Assembly (NCBI GenBank): GCA_949358305.1
Contig: OX442314.1
Span: forward strand, 55,127,369-55,191,368
Length of the DNA stretch: 64,000 nucleotides
Direction of reading: 5' to 3'
From: Strigamia acuminata
Taxonomy: Eukaryota > Arthropoda > Chilopoda > Geophilomorpha > Linotaeniidae
Position 1 is the stretch's first letter. Each line of letters begins with the position of its first letter. A program made the translations under genes and the position numbers. This document shows, piece after piece, positions 1-64,000 of the stretch. A model generated the notes under the pieces. It was not told where the DNA came from and searched no databases. It saw only the letters and a program-made list of their open reading frames with translations.

Positions 1-9
1 TTTTATTAA

Positions 10-33
10 TTGTTTATTTCTCCATCCTTCCAG
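10..33 (+). promoter_or_regulatory. Splice acceptor placed directly before the 3' ORF start codon
   Basis: A pyrimidine-rich run ending in TTCCAG at 33 is followed at once by ATG at 34. This is a strong 3' splice site consensus. It suggests that the 3' ORF is translated from a spliced subgenomic RNA, as env is in errantiviruses and retroviruses. The donor would lie near the 5' LTR or gag and is not visible on this strand in the window. Confidence 0.6.
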
Positions 34-2799
34 ATGGCATTACGTAAAACATGGGGACCATTAGACCCCGCTTGCATCGCTCGTGGCGGGATATTTCGAG
101 GCGCGCTGCCCGAATTTTACCGACGATGTTTCGGCGAAGACGCCGACCCTTGGCGCCTGCGAATACTACATTCCCGATGCATCGCCCGACGTTGGGTACG
201 AGACTGTACGCTCCTGGACACGTTCCCGGAGGGGATGCGCGAAGGCATCGCCACAGAGTTAGCTCGTGACGAGGACCCGAAATCGCCAATTTTCCACCCC
301 GGATTGTCAAGTCAGTACACTGGCACTCCGGCGGAGGAACACGTGCTGCATGCGTGGCGAGCAGCCGAGACAGAAGAGGCCCGTGAGGCCATCTATCAGC
401 AGTATAGACAACAGCTGGTGGATACCGCTGCGGCAGTGGCCGAGCGCATCCTCCAAAACGAGGGGATGACCGCGGATGATATTCATCTGTGGTTTGAGAG
501 GCTGCGATTGGGAGAGAGTACGCCCCAGTGGAGACCTCGGATGGGAATTTTAACGTCCCAAGCCGAGATGTGGCAGCTCCACCACCTGGGGATTTTGGGG
601 CCCAAAAGCAGCTACCCGCGGAAGCGCAAGCGCTCCAAAGGCGCCGGGAACAGCCAGTCGCGTTCCCCGGTGACAGCCAAGAAGCAGCGTGTCACTCAAA
701 ACACGACTGAAGGCAACGAAGCTGGGCCATCCACTAGTACGGTGCGTGACCCTTCGCAGTATTCCCGACCGCGAATTTTCGTAAACCGTCAGATTAAAGA
801 CGGTAAGGAGTGCAAGGAGGTTTGGATGTCTGGTGACGAAGAGCGAGTCTCTCGTCCCAGCACTTCTAGACGTCCGCTGACTCATCGCGAGCAGCGGAAA
901 AAAGATCGCAAGGAGCGATACTTCGCGAGGTGCGAAGCTCGGGGCCGTCCCATCCCCGAACCCGCCTACATCTCCAAGAGAGCGGGTCGACGAAGTGGTA
1001 GCCAGTCAGGTGAGCGAAACGTCCCAGCGACAGATACGCGGGACCTTCGCGAGATTCTGACTCAGATGAAGCGGACGAAACTGACACGTTTCGATCCCGC
1101 GATGAAACACGCCAGGAAGATGGGTGTTGTCACCGACGGAATGGTGACCCCACACGAGGTGGCAAGGTGGCTCGCAGACTACATAAATTCGCGACCACGA
1201 CCCGATGGCATGCCAACCGCCATCGTGCAGCCCTCCAGCTCCGAACAACATCTCCCGGCGCCCCAAGTCGCAATGACTGGGGTGCAGACGACGGAGACGC
1301 CACCACCGCCGACGCAGCCGCCACCACCGCTGCCGACGCCGACGCTGCCGACCAAGACGCAGCCGCCTCCGGACCTGCCGCCACCGTCGTTGTTGAATTC
1401 GAGCGATCCGCCGGATTTACCCACCGACCGCTCAGTCCCTCTCCCCGTTGGACAGAGCATTATGCAGGAATGTCGAGCCAATTTGACCGACATTTACAGG
1501 CCGAGCCGACCCCGACCCGGTTCCTCGGCCCTGTTCTTCGAGAGGCGAGACGAAGAAGCGCGACTCGCGAGAGAAGCCGCCAACCCGACTATCTCCGAGC
1601 TCTCAGCGTTTCGCTTCGTGATGGAAGACCCAAGAGTCTCTGCGCCCGCCTTGCGAGGTGTGGATCAGGCCCAGCGATATTTCATCGAATGGGCAACGGC
1701 GATGATGAGTAAGCTCTCGTGCGCCTTCACTGCGGATTCAGAGCGAGCGAATCCAGTGAATCGTCGCAGCCTACAGCTATCATTGACCAAGGTCATGATG
1801 CAGCTGCTAACCCCAGCACTCTTCGGAGAAGGGCGTCAGGCGATGGCCGCATGGTCTGTCGTGGACAGAGAGGGTGTACAGGTTCCCCGTGCACTCCTCG
1901 CAGAGTGGAGCTCCATTCTGCCCGACCCTGTGTTGACTCGGTACGAGCTAACCAGGGATGTGGTAAACCCCGAATTCGAGGGGTACAAGTTGCGAAGCAC
2001 GGCGTTTCGTTACACCTCCGCCACCTGGACAGCGGCGCCTACCCAACAACTGCGCGCCTTGACCATCCAGACGGAAGAATCGGCAGAGGATGTAGAAATG
2101 GTGATCTCGCCGACGAGCGGAGTTCCGATTCCGCCACCAATGCCTGCGGAGATATCCCCGCAAGGACCCGCCCTGTTCGAAGTGGCGGGTAAACCAAAGC
2201 GCTTGCTGTGCCGAACGCCACCCGTCAGGTCCGTCGAGCAAACGAAGCCGACACCGCCCGGGACCTCACCGGCCCGAGCGGCGACAACGACGCAAGCCGT
2301 GATTCCCGCGGCCACCCAGAAGCCGAAGCCGGCACCGCCTCCACCAGACTATTATGGGCGAATCATCGACGAGTTTCCCCATCTGTCGATGACGACGGCG
2401 ACCAGGAGGTTTATCTTCGCGCAGCGGGACAAAGGCAAATCGGTCTTCATCTGGCTTCACAACCAGATCCGGAAGACTAAAGACCTCATCTTCCACCAGA
2501 GGTTGCTGAGAGCCCACCGTGCGCCAGTGACGCCAACGGAAGCCAATGCCATCCGGCATACGAACACCGGCTTCTCCGCCTACATCCCGAGCGTTTGGTT
2601 GCACGAGAGGACGCGTGCCCCGCATGAGCCAGTTGACGGCCATGCATTATGCTTCATTACGGAGCATGAGGACCCCCGAGATCGGTCCTCGGCGCTAGTA
2701 GGCGATCTACCCGCGCCACCCGGCACTCAACCGCCTGTCCCTGGAGTGAGTTACGCCCAGGTGACGGACTCAGTGTCGGGTCCCCCAGGAAAGAAGTGA
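34..2799 (+). CDS. 3' ORF of Gypsy-type element, not env-like, function unknown
   Basis: An open frame of 921 codons starts at the ATG directly after the splice acceptor and stops 36 bp before the LTR. It occupies the env position, but I see no signal peptide, no convincing membrane segment and no cysteine-rich ectodomain. The N-terminal ~170 residues look folded. Then come a basic stretch (KRKRSK, about residue 200), a long low-complexity region with proline runs (about residues 415-470), a second globular-looking block (about 520-680) and a further proline-rich tail. It is much richer in GC than the host DNA. The composition resembles nucleic-acid-binding or gag-like structural proteins more than a membrane glycoprotein. 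I do not recognise the family. Confidence 0.6.
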   Translation: MALRKTWGPLDPACIARGGIFRGALPEFYRRCFGEDADPWRLRILHSRCIARRWVRDCTLLDTFPEGMREGIATELARDEDPKSPIFHPGLSSQYTGTPAEEHVLHAWRAAETEEAREAIYQQYRQQLVDTAAAVAERILQNEGMTADDIHLWFERLRLGESTPQWRPRMGILTSQAEMWQLHHLGILGPKSSYPRKRKRSKGAGNSQSRSPVTAKKQRVTQNTTEGNEAGPSTSTVRDPSQYSRPRIFVNRQIKDGKECKEVWMSGDEERVSRPSTSRRPLTHREQRKKDRKERYFARCEARGRPIPEPAYISKRAGRRSGSQSGERNVPATDTRDLREILTQMKRTKLTRFDPAMKHARKMGVVTDGMVTPHEVARWLADYINSRPRPDGMPTAIVQPSSSEQHLPAPQVAMTGVQTTETPPPPTQPPPPLPTPTLPTKTQPPPDLPPPSLLNSSDPPDLPTDRSVPLPVGQSIMQECRANLTDIYRPSRPRPGSSALFFERRDEEARLAREAANPTISELSAFRFVMEDPRVSAPALRGVDQAQRYFIEWATAMMSKLSCAFTADSERANPVNRRSLQLSLTKVMMQLLTPALFGEGRQAMAAWSVVDREGVQVPRALLAEWSSILPDPVLTRYELTRDVVNPEFEGYKLRSTAFRYTSATWTAAPTQQLRALTIQTEESAEDVEMVISPTSGVPIPPPMPAEISPQGPALFEVAGKPKRLLCRTPPVRSVEQTKPTPPGTSPARAATTTQAVIPAATQKPKPAPPPPDYYGRIIDEFPHLSMTTATRRFIFAQRDKGKSVFIWLHNQIRKTKDLIFHQRLLRAHRAPVTPTEANAIRHTNTGFSAYIPSVWLHERTRAPHEPVDGHALCFITEHEDPRDRSSALVGDLPAPPGTQPPVPGVSYAQVTDSVSGPPGKK

Positions 2800-2824
2800 T
2801 CGCTCAGCCCCACGGTCTGAGCTC

Positions 2825-2835
2825 GGAGGGGGAAG
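2825..2835 (+). other. Polypurine tract for plus-strand priming
   Basis: A purine run (GGAGGGGGAAG) directly abuts the LTR start TGTTGTGACC. This fixes the left LTR as the genuine 3' LTR of the plus-strand ORF on its left, and so shows that it is not the missing 3' LTR of the minus-strand gag-pol on its right. Confidence 0.75.
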
Positions 2836-3852
2836 TGTTGTGACCCGACTGGACCGGGGTCAACGAAGAGTTTCTCTCGTGACCTCGTTTCGGGTGTAAG
2901 GGGAGCCGCAAGCGCGTCTCCCTTCCCTCAGTGCATTGACATCTAGTCAATGGACAGGCGTCTGCCCTGAGGGAGTGGGGATGGTTCGTCCACCCCACCA
3001 TTGGGTGATTCTGGTCACCTGTCAACCCCGCTTTGTGCAAAGGAATGTGCCTTGCACTGAGCGGGCAGAACCAACACAACCATCAAACGAGAAACACACG
3101 TAAACCCGTCGTCCTACAAGATCAGGCCCAAGTAAAAATACTGGGATTGACCGAGGACAAAGGACAATTTACCGTGAGTACGTTTGGTCAGTGTCAAACT
3201 CCGCAGAGTAACCTGCGAGATAAGATTACCACACTATTTTAGCACACCAGCTAGAAATAGTAAAAACCACTCCAGTTTAGCGAGTTGTGCAGACAAACGG
3301 TCGCACAAGCCTAAACTGCAGTAAAACCACGACGAGCGTTCCCGCCGCTGTGTGACCGCCGGGAACCAGAAGAGTCCGCCGCTGTGTGATCGCCGGACAC
3401 CACACAAAAACCTAGACAACAGCCCGAAGTAAGTCTTTTAACTAAGCATTCACTCGCGCCCGACCAGCGTGAGCCCGAAGGACCAGCCAGAGACGACTCG
3501 AGGACGCCATATTGCCACGCCGGCCCAAGACGACATCACGTTGCCACAACGAGGACGCCATCTTGGACACGCACGAGACAACAGACGACCTCGCCGATTC
3601 CAGCCAGCTTTCATCTTACCTTTGCCTTTCCATTTCCCATCACCCATTCCGATTTACCTTTTACTTACCCTTTATATATATATATATAAGATATATCTGT
3701 ATATTGCCCCGCAGAATAAATCTATATTATATTTTACCTTTTATATCTGTGTAATCATTTCTTTGGGTAAACCGCTTGAGTAAAGCGGTAGTGAGTTAGT
3801 CGAATTAAGTAATCAACCCACGAGTTAGCGACGGTTAGAGTTGAGCGCGACA
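2836..3852 (+). repeat. LTR, plus orientation (1017 bp)
   Basis: Begins TGTTGTGACC and ends GAGCGCGACA, the usual TG...CA form. A TA-repeat stretch near 3672-3690 and an AATAAA at about 3715 lie in its last third. It is an inverted copy of 11101-12117; the one difference I found is near 3496 (C here, G in the other copy on the same strand). Short ORFs inside it recur identically in the other copy and have no sign of being genes. Confidence 0.9.
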
Positions 3853-6800
3853 ACTTCTTTCCTACGACCTTTCCGCCTTTTATAAACGGATTATCTCTTT
3901 TTGGTCGCAGGTTACGGATCGAGGCAGGTACGATATTTTTTGTTGTTTTTTGTGTCTGTACCTCCTCATTATTGTTTTCTTTTTTATCCGTGTTTTTTGT
4001 GTTTGTTTCAGGAGTTTCTCCTGTTTCCCCCCCGACCAAAATTGGATCCGGAACGGATTCAACTATCTCGTTTACCGGAGGTGAAGGGGCGTCGAAATAC
4101 TCCTCGTTGTCACTTGGCGGTGCTTGTTCCGACTCGCCAGCGAACATATCGACGATTTGGCCGTCAGTTTTAGACTTGACTTGGCCCTTGGCCCACATTT
4201 CTTGCGGGAATTCCGGAATGTACGGAGTTAACTCTCGTACCTGGATCGACTTTTGCTCGGTGTTGTCCTCGAGCTTGCGTAATTTATACGCGTTACCGCC
4301 ATGCTTGCCGATGATTACATACGGACCATCTCTCTTGTCGGCCAAGCTGGCGGTGATCCCTCTCGCTGCATTTGAGAGGGTGTGTGCATCTTTCCACACC
4401 AAATCATTGATCTCGAAATTCACGAATTTTCCACCGCTTTTATCTTGTAAAATGCGGTCGCGCATGTTAAAAATGTGCGCCATCATATGCTTGTATGTGT
4501 TCGAAATTGTTTGCTCCAATTTATACACATACTCATGTGGTTTCTCTGGGTCCACCACATTTACCGACTCTGCCACTCGTGGGTCCCAAGGCACTCGTAG
4601 CTCTCGGGCGAAGTTGAGGTAGGCCGGAGAAAAATCTCTCGTCCTCGAGACTGTTGTTCGTATGCTGAACGCGATCTCCCTCAAGTATTCATCCCACCTA
4701 TTGTGGATGTCAGTGAATATGCTTAGTGCATATTTAATGTCCCTGTTGAGTCGCTCAACGGGATTTGTTCTGGGATTGTAGGTCGAAGTATGTGACGCCA
4801 CAATCCCGAATTTCTCACAAAACTTACCCCAAATTTTCGAGATAAATTGGGGTCCGTTATCGGATATTATTTTACGTGGAAATCCGTAACGTAACGCCAC
4901 GTCGTAGATACATTCAACGATTTTCTCTGCTGAAGGTCTAGCGACGGCGTACAACTCGGGCCAACGAGTTGCCACGTCCATTATAACGATAATGTACGCA
5001 TTTTTATTTCCCGTAACGGGTTTTGGGCCCATCACATCGACACTTAAACAATCAAAAGGCGCGTAAGGCCCTAAGAAAATAGTTTCGAATGGTGATTTAC
5101 TCCTCGGCTTGCACGCTTGACATCGCTGACATTGGTGGACAAAAAGAGCAATATCTTTTTTCATCCCTGTCCAGTGAAAAAGCTGTGTAGCACGATAGAG
5201 TGTTCTGCTTACTCCCGCATGGCTCGCAAGCGGGTGCCCGTGTAACAACCACAGCACGCGACCGATTAAGGAAGCAGGTATTACTACCTTTACTGCGGTG
5301 TCCGATTCACTCAAGTCATCTTGGTGATTTGGGTGATGTTTCACTAAAAGGCCGTCATCCAATAGGTAATCTATGGATTCGTGTGCATAACGACGCTTCT
5401 GCCTTCTGGTTAAGTTGGGCGGATATTTTCCTGTCAGTACGAATCTAGCTCTGTCCTGACATTTTTTGTCTAATTTTTGTTGCACAATTATTTCCTCCCT
5501 TGTTGGGGGATTGCTTTTCATTTGCTTGCTGACACGAGCGTGGAAGGCGCTTAGAAGCGGGTCATTTATTCTCCGCTCTAGCTTAAATTCCTTCTTTGCG
5601 TTTGGGTAATTGTCAGCAGCTGGTTGGTATAACCGCGTCCAGAATCCACAGAATTTTACATCTGCCGGAGACGCGGTAGGAATTTCATTCATCTTCCTTA
5701 AATCCCAACGGTGACAACTCGTAGGGCAATAAATGATGCGGGAGTCATCCTCGCCGTCATCGTCAGCGTCGATTGGATCTGACACTGGTGCCCGTGACAG
5801 AGCGTCAGCCACGACGTTATATTTGCCGGGCTTGTATTGAATGGTCAAGTCGCATGCCATCAGTTCTAACTGCCATCTGGCTAGTCGACCGGCTGGCTCT
5901 TTTAATTTCATCAGCCATTGTAACGCTTGATGATCTGTGTGGACCACAAATTTGGTATATTCGAGATAGTCTCTGAATTTCCTTATGGCCCACACAACGG
6001 CCAAACACTCCAACTCGGTGGCATTGTAATTCTTTTCAGCGCCTTGGAGTTTGCGACTTATAAACATGCACGGCAGGTCTTGTTCGACTCCGTCGCGCAC
6101 GTGTGTTTGGAGCAACGCCGCTCCTAACCCAACTCTGCTGGCGTCCGTGTGTAATATGAACGGCCGGTTTAAGTCGGGTAGAGGCATTACGCCGACTTCC
6201 GTCAGCATCCTCTTTATTGCATTAAATGCGATGTTGCACTCATTTGACCATACAAATTCGTTTTCATTCTTCAGGAGGTCGGTAACTGGGGCTGCCACTT
6301 CAGCTAGGCCCGGTAGCAACCTGCCGAAGAAGTTTATCATTCCCATAAACCGTTGGACACCTTTAACGTCCTCGGGTGGTGGGAAACGATTAATCGCATC
6401 GATTTTTTCGGGGCCAATAGCTAAACCATTGACTCCAATGCGATAACCCAGGAAGGCAAGCTCCTTTCGACAGAACTTGCTCTTGCCCGGGTGAACGTGT
6501 AACCCAGCTTTTGCCAGCCGGGTGAGCACTTGGTCGATGTGCTCAATGTGCTCTTCGAATGTTTTGGAGGCAATAACTATGTCATCTAGGTATGCCCACA
6601 CAAACTGATGCAGGATATCACCCAATACGCTTTCGATTAGTCTCTGAAAGGTACTGGGAGCGTTCACTAAACCAAATGGCATGACGTTGAACATCAACCG
6701 TCCAATTGGCGAGTAAAATGCTGTTTTTAGCTTATCCTCTGGCCTCATCTCAACCTGCCAGTATCCCTTTGACAGATCCATCGTCGTAACCCAAGAAAAG

Positions 6801-7921
6801 GGGCTAAGCTCTCTCAAAATGGATTCGATAGACGGCATCTGTATGGGATCTATCTCTGTCACCGCGTTTAATGGGCGGTAATCAATGCATAGGCGTGGGT
6901 CCGAGCCCGGGCGCATCACGAGCACAACTCGCGTCGCGTATTCTCCCTGGGCCTCGGAGACAATGCCACTGTCTAGCATTTCTTGGCACATTTTTTGCAC
7001 TATTTCACGTTTTTGCGGGTTCATTCCCTTATACGCAACTCGTATAGGTTTATTTTCCGTCAATTTAATTTCGTGAATAGCCCTATTCGTTCGGCCCGGT
7101 TTTTTCGACAGGATCCCCTCATATTTAAGTAGGACCCTTCGTAGGGCTGCCGCTTCGTTTAATTCTAAAGCGGCGTCGGCGACAAGCGTTTCCACTACAT
7201 TGTCCCGTTGCAATTCTGTTACGAATGCTTTAAAATCGTAGTCTTGAACGAATTTCTTTAGGCCTTTCTCCCACTGTGTCTTGTCGGCCGCTTCTTTTAC
7301 AAGAGCTGGTGGCACGACAATTGCGGGTCTTTCCTTATCATTTCTGATATAATTCCAAGATTTCGTTATTGGATTTGGTTGTATTTCCATTGACGCCATG
7401 AGGTCTAAGCCCAACAGAAAAATTCTGTCGCATGTGGGCAGGACCAGGAAAGGGTGCTGTTCTACCCCTCCGAGCCACTCCATGGTCAATAATATAACTC
7501 CTTTTGGACGCGCCATTCCGTTGGCGGTTTTTAGACGTATATTTTTATTAACGCCTTTTATCTTATCGGTGAGACCCAATGATGCTACTATGTCTTCGGA
7601 AACGAACGAGCGATCTGCTCCCGAGTCTAGCAGTCCCATAATTTTTTCACGTTCTATTGTCATGGGCAACATGCATAGGCGGTTGGTGTATTCGACCGCC
7701 ACGTTGCACATGAAAACACGAAATTCTTCTGTGTCTTCGACTACTTGAGGTAATTCTTCAAGCAGTAGGTTCGGTTCTTCCGCCTCAGCCTCAGCGTTTG
7801 CGGTAATTACCTGCAAAGCGTTGTTGGCCCTGTCTTGAATTTGGGCGTTAGCTATGTCACTACCCATTTCTTTGACTGGTGGCGGCTTATCAAACCCTTT
7901 GTTAAACCCCTTCTTCTTCAT
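3853..7921 (-). CDS. pol: Gypsy pol polyprotein (protease, RT, RNase H, integrase)
   Basis: The frame gives about 1,356 residues up to the LTR junction, then runs a further 32 codons into the inverted LTR before a stop at 3755, so its true C-terminus is missing or altered. Visible in order: aspartic protease LLDSGADRSF (about residue 98), reverse transcriptase with YLDD (about 442), RNase H with LHTDAS (about 588), an integrase HHCC finger (about 900-935), and the integrase core with SVDVMGP, SDNGPQF and PVERLN carrying the D, D and E. All key residues I looked for are present. The frame is open back to about 8010, overlapping gag in the -1 frame, so translation as a gag-pol fusion is likely. 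Confidence 0.9.
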
Positions 7922-7944
7922 GAATGGCGCAGACGGTCGAGAAG

Positions 7945-10900
7945 TTATTTCTTCGCCGCCTGCGCTGACTCGTTTTTTGACTCGTTTTTTGCCATGGCGA
8001 GTTTAATCTCTGCCATCTGCTTCATTATTGCGTCAAATTTAGCGTCTTCTTTCGCTGTTCTTGGGCACTCATTGGAATAGTGACCCGGTTGGTTACACTT
8101 GAAACAACGAATATTTGATTTGTCTCTTGGGGCTTCAGTCGATTTTTTCTTTTCAGGGTCTGCTTTCGACGGTGGCGTGTAATTCTTTCGAAAATACTTC
8201 GGAATTCGGCCGGCATTTGGTTTTAACCTGGCGCGAAATTCTTCTACCGCTCTATCTCGATGGATGAGATGTACTAGCGGTCCTTCCTCATCGCAACCCG
8301 TTGATAAGGTATCGCGATAGCTTCGTATTTCTTCGTCCGTCGAATAATCGTCTTTTTCTTCTTTTTCGTCTGATTTTCCGGCATCTTGTCCGGCTTCCTC
8401 CCCCTCCTTGACCTCCTCCAGTGTCGCTTGCATGGCTGACGCTGTCGGTGCCTTTTTAGGGGCGGCCAAAGGGTTGGAAGGCAGCGTGGATGTCAGTTTA
8501 TTTTTTATTTGCAAACCAACGCTAGCTTCTGCCAGCTCCATTATACCGCTAAGATATTCAGTAGGGCGCATAATCTTATCTGTCGCCCCATATCTTTCCG
8601 CACTCAACTTGAGACGTTTTGCGGTTGCTGCTTTCTCCGCTTCTGGTAAAGCGGAATAATACCTCTTCTCGATATCTATCGTGTTCTCGAACAGGAAGGC
8701 GCTCATCTCCTCGTAGCTGCCTCCTGTCGGTGCCCTTTCTTCAAGTAACACCCGTTGCGAGTACTCCGACAAACCGCCGAGAAAGAAAAGGTTGAATCCC
8801 GTGGCATGAAATTCCATCGGGGCCTTTTCGAACAACAATCTGGCGCGAATGTCGTAATCCATTATGGTTTCACCAGGCATCTGGCGAAGACCTCGCATCT
8901 TTCGGCTCACCTCTTCGGGTGTCTCGCCGTAGCGCAGGTCGAATCTCATTAAAAAGTCGTCCCAATTGACGCCTTTCAATCCTTGGTACCACTCACGTGC
9001 CGAGCCTGTCATTAGCTCGACAATACCGTGGGTGAGCATGTCTCCTACGGTGGCTTTAGTGGCAGTCTTAATTCGAATTACTTCGTCAAGGAAGCGATCT
9101 CCCGCTTTCCATGACCCGTCGAAACGGTTCTGAATATAAAATTGCCACCTAATATTCCCGGTAACACTCATGGTGTCACGTCGGGAGACAGCGTATTTTT
9201 TCTTTACGCGGTCGCCAGTGCTACGATTACGATCGTTTCGTTTGCTCAGATCGATTCCCTCGGCCTTCAATGAGCCAAGCAGGGCTCTTCCAAGCTCTCC
9301 CATCGTATACTGTCGACCCGTCGAATCGGTAAACGCGCTTTGTCGGGGAGGGTCCTGAAACTCCTCCCGTCGGTGGTCGCTATTTTCCGATCGACGTCGT
9401 TTCTCTCTATCGCGCGGAGAGTTGGATCTCTTCCGGCGATTACTTGATTTATCCTTTCGTCTGTCGTCGTTGGATGAGGGGTCGGAGCTGGGGTCGGGAG
9501 ACGGTGAGCGGCGTGGCGGGTCGCGCCGTGAAGAGTTTGACTCTTTCCGGCCCCTACGACGGTCGTCACGTTCCCTTTCCCTGCGTTCATCGCGTTCTCT
9601 TTCCCTTCGTCTTTCTCCAGAACCTCTCTCCGAATCGTGATGACTGGGTGCATTTGACTCCAGTCCATCTGACGACGAATCACTATTTCCGTAGCGATAA
9701 TATTTCGGTCTTTCATCGCGTTTGCCTTCTTCTCGCGAAGAGGTGCGATCATGCGATTGTCTCCTTGACGACTCGTCGTCTTTAAGGATGGGCACTGGTT
9801 GTTGCCACTCAGTCCCTTGCGGATCATCATGCTGTTGGCTTGTGAGAGCTTGCTCTTCATTTCGCCTAGCATTATTAGCGTTGATTAACCGCGTTATCGC
9901 ATTATTTGTGGCTGAATCGAGAGCTTGCATGCGGGGCCGAGTTTGTTGTTCTCTGGCCGACGCATCTCTCTTGCGCGGAGTAGCTGGTGTTGCCCTCTCC
10001 GGCTGGGGTTTGGGTTTGGCCTTCGGCGTGCGCTTTGGGTCTCCCTCTAGGCTCTCGTCGGACAGCTCGGATGAACTGACCTCTGGTTTGCGAACGGATT
10101 TCGGGTCATCTCGTCGCAATCTGGCCATAAATGCTCGCTCTGCTTCTTGTTGCGAGTGGAAAGCATATCGATGTGCTCTCAGGGCTCGGTCAACTATTTC
10201 TACCTCCTCGGGAGTAGTCGGATTGGGCTGGGTTCTGCCGTACTCGAGAGCTTGCGCTTCTCTTTCCGCCAGCTTCCTCCGTCTCTCGCGAATGGCTTGT
10301 CGAGCCTCATTCTCTGCATCCGCTTCAAATTGAGCGGAATCAACCGATTGTTGAGCGTGTGCACCTTCAACAATGGTGATTTGTGGGGATACACTGTGCG
10401 CTTTTAAAGCTGCACGTACGATTTGTAACGTTTCGTACACTGTAATCTTCCCCGTCGGAAGGGTGTATCTCACTCCCTCCGCTTGTGCCAATTGCATCGC
10501 ATCAATCAAGGTGCCCGAGACGCTGTAAGGCTGGCTCGAAACACGCTTGACAGAGGACGAGTTGGACTTGTGCCCTTCAGACACTACCGAGGCTGGTCGA
10601 CTGTGCGTAATTGGCGTGTCTAGTGCCGAATTAGCGGTCGTATTTGAGGCCGTCTTTTGTATCGGAGACGCTGCTTTCGGACTGCCCACCTCGGTGTCGT
10701 GCGTTAGACGAGGCGATTGGTTACGGGATAAAACCTCGTTTCCGCTCGTCTCGTTGTCACGGTTAGAACGCGGCAGTTTGGAGTGAGATTGCTCTTCACC
10801 CCGCTCTGTCTCGTCCAATCGCTGCCTCGTCTCGGTGCGAGACGGGTGCGATGCCTCTGATGCGCTTCTACGATCGGGTTTAGGCTTACGCCGTTTTTGC

Positions 10901-11055
10901 CTCGCTTCGTGCGCTGAGGCTTTGGGTAAGGGACCTCCAGATCGCAAGTGATAGTCGGCGCCTTTACGACTGCCGGCTCTCTTGTTTGCGTCGGAGTCGG
11001 AATCTGTTACTCGGGTATTATCTGCCATTTCTTGCTTTGGGTATGATGTAATCAC
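7945..11055 (-). CDS. gag: Gypsy gag polyprotein
   Basis: A 1036-residue frame, long for a Gypsy gag. The first ~570 residues are highly charged and disordered-looking, with Arg/Glu/Ser-rich runs. A retrotransposon gag-type helical block follows (about 600-800), containing the WYQGLKG and MPGETIMDYD stretches. One CCHC zinc knuckle (CFKCNQPGHYSNEC) lies near residue 985. The start ATG is the first in frame after the primer binding site; a second ATG (MADNTR) 9 codons later could also be used. It ends with two copies of the KNES repeat that contain the slippery sites. Confidence 0.88.
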   Translation of the reverse strand: MITSYPKQEMADNTRVTDSDSDANKRAGSRKGADYHLRSGGPLPKASAHEARQKRRKPKPDRRSASEASHPSRTETRQRLDETERGEEQSHSKLPRSNRDNETSGNEVLSRNQSPRLTHDTEVGSPKAASPIQKTASNTTANSALDTPITHSRPASVVSEGHKSNSSSVKRVSSQPYSVSGTLIDAMQLAQAEGVRYTLPTGKITVYETLQIVRAALKAHSVSPQITIVEGAHAQQSVDSAQFEADAENEARQAIRERRRKLAEREAQALEYGRTQPNPTTPEEVEIVDRALRAHRYAFHSQQEAERAFMARLRRDDPKSVRKPEVSSSELSDESLEGDPKRTPKAKPKPQPERATPATPRKRDASAREQQTRPRMQALDSATNNAITRLINANNARRNEEQALTSQQHDDPQGTEWQQPVPILKDDESSRRQSHDRTSSREEGKRDERPKYYRYGNSDSSSDGLESNAPSHHDSERGSGERRRERERDERRERERDDRRRGRKESNSSRRDPPRRSPSPDPSSDPSSNDDRRKDKSSNRRKRSNSPRDREKRRRSENSDHRREEFQDPPRQSAFTDSTGRQYTMGELGRALLGSLKAEGIDLSKRNDRNRSTGDRVKKKYAVSRRDTMSVTGNIRWQFYIQNRFDGSWKAGDRFLDEVIRIKTATKATVGDMLTHGIVELMTGSAREWYQGLKGVNWDDFLMRFDLRYGETPEEVSRKMRGLRQMPGETIMDYDIRARLLFEKAPMEFHATGFNLFFLGGLSEYSQRVLLEERAPTGGSYEEMSAFLFENTIDIEKRYYSALPEAEKAATAKRLKLSAERYGATDKIMRPTEYLSGIMELAEASVGLQIKNKLTSTLPSNPLAAPKKAPTASAMQATLEEVKEGEEAGQDAGKSDEKEEKDDYSTDEEIRSYRDTLSTGCDEEGPLVHLIHRDRAVEEFRARLKPNAGRIPKYFRKNYTPPSKADPEKKKSTEAPRDKSNIRCFKCNQPGHYSNECPRTAKEDAKFDAIMKQMAEIKLAMAKNESKNESAQAAKK
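7972..7990 (-). promoter_or_regulatory. Tandem A-AAA-AAC slippery heptamers for -1 frameshifting
   Basis: On the minus strand AAAAAAC occurs twice, at 7990-7984 and 7978-7972, 12 nt apart. Both are in the gag frame as xxA AAA AAC, the same heptamer as the mouse mammary tumour virus gag-pro site. The -1 frame is open from about 8010 through the gag stop at 7945-7947 into pol. Either site would give a gag-pol fusion. Confidence 0.7.
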
Positions 11056-11080
11056 AGGTTAGAATCAGTTATTCAACTTG

Positions 11081-11098
11081 ATCCCGGACAGGCCCCCA
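11081..11098 (-). other. Primer binding site
   Basis: Two bases inside the minus-strand LTR end, the minus strand reads TGGGGGCCTGTCCGGGAT. That is the complement of a tRNA 3' end finishing in CCA, with a plausible acceptor stem and T-arm. I cannot name the tRNA. It identifies the right LTR as the 5' LTR of gag-pol. Confidence 0.6.
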
Positions 11099-11100
11099 CG

Positions 11101-12117
11101 TGTCGCGCTCAACTCTAACCGTCGCTAACTCGTGGGTTGATTACTTAATTCGACTAACTCACTACCGCTTTACTCAAGCGGTTTACCCAAAGAAATGATT
11201 ACACAGATATAAAAGGTAAAATATAATATAGATTTATTCTGCGGGGCAATATACAGATATATCTTATATATATATATATAAAGGGTAAGTAAAAGGTAAA
11301 TCGGAATGGGTGATGGGAAATGGAAAGGCAAAGGTAAGATGAAAGCTGGCTGGAATCGGCGAGGTCGTCTGTTGTCTCGTGCGTGTCCAAGATGGCGTCC
11401 TCGTTGTGGCAACGTGATGTCGTCTTGGGCCGGCGTGGCAATATGGCGTCCTCGACTCGTCTCTGGCTGGTCCTTCGGGCTCACGCTGGTCGGGCGCGAG
11501 TGAATGCTTAGTTAAAAGACTTACTTCGGGCTGTTGTCTAGGTTTTTGTGTGGTGTCCGGCGATCACACAGCGGCGGACTCTTCTGGTTCCCGGCGGTCA
11601 CACAGCGGCGGGAACGCTCGTCGTGGTTTTACTGCAGTTTAGGCTTGTGCGACCGTTTGTCTGCACAACTCGCTAAACTGGAGTGGTTTTTACTATTTCT
11701 AGCTGGTGTGCTAAAATAGTGTGGTAATCTTATCTCGCAGGTTACTCTGCGGAGTTTGACACTGACCAAACGTACTCACGGTAAATTGTCCTTTGTCCTC
11801 GGTCAATCCCAGTATTTTTACTTGGGCCTGATCTTGTAGGACGACGGGTTTACGTGTGTTTCTCGTTTGATGGTTGTGTTGGTTCTGCCCGCTCAGTGCA
11901 AGGCACATTCCTTTGCACAAAGCGGGGTTGACAGGTGACCAGAATCACCCAATGGTGGGGTGGACGAACCATCCCCACTCCCTCAGGGCAGACGCCTGTC
12001 CATTGACTAGATGTCAATGCACTGAGGGAAGGGAGACGCGCTTGCGGCTCCCCTTACACCCGAAACGAGGTCACGAGAGAAACTCTTCGTTGACCCCGGT
12101 CCAGTCGGGTCACAACA
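11101..12117 (-). repeat. LTR, minus orientation (1017 bp), 5' LTR of gag-pol
   Basis: Exact inverted counterpart of 2836-3852, same length, one base different as far as compared. Its outer end (GGTCACAACA on the plus strand) abuts the CCTAA-type repeat array at 12118, so this side joins ordinary genomic DNA. The near-identity of the two LTRs means the structure is recent. Confidence 0.9.
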
Positions 12118-12315
12118 ACCTAATGTAACCTAACCTAACCTAACGTAACGTAACCTAACCTAACGTAATGTAACCTAACCTAACGTAACGTAACCTAACC
12201 TAACCTAACGTAATGTAACCTAACCTAACGTGCCCTTAAACCTAACGTAACGTAACGTAATTTAACCTAACCTAACGTGCCCTTAACCTAACGTAACGTA
12301 AACTAACGTGCCTTT
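12118..12315. repeat. Degenerate CCTAA/CGTAA array (interstitial telomere-like)
   Basis: About 200 bp of 5-bp units, mainly CCTAA mixed with CGTAA, TGTAA and CCTTAA variants. TTAGG, the complement of CCTAA, is the common arthropod telomere unit. The array begins directly at the LTR end. Confidence 0.8.
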
Positions 12316-13075
12316 ATCCCAAAACTTATTTTTAATTGTAAGAATGTGATTGCACATTTCATTTTGAAAATTTTTGTTTTCTCAAATTTCTTTCTGCATT
12401 TATTTATTTATTTATTTAATTTTATTTGAATTGCACAAAAAATCCACTTTCTCTATCTCTTATTTCAATAGCCGTTAGTTGAGTTGCCATGGCAACCCCC
12501 TTCCTTTCTTCCTTTCCCCCTTTCTTTCTCGCTTTGTCGGTGACCCACCGCAGCAACTCCGAAAACGAGAACGAGACAGATCGAGTGCTCGAATGAAATT
12601 TGTATCATTTATTTGCCGGAATTGAATTGATTTTTACTGGATTATCGTGTCGAATGAAAATCGTGGAAGGTAAAAATGATGTAAAACGCGTTATATTTTT
12701 GCGAATCGGCCGTATTCGTGCGGTCGAATGCAGCCGGTGTTCAGCCGATTACCGGTGCTTGGTTTCGACGGGAAACTAAACACTTTTTGGCCGCATTCGT
12801 GCGATCGAATGCGGCCGGTGTTTGGCAGATTCCCCGTTCGTAATTAAATAATAATAATTTATATTAACTTACTCCTTTGTGGAATCGGAATCAGAATCGG
12901 AATTTTAATGAAGTTTTTAGAATCGGATTTTCGAAATTTGGAATTGAATGCACCTAATGACCACTTCTCTCGATTTTAAATCCTAAAAACGACCAAAATT
13001 CGAATTAAATCCCGCCCATTCTTCTACTGCTATTAAATACAAATTAAATTAACGAAACAATCATTTTCGTTACAG
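12316..13075. other. Intron or upstream DNA of the nuclear receptor gene
   Basis: No recognisable exon. It contains an imperfect duplication of about 35 bp (near 12708-12742 and 12790-12824; both copies carry ATTCGTGCG and TCGAATGC) and a run of ATTT units near 12400. Earlier receptor exons must lie left of the window or beyond the retroelement. Confidence 0.5.
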
Positions 13076-15509
13076 TCTTGAAGTTCAAATATTATTGGTA
13101 CGAGGTTGCTGGAGCGAACTATTCACGTTGGGTCTGTCGCAGTGCTCCCAAGTGGTGGCCCTAACATCAATCCTCAGCGCCATCCTCAACCAGCTGCAGT
13201 CCAATGTGCAACAAGGTATACAATCCATCTTTTATAACCTCGTTTATATATAACTAAATGTTAATTGCAAATTTAGATAAAGTGTCCGCTCAGAGGGTGA
13301 AGGAAGTGACGGAGCACATTTGCAAGCTGCAGGACTACGTGAACATGATGCTGAGGCTTCAGGTGGACGAGCACGAGTACGCCTACCTGAAAGCCATCGT
13401 TCTGTTTTCGCCAGACCACCCATCGCTGCCGGGATCGCGGCAGGTGGAAAAATTTCAGGACAAAGCTCACCAGGAGTTACGCAATTACATTCAGCAAACG
13501 TTTCCCGATAATCCAGATCGGTTTCCCAAACTTTTGCTGAGGTCAGGATCGCCAAATGACGACAGTTGAATATTTTTTTCGAAAATGAAATTTGTATTAA
13601 TTTTTTTTTTTGTATTTTTTAGGTTACCAACTCTTAGATCGCTTCTTCCGAACATAATGGAAGATTTATTCTTTGCGGGATTGATCGGGAACGTTCAAAT
13701 CGACAGTGTGATTCCTTACATTTTACGAATGGAGACGGGCGATTGTTCGAGCAATTCGACCGGTGGGTTTGGTGGTGGAGAAATTAATTGGAGTTTGACA
13801 TGGGAGATTTGGGAGATTTTTGCATTGAAAAGTGCATTTTTGCATTGAAAAGTGCATTTTTGCATTGAAAAAGTGCATTTTTGCATTGAAACCTGCATTT
13901 TTGCATTGAAAAAGTGCATTTTTGCATTGAAAAAGTGCATTTTTGCATTGAAAAAGTGCATTTTTGCATTGAAAAAGTGCATTTTTGCATTGAAAAAGTG
14001 CATTTTTGCATTGAAAAAGTGCATTTATGCATTGAAAAAGTGCATTTTTGCATTGAAAAAGTGCATTTTTGCATTGAAAAAGTGCATTTTTGCATTGAAA
14101 TAAAATATTCTTGACCGAATGAGCTTAAAAAATGACCACAAGAGGTAACTTGCTAAAATGAACGAATTCTATTTATTGCTCATTTTCCTGCATAAAAAAT
14201 TATTTTCAAGCTGCCTGAATAACAGTAAAATTCACACAAATAATGTGTAGTTAATTGTGGGAATGTTTAATAGTTGAAAGCCAATGTTTTTCATCATTCA
14301 ATGAACCTCAGAATTTTATCGTACAGATCTCCCGTGTAGTTTCTGTAGCTTTTGTATGTTTGATTGATGTACAATGAGGAAATGAAAAATATTTAGGATT
14401 ATTCAATTTTAAGGATATTCACCCAATTCTATTTTTGGCACCGTAAATACGTTCCAGAAAAAACTGCTAAAAAAAAACGTACTAAAAGTGATTTTCATAA
14501 ATATTTCCTAGACAACCGAAAAGGGGAATTTCCAAAATACTTGGTAGGAAATTACACTTGTGGAAATGTTTTTTCTTAAAATTTAAATGAACGGGCAATT
14601 TTCAAATCAAAAGAAATCGTGTAAAAACAGAATTGGGTGTAATTATAAATTATAAATTAAATGACTGTACTTCAGCAATTAATCAAATCAGTGTTGTGCG
14701 CGTTACCGTTACAGTAACGTCATTTTAACTACGTTACAGAAACCTTATTTTAACTACGTTACCGTTACGCAACTGTAACGGTAACGCGTTACTTTTTTTT
14801 GGCCAATTTAACGTTAACGGTAATTCGTTACTTTTTTTGCAGTAACGAACGTTTAGTAAACATTACGTTGCCGTTACATTTATACAGGAAACGTTTTTGC
14901 TACATTATTATCGGAACACCAGTTATCCGAACAGCAGAATGGGATTTTTTTATTGATTTTTTGACAATTTTCACCTATTTCTAATCGGTTTTTAATGTTT
15001 TTTGACGGTTTTTATCCATTTTTGGTCAGTTCTAATGCTCTGGAGCATCACCGTCACAAATTAAAAAATATAAACAAATGATACACACAACCGAAAGAGT
15101 TGAAATGTGAAATTTGAGCTAATTTAACAGTAACGGTAATGTAACGATAACGGTAACGTAGCTACCTAAAATGTAACGATAACGGTTGGTAACTACGGTA
15201 GTTACTTTTTTTGCCAAGTAACGGTAACGGTAACTAGTTACCAAATTCCAGTAACGCGTACAACCCTGTTAATCACCACGACTACTATTCAAGGGTGGCT
15301 CTTGATTGCAGAAATACAGTAAATTAAATACAATTATAAATTACAATTAAATACAATTATAAATTACAAAAGTTTAAATTTTATCTCTTGTAAATGATGT
15401 TTTGTTTGAATTTGTCACAGGAACATCCGCAAGCGGCAACGAAGCGGTGGATATGACTCTGAATCAAAGCAATGGCCGAAGCGATTTAAGCAGATCGTCG
15501 AGTCCGTGA
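13076..15509 (+). CDS. Nuclear receptor of NR2C type (TR2/TR4, HR78), ligand-binding domain exons
   Basis: Four in-frame exons: 13076-13215, 13277-13541, 13623-13762 and 15421-15509, with consensus splice sites and matching phases (1,1; 2,2; 1,1; 2,stop). They encode about 211 residues of the C-terminal ligand-binding domain. Motifs seen: CWSELFTLGLSQC, YLKAIVLFSPDHP, KFQDKAHQEL, and LFFAGLIGNVQIDSVIPYIL. The last is characteristic of TR2/TR4 and insect HR78 rather than COUP-TF or RXR. The family is nuclear DNA-binding transcription factors. The DNA-binding domain and first half of the LBD are outside the window. The last exon adds a Ser/Asn-rich tail without an evident AF-2 helix. The stop is TGA at 15507-15509. 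Confidence 0.88.
13814..14101. repeat. 21-bp minisatellite in receptor intron
   Basis: About 13 copies of a 21-bp unit of the type GCATTTTTGCATTGAAAAAGT, with a few 1-2 bp variants in the first three units. It lies 50 bp after exon 3 of the receptor gene. Open frames through it on both strands are artefacts of the period being a multiple of three. Confidence 0.95.
14689..15268. mobile_element. hAT-like MITE with AACGGTAACG sub-repeats
   Basis: Ends are near-inverted: CAGTGTTGTGCGCGTTAC at left, and CAGGGTTGTACGCGTTAC as the complement of the right. Many GTTACCGTTAC/AACGGTAACG repeats lie inside, in both orientations, as is common in subterminal regions of hAT elements. TTAATCA occurs near both ends (14679-14685 and 15269-15275) but is 3 bp off on the left, so the target duplication is not proven. 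It lies in the last intron of the receptor gene. Confidence 0.65.
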
Positions 15510-17329
15510 TTCCTTCATCCGAGCAGATGGTGCAACAAGACCGTGCTTCAAGCGTTCACCTTTTGCCTCACACTTGCGAAAACCCACAGAAGAATTTAAA
15601 ACAAAGAAATATACGGACACGTTGAACGAAATGTTTATATATATAAAAAAAGAAAGAAAAACAACAACAAGAGAAAGAAAGAGAAATGTGCTCCTGGAAG
15701 TAATCCAGTGAATATTTTATCGTTTATTTGCTTTAGCATAATATTAGATTGTTTCCACAAGGCTTTACAAGTTGGTTTTTATTTAATCCTTTTGGATGAA
15801 GACGGAGAAAGAAAGAAAGAAAGAATAATTATTTAAAACAAATCAAAAATCATTACCCCCTTTTGGGCCCCTTAAATCTCCTTCTCAGGATATAAATGGA
15901 AATTGATGAAGTGTAATTTTTGTTTGTTATAAAAGTGCAATATCTGATCTCAGATAAAATGTTTGTATTTGTTTAGTTGGCTGTAGTTGAGACTACATAT
16001 AGAGCAGGTTCCTTTTTATTTATTTTGAATAATGAAAAGATATAAAGAAGAAAAAAAAGAAATCATATTACATTTAACAAAAGAATAAATAAATAAATAA
16101 AGTTGGCCTAGTCTGTTAAAATAAGGATTAACAGCATAAATATTTGTTGTTTTAAATATCGATGTTTTATTTAGGGGATTTTTATCGAAGAAAAAAGTTA
16201 ATTTCCAAACTCCTATTTTTTTTTCTATCTTAGACGAAGTTTTTAGTTTTTAATTATTATAGGTTTTTAATTATTATTATTATTATTTTTTGTTTGTTTT
16301 TTTGTTTTGTGGCGGAGGTTAAATTTCATTTATTTTTCATTTCGATGTATTTGCGTTCATAGAACAGTTAACTGATCATTTTTATTATTACTACATTTTG
16401 TTTTGTTAATATTTTTACAAAAAAATTATCGTTTTTTTTTATTATTGTCATTATTTTTTATTGTTTATTATTTTTATTATTTGCTACTGTTATCCATCCA
16501 TCCATCCATTATAAGTTACAGTGACACGAAAAAATGCAGTTTGCAGTTGTCACGGAGAATTTGAAACCGTTAATGTTTTTATTGGTGAAAATTATTTTTA
16601 GCAAATTTAGTTATATAAAGTGACAGTTTGAACGGCAGAATTTGAATTTATTTTTTATTTTATTTCTTTATTTCTTTTATTTTTTTGACCCTTCCACACC
16701 TGGTCCTGAAACATCAGCTTTTATGGCTGACCGGATTATTTGTACATCTTCTAAAAATAAGAGTAATGTGAGAGGTACATAAAGAACAGCACCAGGATAA
16801 CTGACTATTGTAATCTACGTTTTGTTCTCAGGAAGTGAAGTCACACCAAGTATCATTCACTTTCTGTTTATGGTTTAACATGAATTGTATACAGCACATT
16901 CAAACGAGATTTAAAATATTTTGTTCTACTTTCAGCCTGTACAAGTGGTGGGCTCAAATTATGACTTGCAATACAAAATTGCTGGTCCATAAGTCACTGT
17001 CAGGGACCAATAAGAATATAGAGCAAAGGATACTGTAATAGTGGACTACAAAATCGAATAGAAATATCAACAAAAGAAAACGGAGTAATTAAATAAATAG
17101 ACAGCAGTTACGGCCTATGAAAATTATGTACGCTAATTTCAAAATTTGCCAAAAAGGTATGGTGGTTCATTGAGCTCATTGGTAGCAGAGGAGGGATCGC
17201 TGTCTAGTAATTGCAAGAAAAATGAAGTTCTCAGCCCACCAGAGTGAAAAGCTAAGGGATAACGAAACTAAGTTGCTGAAAATAACCCTAATGAGTCCTT
17301 GACTAACTACCAACCGTAACGGAGGGAAT
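15510..17329 (+). other. Receptor 3' UTR and AT-rich intergenic DNA
   Basis: Starts as the 3' UTR of the receptor. Several AATAAA motifs occur, the clearest near 16085 in an AATAAATAAATAAATAAA run. Beyond about 16100 the DNA is very AT-rich, with TTA and TCCA short repeats (near 16260 and 16494). No coding exon recognised. Confidence 0.5.
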
Positions 17330-17762
17330 AGAGAGTTTGCAGGATGAATTTTTCCCTTATTTTGATCCACGATACACTATTTAAGTACCATATTGTAAGA
17401 GGAAAACCTTTAGTGTATCGTTTTTAACACTAAAATAAAATATAACGCAGCCAATCAGAATTCAGAACACTATATTGTTAGCTCTGACGATCGAAGAGGC
17501 GTTTTTTGAGGCTGAATTTCAAGTGGAAACTCCAGCCAGGGTTCGCCAAAGTTGTATTCGCTTTTAAATTCGAATGCAATGTCACAGGACACCCATTGCC
17601 GAGACCAAAGCAAATTTGACGGTCATAGGTACTTAGATTGAATGATACGTAAGGGAAAAATGCAGCCCGCAAAAACTTATATCATTTTTTCCTGACACTA
17701 TTTTTTTTACTGTATTGTCTTAAACTGTAAGGGAAAAATGCATCCCACAAACTCTATTGCTT
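17330..17762. mobile_element. Possible MITE with ~32-bp inverted ends
   Basis: The left part reads AATAGAGAGTTTGCAGGATG followed by AATTTTTCCCTTA. The complement of the right part reads AATAGAGTTTGTGGGATGCA followed by TTTTTCCCTTA. A further copy of the GGGAAAAATGCAGCCCGCAAA motif sits near 17653. No coding capacity. No target duplication identified. Confidence 0.5.
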
Positions 17763-18107
17763 TGGGTGTCCCTTAGGCAAAGAATGTTCCTTTGGAGAAG
17801 GAAACTTAAGCATGGACGACCTGCAAAGGCCAAATAAGCCCTAATTATGCAGAAAGAATAGGTTTTTTGGAAACATTAATATATTTTTTATTCTAATTTA
17901 AAAGTCAAATTTTTATAGTTTTAAATATAATTTTTTTGGGGTTAAGAAGTAATAAATTTAGGGTGTTTATAAGTTTTCAAAAGGGAGGGAAAAAGGGAGT
18001 GAATGAAGTTTATTTGGGGGAAAAGAGGTCTAAATTTAGGGTGAGAATAAGCTTTAAAAAGGGGTGAAAAAAGGGGTAAAGTTTAGTTTTTTTGGGGTAA
18101 GTTTTAG
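17763..18107. other. No gene seen
   Basis: AT-rich, with repeated GGGGTAAA/GGGGTTAAG-type purine runs between 17930 and 18110. Nothing recognised. Confidence 0.4.
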
Positions 18108-18242
18108 TTTGTGACCAGCTGCCCCTGCGCGCTGATCACCGCACTGCAACAGCAATGCACTTGGCACAGCTCCAGCGCCTCTCGTCCCTCGCGCAGCCTG
18201 TTGCGGTCCTCCGCAACCAGGTGGAGCTGCGGGCCCTTGGGA
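18108..18242. repeat. Dispersed repeat, copy 1
   Basis: A GC-rich 135-bp block beginning TTTGTGACCAGCTGCCCC and ending in GGTGGAGCTGCGGGCC. It matches 21486-21601, sharing GCTGATCACC-type, CGCAGCCTGTTGCGGTC and GGAGCTGCGGGCC stretches. Identity of the parent element unknown. Confidence 0.65.
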
Positions 18243-18377
18243 AATACATCATGGGACACTGCATCACACCCCTAGACAATAATAAAAGCCATAACCAAAA
18301 CTATATTGTGTATCTGTGTGGGATAATTCATCGTGTGTGTTGCGTCCAGCGCCTCGTGGCCCTCCCCTGACCAGAAG

Positions 18378-18798
18378 GATGGCAATATTACTGGCACGAT
18401 TTATGCAAAGATGAACAGATTTTTTCAAAACATCAGCAAGGTGGAGGATCGGTTATGATTTGGGCAGCGTTTGGATGGAATGGTAAAAGTAATATTGCCT
18501 TTGTCAGTGGTCGAATGAATGCTGATGCATACCAACAGCTGCTTGACGAACAACTTATGCCATTTGGAGAGCAAATTGGTGGCCCATTTTGGGAATTTCA
18601 ACAGGACAACGCGCCGATCCACAATGCTCGAACAACAATGGACAATGGAGTGCAAGTAAATGGAGTGGCCAGCATGTTTCCATGACTTGAATCCCATAGA
18701 AAACCTATGGGGAATACTTGCCAGATCAGTATATCAAGGAGGAAAGCAATATGAATCAATTGAGGAGTTAAAACTTGCAATTATGATGAAAAACTGAG
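18378..18798 (+). pseudogene. Tc1/mariner transposase fragment
   Basis: Translates as C-terminal DDE transposase: WQYYWHDLCKDEQIFSK, then GGGSVMIWAAFGWNGK, then WEFQQDNAPIHNAR (second Asp), then, after a frameshift near 18675-18685, DLNPIENLWGILA (third acidic residue). The N-terminal DNA-binding half is absent and no terminal inverted repeats were found, so it is a dead fragment. Confidence 0.85.
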
Positions 18799-19158
18799 AC
18801 TCCAGACTGTATACTACTACTAGGAGAAGTAGTTTTGTTTTTTATTTATTGTTGTGATTGTTATGACTAATTTAGTTTATGTTATTTTGATTTTATTTAA
18901 TAAAAAATTGTTATTTCTATCATTAAAATCAAGTTTCACACATTAAAAAATGTCAAACTCATGTTTGTTGCGTTACATTGTTAAAAATAAAAATTTTAGT
19001 AATCAATACAATTGAATATTTCTTTATCTTTTTTTAATTTTTAATTTATTATTTTTTTATCTAAGTAATCAATTTTATTTTCATTTCTTTCGGTTGCTTC
19101 ACTGCCATTGAGATAAAATGTAATTTATAGAGATAATAAATACTGTTTCCTTACTAGA

Positions 19159-19240
19159 TTGTTAGAAACATGGTGGACATGCTTTAAAGATTGTAGTTAC
19201 AATTTACATAAAAATGTTTAAATATTAACAATTTTTTATT
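19159..19240. repeat. 3' flank shared with the second FCP1-like copy
   Basis: From ATTGTTAGAAACATGGTGGA onward, this sequence matches 63541-63629 apart from small indels. It marks one boundary of a duplication that includes the downstream flank of the phosphatase gene, not only its coding part. Confidence 0.8.
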
Positions 19241-20581
19241 TCAAACAGTTATTCTTTTTAGATTATTCAATTGGTGAAAAAATGTTGCCAAATCAGCAGG
19301 ATCAATAATATTACTCATGACACGTCCATGTCTACTTGACCAAACATTCTTCTTCTTCTTCTTGTCTCCTACATTTAACTGTTGTTTTTTCCTCGGATTA
19401 TTCAAACTTTCTTCGTCCGAATCCGACTCCCGTCTCTTATTCTTAACTCCCTGTCTCACCCGCGCAATGTCTTCATCGGTAAACTGGATGTCCAGAAGTG
19501 GTTTTATGCTTGGCAAAATTTTATTTCCTCCAGTTTCATTAAAAGAAAACATCATCTCGTCCACTTTATGCCAACGTTCAGCACAACACCTCAACCAATC
19601 TGGGTTCACCACGTGCACGTTTTTTAAATGTCGGGCCATGCGCACTTTAGCGGTATCCAAACGACCGGTCACAACGTGGGTCGTCGGCTTCTCCTCGGGA
19701 AACGCAACCACTTTGTTCTTTATACTGGCACCCAGTGACTGTGCCAACGTCCAAATTTTCTGCATTTCAGTCGGCAAGATGCCACTAAACACCACATTAA
19801 CAGATTTCAAAACACTTGCCCGTGCACGCTGAACTAATTCCTTCACGTCAGGAAAGACGCGGCCATTTTTCATTTTCATCTCATCATACATTTTGTAAAA
19901 CTGCACATGCACACCACGCAGTTTTCTCTCCAAATAGATCAAATGGTCGTCCTTGTCCAGCTTGTGTAATTCAAGTAAACAATTCTTCATTTTTTCTCCT
20001 TCATGCTCCTCATAAACGACGTCCGTAAAAAATATGTACGGTTTCACCGGCACCAAATTCGGCGCGTTGTTCCACGCGTCGCCTTGGTCGTCGATCATGC
20101 ACACCATGGAATCTCCGTTGGGAAAGAATTGTTTCAAATTTGCGTTTTTCGAGTATGGGTCGATGAATTGCTCTCGGGTTAAAATTCGCCTCGAAAAGAG
20201 AGTGCAGTCCGGGTCGAGCAGACGCGCTATCTGGTTCGTGTACGGGCGATCCGAGTACGTCCAGATGTGCATTTCGAACAACGCGCTCATCCTTTTCAAG
20301 AACGCTCTCGTTCCGGGTCGCACTCTGGTGTGGTACCACGAACCGCCCGCCTGGAAGCAATGCACGTCGGCAACACCAAGTGGGATGTTTGCCGGAGTCG
20401 TGTCTATCAACGTTTGGTCGAGATCGACTAATAACACTAATTTTCTTGCAGTTAAGAGATTGAATGGAGCATTGTTTGGAGTGGGTGTTGGGTTTGAATG
20501 ATGCTTGTTATTGTTATCAAGATGGCTACCGTGATCCCATTTGACAAGTTTTGCACCGGGTCTGATGTTTCTAAGTGCCAT
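19241..20581 (-). CDS. FCP1-like RNA polymerase II CTD phosphatase, intronless
   Basis: 446 residues from the ATG at 20581. The frame is open upstream to 20716, but MALRNIRPGA is the better start by context. FCP1-like proteins remove phosphate from the polymerase II C-terminal repeat in the nucleus. The HAD-type catalytic motif LLVDLDQTLIDTT has Asp53 and Asp55 (DLDQT, as in FCP1). The FCPH core follows (HTRVRPGTRAFLKRM, HIWTYSDRPYT, MIDDQGDAW), with a BRCT domain at about residues 262-347 (VNPDWLRCCAERWHKVDE). The C-terminus is Lys-rich. At 446 residues it is about half the usual FCP1 length and has no N-terminal lipoyl-like segment. It could be a compact paralogue. No introns are seen, but no poly(A) remnant either. 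Confidence 0.85.
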   Translation of the reverse strand: MALRNIRPGAKLVKWDHGSHLDNNNKHHSNPTPTPNNAPFNLLTARKLVLLVDLDQTLIDTTPANIPLGVADVHCFQAGGSWYHTRVRPGTRAFLKRMSALFEMHIWTYSDRPYTNQIARLLDPDCTLFSRRILTREQFIDPYSKNANLKQFFPNGDSMVCMIDDQGDAWNNAPNLVPVKPYIFFTDVVYEEHEGEKMKNCLLELHKLDKDDHLIYLERKLRGVHVQFYKMYDEMKMKNGRVFPDVKELVQRARASVLKSVNVVFSGILPTEMQKIWTLAQSLGASIKNKVVAFPEEKPTTHVVTGRLDTAKVRMARHLKNVHVVNPDWLRCCAERWHKVDEMMFSFNETGGNKILPSIKPLLDIQFTDEDIARVRQGVKNKRRESDSDEESLNNPRKKQQLNVGDKKKKKNVWSSRHGRVMSNIIDPADLATFFHQLNNLKRITV

Positions 20582-21485
20582 TATAAGGAAAGAATTATTA
20601 AAAATCACAGAAAAAATGCTGTGGTCGATACAATTGTGTGTAGAAAAATAAGATACGATCAAGTTTAAGTGTTGTTTAAATATTTTTAAGTTCTGAGCGC
20701 ACGCTGTTAAAGTCAACGACAGAATGATCCTTTTCGTTCAAACACTTGTTTATATAAGGGGTGACTTCCGGCGAACGTGTCGCAAACGTTCGCGATGGAC
20801 TTCTGGGAACGTATGACAAACGTTTCTGGTGGACTTCCGGAAACGTATACGCATGCGTCAAAATGTCGAAAATGAAATTCACTAACTTTTGGGTCGAGAT
20901 GGATTTTCCATTTTAATTAAATAAAACAAAAAAGAGTTGATGGAATCATGAAAATATTATGCCGGTTGTAATTAATTTGGCCGATAGATGGCGCAGTTGT
21001 GCCTGTGAGAATATGAAACGTTTTATCACCGCTTCAATAACTTAACAAGCGCTTGACCATTACCAGTCGGGAGATTCAAACAGAAATTACAATAAACTTG
21101 TTCTCAACCAAAAAAAAAATGCTTTTATTCCGCGAATTCAGAAAATCGTAAATATGTTCGAAATACCGGTTTAAAATTAAAGTGCAATGGGTTCCAAGTC
21201 ACGAAGGGTAGCAACTCGAATACCCATGCCAAATGGGTCGGACCGTGAGGAAGTAACCAGACAAGGGGATGTAACGGAATAGAACGAAGTTCTATGATGA
21301 TCCATCAGGGCAAAAGCCATTAAGGACAAAGGATTCTGTAAGAAAACCAGATTATTCTATAACCCACAAGAATTTGTTTTTAAGCCCACCGAAGAACCCG
21401 TGGGCACCATTAGTACAGTGATTGGTGATCCAAGTGCGCCCGACACTTCGGCCAATATTGTTACAACACCATAAAACAAGAAGTA
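20582..21485. other. Upstream region of FCP1-like gene, no other gene seen
   Basis: Contains two related stretches near 20763-20790 and 20794-20850 (each with GACTTCCGG or GGACTTCTGG, ACGT and CAAACGTT). These are possible promoter repeats of the phosphatase gene. The remainder is unrecognised. Confidence 0.35.
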
Positions 21486-21601
21486 ATTTGTGACTAGCTG
21501 CCCCAGCAGGCTGATCACTCACCTGCAGCACAGGGAGTCTCGTGTCTCTGGTGCGCAGCCTGTTGCGGTCCCCCGCACCAGATGGAGCTGCGGGCCATTG
21601 G
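21486..21601. repeat. Dispersed repeat, copy 2
   Basis: Diverged copy of 18108-18242. Followed by a G-run near 21769 and no gene that I recognise up to 22300. Confidence 0.6.
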
Positions 21602-22307
21602 TTCGGCCAATTGGGACCCGGAAGTGCCTCTTCTGGAAGTGGTTAGCCCCGCAGAAGGCAGAAGAGTTGTCTTGCGGTCAGCAAGACGAACGGTCGCTTC
21701 AAGGATCGCTCCCCAACGCTGACGACGATGGTAACTCGCTCGGTAACTCGCCCTAAAACTTCGGAGTGGGGGGGGGGGGAATCTCCTCTATTTTTTCTTC
21801 ATCACACCTCAAAGCATCTCCGCTGCTCCGCTCGTGCCTTTGCCGTCACCACCCATCGTTACACCGCAACAACCGCCTGTGTTGCCGGTTGCCTCAGTTG
21901 TCCCAGCCATTGCTCTTGCAACCCCACATTGTTACCTGCAACGAATACGTAATCCAACACGATTTTTTGGATTTGATGAAGAAGCTCAATAGCATTTTTT
22001 CCCAATGTGATTATAACTCAATTGTATGTTCTATTACATTTTATTTCGTAATTTTAGTACATTGTTTTTCTGTTGCTTATACTAATGTTCCATTAATGGA
22101 GGAATGATGCTGTGTTCACGTCTTGTTATTTCATGACGCTGTCTTTTACAGCGCCCTCTGTATCTTTGAATAAAGAAACCCCACTCATTATTGAACTCAA
22201 ACAATGTCCGCATCGTGAACTCTCTTCTCCCGATACGAACAACACCTTTAGTACCATATTGCTGTGTGTTGTTTTTTGTTGATATGGAGAGTGAGCTTGG
22301 ACTCCAA

Positions 22308-22500
22308 AATTTGGGTTTTAGACCTCTAAGCTCTATGTTTAGAAAGTCTAATGAAACGGCTCTGTCCGTTTGTCTGTCCGCATCAATTCCTCAAAAACTA
22401 TAGCAGCTAGAGCCAAACGGGCAACGGCAATGAACTCAGCATACCTGTATTAGGTTCCTAAGGTCTTTTCGTATTTTTCCGACCTCCGGTTTAATAAAAT
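22308..22500. repeat. Dispersed repeat family with GTCTGTCCG core, copy 1
   Basis: Shares an order of blocks with 33005-33205: TTTTAGAC, GTTTAGAAAGTCT, ATGAAACGG, a TGTCCGT run, AGCCAAACGG, CAGCATACCT and CCGACCTCCGGTT. This is a mobile repeat of unknown class, about 190 bp. No gene recognised from 22500 to 23190. Confidence 0.75.
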
Positions 22501-23195
22501 TACACTCAATTCATTAGCAATTTTTCGAGCAGACTGATTTTTATTTACAGTCAAATGGAAAATGCGTCGCAGACCATGTTGTTTCCACATTAAAATCACT
22601 AATTAATTCCATGTTAAACAGGGTGTACATAGTTATACTAAAGTAGGGTAACTTTATTTGGTATTAAATGGTACTAAATCATTGCCTACATTGTCATAAA
22701 TCATTGTTAACATACTGTTCATAACTTTTTGTGCCTAGGTATTTTTTCATTTTTGTTGATTACGAGAAAAAATTAAAAGTTTCCATTTTCAAAAGCAAGG
22801 TTTCTTGGTTATTTTGATTTAAAAAAACGATTGGGATAGGTTAGAAAACCATAAAATGACGAGATCATTTCAAAACAAACAAATTTCACGTGTTTCTAAT
22901 TTTTTGTGCCGTACCTTATTACATGAATGGTCAGCTCCTATTGGCTGTAACCACAAAATGTTTATCGGACGTATCAAAATGCGCGTGTTACGCCCTCTGG
23001 CGACGTGTTGTCGCCCGTCTGTGCATTTCTCGAACCCGAAAACTGACATTATTTTCTTTTATTTTGGTGTTTTATTTAGGGACAGACAGACAGATGTATT
23101 TCTATACACAAAACTGTAGAAGGGGTTTTGAAGTCTAATATGGAATGCTTCCATGCATTACAGATATATGTATACTTCTTTATACACACTCTGGT

Positions 23196-23400
23196 CCTGC
23201 GCACTAAATGTGCGCAGAAAGCTAGTTTTGGTGTAACAAAGGAATTTTGTTGCACCAAAACCGTTGCTTTTGCACAATATCCTGGCTAAAAAGAGGGTGA
23301 AGTGTGCCTGGGCACACTTCAGGTTTTGCGCACCAAATGTGCGCAGTTAGCTTGATTTGGTGCAACGAAGGATTTGTTGCATCAAAACAGTTAATTAACG
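23196..23400. repeat. Two imperfect tandem copies with GCGCAC palindromes
   Basis: GCGCACTAAATGTGCGCA (from 23198) and GCGCACCAAATGTGCGCA (from about 23326) each start a ~70-bp block that also carries TTTGGTG and GTTGCA motifs. The period is about 128 bp. The core palindrome could form a small hairpin. Confidence 0.7.
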
Positions 23401-23789
23401 GCCAAATTGGGGTGAAATGTGCTGGGGGAGTTTTTGCCCCAAAGTCACATGACTTGGTTTGGCGTGTGCCAAACCAAAATGAAATAAAAAATACACAATT
23501 TCTTTGGTGGTGATTTATTTATTAATCAAATAAATAAAAAGCACTACAGGGTCACCACAAGCCGGAGAGCATCATCGTCACACCATCAAAGAGTGTATAA
23601 TAACACTTGCAAAAAGTGTGACACTTATACAATAGATCTCCTCAAGGACAGACCTATTATCTTATTTTTTCCTACAAGCAGTAGACACAAAATCAATCTT
23701 CATGCCAAGCAAAAACACAACAAACATCAACCTCACTGGAAAAAGTGCTACAGTATTACAAGTATTTGTAGTTTTTGTTCTAATATGTT

Positions 23790-23981
23790 GGAGGCATAAA
23801 AATGGAGACGCGTGGTTGTTAGGTGAAATATTAACAGAGATGGTTTTAATCTAAAACAAATGTTTAAAAGTGCGCGGAGCACTAAATACAAAACAGGGCA
23901 CTGATTGGTCAGTGCCAGATACAGGTGCACAGGTGACAAAGACACCTGGCGGACAGGAATACAACATTCAATAAAACAACA
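23790..23981 (-). repeat. Copia 3' LTR (left limit uncertain)
   Basis: On the minus strand a polypurine tract TCAGGGGAAG (about 23991-23982) is followed by TGTTGTTTTATTGAATG at 23981. This places the 3' LTR of the Copia fragment downstream of its pol. The far end of the LTR is not clear. Confidence 0.5.
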
Positions 23982-24103
23982 CTTCCCCTGAATGGCAATA
24001 TTCCTACATTTCAAAAGGTTAAAACATTTTTCTTTAAAAATTCAGGCATTTAAACATTAAAGTATTCATTCACAAAAAATTCAAATATTAAAAACAATAT
24101 TTC

Positions 24104-25190
24104 TTAAACAATTTCCTTCAATCCAAATTGGGCGATCAATTCTTCGTGTTTTGGCTTAAAAAGCCCTTTGGTCAACACGTCGGCGACCATCTTCTCACTC
24201 TCCAGGAATTCTATGTCGATGTCCCCCCGCTCACATGTTTCTCGAACGAAATGGTGGCGGATGTCGATGTGTTTGGTCCTGGAATGGAAAATTGGGTTTC
24301 GCACCAATTTGTGTGCCCCCTGATTATCGCTGTAAATGAGGGTCGTTTCGTTTTTCTTGTTGATGTATTTAATTTCGTCTAGGAAATTCCGCAAGTAGAT
24401 TGCTTCTTTTGACGCGTCAGCTAAGGCCATATATTCTGCTTCAGTTGACGATGTTGCGACTGTCTTCTGCTTTCTTGCTTCCCAGCATATTGTTGCATTC
24501 GCGAGTTTAAAGCAGTAGCCGGTGTACGAGCGACGGTCGTCCAAGTTTGCTCCCCAATCTGCATCCGTGTAGCCGACTAAGTCTTTTCCGGTCTTTTCGA
24601 ATTTTAGCCCGAGATTCGATGAGTGCTTCAAATATCTTAGGACGCGTTTTGCTGCTGTCCAATGGGTTCCGGTGAAACACGTATTATATTGACTTAATGC
24701 GCTGACGGTGTAGGAAATGTCGGGTCGAGTGCAAACGGCGAGGTACATGAGTGATCCGATTAAACTTTGGTACGGGAACTTCTCTGGATCCAGTAGCTCT
24801 TCATCGGTCCCATCCTCCTTTTTCTTGTTTTTCTGCAACTTCTGATTTGCGTCGAGTGGAGTTGTGTTTTTCGAGCAGTCTTGCATTCCGAAACGATTCA
24901 GTATGTCCTTAACGTATTTTTTCTGCGCCATCGTGATTGATTTCGTCTTTTCGACCTGTTTAAACTCGATTCCCAAACAGTAGTGAATTTGTCCTAAATC
25001 CTTCATTTTGAACTCGCTCTTCAGGTTCGATTTTATTTTCTCCAGGTTTCTTTTGCAGTTCGTTGCGATGATAAAATCATCCACGTAGATTGCGACGAGC
25101 GTGATGACTTCTTCATTCGTTTGGTAATACACGCATGGGTCTGCGTTTGTTGGCTTCAGTCCGTGCTTTTGCAACTTCTCGTCCAGTTTT
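24104..25190 (-). pseudogene. Copia-type pol fragment (RT C-terminus and RNase H)
   Basis: A 356-residue open frame. It contains the Copia RT catalytic motif IYVDDFII, KDLGQIHYCLGIEF, the conserved SLIGSLMYLAVCTRPDI, RNase H GYTDADWGAN with SYTGYCFKL, STEAEYMALADA, and the C-terminal VADVLTKGLF. Translation upstream still reads WYKKLDEKLQKHGLKP, but a stop at about 25197 and unrelated DNA beyond show that gag, protease, integrase and most of RT are missing. The remaining frame is intact, so the truncation may be fairly recent. Confidence 0.9.
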
Positions 25191-25199
25191 TTGTACCAC

Positions 25200-27458
25200 T
25201 CCTATTCGTTCTAGAACCAACTCTCTTGACAGTTTCTTGATGATGCTTTTTTTTTTGTGACCCGCCATCGAGAAAACACCTCAAGGTCCCTGGAGAAACT
25301 GGCAGAGTTCCGCCGTCACTAGACACGTGGTCAGCTTGTCCATTGTCCAAGGTTGAAAAAATAAAGTGGGTAATGTTAATTGTGGAATTCATTCTAAGAA
25401 ACTAAGGTAGGTATTAGTATATTTGAGTAAAAAAAACGTTTGAAATAATTAAAAGTTTCCTTTTAATATAAGAACCGGAAGTGACGTAATCCGAATAGTA
25501 GCGCCATTTCCTGTTAAGCCGGAGATTACTGAGAGTGAACAACAGTTTTTACACAATTCCACAATAAATTCATTTTTTAAGATTCAAATTTGGCGCCATC
25601 TGTTGCCCAAAATTGATAGAGCGACCGGATTGGTTGATTTTATCGAGAGCAGCGGTTGATGGTGCCATCTTATGGTGCTGGTGTGTGTTTCATATTTATC
25701 GTTATTTTAATTTCGTTGGATGGAGTTATTTTTTTAACTTTCTGTGAATTTGGAATTTTTCTTTGCTTACTTCAAATTTTATTTGTTTCATTTCATTTTT
25801 ATTTTTATTTAGCTCGCGCGCAGAATTGTTGCGTCACATTCACGCAGTTTTGACGTCACATCATTTCCGGGCGATGGTCGCGGCGGAGCATTCGTCTCGC
25901 TGTTTCACGGTCGTCTCTTTTCCAATCCTTTTTAATTTGTTGCCATCCAAAATCCTTTCTCCTGAATTCCAATCGGTATGTCATCGAGTATTTATCAAGC
26001 GATGGATGGTGGTGTTTGGATTCCAATTTGTTGAGATTTTTCCGTTTTCATGTTCGGTGGTGCTAAGCCTATTTGGAATGCTCGTAAATATACTTGGCTT
26101 TGATTCAGTTGTTGGAGGTTTTACTTCTTTTAAATCGTTTTATTACCACAGTTTTCGAATTTCAGAGTTTCATCTCTAAATCATTTCGAATTTCAGTTTC
26201 ATCTCTATTTCATTTCGAAATTCGGAATTTACCTCTATTTCATTTCTAATTTCTCTTGTTTAAAGTATTTATTTGTAGGCTTGTATTTGTTTGCTGGCTT
26301 TTAATTTGTATGCAGCAACATTGACCACTCGCTGTCTAAACATGCAACACTGAGATTGAATTGTGACAAGATCTAACAAGTAAGTGCACTAATAATTTTG
26401 GTCTTGTTAGCCTGCATTCCGACGAATGTAGCATTTTCCAATTAACGTCCTGCCTTTATTTTCGGATGTTTAAGTGCAGACGTATTTTCTTGTCAAAAAG
26501 GCATTACTGCATCTGCAAGAGCAATTTTTCGAATTGGTTCATTTTAGCTATGTCATTTAATGTTTCCATTGTTTATTTTAGAATGCTGAAATGTTTGTCC
26601 ATTTCAGCTTTGTTTCCATATTTTTCTGCTGTAAAGATAGCACCAGGACAGTTATCACGAGCCATTTTGACGAGGTGTGAATGTGGTTTGATCGATTTTG
26701 TTGTTGATCTTCCTAGGATTATTTGGTTTGATCACAGCAGAATATTCTTTCGTTAAAAATTGTATAGTTAGTCTCTAATTATGTTTGTTTCAATTATTTA
26801 TTGGTATTATACAGAGTATTCAGTCATTTCGCTGCAGGTTGAATTTTGATTTGAATTTTAATTTATTTTAATTTTTGGTTTTTTATTTGACATGGTTTTT
26901 ATTTTCGATGTTAATAAGCAGAGGAGCAGCTGAAATGCATGCAGTTTTCTCATTTTTCAAAATGGAAGAAGTTCTCACCTGGTATTGTAGGCCTGCACTC
27001 AATGTGTGACTGTGAAAATGCATTTCTTACAATGAAAAGTGAATATGAAAAGTGAGTCGTTTGGAATTCCGTTCCTCAAGTAGGGTGTCTGGGCTTCTTT
27101 TAGTATATTGAGCTTTAAGCTGCCTCTACACAACAGTTTACTTGAAGAAACAAAAAGCATATTATTCAATTGTAACTTGTGGACAAGTCTAGGTTTGAAA
27201 TAGGGACTTGTGCTCCTTTGTAGGTTTTCTTGTCTACTGATAGTGGTTGAGGTATTATTGTTTATCAATTGCCGCAATTGACTTTAAACGTTTCTTCAGA
27301 CGTTTCTTTCGGGTAAATTTTATTATTATAATTTGAGAAATGACTCGAATGAATTAACGTAACTCTTTATTCAATCGGATAATCCCTGTTGGAAGTATCT
27401 GCATTCAAAGCTAAATATCAGTTTAAATAAATTCAACAGTTTACAATTAGATAATCAA
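25200..27458. other. No confident gene; possible CpG promoter near 25810-25920
   Basis: The block 25811-25910 is richer in CpG than its surroundings and holds a palindromic CRE/ATF site TGACGTCA at 25851, followed by ATGGTCGCGGCGG. It looks like a promoter and first exon, but I could not follow a coding chain. At 26160-26260 there are three degenerate ATTTCGAATTTCAG/CATCTCTATTTC repeats. Confidence 0.3.
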
Positions 27459-27466
27459 TTACAAGC

Positions 27467-27571
27467 CAGGGCTGGACTGGGAACAAATTTATTGCCGGGA
27501 AATCTGGATGTCCGACCCACAATTAATGAAGTCGGGACAGGCCACAGCGGCTACGGGCCAGTCCAGCGCTG
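27467..27571. mobile_element. 105-bp hAT MITE with perfect 8-bp target duplication
   Basis: Ends CAGGGCTGGACTGG and, in complement at the right, CAGCGCTGGACTGG are typical of hAT elements. Flanked on both sides by TTACAAGC (27459-27466 and 27572-27579). Confidence 0.88.
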
Positions 27572-27579
27572 TTACAAGC

Positions 27580-29403
27580 TTTCTCTCTCTACAGAAACTA
27601 AACAATTAAGCGTGTGCACACATTACAATTATAACTTAAACAAAGAAAATGACATTTTAGCAAGAAATGACATGGTTCATGTTCTTTTTTAAGTGCAATT
27701 TCTCTATTCCTTTCCACTAGAACTATTTATTATACCCATAAATGAAAATAAACTGTACCGTTAAAGGGTATCCCCGGTCAAGGTGTCGTACACACTCTTT
27801 CGAAGTGCTTGAAGATTTGGTCTCGTGGGGAACTGAGCTGAGCAGATTTTATAAATATTATGTAAAAAAAAATTAGGTGATATTACTCGCAGAAGTTTGT
27901 ATTCTAGCCATTCTTGGTCAGTAATAGGTACCTAGTTGACATCCAGTCATCCTGGAGGTTCCATGGTTATGATGATCCCTACTGCTGATGTTGGTCGTTC
28001 AAATCGGTCACAACGTTTTGATCTGTCAGTTTTTTTTTTGTCGTTGTTTTAACTTCTACTTCTTACTCTTCTGGTCATTGCCACTATGCCTGGTCCTAAT
28101 GGCTTTAAGAGTGTCACACTGTTTGAAATATAAGCTTAGAAAACTTATTGCAGGTATAGTAAAAGTAATGAAACTATCGCGCAAACTCTGAATTGCCACA
28201 CATGAAATTTCTTGTTTGAATAATAAGCACAGACTTTGAAAGATCGAAATACTGAAATTCTGATTGTATGTCGGGTACGAAACGAAAAGAAAATATCATT
28301 TCCTGTTAATTTATGCTATTTTTTTTTATTTTTTAAGATAATGTTTACAAGTTATCTTCGACGATTAAATAAAAACACAAAAAAAGGCCCCTGAATAAAT
28401 AGGAGTGCTGCACTTCCTGCACTTAGTGCTTTAATTAGGTTTTTCGTTACGTTGCGATGCAATTTTTCAAATCGGCTCTGCAGACCTCGGCCCGTAACGG
28501 GTGCAGGAATCTGAATTGTATAATTGGTTATAATATTGATTGGTTACCGGTATCTTATCTGTCTACTTACGACGTTATGAGCTGTGACGTATCAACAGTC
28601 TTCAATGGTGAATGCAAAATTTACACCTAGATCCCAAATAATGCCATCATCTGATCGGGTATATCTGTGGCGATATGGTTTCCTTACAAATTTTAACATA
28701 GAATTGAAATTCACATTCATTTTCTATTTTTCTTTCGTACAGTTTAAAAAAAATCTTCCAGGCAAGCACGAGCATTGTTGTCAAAATGATAAATACGCCT
28801 AAACCTTTAAAATCGTGTACTTTGTAAACTCCACAGGAAAAACCCATGAATAGGGTACACTCTGTCCAATACTCAAAAATGTTGACGGGGAAAAACATAA
28901 ATAAAAAAAAATTTTGTCTTGTAAACTTATAATTATCTGATTATCCCATGTAGATTTTTGTATAGAACAAAACCTATTTTATATATATTCCGTTGGCCTT
29001 TTCTATTAGCCAACCACAGAGATCATGGACAATTGCACCTTCTGATATTGGTTCTGGGTGCCTAACATAGTCAGAACCTCTATTTCTTATATTTGTTATA
29101 TTTAACTTCCAAACTATAGAATTGTTACGTTTTAAAACTTTTTACACATTTACAGAGCGATTGCTTTTTTTTTGGCTTTTTTCCTTCGGTATATAGCCTG
29201 CAGAAGTCTGGGTTCCAGGTTCGGAGAGTGCGGCAGGCTGCCATTAATAAATTTATTTTAACGTTCCTTTAAATCTTCTGCCAAAACTGCTGACGAAAAA
29301 TAAATTTAAATTAAAATAGATAAATAAATTTAAATTATAAATTCAAAGAAATTTTAAAAAAAATTTAAAAATTACATTTATGAAACTGAAAGCTCTGTAG
29401 GCC
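27580..29403. other. No gene seen
   Basis: AT-rich intergenic or intronic DNA. No exon chain or transposon ends that I can support. Confidence 0.4.
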
Positions 29404-29643
29404 TCATAACTGGAATTCTGGGTTGCGTTTCCGAATATCATAACAAAATCTTATCAACTTTCGGTCCTTGTGATTGTCAAATACTGCCTGTGCGTGTGCA
29501 CGTTCACGTTCGGTCGATTTTTCTGCATTTTCTTCAAATTTAAACGGATTGAAGTCATGAAAAAAGTGTTCGAAAAATTGCTCTGCAACGTCCGACACTA
29601 CGTTTACTGAAACTTCCCCCACGATTTGGTAAAAAGTGTTCAT
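29404..29643 (-). CDS. Small hypothetical protein or exon (79 aa)
   Basis: A frame from ATG at 29643 to TGA at 29404, acidic and Phe-rich at first (EQFFEHFFHDFNPFKFEE), then charged (STERERAHAQAVFDNHKDRK). Amino-acid use looks more like real coding sequence than the surrounding DNA, but I recognise no family, no promoter and no flanking exons. Confidence 0.3.
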   Translation of the reverse strand: MNTFYQIVGEVSVNVVSDVAEQFFEHFFHDFNPFKFEENAEKSTERERAHAQAVFDNHKDRKLIRFCYDIRKRNPEFQL

Positions 29644-29652
29644 AATGGACAC

Positions 29653-30647
29653 GAGCCACTTTCCGGATTAAAAATGAATAAAACATAACAAAAAAATAAT
29701 TAAATATGTTGTCACGATTAAATTTAGATGTAGTAATTTAATTTGACTTGAATTTGCGCAAAAGCTAATTTGACGCAAATTAGTGGGCTAGGCTCGTAGA
29801 TTCCTTCGTAAATGGCCACCGTCAAATCAGGCGGTGAATGAATCCGGTCTCGCCGTGACACGCATTATTTAATATTGTTACGTGGGAGTGGGGTGCCTCT
29901 ACACATAACAATTCTTAGAATTTAAATTAAGAAACCTTGAGAATGTTTGGCGAAAACAAACGAAGAAACCATTTATTAAACTTGAAATCAAACTTTATTC
30001 ATGGGGAATGAATACACACTTAATATAACTTAAATTAATCTTAATCTAAATCAAACAATTTGAAAAGGTACAAAAGACAATCAATTATAAAAGCATAGTC
30101 AAATCAAATGGGTCCTTAGCCAAAGAGACCAAGCACTGGACGAACGCTGGCTGACCGTATAGTGGCTTGGGAAAGGCAACTGGACGAAGCAGTCATGGCG
30201 CCAGAAGAGTCAAGAGAGTCCCAGGTGGGACGGAAATTGGCGTCTACTCACAATCCATTATAATCCACGGAATTATTTGAACAATTGTTGAAGAATTGTA
30301 GAAGAATTATTTTTCAATCGATGCTAAGCTTGGGTCGGCTAATTTATAATTCCAATCGCTCAGAACTCACAACACTAATATCTTCCACGTTAATCTTTCT
30401 TGAGCCACATGGCGCATAAACCCGGCTTGCAATTTTAAAATTCGACGAAGACGTACTTGATTTTGTAACCTCTTTGCGTTCGGATCCATGTTGGATACAA
30501 GGCAGGATGTCCACGCTTAATTAGAACAGTGAGGGAGTCGACGTTTCCGTGTCTCGACTCAAAATGGTTGCGGCTACGGGGTTCAAGGTCGAATGAATTA
30601 AATGAATTAAACTATACATTACTGATTGGCTATAATAATAATAATAA
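29653..30647. other. No gene seen; possible decayed LTR
   Basis: Around 29878 a TGTTACGTGGGAGTGGGGTG start and a CTTTATTCATGGGGAATG stretch resemble an LTR, but no matching second copy or coding part was found in the window. Confidence 0.25.
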
Positions 30648-30787
30648 ACCGTTCATTTTTTATATTTTTTGTTTTTATGGTCAAATTCAAATTTCTTACT
30701 AAATTGACCATGTGGTCGCCGGCTACGATCGCCAAATTCGTACTTTTTTTACCGAATCGAAAAAAGAAATATACAGGCTTGTGTGGA
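30648..30787. repeat. Dispersed repeat with copy at 40128-40271
   Basis: Shares AACCGTTCATTTTT, TTTTTGTTTTTATGG, AAATTCAAATTTCTTACTAA, TTGACCATG, GCCGGCTAC and TTTACCGAATCGAAAAAAGA in the same order with 40128-40271. Class unknown. Confidence 0.8.
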
Positions 30788-30950
30788 CCACCGTCGTTCT
30801 TTCAATATATTATTCAATTTCTTAGCTATTGCTGAACGTTTGGATGCTTTTGAAGGATAAGCTTTCTTGTCTTCTAATGATGTCAAAACAATGGTTACAC
30901 AATACTTCTTTTAAATTATAAAACAGAATGATTCACACTACTTTTTTGTT

Positions 30951-31385
30951 TTTTGCCTTTTTGCCCGTAAAAATTGCCTTTTAGCTCGTAAAAATTGCCT
31001 CTTTGATCATAAAAATTGCCTTTTTGCCCTTAAAAATTGTCTTTTAGCTCGTAAAAATTGCCTTTTTGCCCTTAAAAATTGCCTTTTAGCTCGTAAAAAT
31101 TGCCTTTTTGCCCGTAAAAATTGCCTTTTTGCCCGTAAAAATTGCCTTTTAGCTCGTAAAAATTGCCTCTTTGATCATAAAAATTGCCTTTTTGCCCTTA
31201 AAAATTGTCTTTTAGCTCGTAAAAATTGCCTTTTTGCCCTTAAAAATTGCCTTTTAGCTCGTAAAAATTGCCTTTTTGCCCGTAAAAATTGCCTTTTTGC
31301 CCGTAAAAATTGCCTTTTAGCTCGTAAAAATTGCCTCTTTGCTCATAAAAATTGCTTTTTTGCCCGTAAAAATTACCTTTCGTCA
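30951..31385. repeat. 21-bp minisatellite organised as a 168-bp higher-order repeat
   Basis: About 20 units of the type AAAAATTGCCTTTTTGCCCGT, with variants carrying AGCTCGT, GATCAT or GCCCTT. The order of variants repeats: 30961-31128 and 31129-31296 are two copies of an eight-unit (168-bp) block, and a third begins at 31297. Confidence 0.92.
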
Positions 31386-31650
31386 AAGTAGGAAATATTG
31401 TTTTTTTTTTCCATTTTAATTTTTAATGTGTTGACTTCTAAGAGAGAACGATTTTTGGGAGCAAACTGAATTCGTGTACCAAGCGAGTAAAATGGTTTAC
31501 AATTCTTATTTTCTGTTCAAAAAAAGAAATTGCCAAAAACATTTCTTTTAAAAAAAAAAATTGTCCAAAAAAAGAAAAATAAAAATCTGGCCATTTTTCT
31601 ATTTTCATTTTTCCAATTGAATTTAGAATGCAAAAAGGAAAATTTTTATT
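31374..31650. repeat. Dispersed repeat with copy at 55408-55665
   Basis: Shares GTCAAAGTAGGAAATATT, AATTTTTAATGTGTTGACTT, GAGAGAACGATTTTTGGGAG, AATGGTTTACAATTCTTATT and the following A-rich part with 55408-55665. The minisatellite lies at its left edge, and a remnant of the same unit lies beside the other copy. The array therefore probably belongs to the mobile repeat. Confidence 0.82.
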
Positions 31651-32010
31651 TTAATGTATTGAAAATATTTATTGGTATGCGCAATTAAAATAAAAAGTAC
31701 TCCGACCTAGGCAGTTGGTGAGGCAGTAAATGACAAGGAATGTATTTTCAGTTGGTATTTGGAGCACAATGCTTGTTGGGATGAGAAAAGGCAGACCTTA
31801 GATTAATGACGTACACGACTAATTACTTGTGTTATGGATTTACTTTTATTTTATTTTATTTGGTTTGGTGATTTGATCCCTTGGGTTTTTCATTTTACGG
31901 GGAATAAATGGCGAGGTCGAGAGCGGCAGAAATCTTTTCGTCTAAAACTATAACGTTTGATAACCGTCACAATTGGATGACTAGACGCATAAACGACGTA
32001 TTGCATTGTG

Positions 32011-32040
32011 GTATAAAAACACATTTTTTGTTCTTCAGTT
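32011..32040 (+). promoter_or_regulatory. TATA box and initiator of the PABPN1-like gene
   Basis: TATAAAAA at 32012 is followed 23 bp later by TCAGTT (32035-32040), the arthropod initiator consensus TCAKTY. The A at 32037 is the likely start of transcription, giving a 54-nt 5' UTR to the ATG at 32091. Confidence 0.75.
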
Positions 32041-32090
32041 TCTTAGAGTCGTTGTAAACCCGAACCAACACGCACCACATTTACTTTCAA

Positions 32091-32693
32091 ATGGCGGAAA
32101 TTAACGAAGACGTAGAAATGCACGAAGAACAACTTGTTAAGAACGGCAACGATTCGCAGGTAGAAGAAATTAAAGTCCGGTCACGAGAAAGTGCAGAGGA
32201 AATGGCCAAATTGAAGCAACTGCAAGTGGACATTGAACTACTAAATCGTGGCGAATCTTCGGGTTCGCAATCACCGGTAATAGACGCGGCGGAGTCGGTT
32301 TCGCGATCCATCTACGTCGGAAACGTCGACTACGGGACGACGGCGGACGAATTGCAGCAACATTTCGTCGGATGCGGTGCGGTCGATAGAGTCACCATAA
32401 TGACCGACAAGTTCACGGGTCATCCGAAGGGATTTGCGTACATGGAGTTCGCCGATTCAGATTCGGTGGCGGTCGCTTTGGCCATGGACGAATCTCTGTT
32501 CAGAGGCAGAGCGATTAAGGTGTGCGCGAAACGCACCAACCGACCAGGAATTTATACGGCGACAAACCGGCCACCGAGAAGACAATATCGGGCCCCGTTT
32601 AGAGGCAGGGGCTCTCGATTTCGTCCGAATGCAAGAGGGGGTTATGGGCCCACTCGAAGACCTAGGACTCGATATTGGTCGTCGCCGTATTGA
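32091..32693 (+). CDS. Nuclear poly(A)-binding protein, PABPN1-like, intronless
   Basis: 200 residues. The family binds growing poly(A) tails in the nucleus, stimulates poly(A) polymerase and limits tail length. Seen here: an acidic N-terminus; a coiled-coil segment (about residues 25-53, including EEMAKLKQLQVDIELLN); one RRM at about 72-150 with RNP2 IYVGNV and RNP1 KGFAYMEF; the PABPN1 signature CDKF-like TDKFTGHPKGFAYMEF and ESLFRGRAIKV..KRTNRPG; and an Arg/Gly-rich C-terminus ending YWSSPY. It is shorter than vertebrate PABPN1 (about 306) and lacks the alanine tract. A TATA/Inr promoter and AATAAA near 32800 make a real gene more likely than a dead retrocopy, although the lack of introns fits an old retrogene. 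Confidence 0.88.
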   Translation: MAEINEDVEMHEEQLVKNGNDSQVEEIKVRSRESAEEMAKLKQLQVDIELLNRGESSGSQSPVIDAAESVSRSIYVGNVDYGTTADELQQHFVGCGAVDRVTIMTDKFTGHPKGFAYMEFADSDSVAVALAMDESLFRGRAIKVCAKRTNRPGIYTATNRPPRRQYRAPFRGRGSRFRPNARGGYGPTRRPRTRYWSSPY

Positions 32694-33004
32694 TATCTAG
32701 CAATAAGCTCAATTTAATTTCATAAAAAACAAACCATTCTCATTCTTCCTAATACTGGTAGGTATCAATTCAATATTTCAACTTTCTTTTGACGTTATTT
32801 AATAAATATATTTGAAATAAATTTGTTCTGGATTGCCAATTCAGTTTCATGCTGTATATGTATGTGTATAAATGTCCCACCATTTATAAACCTCTTAAAT
32901 TACATTGTAGAAATTTAGTTGCAAGCATCTTATCACTAGAAAGCAGTATATTTCAATGTATGTGTATTTATGCACTTTGTTTATAATGTGTTGCTAATTT
33001 TATT

Positions 33005-33205
33005 AAAGGCTTTTAGACTTCTAAACCTGGTGTTTAGAAAGTCTCATGAAACGGTCATGTCTGTCCGTCCGTCTACAACGATTCCGTAAAAACTACCGCA
33101 GTTAGAGCCAAACGGACAACGGCATTAAATCCAGCATACCTATATTAGTATCCTGTGGTATTTTCAGACTTCTCCGACCTCCGGTTGAATTAATAAACCG
33201 GTTTT
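33005..33205. repeat. Dispersed repeat family with GTCTGTCCG core, copy 2
   Basis: Partner of 22308-22500, same block order. It sits directly upstream of the PABPN1-zinc-finger chimera and begins with AAAGGCTTTTAGAC. A related AAAGGCTTTTATTT plus (GTCT)n arrangement is seen in complement at 40550-40660. Confidence 0.75.
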
Positions 33206-33261
33206 ACTGCGCTTTTAGCCGTGAATTCCATGAAAATTACGGAAATGACGTCATGGAGCAA

Positions 33262-34128
33262 GAGAAATTAAAGAGGAAACTGGCAAATTGAAGCAACAGC
33301 AAGTGGACATTATACCGCTGTTAAATCGTGACGGATCTTCCGGTTTGCAATCACCGGTAATGGACGCGGCGAAGTCGGATTTGTGTTGCAATCTGTGTGA
33401 TTATTCGTGTTCATATTATTCGCAATTGCAACAACACATGCTTAAACACACCGGTGAAAAGCCCTTCAAGTGTCATTTGTGTGCTTTTTCCAGCAGGGAA
33501 AGTGGAAATCTAAAAAGACATTTATTAACTCATACGGGGGAAAAAACCATTCAAGTGCCATTTGTGCGCTTATTCTTGTGTTCAAAGTTGGTCTTTAAAA
33601 ACACATTTATTAACACATACTGGTGAAAAACCATTCAAGTGCCATTTGTGTGCTTATTCTTGTGTTTATAATGGGAATTTAAAAAAACATGTCGCAACCC
33701 ACATGGAGGAAAAACCATTCAAGTGCCATTTGTGCGCTTATTCTTGTGTTCAAAGTTGGTCTTTAAAAACACATTTATTAACACATACTGGTGAAAAACC
33801 ATTCAAGTGCCATTTGTGTGCTTATTCTTGTGTTTATAATGGGAATTTAAAAAAACATGTCGCAACCCACATGGAGGAAAAACCATTAAAGTGTCATTTG
33901 TGCGCTTATTCTTGTGTTTCAAGTTGTGATTTCAGAAAACATATCGCTACCCATACAAGTGAAAAACCTTTCAAGTGCCATTTGTGTGCTTATTCTAGTG
34001 TTGAAAGTGGAAATCTAAAAAGACATTTATTAATTCATACGGGGGAAAAACCATTCAAGTGCCATTTGTGTGCTTATTCTTGTGTTCAAAGTGGGCAATT
34101 GAAGATACATGTCTTGAAAAAACATTAA
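33262..34128 (+). pseudogene. Chimera: PABPN1 coiled-coil segment joined to nine C2H2 zinc fingers
   Basis: 33262-33384 is a diverged copy of 32190-32302 of the PABPN1-like gene: TGGCAAATTGAAGCAAC, AAGTGGACATT and GCAATCACCGGTAAT, in the same reading frame. It runs straight into C2H2 fingers of the type [28 protein letters not shown]. Two fingers lie before, and seven after, a +1 shift in an A-run near 33540-33547 (six A's, where the equivalent spot at about 34045 has five). No in-frame ATG lies before the first codons; the first upstream in-frame stop is TGA at 33246. As it stands it is a broken or 5'-incomplete gene. A sequencing error in the A-run, or an upstream exon, could rescue it. Confidence 0.75.
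33555..33890 (+). repeat. 168-bp tandem duplication of two zinc fingers
   Basis: 33555-33722 and 33723-33890 are identical or nearly so. Each encodes two fingers ([13 protein letters not shown] and YNGNLKKHVATH). The lack of divergence shows a recent duplication. Confidence 0.9.
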
Positions 34129-35867
34129 ACTAAGCATACAAATGAAAATTTTGTTCGTTATGTTCAAAACTCATGTTAAATTCACCACTGTTGCTGCTTT
34201 CTGCTCGGTATTTCAAATTAAATGTAAAAATCACCTTTTTGCTTTTCTTACAAAGTTAGTTTTATTACTTCTAATCCAAAATTAATCTTCCGCCTCAGTT
34301 CTTTACGTCAGATTTTCTAAAGACCGAGTTCATTTCACATTGCACTCAAGAAACAACAAAAAATTGAGTAGAATTACCTATTTCTTTGTTCCCTTTACTA
34401 CATTCAGTTCAGACAATAAAATCCTAGAGTTGTCTTTAGCTAAATGTTTAGTTGTCTCTCAGCTAACCAAAAATCAAACCTAATGCAAATACACAAATTT
34501 TTGACATGAAAGAAGTTTGGCTATAAATTTTCTCAAAAAGGACTTCTTAAACTTCTCTTGCCATGATTTCTTCAATGAAATGTGGAGTCCCACACCCTGA
34601 CTAGCTATTATGCATCATCTCAATACATTTATTTAATTTATTCCAGACATGATGAGAGAAATTAGTCATGTGCTTTGGGACCCCATTACATGCTCCTGGT
34701 GCCTCTAATGGAAATGGATTTAAACTGATACACAACTAAAATTTTTACTTCGTCGCTTGAGGATGCCCGCTATCGGAAATAATCGGGTTTTCCGTCTACC
34801 GGAACAATAATGCCAGGTTTGCCGAAGACCGAGCTCATCTGAGATCATCGGTGATCATGATCACTGAAGAAATTGCGACGAAATGATAGGATTTGAATTG
34901 TTTCCGATTTCAACAAATACTTTTTCAATTTTTGTAGGTAAATAATTTAATTTTTGCAGTAGTTAATTATACACAATCGTCGAAAAGAATAAATCTAGCC
35001 GATTAGGCGATTAATCATGGGATTGTTTCTATATCTAGAAAATAGTCGTGTTCCTCGAAATGTGAACCCCGTCGCACAATTATCACAATGGAGCCGAGCG
35101 GTACGTTCGTTTACGTCGCATTCTCGATTGGTTTCGTCATTAATTTCTTCTATTTTTCTTCAGTTAAATTGCAAGTATTTTTATTCTAGATGGTCTTGTT
35201 TCCAAGTTCTGGTTGGTGTGTTGTTTTTGTTTGAAATATTTTCGGGATTGATTTCGCAACCTTTTCTAAATTGGTGCAGAGTTGATGTCGCCCGGTTTGA
35301 TTCACCTGGCTGAAATTCAACGAAGATGTTTTTACTCCGGTATTTATTCAAATTTATTTAATTTCAAGCTTTTCACATTGCTAGGTGTTCAATCAAGGAG
35401 TTGTGTGGACACAATTTTGATTTTTCTTTGTTCAATTTAGCAGGCCGTTGCTGCCTCCATTGTGTAATCTCTAGTGAGCCGCGTGTACGTAATTCGATAA
35501 TTTGATTCGTTTCATTGAAGATTTTCTGAAGATATTTTATTTAGTGAATTGGGGGCAGGAAATCCAACTCTCTACCTCCTCGTGGTTGCCCCTGGGCCAC
35601 TGGTCAGTTATTCCAGTGGTGCTGAATGAGAGCTCTGGTCTAGTGTTTTGAATTTGAATTTTATTCTTTGGTATTGTTAGCCTGCATTCTAGTTGATGGG
35701 TGTAGCGTTTACCAAATCCGTGATATTGCTGTTGTAAGACTGTATTCTATTCTATGAACGCAGCATCATGCGATTTTAACAAGGTGTCCATATCTAAACA
35801 CTAAGCAATTAACTAATTAAGTTGCGGTGAAAGAATGAATGAAATAGAATGAAATGGGCGTTTCTTC
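34129..35867. other. No confident gene
   Basis: At 35092 ATGGAGCCGAGCG is followed by a GTACG donor-like site, and could be a short first exon, but no partner exon was found. TGTTAGCCTGCATTC at about 35675 also occurs at 26405, suggesting a further weak dispersed repeat. Confidence 0.3.
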
Positions 35868-36143
35868 TCACTTAATTGAACTTTGTATGTGTAGTTCCAG
35901 CGGCATCTTCACGTTTGGATCCTCATAAAACTCGCGTCGCGCCAGAGCCTTTGCCTTCAAAATGTTTTTTCGAATTAATGCTTCATGTTTTAGCAAGTTG
36001 TCTCCTGCGGTGTACCAGGCGTTGTAGATAATCTTTCCTCGTTCTCCTTTTAGGCCTGTTTTCCTTACTTCGTCTACCATACTTCGCTGTTCAAGGCGTA
36101 ATTCTTTAAGACGTTTCTCATTCCTTTTAATTGTTTTGTCCAT
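35868..36143 (-). CDS. Small basic hypothetical protein (91 aa)
   Basis: ATG at 36143, TGA at 35868. Very charged and helix-prone: KRNEKRLKELRLEQRS, then KHEALIRKNILKAKALARR. Looks like a coding sequence by composition, but I recognise no family and no splice sites confirm it. It ends about 75 bp from a retroelement LTR. Confidence 0.35.
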   Translation of the reverse strand: MDKTIKRNEKRLKELRLEQRSMVDEVRKTGLKGERGKIIYNAWYTAGDNLLKHEALIRKNILKAKALARREFYEDPNVKMPLELHIQSSIK

Positions 36144-36216
36144 TTACCCCGCATCTCCACAACTTTGTTACATGGCCCTGGTTTGGTAAACTTATAATTT
36201 ACTTTAATAGCTAATG

Positions 36217-36609
36217 AATGACTAAGAGGGAGTCAAGTTATTATTATAAAATAGAACACTTTTTTTATTCTGATATTAACTTAAGCACTAAATAATATGA
36301 AATGACGCTAGACAACTATAACTAAATCAAAGCATGAATAACACTAAATAATAGGTCATAAAGCTCAAAGCTAATCGAGCCGCATCATGCACTGGCCGAC
36401 TTAGATAGTTTGAGTACCGTAGGAGAACTGAAGAAAATTATCTTTGCTGGTTCTTAAATACCCGAATAACCCCCTGTATCATAAGTAATTGATCAGCCCG
36501 TTGCGTAATCGCAGTTGGTGTCATCTGGTGGGTGTTATTGAAACTAACAATGTAAACATTGCACTGAGAAGAGTCGGCCGGCACGCAGCGCGACTCTAAC
36601 CGCTTTACA
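36217..36609 (-). repeat. Solo or decayed LTR of a retroelement family, copy 1
   Basis: On the minus strand it starts TGTAAAGCGGTTAG and carries GTGCCGGCCGA, AACACCCACCAGAT and GGCCAGTGCATGATGCGGC. It matches 45180-45445 and 53632-53770. The DNA just before the start reads as a polyprotein end (ENIVKRL here, EHIVTRL at 53770), as in elements whose pol runs into the LTR. The element class is a guess (BEL/Pao, from the neighbour of copy 3). Confidence 0.6.
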
Positions 36610-36888
36610 ATATTCTCAAATATTGAAGAAACATACCCAGAGAACATAAAATAGTTTTAATGACTAAAGAAATTTTTAAAAACAAATAAATAAACACTAG
36701 GTGCATTTATTGCAAGCAATAAATTACAGCCCTAAACTCCACCGCAGACCACACACGAGAGCAGTTGTGGAATACGAGGGCAATTGCTGGTCCAATGCCA
36801 AAATAGCCTTGAAGAATCGTAGGCCCTCAACACTAATTTAAAGCAACAAACAAAAAGCATTTGTGGGTGACACTACACATATTTGCAA

Positions 36889-37786
36889 GGGCAACATATT
36901 ATTTCACCCCCATTTTGACTAGTTTTTACCCCCAAAAGGGGGTTTATTTTTACCCCCATCCAAACTCCCCCAAGTAAACTAAAAGGCCCCCCTAACTGTA
37001 ATATCCCCTACTATTGTATTTTTCCCCCAACCAATTTACCCCCATTTATTTGTCAACGAACCCCCAAGAATTATTTATACAACCCCCTACGTTTCAAACA
37101 CGTTCCCCATTGTTACGTCTTGGCTACGGTTAGATTTTGTAGTATATAAGTCGGTCTGGAAGAATCACATAACCATAAAACACTGTTGCACTGTTGTAGT
37201 AACAATGGCACCACACTACTGCTGCGCACACACACGAGTCGAGAACTGCAAGGGGCATTCCAGAAGATGTGCGTAATAAAATTTTGGAATTGCACACAAA
37301 CGGCTTCACGAAGCCAAGGTTGATTCTCCGCAAGCTGACCGAATGCAGGCTAACCGAGCCACCAGCGAAGCAATTGGCCAACTATCTACGAGTCATTCGT
37401 TCCACGACCCGTGAGCCAATTCTGTCGTTAGGCCAGCTACAAAAGAAGATAGAAGCCGACTGTACGCGACCACAAGGTGACGATGACGCGTTTGTGATTC
37501 GTCAAGAGTTTCAGTTTAGTGACGATGACGAAGACTGCTTATTTCGTTTTTGCTACACTACCAACCGGTTGATGGAGTTGCGGTTTAAGAGCAAAATGTT
37601 GCAAACCGATGGGGGGTACTTTAGAAATTATTGGGGGTAAAATTGGTTGGGGGACAAACACATTACTAGGGGGAAGTAAAGTTTGGGGCGGTTATTTAGT
37701 TTACACGGGGGGTTTGGTTGGGGGAAAATTTTATTCCACTTAGGGGCCAAAATTTAGTCAAAATGGGGGTGGTTCAAATCGAACCC
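36889..37786. mobile_element. MULE-type DNA transposon derivative, 898 bp
   Basis: Long inverted ends of about 200 bp, unusual in being C-runs: CACCCCCATTTTGACTA, then ACCCCC, TCCCCCAAG, TTCCCCCAACCAATTT. The right end mirrors these as G-runs. Flanked by an 8-bp direct repeat ATTTGCAA (36881-36888 and 37787-37794). The ends start GGG and finish CCC. It encloses a fragment of a MULE transposase (37254-37640), so it is a deletion derivative that could move only with help from an intact relative. Confidence 0.82.
37254..37640 (+). pseudogene. MULE transposase N-terminal fragment
   Basis: Translates as GIPEDVRNKILELHTNGFTK, then EPPAKQLANYLRVIR, LSLGQLQKKIE, FCYTTNRLMEL and MLQTDGGYF. These correspond to the region before the first catalytic Asp of animal MULE transposases, ending at the LQTDGTYK-like motif with its Asp. 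The rest of the DDE core is missing, replaced by the right inverted end. Confidence 0.75.
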
Positions 37787-37794
37787 ATTTGCAA

Positions 37795-39088
37795 GGGCTG
37801 GAGTGTAGATTCCTGCACTTGTGAAAAAGGAAGAATAAATGGAGTTGCGACCAGAACTTTGAACAGAGAACATCTCCAAACACGGTTGGGAAAGGATGGA
37901 GCTGCAGCAATAGCTGGCAAACCTGGTCTCGAGGAATCTTCGACTATATTTCGCACCACAACCGAAGATGATGCTGGAAGGGCAAGTCTGCCCAATTCCG
38001 CTTGAGCTTCCCTCTGGATCTGCCTGAAACGTGAAATCTGGGCAACTAAATAATCGTTCTCAGAATTTATCACATAATTGGTTCAAAGAACAATACCGAG
38101 AGAAGGTCCAAGTAAAACAACAAGATGACCAACTAATCAATAGCAGATTGGCCTAAAATATATATTTTCAAAGGGGAGTAGCAGAAAAATCGAAAAATGA
38201 AAATAAAGTATAAAAAAAAACGAACCAGCAGACCAGATCCAATCGGTTTTAAATTAAGCACCTGGATCTTGACCTCAAATCACACAACTTAATTCAAGTA
38301 GAGGATATTAAAAAAAATTGAAACAAGTTATAAAAAAAAAAATTATTAATTGAAAAGTGGGCGGTTATTCAAATTTACCTGGATAGTTTTAGAGTTTTTC
38401 TTCAGAAGTCGGGGACCTTTGTCTTTGTCTTTGTTTTCGTCTTTGTCTGGCTGCTAATATTTTGTTATAGGTTTGATATACTCTAATACCCCGATCAGTG
38501 TGAAGAGAATGGGCCTGGACATAACCCCAGCCACCTGGATCACCCTGGCCCCGGGATCGCCCTGGCAAAAATTAGTAACTCCAAGCCGGATGGATAGGCT
38601 AGTTCGATATTTCGGTCTCAAGGACCGAGAGACGCCATTTCGACGTCCGAATCATTGTCGGACGACGAACAGAGAGACGGGGCGAAACAGACAAGTTCGT
38701 ACGGCAGAGCGCACGTCGAGGGCGGTTCCTCCATTCCGGCAGGAATGGCGGGCAGGCTCGCGATCAATGCGTGGCCGTCCACACTTATATTTAAATGCGG
38801 CAAATCGGAATTTTCACCATCCGAGCCAGATGGAACGTCGCCATCCTCACTATAATGGTGCATTTATCAAATTAGCATCATCAACTTTTGAATCAAAATT
38901 ACTTTTGCTGTTTACCAAAAGCATTTGACCCTACAGAATTGATAAATGGGCCATAACAAAGTCATCTACACACATTAACCTTCATTTTTAAAATAAATTG
39001 CTGTTCGTTCTCGAAATGAACTTTCCACAGCAGCGCCAGATACTGTGAGATTGCCATACATAAAAACCGCCACGCTCTCTATCGCTCT
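37795..39088. other. No confident gene
   Basis: The block 38600-38860 is GC-richer. On the minus strand it gives an acidic, Ser/Asp-rich frame (SEDGDVPSGSDGENSD...SSSDNDSDVEM) that could be part of an exon. The plus strand is also open, so I do not call it. Confidence 0.3.
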
Positions 39089-39334
39089 CTATAAAATAAT
39101 CCATTTTATTTTTTTTTTACCAAACCATTTGTTTGTCAGTTGACCCGGTTTATCCCGGTGCATTAAATCAAACTTTTGACGTATGATTAACCAGTGTCCT
39201 TCCTTATGTGTCCTGACCCCTTTGAACAAGTTGTCTTCCTCTTCTGAACTCCATGGCACTCTAGGTCGTCTAGGTCTTCTAGGTGGTTCCGGTACCGGAA
39301 CCGGTTCCGGTTCCGACTCCGACACCCGACCACA
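39089..39334 (-). CDS. TRF-type Myb DNA-binding domain, last exon
   Basis: A terminal exon with acceptor ACGACCCAG before 39334 and stop at 39089. A Glu/Pro-rich linker (SESEPEPVPVPEPP) leads into VPWSSEEEDNLFKGVRTHKE, GHWLIIRQKFDL, KPGQLTNKWFGKKK. The spacing of Trp residues and the VRTHKEGHW block resemble the telobox Myb domain of TRF1/TRF2 and related telomere-repeat-binding proteins, though a generic Myb/SANT protein is possible. Earlier exons, to the right on this strand, were not found. Confidence 0.55.
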   Translation of the reverse strand, partial: CGRVSESEPEPVPVPEPPRRPRRPRVPWSSEEEDNLFKGVRTHKEGHWLIIRQKFDLMHRDKPGQLTNKWFGKKKIKWIIL

Positions 39335-40127
39335 CTGGGTCGTTAAGTGAAGATTGTAGTACGAAAACTGTGTCAAATGCTGACACTAGTTTTCAATTTA
39401 AGTAGTGAGTTCTAAAGTCCTAGTTGCAAATGTTGATTTGAAGTTGAGAATTTGATGTTTCTTGTAGATTCCAAGATGGCAGCCAGAGTAGAAAATAAAG
39501 CACACACACACACAGTTTTGAGTCCAAAGTTATACTAAAGGTTTTATTTCACTGGGTGGGGGATTCTTAACATATCTACAACAGACGCTCCCATTCGTTG
39601 AATGGAGTCAAACCCAACAGGTGGGTATAATTAAAGATGGAGACACCTTCCAAACTTGGAAGTGTCTCCGAGGTCATCTCTGGGGTCACAGACCTCAATT
39701 TGGGTGAAAATAAAACCAAATACAATACAACAAGTAAAAATATTATTTGGAATATTTAAAACAAATGAAATTTAAAAAACACTTTAGCAACTACAAATTA
39801 ATGTAAGAATAAAGAATTTCAACAAAATAGATTTAAGCAATTTAGCAATTAAAAACACACAAATTGTACACTTAGGGTAGTTAAAAATCACAATATAAAA
39901 TGCAAAAAATAGTAAAATACAATCATTCAACAAGTAAACCAAAAAAACTACGTTTTTGAAAAAGGCTTTTATGCTGTATCCCTGATAAATTTGAATCTAT
40001 GCTAAAAATTTGTCAAATGACAAATCATTTTTTAGCAAAAAAAAAAATGTAGCTCAGATCAAAAAGTTATCAGCACCATTTGAAAGAGCGGCAAATTCTG
40101 CACAGGAAACATGTTTTTAAATTTTTA
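39335..40127. other. No gene seen
   Basis: AT-rich. A small hairpin-like pair GGAGACACCTTCCAAACTTG/GGAAGTGTCTCC occurs near 39639-39670. Nothing else recognised. Confidence 0.35.
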
Positions 40128-40271
40128 AACCGTTCATTTTTCATATTTTTTGTTTTTATGGCTAAATTCAAATTTCTTACTAATTGACCATGCTGTAGCC
40201 GGCTACAATCGTAAAAAAAACTTTTTTTTTTTTACCGAATCGAAAAAAGAAACATACAGACTTGTGCAGAA
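40128..40271. repeat. Dispersed repeat, partner of 30648-30787
   Basis: Same blocks in the same order as the copy at 30648. At 40597-40628 a (GACA)n tract follows TTGAAACA, in the complement orientation of the GTCTGTCCG family. Confidence 0.8.
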
Positions 40272-40601
40272 TGCAATTTCCAATCAAATGAGCGTGGTTT
40301 CAGGATTTTTAAATCCTTTTTTAGTGCCGAAAACATCAAAATTCGTATCGGGCGAACATTAAAGAACACGGGTTCCGCCAGGTGGCGCTTCGGTATGCTT
40401 AAAGTTTGCCGTAAATCAGAGTTTTCAGCATTCGTACTTCCAGTCCACAGCGCCGAAAAATGAGTCTTTTTTTTATTTCTTTTTTTCATAATGTGTAGAA
40501 TGACCTGTTCTAGGGCGGTACGAAGCCCAAATTTTAATTTTTTGTTACGGTGAATTGATTTTTGGAAAAAACACCCAAAATTAGACAAACCGGAAGTTGA
40601 A

Positions 40602-40632
<31 letters not shown>

Positions 40633-40903
40633 TTCAAGGTAAGTTAAATAAAAGCCTTTAAAAAATAGTAAAATACAATCATTCAAAAAAGTAGACAAAC
40701 ATGAGATTTGTAAAACCACACGGTTTTCACAAACTGAGAAGAAAAACTCACGATTCTAATCTAAAATGCATTGTAGTAGGAAATAAACAATAGAATGGTC
40801 CATTGTTGAATAAATCTTCGGGAAAACCGCGTCATTTGCCAGCTCTAAAAAAATTACTACTCGCTAAACATTGCAATTGTCGAAATTATTAATATTCTAG
40901 GTT

Positions 40904-41112
40904 TGTGCGTGGTGCCCCTGGTGGGTTTTTATTTACAATTATATCCAGACTTATTTTGGGGTGGTGCTACTGTCGCGAAAAAATATTTTCGCGAAAATGG
41001 GAAACGTGACTCCTTCGTTCTACCAGTAGATCTGTACAAAACTGGAATTATTAAATTAAAAACAATAGTTCCACACATTAAAAATCAAATTGCGAAGCAA
41101 GTGTTGCGGTAG
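40904..41112 (+). CDS. Possible terminal exon of an unidentified gene
   Basis: Acceptor ATATTCTAG precedes an open frame LCVVPLVGFYLQLYPDLFWG, then KKYFRENGKRDSFVLPVDLY, ending KNQIAKQVLR and TAG at 41110-41112. The first 21 residues are hydrophobic and the rest basic, as in a single-pass or tail-anchored protein. I do not recognise the family and see no upstream exon. Confidence 0.4.
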
Positions 41113-41755
41113 TGTGTAACCAACCGAGAAGCGCACTTGTGCAAATTGTTTATCTCAAATGGCCTACAAATCACAAAATTATGAATAAAACATGCTTTTA
41201 ATCTGTCAAGTAGATGTTGTTATTAGCATAAATTGATTAAAATTTACCTTATTCATTCATTGTACACACTCACTCACACACAACCAATACACAACTAGGT
41301 AAGCTCTTTTTAGTCATGAATCGTACCATCTAGTGGTGAAGACGCACAACACCGTGCACAGTCCAAAAATCAAATTTGGCGCTATCTTGGCCATGATATA
41401 TGAAGAGATTTGATTGGACGCACATGTTGTGGAAGACATGCGTCCACAGATGATTCTTGATTGGCCGACAGTACGTGTTTAGATGCCGCCGAAAACCACA
41501 AATATCACGGCCAATGAAGAATCATAAATTTTTTTAAAAAAAAACTCTTTGCAAATAAAGAAAACATTTTTTTTTAAGGACAGAATTTGGAACTTTTGAA
41601 CGGTAAGAGATAAAGCAATAATTCCAATTAGAAAGTGGTAGAGCATGGCCTAATTAGTCTAAAAACATGATTTACTAAAAATATTTTCCTACAAAATTTT
41701 TGGAAAAACTTACTAAAATTGCCTCTACAGCTGTGTGATAAAATTTGATTACCTA

Positions 41756-41880
41756 TACTCTTTCCGAACTTAAGAAGAGCCCTGGAAGCGGAACTGCAAT
41801 GCAACTACTGCTACACTAGTGAGATAGCTCGGCCAATGGGAGCCCAGCTTCCAGGGCTCTTCTTGAGTTCGGAAAGAGTA
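41756..41880. mobile_element. 125-bp foldback MITE, Tc1/mariner-like
   Basis: Nearly perfect inverted arms: TACTCTTTCCGAACTTAAGA, then AGAGCCCTGGAAGC, against the complement of the right end, which differs at one base in that stretch. A TA precedes the left end. No coding capacity. Confidence 0.8.
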
Positions 41881-41889
41881 CAGTTGCTA

Positions 41890-43113
41890 ATCAAGCAGAT
41901 GCTCAATGTGTTTTCCATGCACACCTATGCATAACTGTGCACGATATGCAACGAACTTGTTTAACATTCATCATTGTTTGTAATGAAATGTTATGGCATG
42001 CTTCTCTGATCCTTCTTTGCAGGTCATCAGATGTAGAAGGTTTTGTTGCATACACAATTTCCTTGATATGACCCCATAAAAAAAAGTCTAATGGGGTAAG
42101 GTCTGGCCATGCCACTGGTTTTGCTCGTCTAATCCAATGGCCAGGAAACATCATATCTAAGTGTTGGCAAGTGGTTCTTGCTTAATGTGGTGATGCCCCA
42201 TCCTGTTGGTCCCACAAATCACGAAATGCAGCCAGTGGCAAATCGTCAGTAAATTCCAAAACGATTCCGTTTAAAATCATATTTGTTTACCGCTGCGCAT
42301 TTAAAGTCCCATTGTAGAATACAGGTGTGAGATCACACTCATAAATATCTTCAGGTTCTTGGTTGAAAAGTGTAAATTGGAGAAGACATTTGACCTCAAT
42401 AAGTTTATTCTAGGAGAGGTCAGGTGGAAGTTTTAAGATGTGGAGTTTTAGGGTGAGAAGGTAGGGGTTGTTATTGATACATTAGTTTGAGCAAATAAGT
42501 GGAGTTTAAAAAAGGAAACAAATGTAAAGAAAAACACCAGAAAATACAAAATTAGGAAATATTAAAATGAACTTGATACAATTCAAAAGTTATAAAAAAT
42601 GACATTTGAGTAAAACACTCGGTTTTCACAACAGGACCTATAATTTGGGTGTTGTAAATACCACACCATGCATTCACTCTCCAGTTGACTTGGAATGTGG
42701 TTTAGTGTAACCATCTGTGATTGTTTTGTGCCCAGTATTGTGCATTGTGATGATTGACAACACCATTTCTTGAAAACTGGGCCCCAACAGACCACAAAAT
42801 ATTTGTTGTAAAATCTGGGTCATCATCCAAGCGACAGAGCAGCCAATTACAAAAATCCATACATGCTTGGAAATCTCTTTCTTCTAAAGCTTGGTGGCAT
42901 TGCGTGTGGAATGGATGAAACTTATGTCCATTCAGTATTCTGTGCACAGATGAACGGCTGACACTAACATCCTGTTCAATGGTTCTGATGCTGGTATGGG
43001 GGTTTGCAGCTGCAAGTACCATGATGGCGGGTTCTTCTCTTGCCACAGTCCGTGGCCTTCCTTGACGTGGCCGAAGTACAACATTTCCTGTTTCTAGAAA
43101 ATGAGCAACGGCA
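41890..43113 (-). pseudogene. Tc1/mariner-superfamily transposase pseudogene
   Basis: Reads from the right: FLETGNVVLRPRQGRPRTV, then the HTH DVSVSRSSVHRILNGHKFHP, NVVNHHNAQYW-like, VNAWCGIYNTQIIGPVV. After about 300 bp of unrelated DNA (about 42325-42630) it continues PVFYNGTLN, LWDQQDGASPH and WPDLTPLDFFLWGHIKEIVY. This is the arthropod family that ends in LTPLDFFLWG. Frameshifts, stops and the inserted block make it inactive. Confidence 0.85.
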
Positions 43114-43337
43114 CGTCCACTGCAAAAAAAGTTAGATTTCCTTATGGAAAGTACGTATACTGGAAATATAGCTGTAAATGATTGTCTTTCCGCATAGTGG
43201 AAATTTGTATAGAAAGTTCATGCGTGGAAAGTTATATTTTCATCATATTTCCAGTACTGTAAATTTAAAGAGTTATGGAAAAGTGTATTTCCACAACGTT
43301 TTTTCAGCCATGTTCCGATGTAAATCCTTGAGGGATT

Positions 43338-44043
43338 TTATGGATTGTAATACACCTCGTTGGCAAGGTAATATTGATCTTTTTTTTCCAAATCTGCTAA
43401 AAACATTAATTGATCCATGCGGTTTAAAATTTCATTTTGTTTGTTCAGGTAATTTTCATAGCCACTTTTGACTTCATTTAATCGATCAACAGGAACGCTT
43501 GAATTAAAAATATCAAGTGTCATTAATAAGTTGAAATATTTTCGATGCTTCTTCATCCTGGAGGTAACGTAAAATGGCAGCAGCTGTTTTATGTGAAAAA
43601 GGTTTAGCAGCATCTGTAACTCTCTGTCTGTCTCTGCCTTGTAGATGAATATGATGTCTCGTGATGTGCGAGCATGTTTTAAGTTCATTGTTCGTTTTTA
43701 CTAATAATATTTCAATTGTTTCTTTAGTTAGAATTAGAATTCGTCCAGATGGAAGTTTGATGCCGTCGTCCAAGAAATGATTTCGTAGTAATTTGAGGAG
43801 GTGAGGAAAGTCGGGGAAAACCCATATGTTGTTGTTCGGTGGTGATGGATTTTTGAATGATGGATTTTCGTGATTGGTGCCCAATGATTTCCAAACTGTT
43901 GTGTTTTTTCCACCTAAGTCCGACACACAAGCAACCACGTGTAAGTCACAATCGAGTTGTAATTTTGTAATAATGTCAAGTAGTATGTCTTTGGTCATGG
44001 CAGCATCAAAATCGTAATAAATATGCTGTTTCCGTTTAGCATA
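43338..44043 (-). pseudogene. P-element-like transposase fragment
   Basis: Two overlapping frames join by a frameshift. The first holds IYYDFDAAMTKDIL, CDLHVVACVSDLGGKNT, IWVFPDFPHLLKLLRNHFLD and DDGIKLPSG. The second continues with the MKKHRKYFNLLMTLDIFN region. This matches the RNase H-like and GTP-binding-insertion parts of P-element and THAP9 transposases. The N-terminal THAP finger and the rest are missing. Its upstream end is cut off exactly where the Tc1-like terminal repeat begins. Confidence 0.82.
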
Positions 44044-44045
44044 TA

Positions 44046-45120
44046 CACTCCAGGTCAAATTTTTTTGACCACCTGATATTTTATAGAAGGACCAGTCTGA
44101 TGGCAAAATTAATTTTTTATTTGAAATCTACATGTAAAATAACCCTAAACTATATAAAAATAGAAATTATAATGAGTCGATATTAACAATGAGAAGGAAA
44201 TTTTGATTCTTTTTCAAATTTTCCAAGCCAAATCTTTTTGACCATCTTAGAAAAATGGCAATCTTGATGCATACAAACTGATTTTGATGATGCACACTAG
44301 TGTTTGGTCTCATCGCCTTTGTTCATAAGCACTTCGGTGAGTCTGTGTGGGAAAGTGCTGTACAAATTAAGCAGAACATCAGTTTTCTCATTCTGCAGCT
44401 TTTCACTGGCATCAAGGATAGAATTCCATAAGTTATCAGTGTTATTGAACTGCTGTCCATCGTAAACAATGTTGCTGAGCAAATGCCACACATTTTCCAT
44501 CGGATTCAGATCCGGACTGCAGGCCGGCCACTCTAAAACAGGAACTTTCTTCTGTCCGAACCATTTCATTGTTGCTTTTGAGGTGTGAATGGGACAATTG
44601 TCCTGCTGAAACCAAAATAGTTCCTTTCCAAATTGAGTCAGGAGAAAGGGTAGAACTGATGTAGCAAGTAGTTGAATGTATTGAAGTGAATTCACACGTC
44701 CATGTAGTCGATCCAAATAAAGAATACCATTTGGCAGCATCATGCCGCACACCATTATCGAGCCACTACCTTGTTGTCGCTTTTTTCTTAGTGGGATTGA
44801 TGAATTGCCATCTATATAAGACCCAAAATTGTCTGGCCCATCGAATGAGAAGCGTTTCTCATCAGTAAAGACAGTTGAGGTCCATGGATGGTTCCTGTGA
44901 ATCCAGGCCTTAACCATTTCCAAATGTTTGAGTTTATGTTTATCACTTAGAGGTAATTTTTTCTGCACAATAGTGTAGCAAAAGTTCCCGATGAACTGTT
45001 CTCACACTGACTGGTAATTCTAATGTTTTCTTGAGTTTTGGTGCGGTTACTCTTTCCTGCACAGCCTGCAGTTGGCGCACCTCTCGCTTTAATCTCAGTT
45101 TATCATGGCGATTCAATTTT
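44046..45120 (-). mobile_element. Tc1-like element inserted in the P-element
   Basis: The left end CACTCCAGGTCAAATTTTTT, then TGACC, follows a TA and looks like a Tc1 terminal repeat; a related CAAATCTTTTTGACC occurs near 44230. The right terminal repeat was not found, the coding remnant ending near 45120 beside a CCTAA array. The P-element frame stops at the TA, so the Tc1-like copy is the younger insertion. Confidence 0.65.
44297..45120 (-). pseudogene. Tc1-type DD34E transposase with broken N-terminus
   Basis: A 223-residue frame (44968-44297) carries FTDEKRFSFDGPDNF (first Asp), GSIMVCGMM, FWFQQDNCPIHTSKAT (second Asp) and WPACSPDLNPMENVWHLLS (Glu), so the catalytic part is complete. The paired helix-turn-helix part lies in another frame at about 45120-44970 (KLRLKREVRQLQ, LPVSVRTVHREL), showing a frameshift near 44970. 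Confidence 0.85.
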
Positions 45121-45132
45121 TTTTTGGGTCCT

Positions 45133-45156
45133 AACCTAACCTAACCTAACCTAACC
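45133..45156. repeat. Short CCTAA telomere-like array
   Basis: Four perfect CCTAA units plus one CC, at the right end of the Tc1-like remnant. Confidence 0.85.
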
Positions 45157-45179
45157 GATATTATCTACTATAGCTACTA

Positions 45180-45445
45180 AATGAGAAAGAGAGACTTGTG
45201 TTAAGAGATAAATTAAACACTTCTTTATTCTAAAACTTAACTCAAAGTAACATAAGTATACAAAAATGCTAAATAACATAATATGAAATAATATCAAACA
45301 CTTTTAAGAACTCAAGATATGAATAACACTTTGTAATAAGTACGAAATCCTCAAAATTAATCCAGCCGCACCATGCGCTGGCCGACTTGGATAGTTTGAG
45401 TGCCGTAGCAGAACTGGTCAAAATCAGCTTTGCTGACTCTTATAT
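45180..45445 (-). repeat. LTR fragment, copy 2 of the family at 36217
   Basis: Shares CCAGCGCATGGTGCGGC-type, CAAACTATCCAAGTC and TTATTCTAAAACTTAA blocks with copy 1. On the minus strand it includes TATATAAGAGTCAGCAAAGC, a likely LTR promoter. The first third is missing. Confidence 0.65.
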
Positions 45446-45713
45446 ACATTCATTTTATTTCAAAAATAAAATTTTAAATCAATAAAACTACGTATTTGAT
45501 TTACACAATAAGTCGTGTTGAAAGTGTTTTAGTTTATTTTTCTTCTACAAAGTGCAATTCGAATTTTCGCGCTTCTTGTACTCTGGCATCGGTTTTTTGA
45601 TACCAGATGTCACTGCTGTTTCCATGGTAACATGGTAACAAGCTATATTTCAGACATCTCTCTAGCATTAATTATACAATTAAGTAGTTTGTAGTTGTGC
45701 GTGAAACTTTAAA

Positions 45714-48365
45714 ATGGACCGTGTACCCAAAATTCAAGTGTTACAAGACTTGAACTCTTCAAGTGCAGACGGGTAAACGGCTAAACGCGCAGAAAATTGA
45801 AAATGCAATCGTAAACAAACAAATTTAATTAATCCTTCTTAAATATTTAGCACTTCCAAGCTTAGTCTTCGAAGGAAGAGCTCGACGTCGCCTCTGAAAG
45901 CGCAAATGCAGCCGGCTTTTGTGCAGAAACTTGAGTCAGATAGACGAAAATTAAACTCTGTGGAAAGTCAGCAAATAATCTCCGTCGTGGATGATGCCTT
46001 AATGACTTTGCACGTAATATCGCGCTTTGGTTCAATTTGCGATAACTACGATTACTTTGAAGAATTTTTAGGTATCTTGATGCAGTTAATTAATTAATTA
46101 ATTAATTAATTAATAACGTAAGAAATAGAAGTTTTAATTCACATCTTGTCGTTGTCGCATTAGGTCCAGAAATCGCGGCGGGATTTCAACATCTGTGCTT
46201 GGCATTGAAGTATTCGGACAATTACGAAAGCTCTTGCAACGAGCGAAAAGCGGCCGAAGCGGATGGCCAGTTCGTGGACAGCATGAAGGACATGTCGAGT
46301 TCCCAAAAACTTGGAATGTATTCGGCACCGCCGATGAAAAAAATCCGCGACGTCATCAAAACTCTGGCTCGGCTCATCCACGAGAAACGAGACGTCTACA
46401 ATTCCCTGAGCATGGACAGCAAGCCTTCGCAATCGATGCTCGAACTGCTGCAGTCCATGGAAGAATTGAGGACGTTCGTCTTCGAACGGCTGCAAACGAC
46501 CGAAGCCAAAGAGAAAGAACGCATTTTGTTCTCGGAAAATTCTCCGCTCAGAGAAAAAGTTCTGAAAACGAAAATTGAAGAATTGGAGTGGGAACTTGCC
46601 TGCATTAAGTCGACGGCGGCGGAAGAGGTACAATACAATCAAGTTCGAATTCAAATTCAAATTCAAATTTCAAACGCTAAATTCTATTTGTTTGTATGCG
46701 AGAACAGGTGAATCAGCTGACGGCTAAAATAGCACAGTTAGAGGACGATATTGAGAAAATGGTTATGATCAGTTCCGAAGCTATTCTTCAAAGAAGGCGA
46801 GTCAGTTGTTAGCACATTGCACCACGAATAATCGCAATTAAGCTTTAAGCGGTGTGTCGTGTACATGAAATTACCAACATGGAAATTTACAAAGATTACA
46901 CTGGCTGGAGTTTGGTTAACCGGGGTTTTTCGTTTTTTCATAAAATTGGGCTTTTTAATTTGTTAAGAAAATTAGTCTTGTTGAACAATTTTTTTATTGT
47001 ATTGTTTTGGATTAAATATTTATAATTTTTGCAAATAATAAGCATTCAAAAGAAATAAGCATTTACTAATTTAGCTGATAAACGTGGACAAAGTTTAGTG
47101 CAAAAAGGTTCTTTCTGAATTTGTTGATGTTGGATTTATTGTAGCGAAAAATGATTCAGAAACGAATAGCCTTAATTTTTGTATTAAATTTCGTTCACGT
47201 TTTTCAGCTAAATCAAATAAATGCTCTTGTTATTTTGAAAGGTTATTTATTATTATTATTATTTATTAAAAATATATTCAATAAAAATTTGTTTAATTTT
47301 TCAGAACAAATTGAAAAGATTAATTTTATAACACTCAATTAAGAAAAATTAGGAAAAAATTACAAACTGCAAACTGTAGTTTTCAGAACCGGTTTTGCGG
47401 TTTCGGTTTCATTATTAAAAACAAACCGCAGCTTTTTTCTAACATTGGTGTGCAAGTGAAAAAGCTGGTTTTTGGGTGTTTTTTTAAAAAAAAATTAAAA
47501 ACGCCTGGATGAATAATTGTTTGAATTTGTGCCCGAAATTTGAATTTTCTAGATATTCTGAAGTTTATTATTAAAATTTGGATGAATTTATAGAAATTTA
47601 AGCCAATTTCGAACATTTTGTACATCTAAAAATGCTTTTTAAGCTTGTTATGGTTCATTTGTCATTGAAAAAATTTCCTACTCATTTATAACGACATGCC
47701 GCTAAAAACGAGGTTTACTGGCTCTTAAAGCGGGTTCAATATGGCAACGACTTTTTTTTTTTAGAATGGACACATTTCATGAAGTTGAGGTGGACGAAAA
47801 GTTCAGCAAAGAGAGAAAGGTGAACCTCGACTTGGAATATCAAGCTTCGTTGAGACAGTACGACACTTTGCTGAATCAACATCGGAACGCAGAACTAAAT
47901 CTGAGAAAGGTGAATTCAGTTTGCAATTAATTTTAAAAATTAAATTTAATATAATAAAATAAAAAAAATAAAACAGAAAAACTTCAAAATCAGCGTCGAA
48001 ATGGAAAATTGGATAATGAAATACGATAAAGACATCACTGAAAGACTGGTGAGCACAAATCTCTGATTGACGTGCATTTCATTTCACATGAGTTTGACAA
48101 TTTTTATCACCAGGCCACACTCGAAACACTGAGCACCGACTACATCGACGAGAAACAAAAATTAGACAAAATTGAAGTTAAATTTGCCCCGGTCGAAGAT
48201 GAATACAAGGCACTGACAGCAGATAGAAGCGCGAAAGAGCAAAAGAGGTTGGCGGGAATGTTGAAAGAAGTTAAATACGTGAATGCCGCCGTCATCATTC
48301 AAAAGTACATCCGGGGATTTTTAGCACGAAAGAGATACAAGCAGCTGAAGAAAAAGAAGAAATAA
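45714..48365 (+). CDS. IQCD: Dynein regulatory complex protein 10 (DRC10/IQCD)
   Basis: Seven exons: 45714-45772, 45851-46071, 46164-46627, 46708-46796, 47765-47909, 47977-48048 and 48114-48365. They join in frame to 433 residues (human IQCD is 449). DRC10 is part of the nexin-dynein regulatory complex of motile cilia and flagella. Mostly coiled coil. Conserved stretches: LQSMEELRTFVFERLQT, NQHRNAELNLRK, KNFKISVEMENWIMKYD, and a C-terminal IQ motif AAVIIQKYIRGFLARKRY, then a Lys tail. The exon 4 donor reads AAG|GCGAGT, a GC-AG intron; no GT site nearby keeps the frame. A young Gypsy element lies 10 bp after the stop. Confidence 0.9.
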
Positions 48366-48369
48366 AAAC

Positions 48370-48375
48370 ATCGTC
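48370..48375. repeat. Target-site duplication ATCGTC (left)
   Basis: ATCGTC here and at 53138-53143 flank the intact Gypsy element. Confidence 0.8.
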
Positions 48376-48532
48376 TGTGATGTTGTGACTGGCCACTAGA
48401 TGGCGTGCATGTTGGGGTCGAGATTACTTGGAGTGTAATGGAGGTCCGAGAGGGCATTCTAGCTAGAGTTGCGATTGAATAAAGTGTCATTCCTGAATCC
48501 TCTAGGTGTTATGGATTTATACACATATTACA
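48376..48532 (+). repeat. 5' LTR of intact Gypsy element
   Basis: 157 bp, TG...CA, with TGAATAAAG at about 48477 as a possible polyadenylation signal. Identical to the 3' LTR. Confidence 0.95.
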
Positions 48533-48646
48533 TTGGCGACGAGTGAATAAGTGGACGTGAGTAGACTGTGTTTGGTGTGCGGACAGAGTGTGGGAAATTG
48601 TTTTGAACTTGAGATCGCCGTTAGCGAGTGAGTCAGTGGAGCCAAG

Positions 48647-51600
48647 ATGGCGTCGCCCGTGAAGGTCGACGTGGCGTTAGCTAGTGCGAGTGCGGCGAAG
48701 CCGGTGTCGGCTGGATGGATGCAGGCGACAGGTATTTTGCCGTTTGATACACGTGATGAAGTGGCGACCCAAAGCCAGCGCTGGACTCGTTGGTTGGGCC
48801 GTTTAGAGAATTTTTTAGCGGCGGCCGGGATTTCCGATGATGGACAAAAGATGGCGATGCTGCTTCACTATGTGGGTGAAGATGTGTACGGCGTGTATGA
48901 GGCGATGCCGGTTAAAGGTACGACATACGAGACAACAAAGGATATTCTGACGGCACATTTTGCGCCGCTGAAAAATGAGGATTTCTGTATTTATTCGTTT
49001 CGTGCCAGTAAACAGGAGGCGACGGAGACTGTTGACCAGTTTTGTGCGCGATTGCGTGGACTTGCTGTGGGATGCGGCTTCACAGACCTGGATAAGGAAC
49101 TAAAAGCCCAGGTGATTTTTGCTACATCAATGTCGAAGTTGCGGCGCCAGGCGTTGCGAGCAACAAACTGGAAATTGAAAGAGCTGCTGGATGCGGCGAG
49201 AGGTTATGAGAGTTCTGAATGGCAGGCCAGGCGAATGGAGGAATCCGGGGGACGTGAGCGGTCGGTGGAGGTGAATGCGGTGAGAGGAGGTACGCCGAGG
49301 AGGGGAGATCGAGTCTCCAGCACGTTTAATAAGGAAGGAGGGCCCCCGAAATTGTGTTTCAATTGTGGGCGTGCCTGGCCTCATCGAGATGGAGTGTCGT
49401 GCCCAGCTAAAGCAATTAAGTGCCACGGATGCGGGAAGGTGGGCCATTTTATTAGGTTTTGTCGAACGAAGCCAGCCGGGAGTGAGCGGAAGACGGTTGG
49501 AGCAGTGGAAAAGGCGGTTCGAGCAATGGAAGTGACGGTTGGATCGGCGGAACGGGGCGTGGAGTTGGATGCGAGAGGATTCCCGATTTTTGGCATCACG
49601 ATTGGATCAGTTGAGGCCGAGCAAGGGATGCCGCAGGTTGAGTTGCTGATGGGCCGCTGCAGAATGAAGGTGATGTTTGGTGTCGATTCTGGCGCTCATG
49701 CGAATTTGCTGAGTCGGGAGTTTTTTAAATCGATTGTGCCGCCACCGGAATTAAGGATGAGTCGTACGAGATTAATGCCATATGGACAGACTAACCCTTT
49801 ACCATTATTAGGTGTGATGACAACGTTTTTAGAGTATGATGGGCGAAGGACGTTGACGGATGTGTACGTTGCGGACGTGGACGGTGCCTCGTTGTTGAGC
49901 TGTGAATCGGCAAAGGAACTGGGATTGATTAGGATGGTTCAGACTATGAAGGAGGGTGGTATGAAGGAGGAAGTTGTGGCTAAATACCCTGAGCTGTTTC
50001 GTGGAGTTGGTAAGTCGAGGAATCACGTAGTTCATCTACACGTGGATGAGGCGGTGGCGCCTGTGGCGCAACGTTATCGACCGATACCCTTTAGTTTGAG
50101 AGGCCGAGTAGAGCGGGAGTTGGATCGGATGGTCGCGGAAGGGATTATCGAGAAGGTTACGGAGGAGATGGGTCCGACGCCGTGGGTGTCACCCATTCAC
50201 TGTGTTCGAAAACCCAAAGACCCCGACCCTGACGCCATCCGAATATGTATTGACGCGCGCGAGCTGAACTTTGCAATTCAGAGAGTGCGCCACACTTCGC
50301 CAAGGTTAGAAGATCTGACCACGCTGGCGGAAGATGCGACGGTTTTTACGAAGGTCGATATGGCACACGGGTTTCACCAGTTTGAGCTGGACGTAGTGTC
50401 GAGGATTTTGACCACCTTTGCGACACACGTTGGGCTTTATAGATTTTTGCGCTTGTTTTTTGGGCTAAATTGTGCCCCCGAGATTTTCCAGGATTTAGTG
50501 CGACAGATTTTGGAAGGACTGGCTCAGGTATTGAATATTATGGATGACATTTTTATAGTTGGTAGGAAGACAGTAGACCATGATGTGGCGGTATACGCAG
50601 TGTTGGATCGATTGATGAGCGAGGGGTTGACATTGAATCTGCAGAAGTGCGAGTTTAGGAAATCAGAATTGGTATTTTTTGGACATGTTTTTTCGGCTAG
50701 GGGTATTGCGGCGGATCCGAGGCGAGTTGACGCGATTAGGGCGATGAAGACGCCTTCCAGTGTTTCGGACGTTAAGAGTCTTCTAGGAATGGTGGTATAT
50801 TGCGGTCGTTTCATCCCGAGGTTAGCGGACTGGACAAAACCGTTAAGAGAGTTGACAAGGAAGGCGAATAAGGATTTTGAGTGGACTGAGGGGCACCAGA
50901 TGGCGTGGAATGGTATTATGAAGGAATTGAGTGATGGAAAGGTTATGGCTTATTTTAGTTCGAGTGCGAAGTTACATCTGACGGTGGACGCAAGCCCCAT
51001 TGGTTTGGGAGCAATATTGGCCCAGGAGAAGGAAAGGGAAGGAGTGCAAGTGATTGCGTATGCAAGTCGTGCGTTGTCGGACGTTGAAGGCCGCTACTCG
51101 CAGATCGAACGCGAGATGTTGGCGGTGGTCTGGGCTATGGAGTTTTTTTATTTGTATTTATTTGACAATTTTTTTGTGCTGTTCACAGACCACCAACCAC
51201 TGGTGAGCATTTTGAAGAACCGGAGAGCACGACCATCGGTGCGTCTGGAGCGTCTTTGCTTACGGGTACAACATTATAAATTTGAAGTGAGGCACACCAG
51301 AGGTAGCACGAACCCGAGTGACTATTTGTCACGACATCCGTTACCAGGAACGAGCGAGATTGGAGTGGCGGTGGTTGAGATGTTGGAGGGGCATGTGGAT
51401 TTTGTCGTTCAATCACGGATTCCGGCTACAATGACGATGGAAGAAGTGTTGGGTGAAACGGAGTCGGATGAGGTGTTGAGAAAGGTGCGCGCGGCGTTGA
51501 GTAGTGTTGGCGAGGAAGCGCGAAAGCGTTGGGAGGATGGGCAGCTGCGACCTTATGCGGTGCTGAAGGAAGAATTGTCCATTTCGAAGAGCGGAATACT

Positions 51601-52924
51601 TTTACGGTCAGATCGAATTGTGATTCCTGAGAAATTGCAGGCGAGGGTAGTGGAATTGGCCCATAGGGGACATCAGGGTGTAGTGAAGACCAAGTCGTTG
51701 CTTAGGCAAAAGGTTTGGTTTCCCGGCATTGATAAGCGGGTGGAGGAGAGAATTTCGAGGTGCATGGCGTGTCAGGCCACGGTTCCGCAGACGCGGAGGG
51801 ATCCATTGGTGATGACGGTGTTACCAGCGGGACCGTGGCAGCAGTTGGCGGTCGATTTCGCTGGCCCTTTTCCGGACGGTACGTTGCTTTTTGTGTTAAT
51901 TGACGAATTTTCGAGGTTCCCTTTTGTGGAGGCCGTGACATCGACGGCAGCATCAGTGGTATGCCCGATATTGGAAAGACGATTTCTGGAGCAGGGGTTG
52001 CCGTGTTCGGTTAAATCAGACAATGGTCCCCCCTTTACGTCGCGAGAATTCGCAGAGTTTTTGGCCGGTTTCGGGGTTCAGCATCGCAGGGTTACTCCCC
52101 TATGGCCGGAAGCGAATGGTGAGGTTGAGAGGTTTATGAGGACGATAAACAAGACGGTGAGGGCAGCTAATGTAGAAAATAGGCCGTGGAGACGTGAGTT
52201 GAGCGAGTTTCTTTTAAACTACCGGGCCACTCCGCATGTGACGACAGGAAAGTCGCCGGCGGAACTTTTGCATGGGAGGGTAGTAAGAACGCGGTTGCCG
52301 GCGATTTGGGAAGAGGTTGAGGATTTGCGGTTACGTGAAAGGGATTTAATGGAGAAGGCGAAAATGAAACGATACGCCGATAAACGTCGAAATGTGAAGA
52401 GTCATGAGTTGAAGGTTGGGGATCGAGTGTTGGTAAAGCAACCAAAAGTAAATAAGTTCTCTGCGCCATTTGATCCCGTGCCGTGGGTAGTGTCCGGGGT
52501 GTCGGGGACTCAGATTACAGCGGTGAGAGGGGGTCAGCGGACTGTGCGAAACGCGTCCTGCTTTAAGCTAATTTGGGCGGAGGAGAGGAAGGAAGTTGGT
52601 GGAGCAGTGGGGGGAGTTTCCGGTGTGATGAGTGGTGAGGGTGGAGGTGACTGGGACGAGGAGTTGAATTTGGACGGTGAGGTGACGCAGTCGGAGGAGG
52701 AGGCAATGCAGTCGGAGGAGGAGGCAAACCTGGATGAAGGGGTGGTGCAACAAGAGGAGGCGCCGGTGTTGGATGGTGAGGTGCAGGAAGAGATACAACG
52801 ACCCGCGACACCAGTACGTCAGCCCGAGGCCCAGGCGTGGGATCGAACGGGATTAAGGAAGTCAACTAGAACGAAGAAGCAGCCGGGATGGCAAAATGAT
52901 TTTCATATGAATTTTATTGTTTAA
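48647..52924 (+). CDS. Gag-pol polyprotein of the intact Gypsy element
   Basis: 1425 residues in one frame, ATG at 48647 (GCCAAGATGG, a good start context). Gag with two zinc-binding clusters at about 236-275 (CFNCGRAWPHRDGVSC, then CHGCGKVGHFIRFC). Protease VDSGAHANLL (about 346). RT with NIMDDIFIVG (about 631), Met replacing the usual Leu/Ser before the DD pair. RNase H TVDASPIGLGA (about 779). Integrase HHCC finger (about 1003-1044) and D, D, E in AVDFAGPF, SDNGPPF and NGEVERF. The C-terminal tail is Glu-rich with repeats of QSEEEA. No frameshift separates gag from pol. Confidence 0.95.
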   Translation: MASPVKVDVALASASAAKPVSAGWMQATGILPFDTRDEVATQSQRWTRWLGRLENFLAAAGISDDGQKMAMLLHYVGEDVYGVYEAMPVKGTTYETTKDILTAHFAPLKNEDFCIYSFRASKQEATETVDQFCARLRGLAVGCGFTDLDKELKAQVIFATSMSKLRRQALRATNWKLKELLDAARGYESSEWQARRMEESGGRERSVEVNAVRGGTPRRGDRVSSTFNKEGGPPKLCFNCGRAWPHRDGVSCPAKAIKCHGCGKVGHFIRFCRTKPAGSERKTVGAVEKAVRAMEVTVGSAERGVELDARGFPIFGITIGSVEAEQGMPQVELLMGRCRMKVMFGVDSGAHANLLSREFFKSIVPPPELRMSRTRLMPYGQTNPLPLLGVMTTFLEYDGRRTLTDVYVADVDGASLLSCESAKELGLIRMVQTMKEGGMKEEVVAKYPELFRGVGKSRNHVVHLHVDEAVAPVAQRYRPIPFSLRGRVERELDRMVAEGIIEKVTEEMGPTPWVSPIHCVRKPKDPDPDAIRICIDARELNFAIQRVRHTSPRLEDLTTLAEDATVFTKVDMAHGFHQFELDVVSRILTTFATHVGLYRFLRLFFGLNCAPEIFQDLVRQILEGLAQVLNIMDDIFIVGRKTVDHDVAVYAVLDRLMSEGLTLNLQKCEFRKSELVFFGHVFSARGIAADPRRVDAIRAMKTPSSVSDVKSLLGMVVYCGRFIPRLADWTKPLRELTRKANKDFEWTEGHQMAWNGIMKELSDGKVMAYFSSSAKLHLTVDASPIGLGAILAQEKEREGVQVIAYASRALSDVEGRYSQIEREMLAVVWAMEFFYLYLFDNFFVLFTDHQPLVSILKNRRARPSVRLERLCLRVQHYKFEVRHTRGSTNPSDYLSRHPLPGTSEIGVAVVEMLEGHVDFVVQSRIPATMTMEEVLGETESDEVLRKVRAALSSVGEEARKRWEDGQLRPYAVLKEELSISKSGILLRSDRIVIPEKLQARVVELAHRGHQGVVKTKSLLRQKVWFPGIDKRVEERISRCMACQATVPQTRRDPLVMTVLPAGPWQQLAVDFAGPFPDGTLLFVLIDEFSRFPFVEAVTSTAASVVCPILERRFLEQGLPCSVKSDNGPPFTSREFAEFLAGFGVQHRRVTPLWPEANGEVERFMRTINKTVRAANVENRPWRRELSEFLLNYRATPHVTTGKSPAELLHGRVVRTRLPAIWEEVEDLRLRERDLMEKAKMKRYADKRRNVKSHELKVGDRVLVKQPKVNKFSAPFDPVPWVVSGVSGTQITAVRGGQRTVRNASCFKLIWAEERKEVGGAVGGVSGVMSGEGGGDWDEELNLDGEVTQSEEEAMQSEEEANLDEGVVQQEEAPVLDGEVQEEIQRPATPVRQPEAQAWDRTGLRKSTRTKKQPGWQNDFHMNFIV

Positions 52925-52963
52925 ATTATATTGTGTTAGTTTATTATTTTAAGTTGTTATTGT

Positions 52964-52980
52964 TTAGAGAAGGGGAGGGA
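52964..52980 (+). other. Polypurine tract of intact Gypsy element
   Basis: AGAGAAGGGGAGGGA abuts the 3' LTR start TGTGATG at 52981. Confidence 0.85.
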
Positions 52981-53137
52981 TGTGATGTTGTGACTGGCCA
53001 CTAGATGGCGTGCATGTTGGGGTCGAGATTACTTGGAGTGTAATGGAGGTCCGAGAGGGCATTCTAGCTAGAGTTGCGATTGAATAAAGTGTCATTCCTG
53101 AATCCTCTAGGTGTTATGGATTTATACACATATTACA
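52981..53137 (+). repeat. 3' LTR of intact Gypsy element
   Basis: 157 bp, no difference from the 5' LTR. Followed by ATCGTC, the second copy of the target duplication. Confidence 0.95.
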
Positions 53138-53168
53138 ATCGTCGAATCATTTAAATGGATCGCACAAT

Positions 53169-53465
53169 TTAATTGTATATCGTATACTTTTCGCTGGAAC
53201 CTTTTACTAATTCTGCCGGGTATTTGACCGCATTCTGATCGAGCTTCGCCAGCACGGCGCTCGGGAGATCAATTTTGCATTTATCGGCTAAACGAAGCAA
53301 GTGTAGAAGGACATCGCTTAGCTCTTTGCCAACGTGTTTTTTATCGTCTTCCGTCCAATCTATCGTTGAAAAAGAAAAGCGGTTATTGATTTTAGAAATA
53401 AAAATTAATGGATAATAAAATGCGAGACACCTGGTAGTCCGACTTGAACCTCCCTTCGCCATTGA
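53169..53465 (-). CDS. DCTPP1: dCTP pyrophosphatase 1 (DCTPP1), last two exons
   Basis: Exons 53465-53431 and 53359-53169 join in frame (G|AT = Asp) to read QWRREVQVGLPDWTEDDKK, then GKELSDVLLHLLRLADKC, IDLPSAVLAKLDQNAVKYP, ending SSEKYTIYN. In the family this is the MazG-like helix pair: ELSDV carries the metal-binding Glu and Asp, and a phenylalanine-glutamine-tryptophan is expected before the splice site. It cleaves dCTP and modified dCTP to the monophosphate, cleaning the nucleotide pool. The upstream exons, with the ExxE part, are not in the nearby sequence to the right, which is filled with retroelement remnants. Confidence 0.88.
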   Translation of the reverse strand, partial: SMAKGGSSRTTRCLAFYYPLIFISKINNRFSFSTIDWTEDDKKHVGKELSDVLLHLLRLADKCKIDLPSAVLAKLDQNAVKYPAELVKGSSEKYTIYN

Positions 53466-53631
53466 CTGCAGAGATTTAATTTTATTTTATTTCATTTCAT
53501 TTCATTTACCGTATTATCCCGCTTTAAGCCGCATGCAGTTGTACACACCGGTATAAGTGAAAAGGCTGGTTTTTCTGTTATTTTTTTTTAATTAAAAGAG
53601 CTCGGATAAATAATTACATGTACTAAGATAA

Positions 53632-53770
53632 CTCCTGTATCAATAGTAATTGATCAGCCCATTGCGTAATCGCCCTGGGCGCTATCTGGTGGGTGTTATT
53701 GAAACTGACAATGTAAACATTGCGCTAGGAAGAGGCGGCCGGCACACGGCACGAACCTAACCGCGTAACA
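53632..53770 (-). repeat. LTR fragment, copy 3 of the family at 36217
   Basis: Minus-strand start TGTTACGCGGTTAG at 53770. Shares GTAATTGATCAGCCC, TGGTGGGTGTTATTGAAACT and GCGGCCGGCAC-type blocks with copy 1. It lies in the last-known intron or 5' part of DCTPP1, downstream of the BEL/Pao fragment on the same strand. Confidence 0.65.
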
Positions 53771-54434
53771 ATATGCTCGGGGTATCCTTCAAAAAGTGTG
53801 CGCTGCTAAGAAAATTGGAAAAAGCATATTTATAGTTTATAGTTTGTATTTATAGTTTAAAAGCATATTTAAAACTTGGCTTTAACTCTAACTTGCATAC
53901 ACGAATTTCTGAATCCACTTCTAAAGTTGCAATGACCATTCCCTGGTCTTGCTTCTTGTCTAAACGTAAACTTGAAACTAATTTCTCTCCATCGTTTATG
54001 CCTGGCGGTCGGTTGGTAGACTCGAATTTAGCCCTTACATTGTGTATCTTTCGATGTTGCAGAAACATTCCCATTCTCTTTCACGAACTTTTTGACTGCA
54101 GAAACTGTTACTCCATGTTTGAGCAACAACATAGTATTGTCTCTAATCTGTTCTGTGTCCGAATTATTTCAATAGGATTAAGTGAACAATGATACGTAGG
54201 CAGACGCAGCACTTTAAATCCTCACTCTGTGGCTCTTGAGTCGTTCATAAATGCTGCTACAACTAGTGAGATAAAAAGAAGATTAAAGTAAGAAAACTTT
54301 AAAATTTAAAAATTGATACCCGCAGTAAGTCAGCCTTGATGTAATTTTCTTCAAAATAAGCGTCGTGGGCAACACACCATTTCTGAATGTATGACGATAC
54401 ACTAACCCTAGACAACCATGGCAATAAAGAATGT
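53771..54434. other. Decayed repeat DNA, no gene seen
   Basis: Between the LTR fragment and the BEL/Pao pol fragment. Probably remnants of the same retroelement, but no domain is recognisable. Confidence 0.35.
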
Positions 54435-55088
54435 CTATCCTAAACTGTGTATCTGTGTGTTTTGTATTTGTATTATACTCAACCACTCTGGTCCCTCTTG
54501 CCAAAAAAGATTATTAGTCAGTTTCTGCATCGTTACACCACGAGTCACCAGATCCGCTGGGTTCTCCTTGCCAGGACAATGGCGCCAGCAATCCTTGTCA
54601 GTCGTTTCGCCGATTTCTTTCACTCGGTTGAAAACGAATGTGACCGGTCTATTTTTGGTTTCTCTCAACCAATGTAAAACAATTTTTGAATCTGTCCATA
54701 ATGTAACGCGACTAGGTCCGAGTGTTAACTGTAATATTGGTACTAAGCGAGCTGCAATGAGGACACCCATTAACTCTAATTTCGGCAGTGTTAGCTTTTT
54801 CAATGGGGCCACGCGACATCTAGAAATGACAAATTGAGTATTAATAGTTTTTGTTTCTTTATTTGTCACTCGAGTGTAGGCGACCACGCCATACGCACGA
54901 GGACTCACGTTGCAAAAAATTTGAATCTGTCGCTCTTCTAAATCATCTCCCCAATTAAATAATTGCCTTGGAAAAGACAAACATTTAATTTCTGGCACTT
55001 GATTGTACCAGTCCGATCAGATTTTTCTCACATTTTCTGGGATTTCTGTATTCCAACCCAAGTTTAATTTCCACAATTGTTGGAAATA
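54435..55088 (-). pseudogene. BEL/Pao pol fragment (RNase H region)
   Basis: The frame shows LWKLNLGWNTEIPENVRKI, an in-frame stop near 55022, then PRAYGVVAYTRV, CRVAPLKKLTLPKLELMGVL, VTLWTDSKIVLHWLRE and WRHCPGKENPADLVTRG. These are the motifs of the BEL/Pao RNase H segment (VAPLKKLTLPRLEL, TDSxxVLxWL, NPADLxSRG). Protease, RT catalytic part and integrase are absent. Confidence 0.88.
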
Positions 55089-55229
55089 AATCTTTGCAAA
55101 GACGAGAAGTATGAATTTTCTGTTTTAAAAAGGTTGAAATCTTGCTGTTGTTCTAGTTTACTCGGGGGTTTGTATGTGATAGTGTTTCTACTTCTTTGTT
55201 GGGAAGTTTGAAAATTGGGATGGACTACA

Positions 55230-55365
55230 CGTCACGTATCAGGTGTCTAATTCTCCTTTTTCACCAAAACTCAGTGTCAGGCGTTAGATGTCAGGTGTCA
55301 GGCCCCTGACTATTCCGGCTGACACCTGACAGTTAGTCAGGTGTCAGGTGTCCGTAGTCGATTGA
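55230..55365. repeat. GTGTCAGG cluster
   Basis: Repeated short GTGTCAGG and complementary CTGACACCTGAC motifs, able to form small hairpins. No gene. Confidence 0.6.
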
Positions 55366-55369
55366 CTTT

Positions 55370-55665
55370 TACCGTGTAAAAATTGATTTTTTTGCGCGTT
55401 AAAACTGCCTTTTGTCAAAGTAGGAAATATTATTTTTTTTCCATTTTAATTTTTAATGTGTTGACTTCATAGAGAGAACGATTTTTGGGAGAAAACTGAA
55501 TCCGTGTACCGAGCTAGCAAAATGGTTTACAATTCTTATTTTCTGTTCTAAAAAAATAGAAATTTGCCAAAAATAATTTCATTTAAAAACAAAAAAAACT
55601 GTCCAAATAATGGAAAATAAAAATTTGGCCATTTTTCTATTTTCCATTTTCCAATTGAATTTAAA
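55370..55665. repeat. Dispersed repeat, partner of 31374-31650
   Basis: Same block order as the copy at 31374, including GAGAGAACGATTTTTGGGAG. The left edge keeps two degenerate units of the 21-bp minisatellite. Confidence 0.8.
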
Positions 55666-55750
55666 CAAAGTAATGAGAAAGTGGGAACTGAGTGGTGCAG
55701 GAATATCAGGGAGTTGAGTTGTGGACATCAGTTCGTGAATAAAGATTTAC

Positions 55751-55936
55751 AAGCGAAGAAGTTTGAATGCAAAAATTACTGTGAATAGAAAACCTTTCGT
55801 GACATAGTATGAAAAGAATGTTTATTCACGAACAGTTTAGTTCGTGAATAAACATTTACACTGCTCCATTCTTTTCATACTATGTCACGAAAGGATTTCT
55901 ATTCACAGTAATTTTTGCATTCAAACTTCTTCGCTT
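55751..55936. repeat. Long hairpin: 70-bp inverted arms with a nested inner hairpin
   Basis: 55751-55820 and 55867-55936 are reverse complements with one mismatch. The 46-bp spacer holds a second inverted pair (TTTATTCACGAAC / GTTCGTGAATAAA). A further AGTTCGTGAATAAA lies just outside at 55731. No coding capacity. It ends about 190 bp before the donor of the non-coding first exon of the channel gene. Confidence 0.92.
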
Positions 55937-56125
55937 GATGTTTACATATACATTAAAATTGTGCACTGAATTAATCATATGTAAACACTGCATTGAAATG
56001 TCTCACGGTATATTTACACTTCTTTGCAAAAATGACATTTCAATAGAAATCCAGTTAATTCAAATTGATTCGCAGTTCCAGCAATTCATCTGACAACTCG
56101 CAAGTCGCAACCTGCTACAATACAG

Positions 56126-56195
56126 GTAAGAAATTCAAATAATCTTTTGAATTTAAAATATTGGGTTATGTGTGCTGTATACCAACATTGAACAG
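56126..56195 (+). other. Probable 5' UTR intron of the DEG/ENaC gene
   Basis: Donor ATACAG|GTAAGA at 56125/56126 and acceptor TTGAACAG at 56195, 66 bp before the ATG. Both fit the consensus. Confidence 0.5.
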
Positions 56196-56261
56196 CACTT
56201 TATTCCGACTTTCGATTTATTGCTTCATTTTTTACGCAATATAGCGAGAAAAATAAGCACA

Positions 56262-59200
56262 ATGGGTGAACACAAACTTCTTCGACCATTTGAAGGACCA
56301 TTTGAAGGAATTCGTCGACGTCGAGAAAGAAAAATTCGATACGTCGTTGGCAATGTGTTTGCAGAGCAATCAGAAATTCCAGCATTTATCAAATCACTGG
56401 TAAACATTTCAAAAAAGAAAAGAAAGATGTCCATTCTATTTTTCACATTACTCATTGAAAATTTGGGAGTGTGTTTTTTCCAAACTGAAGAGCGAATTTT
56501 GTATTACATGAGCGAACCAACAATAGTTGATGCATATTTAATTGATACTGGACATCGCTCTTTCCCACACGTTTACATTTATCCGGATACAACACCAGCA
56601 TATCGAAATTTTATTAAAGGAAAAGCAGGCTACAGAATTATCGTACAAGGCTGTGATGGATTCAATGATCTGTATTGGCAATATTCAATTCCAATGCCAG
56701 AAATTCTAAAATATTTGAGTATACCTGGCTACATAACTGATGCCCACTTTACGATGGTAAGTCTTCATTTTCCATTTCTATTCACCAATAACTAAGCAAA
56801 TGCTTTTACAGGGAAAATTACGCAGTAATCTTACAATTAAAAACCTTCTTACTCTTCTTGAGCCGGTTACTCAAGTTTCAAGCGGCAAGTTAGCAAAATT
56901 AAAAAATACATGCTTTATTATCAATGTTCCTTTTTCTCTAGAGGTCACACTTCCATTTGGAAATGTTAATTACAAATTAGTAGTCAAACTAAAAATTCCA
57001 AAGCAGTGCAGATTTTTTAAAGTAAGTCATTAATTTAGCAGAATTTATTCAAATAAATATTTCTGCTTGTCTCACCAAATATTGAATTAATCAAACTATT
57101 TTGCAGATAATCAGAATTTTTTATAAAACTTTTTTATAATTCTCTTTACCAATGTTACATCATAACAATTACTGATAATTTCTGTATTTGGTTGGAAACT
57201 TGAAACACTTGTTGCACCATTATTCCTTTTGTTTTCATTAGATTTAAATAAAACGTCTTTTACTTTAAAGGAAAGGAGTGTCGAATGCACACTGCTAGAA
57301 ATAATCAGAGAAAAAGAGGTGTAAAAGCATTACCGGTATACACCTTTTCAAAATGTGTAATATCTAAAGTTGTGTTAAAATGTTTAATTGGGAAAAGTAA
57401 AAGGCATCAAACTTAAAAATATGTAAGCAATGGAGTTCATTGACACCTACTTTCCTGCAAACCATAAGACATTCAGAAAATATCTTTAGTATCCTAAATT
57501 CAAGTATTTAATTTGTAAACACATCCAAAGTATGATTTCGTTTGGTCACTAATTTGTTCAATTATATTTCTTAAACTTCACTTTTATTTGCACAAATAAC
57601 GTGATTAGACAATGCATTCCCTGTCATGTAATAATAATTTCTTACAGAAGACGGAAAACATGAGAGGGAAACTAAAAAAAAAATTAATTTTGTAGTGGAA
57701 TTGATGTTGTTTTATTTTTTCTTCAAATTTAAAGGTATTAATACATCCATTACCAGTAGGACATCTTACATATGAAGAACCAGTTGAAATGCCATTGGAA
57801 CATGACGGACTACCAATTAATAATGTTGCTATAACTACTGTGCTAAAAGTAAGACATGTTTGTTTAAAACATACGGAGTACAATTTAACATTTAACAATA
57901 TCAACTACCGAATGTCAAATACCAAATATCAATTAACAAATACCAAATATCAAATATCAAACACCAAATACCGGTATTTACCAATACAAGAGCATACAAA
58001 CCTATAAATGTCAGGCAATATAGAAGTTTGATGACACGAAATTTTTAAACCATGTGACTGTTTGGCCACCCAAGAGTAACTTGCGTAACTGCCACACATT
58101 GCCCAGGGGTATGACCCAGTGAGGGTTGGAGGGAGCTGACTGGTGCTGGGAGAAGAGAGTATGAGAGCGACCACCGTAGAGAGAGAAGAGCGCTGGGTCT
58201 CAACCGAGACAGGTGTGTGTAAGAAAGGTCTTGAAGCCAGCAAGGGCAGTCTTGCACTGTGCTGACTCTGCTCTCTTCCCCATTCACCATTGCAACGCTC
58301 AGTAGTATGACGATGGGTCCGCTACAGCCACCATGAGCGGCTGCATGTGTCGGACAGGTGAGTTCGACAGTTTGGTTATGTTTTACCGATCTCGTCATAC
58401 CTGGGGTTTGCGCCCTGTGTGTGACGGGTCGGTTGCCGGTGTGACGTGTCTGCATGGCACTGCCAACACGTGAGTAGACAGGAGTCTCCAACCTCTAGAT
58501 AACAGATTAAAGGCCAACAACTAACTATCTAGAATTTCTTGGAGTCACAAACCATGGTAATCAGTCCACAGGCTACCATGGAGAAGACCATACCTGTCAC
58601 AACCACTTTAGTCCAAATGTGGTATTTGTTTATGTGAGTTTTGGGGCTTGTTTATGGCTACTTTTGGTGTTTCCAAGAAAAATAAAACGATAAAAACAAA
58701 ATTTGAACGCACCAAATGTAAAACTAAAAAAGAAGTAGAAAACCTTTGACCGCTTGGTCAACCACTGTGACCTGTGACACTCCATACACTGCCCAGTGGT
58801 CATCCCCTTTCACAGGATAGAGTGACCCAGCTAGAGAAGGAGGGAGCCGAGTGGTGTGGTGAGAGAGGCGGAGCTGAGGGAGCAGAGAGGAAGGACGTGC
58901 TGTAGAGAGAGAGAACATGTGTACAACGAAGGCCCTAAACTCCGGCAAGGGCAACCATGCTTGTTGCCGACTCTGCTCCTCTCACCATTCACCACTGTGA
59001 CACTCAGTAACATGGCGATATGCCTGTTGCAGCCTCCATGAGCGGATACAGTACATGGGTTGTACAGGGTACATATGACAAAATGTCCGTTAGTGACCGA
59101 CAACGTCACCTGGGTGTGACGGGTCGGTTGCTGGTGTAGCGTGGCTAACAGCACTGCCACACATGAGTAGATGGGAGACTGCGACCCCTATTCACGGATT

Positions 59201-61982
59201 AAAGGCCAAAACCCAACAATCAGGAGTCCCTATCTCAATCATTTACATGAGTATGCGTCTCTCCTATGGTAGTCAATCCTTAGACTGCTGTGGGTAAGAC
59301 CATACCAGTCACAAACTGTTTGCCAATCCCCACATCCAAAAATGTTCATTTTTTCCACGTTTTTTAGAACATGCTTATTTTGAAGCTGCGATAATTTGGT
59401 GGGTGTGTCTCTGCAAGCTCTGATTCCTTGCGACAAGGTGTATAACTAGTCATTCTTAAAAAATTTAACAAAAAATAAAATTTACTTTTATTAATAGAAA
59501 CACTATTGATCATGAAATTTAATACACCCAATATTATCAAGTTGTAAATTTTCTTTCAGTCTATTCAATTTGAGTAATATTCATACCGGTAATATCTAAA
59601 TTCATGTTTCAGTATAACTTCATCAATACAAAACGAAATCCTTGTGATGACAATTTGATTGACTGCTTGCGTCTTTGCCTCTTGAAACTTATTAGTTGCA
59701 GGTACACGTATTTTTAATTTATCAACAACCTAACACAATGTAACTGCACTTATTTTTATAGATATCCATTTTATGAAACAAGATACCTGCCAAAATGCAA
59801 TGACACTTACCTAAGAGACCAATACCAAATGTTGATAGACTTTAGTCGTGAAACCGCCAACCTAATAAAACATTGCAAATGTCTCGATGTATGTGAAGTG
59901 ACAAAACTAAGCATAACCTACGAAGAATTGCCTAGCTCTGAGACTATCCTCGATGTAATCGTTGTAAATAATTATGAACGAACATTGCAAGAACGTGTTT
60001 TATATGACATAATCTCTTTACTGTGTGACATTGGTGGAAACATTGGACTCTATTTCGGCATGTCCTGTTTGACACTCGTCCACATATTTATTCACATCTG
60101 CAAAATGCCCTTTATGAAGTTCAGAACAATGACAAAGGCAAATTCCAAGTGGAAACACAAAATTCAGAAAATTCTTGGAAAAAATCAGAAAAAACGAGGC
60201 AAATCTTTCCGCCAACAGAAACTGAAAAACTCGGTTTTTCTAATTCTCATACTCATGTCAGTTTACAATGTCTACAATCAAATTGTGACTTATTTTGACT
60301 TTCCACTCGTCAAAACTGTTAGTCTCATAAGAGATGACATTATCCATTTTCCACTCATTGGCAGTTGTCCAGATACTGACAGAATATATGAGGCTAAAAA
60401 TGTGTTAGCTGAAACCCTTGGTAGAGATTGCCATAATTACCAACTCTTTGACTTACTCCACCCTTCATCTGAATTTGTTAACAATTCACTCAAACTATGG
60501 AAGGCCTCTAAGGACAATAAAGGAAAATACTTATCTGATTTACATGGAATGTATCTGTGGAGCGATGTATGCGATTGAACTTTTAAATCACCCAAAAATA
60601 ATCAGAATTCTCTTTTGAGTGGCACTCTCTTTCTAGTACAAGCTTCCACCGCTTGGTAAGGTGTCCTAGGAACCCATCTGCATCAGCCTACCAGCTTTTC
60701 ACAACAACTCCTGTTGATACATTGATGCAGATCGGTTACTAGAACACTCACCTAACAGGGAAGCTTGTACTAGAAGGGATATGCTCCCCTGCCCTACGCA
60801 GAAGAAAATTCTCATAATTGTTGGTTACCCCTTGTATTTGTAAATAATCTTTGACTCCATATCATTCCTCAATATCCTCATTTAACTCTGTTTCTTAATA
60901 ACACAATTTCTTTTACAGTATAAAATAACAGACTCTAAGGTTATATCCATATCATATTTGTCAACAATATTTGGAATGTGTACAGTGTTTAAAAAAGGTG
61001 CAAAGAATTACCAAAATACAAATACTCTTTCTCTTTCACTTTTATATGTTTACAGTTAATGAGACATATTTTCCAAAGAAAAACGGTGTGCGGTTTAAAG
61101 ATGGAATCAAGCTTTTTGGAAAAAACTGCAATGAACATCAACCAGTGAGATCTTTTGTGAATTCAATTCTCAAAATAACGTTTATTATTATTTTTTTGTA
61201 TTCATTGTAGAACTTCATTTTGCCGCAAAATCAATTTTTTCATCCTAAACACATTTTTTACACGTATCGTAACCACAACATTAAAATCGATTTTTCGCGT
61301 CAAACGGTAGAATTTCTGCTCATGGTAAACTCACTGGTCACTGCTATTTGCTGAATTTGTTATTTTCAGCTAATTCGAGTAAATACTCCCAAAAGTCACT
61401 GTCAAGCAAATCAACTTGCTACCAAATGTGAGCAGAAATGTTTCAAAACCAAGCTCGACGAGCAATCATTCTCATGCAAGTGAGTTTTTTAAATTAATTT
61501 CACAGATTCCTTTGTACGTCCACAGCATCAAAAACTATGAATTTCAAGCTTACTAAATAAAATCCAAATTGATGCTTAGCTGAATAAATCATTATTCATT
61601 TACACAAATGCACTGACCCTATACATTCAATTCTGTTAGATTACCGTTTATGGAAAACAATTTGTTACCTTATTGCGAGGATCACATAACAGCTAAGAGA
61701 ACTACCAAACATTATTTGGAAACTCAATTCAAGACAGATCCTCAGAAAGACTGCTCATGTGCACCACGCTGTGAAGAAACAATATTTTTACCTTTAATAA
61801 TTAAAGAAAGTGGCACACCCAGTTCACCATACGACGTTCAATACGCAATTGACAGCAACATCCGAGAAGTAATAGAAGAACAGAAAGTAATATTCCTTGT
61901 CAAATTGCTCTGTCAAATTGGATCAATTTTTGGTATTTTGACCGGTCTTTCAATATTTGCTTTCATTGAACATTTTATTTGA
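56262..61982 (+). CDS. Tandem DEG/ENaC (pickpocket-type) channel: two subunits in one chain
   Basis: Nine exons join in frame to 777 residues: 56262-56756, 56812-57021, 57735-57848, 59613-59701, 59762-60566, 60919-60997, 61056-61144, 61370-61479, 61640-61982. DEG/ENaC subunits are two-pass sodium channel subunits that work as trimers. Unit 1: TM1 about 56-74 (MSILFFTLLIENLGVCFF), post-TM1 FPHVYIYP, a short extracellular part ending CKCLDVCEVTKLS, TM2 about 386-416 (LLCDIGGNIGLYFGMSCLTL, GMS filter 402-404). A basic linker (417-458) runs, within one exon, into unit 2: TM1 about 460-480 (VFLILILMSVYNVYN), FPLIGSCP, CSCAPRCEETIF, and TM2 751-777 (LLCQIGSIFGILTGLS, GLS filter). Both extracellular domains are shorter than usual. 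The exon set is inferred from consensus sites. Confidence 0.8.
57895..57990. repeat. Degenerate CAAATACCAAATAT short repeat
   Basis: About 90 bp of imperfect 7- and 14-bp units in the same intron. Confidence 0.7.
58050..59235. repeat. Two diverged tandem copies of a ~500-bp repeat in a channel intron
   Basis: 58050-58560 and 58740-59235 share, in order, CACTGCCCAG/CATTGCCCAG, GGAGGGAGC, AGAGAGAGA-type runs, CATTCACCA, AGTA-CATGG/ATGAC, CCATGAGCGG, GTGTGACGGGTCGGTTGC, CACTGCCA, ACATGAGTAGA/ACGTGAGTAGA and ATTAAAGGCCAA. The period is about 670 bp. Class unknown. Confidence 0.8.
60629..60777. mobile_element. 149-bp MITE in channel intron
   Basis: Inverted ends TTCTAGTACAAGCTTCC on both sides. 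Similarity continues to TCTGCATCA about 55 bp in (left CCATCTGCATCAG, right in complement CGATCTGCATCAA). No coding capacity; target duplication not clear. Confidence 0.75.
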
Positions 61983-62058
61983 TTCAATAGTTCAGAAAAT
62001 CACAATTTAAATTTACAATCCTTTTTATAATTCCTGTGCTGTCCTAACTAAAGTCCAT

Positions 62059-62420
62059 GAAGAATTACTGCACACATAAAGCAAAGCGTGACCTTTATTC
62101 AGTCGTATACACGAGTTTATTTATTCGCACACACGATATCGTACAAACCACACGTTATTGTAACGTAACCGGAAGTCCCGTTACACGAGCTTGGTCCGCG
62201 AGATTATACTCCAACTCCCCTGGCGGTGGAAACCCTCATTCGGGATTTATAGACATTGGAGCCAGGTGTCTTAAAAGAACTAGACACACCTTCACCTGAT
62301 CAATTTGTAAAACTCATAAGAAATCCCTCAAATTGTAATCTCAAAATTAAGCACAAATAAAGACAAAAATACACTTGTAATGCAGCAAATGAAAAGATTA
62401 ATAAAATACACTTATTTTAA
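62059..62420 (-). repeat. Copia LTR (3') of the second Copia fragment
   Basis: On the minus strand, GGTGGAATA is followed by TGTTTTAAAATAAGTG at 62420; the probable end is GCAGTAATTCTTCA at 62059. Inside are TATAAATCCCG (about 62253) and GAATAAAGGTC (about 62097), in the right order for promoter and polyadenylation signals. Confidence 0.6.
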
Positions 62421-62880
62421 AACATATTCCACCTTGGTTTGAACACCAGCAATGCTTCTGCAATGTTACAGCCTTCGTTAGCATATCCGCGATCATCTGA
62501 TCGGTTCCGGCGTGCAGCAATTCCACTTCTTCGTTCTCGATCTCATCTTTAACAAAACAGTATCTTAAATTGATGTCGGTGTGCAGTCGTGCAGCAACTC
62601 CCATCAGTTTGCTCAATCCCAGCTCTTGCATGAACTTCTTGAACTTCTTTCCTCTTTTACTGCCTCGCTAATGGCGATGAACTCGGATTTGCAGCACGAC
62701 GTTTGTTTTGACGACTTCCAAACTATTCCGGCTCCTGACAGCAAGAAAACGTATCCGGTGGTCGATTTTCCATCCTCTGTGTTACAGTTCCAGCTTGCGT
62801 CAACATACCCCATCATCTGGTCCTCGTTTCACCCAAATTGTAATTTTTTTTTTTCGTCTCCTTCAAATACCCTAAAATTT
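62398..62880 (-). pseudogene. Copia-type pol fragment 2 (RNase H)
   Basis: Reads GYLKETKKKNYNLGETRTR, then GYVDASWNCNTEDGKSTTGY, VFLLSGAGIVWKSSKQ, SEFIAISEAVKE, and, in another frame, LHTDINLRYCFVKDEIENE, HAGTDQMIADMLTKAV. This is the Copia RNase H and C-terminus, with a frameshift near 62635. It is a different family from the fragment at 24104. Confidence 0.85.
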
Positions 62881-63116
62881 GCTTTCCCATCTTCTAGCCA
62901 CGAGAGTGACTGGCCGCGTTGCTATTGTAGTGACGATGGCAATTACGATCGTGATGGCAATACCAATAACTGGCGAGGTCGCTGCAAGGCACGGCGTGGT
63001 ATAGAGATAACCGACCACGCTGCCCATGCGGCCCTCGGCCACGTGGTCAGCGGTTATTTAAAATTTATCTCCAGGTAAAAAAAATCTGCAGAATTCTGCA
63101 GGAAAATTGCTAGTTA

Positions 63117-63432
63117 GGGGCCGTCCATAAATTACGTAACGCTCCAAGGGGGGGGGGAGGGGGTTTCAGATTTTTTTACGGGTCATTAGTAAGGGAGAGG
63201 GGGGGGGGTTCTCAATAATGTTACAGTCCTTGAAAATTTTTTTTTTAATGTTTTAAAATTGAAAATATCGCAGTTTTGAGACTGATTTTTGAAAATTTTT
63301 GGGGGGGTGATTTCAGTTTTATTACGTAATTAGGTGGGTGGGGGTTTGGGAATTTGTTACGGCCTTGTTACAGAGGGGGGGAGGGGGTCTAAAATGCCCA
63401 CAATTGGCGTTACGTAATTTATGGACGGCCCC
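63117..63432. mobile_element. 316-bp MITE, PIF/Harbinger-like
   Basis: 26-bp perfect inverted ends starting GGGGCCGTCCATAAATTACG, flanked by TTA on both sides (63114-63116, 63433-63435). A 3-bp TTA duplication with GGG-starting ends fits PIF/Harbinger. The interior is G-rich, with long G runs. Confidence 0.8.
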
Positions 63433-63540
63433 TTAACTCCCAGATGGTCAATCTCCAAAGACGACGCTTTGGTGCCCACAATGCACCTATTTGGGTGCAA
63501 AATAATTTTTAAAAAAAGGCCCGTAGCTGAAGCGCTTTAA

Positions 63541-64000
63541 ATTGTTAGAAACATGGTGGACATGCTTTATAGTTAAAGTTTGTAGTTACAATTTACATAA
63601 AAATGTTTAAATATTAACAATTTTTTATTTCAAACAGTTATTCTTTTTAGATTATTCAATTGGTGAAAAAATGTTGCCAAATCAGCAGAATCAATAATAT
63701 TACTCATGATACGTCCATGTCTACTTGACCAAACATTCTTCTTCTTCTTGTCTCCTACATTTGACTGTTGTTTTTTCCTCGGATTCAAACTTTCCTCTTC
63801 CGAATCCGACTTCCGTCTCTTATTCTTAACTCCTTGTCTCACCCGCGCAATGTCTTCATCGGTAAACTGGATGTCCAGAAGTGGTTTTAAGCTTGGCAAA
63901 ATTTTATTTCCTCCAGTTTCAATAAAAGAAAACAGCATCTCGTCCACTTTATGCCAACGTTCAGCACAACACCTCAACCAATCTGGGTTCACCACGTGCA
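63541..64000 (-). CDS. Second FCP1-like phosphatase copy, C-terminal part, runs off the window
   Basis: The last 121 residues match the copy at 19241-20581 closely: VNPDWLRCCAERWHKVDEM, IQFTDEDIARVRQGVKNKRR, the Lys run, and ATFFHQLNNLKRITV. Differences include amino-acid changes (for example NLNV/NSNV-type) and whole-codon deletions only, so the frame is kept. The stop is at 63630. The shared DNA continues about 90 bp past the stop (63541-63629). Confidence 0.85.

Follow-up and report, generated by a model that had tools for sequence, protein, structure and literature searches.

A gene with two DEG/ENaC channel units in one reading frame, and a large family sharing its fused exon, in the centipede Strigamia acuminata

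Results

Gene structure at the locus

The window, that is, the whole stretch of 64,000 nucleotides of Strigamia acuminata DNA analysed here, contains a gene at 56262-61982 on the forward strand that encodes two units of the DEG/ENaC channel type, A and then B, in one frame. Examination of 53500-64000 gave a model of ten exons and 815 amino acids, in which all introns are GT-AG and the phases are consistent. The coding sequence starts with an ATG at 56262, which has an in-frame stop 108 nt on its 5' side, and ends with a stop codon at 61980-61982, directly after the second transmembrane segment (TM2) of unit B. The length of 777 residues given for the product in the original prediction was too low. 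The features of the gene are as follows.

56262..56756, forward strand: exon 1, with the start codon, the cytoplasmic N-terminus, TM1 of unit A, and the start of ectodomain A
about 56427-56483, forward strand: TM1 of unit A, within exon 1
56812..57021, forward strand: exon 2, ectodomain A (GT-AG, phase 0)
57735..57848, forward strand: exon 3, ectodomain A
59613..59701, forward strand: exon 4, ectodomain A
59762..60566, forward strand: exon 5, the fused exon, with the end of ectodomain A, TM2 of A, the linker, TM1 of B, and the start of ectodomain B
60009..60101, forward strand: TM2 of unit A, with GMS at 60057-60065
60102..60230, forward strand: basic linker of 43 aa between TM2 of A and TM1 of B, expected to be cytoplasmic
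60231..60299, forward strand: TM1 of unit B, within exon 5
60348..60368, forward strand: FPLIGSC, the post-TM1 motif of unit B, within exon 5
60919..60997, forward strand: exon 6, ectodomain B
61056..61144, forward strand: exon 7, ectodomain B
61211..61324, forward strand: exon 8, ectodomain B
61370..61479, forward strand: exon 9, ectodomain B
61640..61982, forward strand: exon 10, with the Cys-rich end of ectodomain B, TM2 of B, and the stop codon
about 61887-61967, forward strand: TM2 of unit B, with GLS at 61944-61952, within exon 10

The two units meet in exon 5 (acceptor ...ttatttttatag, donor gtatgcga). As had been predicted, its frame is open throughout, running from TM2 of unit A with GMS through the linker into TM1 of unit B and then FPLIGSC. 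Hydropathy analysis with 19-residue windows gave four segments at the expected places (residues 56-74, 397-415, 461-479, and 785-803), the second corresponding to TM2 of A, with GMS at 402-404, and the third to TM1 of B; two weaker segments lie within the ectodomains (199-217 and 577-595). The basic linker (KMPFMKF...QKLKN, residues 417-459) has 43 residues, close to the 42 or so first estimated, and FPLIGSC (residues 499-505) is found where the original prediction had placed it. A second CSCAPRCEE motif and a second TM2 with GLS, which later exons had been expected to supply, are both in exon 10. Each ectodomain comprises about 300-310 residues in the gene model. A single-sequence structure prediction of exon 5 had a mean pLDDT of 37.4, too low to be informative.

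A repeat occurs twice in intron 3 (57849-59612), at a distance of about 0.7 kb; the copies have diverged and match at 73-76% over three pieces. A similar translated stretch was noticed by eye at another locus described below, L055, and the repeat may thus be a dispersed element. Several other sequences were recorded in the window. An intronless open frame of 498 aa at 19241-20737 on the reverse strand, which we take to be FCP1-like, has NIF phosphatase and BRCT domains (Pfam), and what looks by eye like a nearly identical C-terminal piece of it, with no Pfam match of its own, lies at 63630-63998 on the same strand; the two suggest putative amplified retrocopies. Long retroelement frames are present at 48632-52924 (forward), with reverse transcriptase, RNase H, and integrase domains, and at 3755-11058 (reverse), which is Ty3-like by eye. 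Fragments at 24104-25201, 54435-55016, and 62398-62828, all on the reverse strand, resemble Copia and Pao/BEL polymerases by eye. A single-exon frame with one RRM domain at 32058-32693 (forward) resembles, by eye, a nuclear poly(A)-binding protein and is perhaps a retrocopy.

Each half is a DEG/ENaC unit

The two halves were each recognised by PF00858 (ASC) when taken alone, with 46.7 bits for unit A (residues 1-418) and 28.3 bits for unit B (residues 458-815) against a cut-off of 23.6. In a sequence search, residues 12-357 of the 358 in unit B aligned with residues 70-409 of BRTNaC1. Unit A aligned with both PDPNaC1 and BRTNaC1, and PDPNaC1 is its best solved relative by sequence. Matches to protein A and other soluble proteins were taken as chance. 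The ectodomains had been called unusually short. They are short beside those of ASIC and ENaC, which are longer, but the chains of BRTNaC1 and PDPNaC1 are short too (431 and 421 aa), and the description holds only for the first comparison.

The sequence motifs of the family are present in part. A post-TM1 motif of the FPxxxxC type is typical of DEG/ENaC units; TM1 of B is followed by FPLIGSC in the window gene and by [FLI]PxxxxC in all nine other fused exons examined, and unit A has FPHVYIYP in the corresponding position, which lacks the Cys. The His-Gly that typically precedes TM1 in ASIC and ENaC is absent from residues 1-55 and from the linker of the window protein. The pore motif is GMS in unit A and GLS in unit B of the window gene. 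Across paralogues, GxS was found in 28 of 28 A units (27 GMS and one GVS) and in 13 of 15 B units (12 GLS and one GFS, the other two having SLS and GLF). A Cys 11 residues before the pore motif was common to all of these 28 A units and 15 B units; this position is occupied by a small residue in ASIC and degenerins. The rule of one TM1-ectodomain-TM2 unit per chain is broken by the window gene, which has two such units in one frame and thus departs from the canonical one-unit DEG/ENaC subunit rather than being a plain member of the family.

Hundreds of loci share the join

A search of the same genome with exon 5 as the query found at least 142 loci (of 1481 first-look candidates) that matched most or all of the exon with E ≤ 5.1e-67. 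The matched stretch was free of stops in 138 of them and contained a stop in four. The use of a diverged member as a second query raised the number to at least 157 distinct fused-exon loci of the window type. When the matches of two further queries, L043 and L045, were merged with the 157, at least 330 loci were obtained in which the match spans TM2, linker, and TM1. Each search scored about 150 candidates, and 330 is thus a lower bound apart from possible alleles. Only stop-free matches of the L043 and L045 queries entered this count: 20 of 150 rows of the former were dropped as partial or containing a stop, and 51 of 145 matches of the latter were taken (43 of them new), the others being judged already counted, partial, or interrupted by a stop. 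A stop was present in some match at seven of the 330 loci, all of them among the 157 (four with the first query and four with the second, one being shared). The letters themselves were examined for part of the 330, namely exon 5 in L002-L042 and in the window (overlapping sets) plus nine distant fused exons.

The other ends of the gene are similarly abundant, with at least 150 loci each for exon 1 and exon 10 as queries, and they tend to lie in the expected order. Among the matches listed, 116 of the 157 fused exons have exon 1 as the nearest upstream neighbour within 25 kb, 133 have exon 10 downstream, and 106 have both. Adjacencies in the expected order (exon 1-exon 5-exon 10, per strand) numbered 249, against a mean of 77.7 and a maximum of 98 in 1000 label shuffles. 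The remaining fused exons mostly have no neighbour within 25 kb among the matches listed, as lists of limited length would produce; unexpected neighbours were an upstream exon 10 in 11 fused exons, an upstream exon 5 in three, and a downstream exon 5 in three. A start codon with an upstream in-frame stop was common to all 15 distinct exon-1 models of the family (16 rows, of which L018 repeats L028 and is truncated at the locus edge). The automatic gene models were rough: seven of 20 ten-kb loci were complete in ten exons, and of these L026 alone lacked internal stops. The comparison across genes was therefore limited to exons 1, 5, and 10. With the same join in many paralogues, the expected exon order, and purifying selection where measured (below), the two-unit reading of the original prediction is well borne out, and a single-gene oddity is ruled out by a join that is family-wide.

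Other arrangements were looked for within the family. One-unit genes were suggested by eight exon 1-exon 10 adjacencies within 25 kb, of which L041 and L042 were examined. A diverged fused exon is present in each, and the model of L041 has stops in exon 2 and early in exon 5. No three-unit gene was seen. Fifteen of 17 terminal exons of unit B end where that of the window gene does, directly after TM2, and those of L039 and L034 extend 4 and 16 residues further, respectively. Three exon 5-exon 5 adjacencies were found, 13-23 kb apart. At C6:1766109, 1784500, and 1797762, three fused exons with identical scores lie 13-18 kb apart and are probably very recent tandem copies.

An assembly error or a pseudogene was considered as an explanation, since stops are present in four of 142 copies. 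In addition, at least five of the 330 loci are on unplaced scaffolds (C141, C68, C95, C32, and C50) with scores equal to that of a chromosomal copy, and these copies may be alleles. Such an explanation is contradicted by the recurrence of the join at hundreds of distinct loci and by dN/dS values of 0.17-0.54 across exon 5, and we regard it as extremely improbable.

Distant fused subfamilies and one-unit relatives

With a stretch of PDPNaC1 as the query, the terminal exons matched fell into two classes according to the length of their open frame. Nine of the 12 such exons examined (L043-L049, L053, and L054) continue past a linker to another hydrophobic segment followed by [FLI]PxxxxC, and are only distant relatives of the window gene. 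The other three (L050-L052) end shortly after TM2; L052 (C9:12033000-12034050) is an apparent one-unit terminal exon with GFC instead of GxS. An exon of this kind, ending after TM2, could come from a one-unit gene or could be the B end of a fused gene. Downstream of L045, L055 (C4:12048900-12051550) supplies a terminal exon of its own, which carries TM2 and a stop and has GMC in unit B; this subfamily therefore looks two-unit as well.

Matches of this query also form two tandem clusters. None of the 18 listed at C9 11.54-12.04 Mb has an open frame longer than 212 aa, and none of the 15 listed at C10 4.62-5.02 Mb has one longer than 196 aa. In the C9 cluster, 12 of 17 gaps between neighbours are 1.9-3.0 kb, and among the matches listed none of the 330 fused exons lies there. 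From the short frames, the C9 spacing, and the lack of fused exons there, both clusters appear to consist of one-unit DEG/ENaC genes, an assignment based on open-frame lengths and three terminal exons of one-unit type on C9 and C10. We would guess that candidate partners for the fused proteins are to be sought among these genes.

Selection on the linker and the transmembrane segments

All 26 representative exon-5 sequences have a linker of 36-44 residues with a net charge between +9 and +16. The positive charge is what the positive-inside rule asks of a cytoplasmic segment. A cytoplasmic linker is also topologically natural, because in the DEG/ENaC family both the end of TM2 and the start of TM1 lie on the inner side of the membrane. 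Selection was estimated after exclusion of 14 of 40 aligned rows (locus repeats, identical copies, and stops). The linker has a mean pairwise identity of 0.52 and a dN/dS of 0.50, similar to the ectodomain parts of exon 5, with identities of 0.51 and 0.46 and dN/dS of 0.45 and 0.54. All dN/dS values come from a simple pairwise method and were pooled across pairs that are not independent of one another (261 for exon 5). The linker is thus under purifying selection. TM2 of A is the most constrained part of the exon (dN/dS 0.17), and TM1 of B gave 0.33. TM2 of B, estimated from 17 sequences, had a dN/dS of 0.27, a weaker constraint than that on TM2 of A.

A basic linker invites the question of whether the fused precursor is split into two ordinary subunits at a fixed 1:1 ratio, by cytosolic cleavage, ribosomal skipping, or internal initiation. 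At least one Met is present in 23 of the 26 linkers, as internal initiation would need. The remaining three have none and there is no common start, which argues against an internal start for unit B as a family-wide device. The skipping motif NPGP is absent from the window protein. Furin acts in the lumen and could hardly reach a linker that is expected to be cytosolic. Splitting of the precursor is accordingly improbable in our judgement, and we favour a chain that is used whole.

The values for TM2 also bear on whether both units line the pore. One unit alone might conduct, with the other serving as a regulatory or anchoring domain outside the pore, and the looser motifs of B (GLS in 12 of 15, compared with GMS in 27 of 28 A units, and GMC in L055) point in that direction. 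The purifying selection on TM2 of B and the invariant Cys 11 residues before its motif point the other way, and such a division of labour seems very improbable. The looser TM2 of B, together with SLS and GLF in two of 15 units and GMC in L055, nevertheless implies that B may be modulatory in some members.

A fusion older than the family expansion, and probably a single one

A tree built from the terminal domains places 27 A units in one clade (support 100/97) and 16 B units in another (100/99), indicating that the fusion is older than the expansion of the family. Eight A units from other subfamilies fall with the A clade at moderate support (86/72), a placement that would fit one old fusion without proving it. 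L044 was excluded from the tree, in which the deep branches are long. The terminal unit taken from L055 was placed beside a one-unit row, and no inference was drawn from this placement on long branches.

Discussion

The analysis points to one protein with four transmembrane segments, in which unit A precedes unit B and the tail of A would pass straight into the pre-TM1 segment of B. With the linker in the cytoplasm and the chain used whole, A and B would be adjacent and would probably occupy two of the three places in a DEG/ENaC trimer. The third place would be taken most simply by a one-unit subunit, or else by a unit of another chain. We consider it rather likely that the gene encodes such a covalent double subunit, with A-B in two places, a third unit from elsewhere, and probably a sensory function. 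That a covalent pair would force the stoichiometry, as originally predicted, is a sound inference. Two is not a factor of three, however, and the data therefore do not prove that both units belong to one pore.

The main competitor to this arrangement is a twin-pore channel, in which three fused chains with six units form two linked trimers, A3 and B3. The separate clades of A and B are as expected if each unit keeps a homotypic interface, and a linker of 36-44 residues is long enough in principle. Fused proteins assembled in this way could, however, also tie trimers together into chains or nets, and additional control would then be required. The stronger constraint on TM2 of A than on that of B (0.17 versus 0.27) does not suggest equal pores. 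We regard the twin trimer as unlikely, and prefer the double subunit completed by a third unit.

Judged by analogy with other arthropods, in which expansions of this channel type have been associated with chemoreception, such a double subunit most likely serves as a sensory receptor whose A and B units always occur together. More tentatively, the family may constitute a sensory repertoire of more than 300 loci derived from one ancient fusion, in which fixed A-B pairs are completed by one shared one-unit partner; we put this forward as a possibility that we ourselves doubt. The arrangement would resemble that of insect odorant receptors, in which variable receptors are combined with a common co-receptor.

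We take the two-unit form to be a new architecture within an established channel family, and its scale is the most striking thing about it. Among the titles and abstracts listed from the open-licence literature, none described DEG/ENaC proteins with two units; automatic annotations with two ASC domains may exist in protein databases. In the genome paper of S. maritima, sodium transport is among the functions enriched in lineage-specific duplicates, and its main text contains none of the terms ENaC, pickpocket, degenerin, amiloride, and sodium channel. The natural occurrence by the hundred of double subunits whose unit number does not divide three makes it testable whether a covalent pair recruits a third unit or six units form twin trimers. 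It also suggests a very large, unrecognised family of candidate sensory receptors in a soil predator.

The closest solved relatives are channels of myriapods. BRTNaC1, the broad-range thermal receptor 1 (PDB 8ymw and others), is described as trimeric (PMC12804983). It is similar to unit B over nearly the whole length from TM1 to TM2 and is similarly short per unit, and differs in having one unit per chain. PDPNaC1 (PDB 9jf7), a proton-gated channel from the antenna of the centipede Scolopendra, is described as a homotrimer of antennal sensory neurons (PMC12714832). It is similar to unit A by sequence and likewise has one unit per chain. ASIC and ENaC share with the window protein TM1, a Cys-rich ectodomain, TM2 with GxS, and PF00858. 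They are described as trimers with one unit per chain (PMC10148893). Neither unit of the window protein has an HG before TM1. Expanded ENaC sets of arthropods have been linked to chemoreception; an example is the spider mite set (Ngoc et al. 2016, as cited in PMC7738191), and ENaCs are treated there among the chemosensory receptors.

Two units in one chain are also found in the two-pore-domain K+ channels, dimers of which complete a four-fold pore. The fused proteins of S. acuminata differ in that two units cannot complete a three-fold pore. Engineered concatemers, the usual means of studying subunit stoichiometry in the DEG/ENaC family, likewise join units in one chain; they are artificial laboratory constructs, whereas the double subunits described here are natural.
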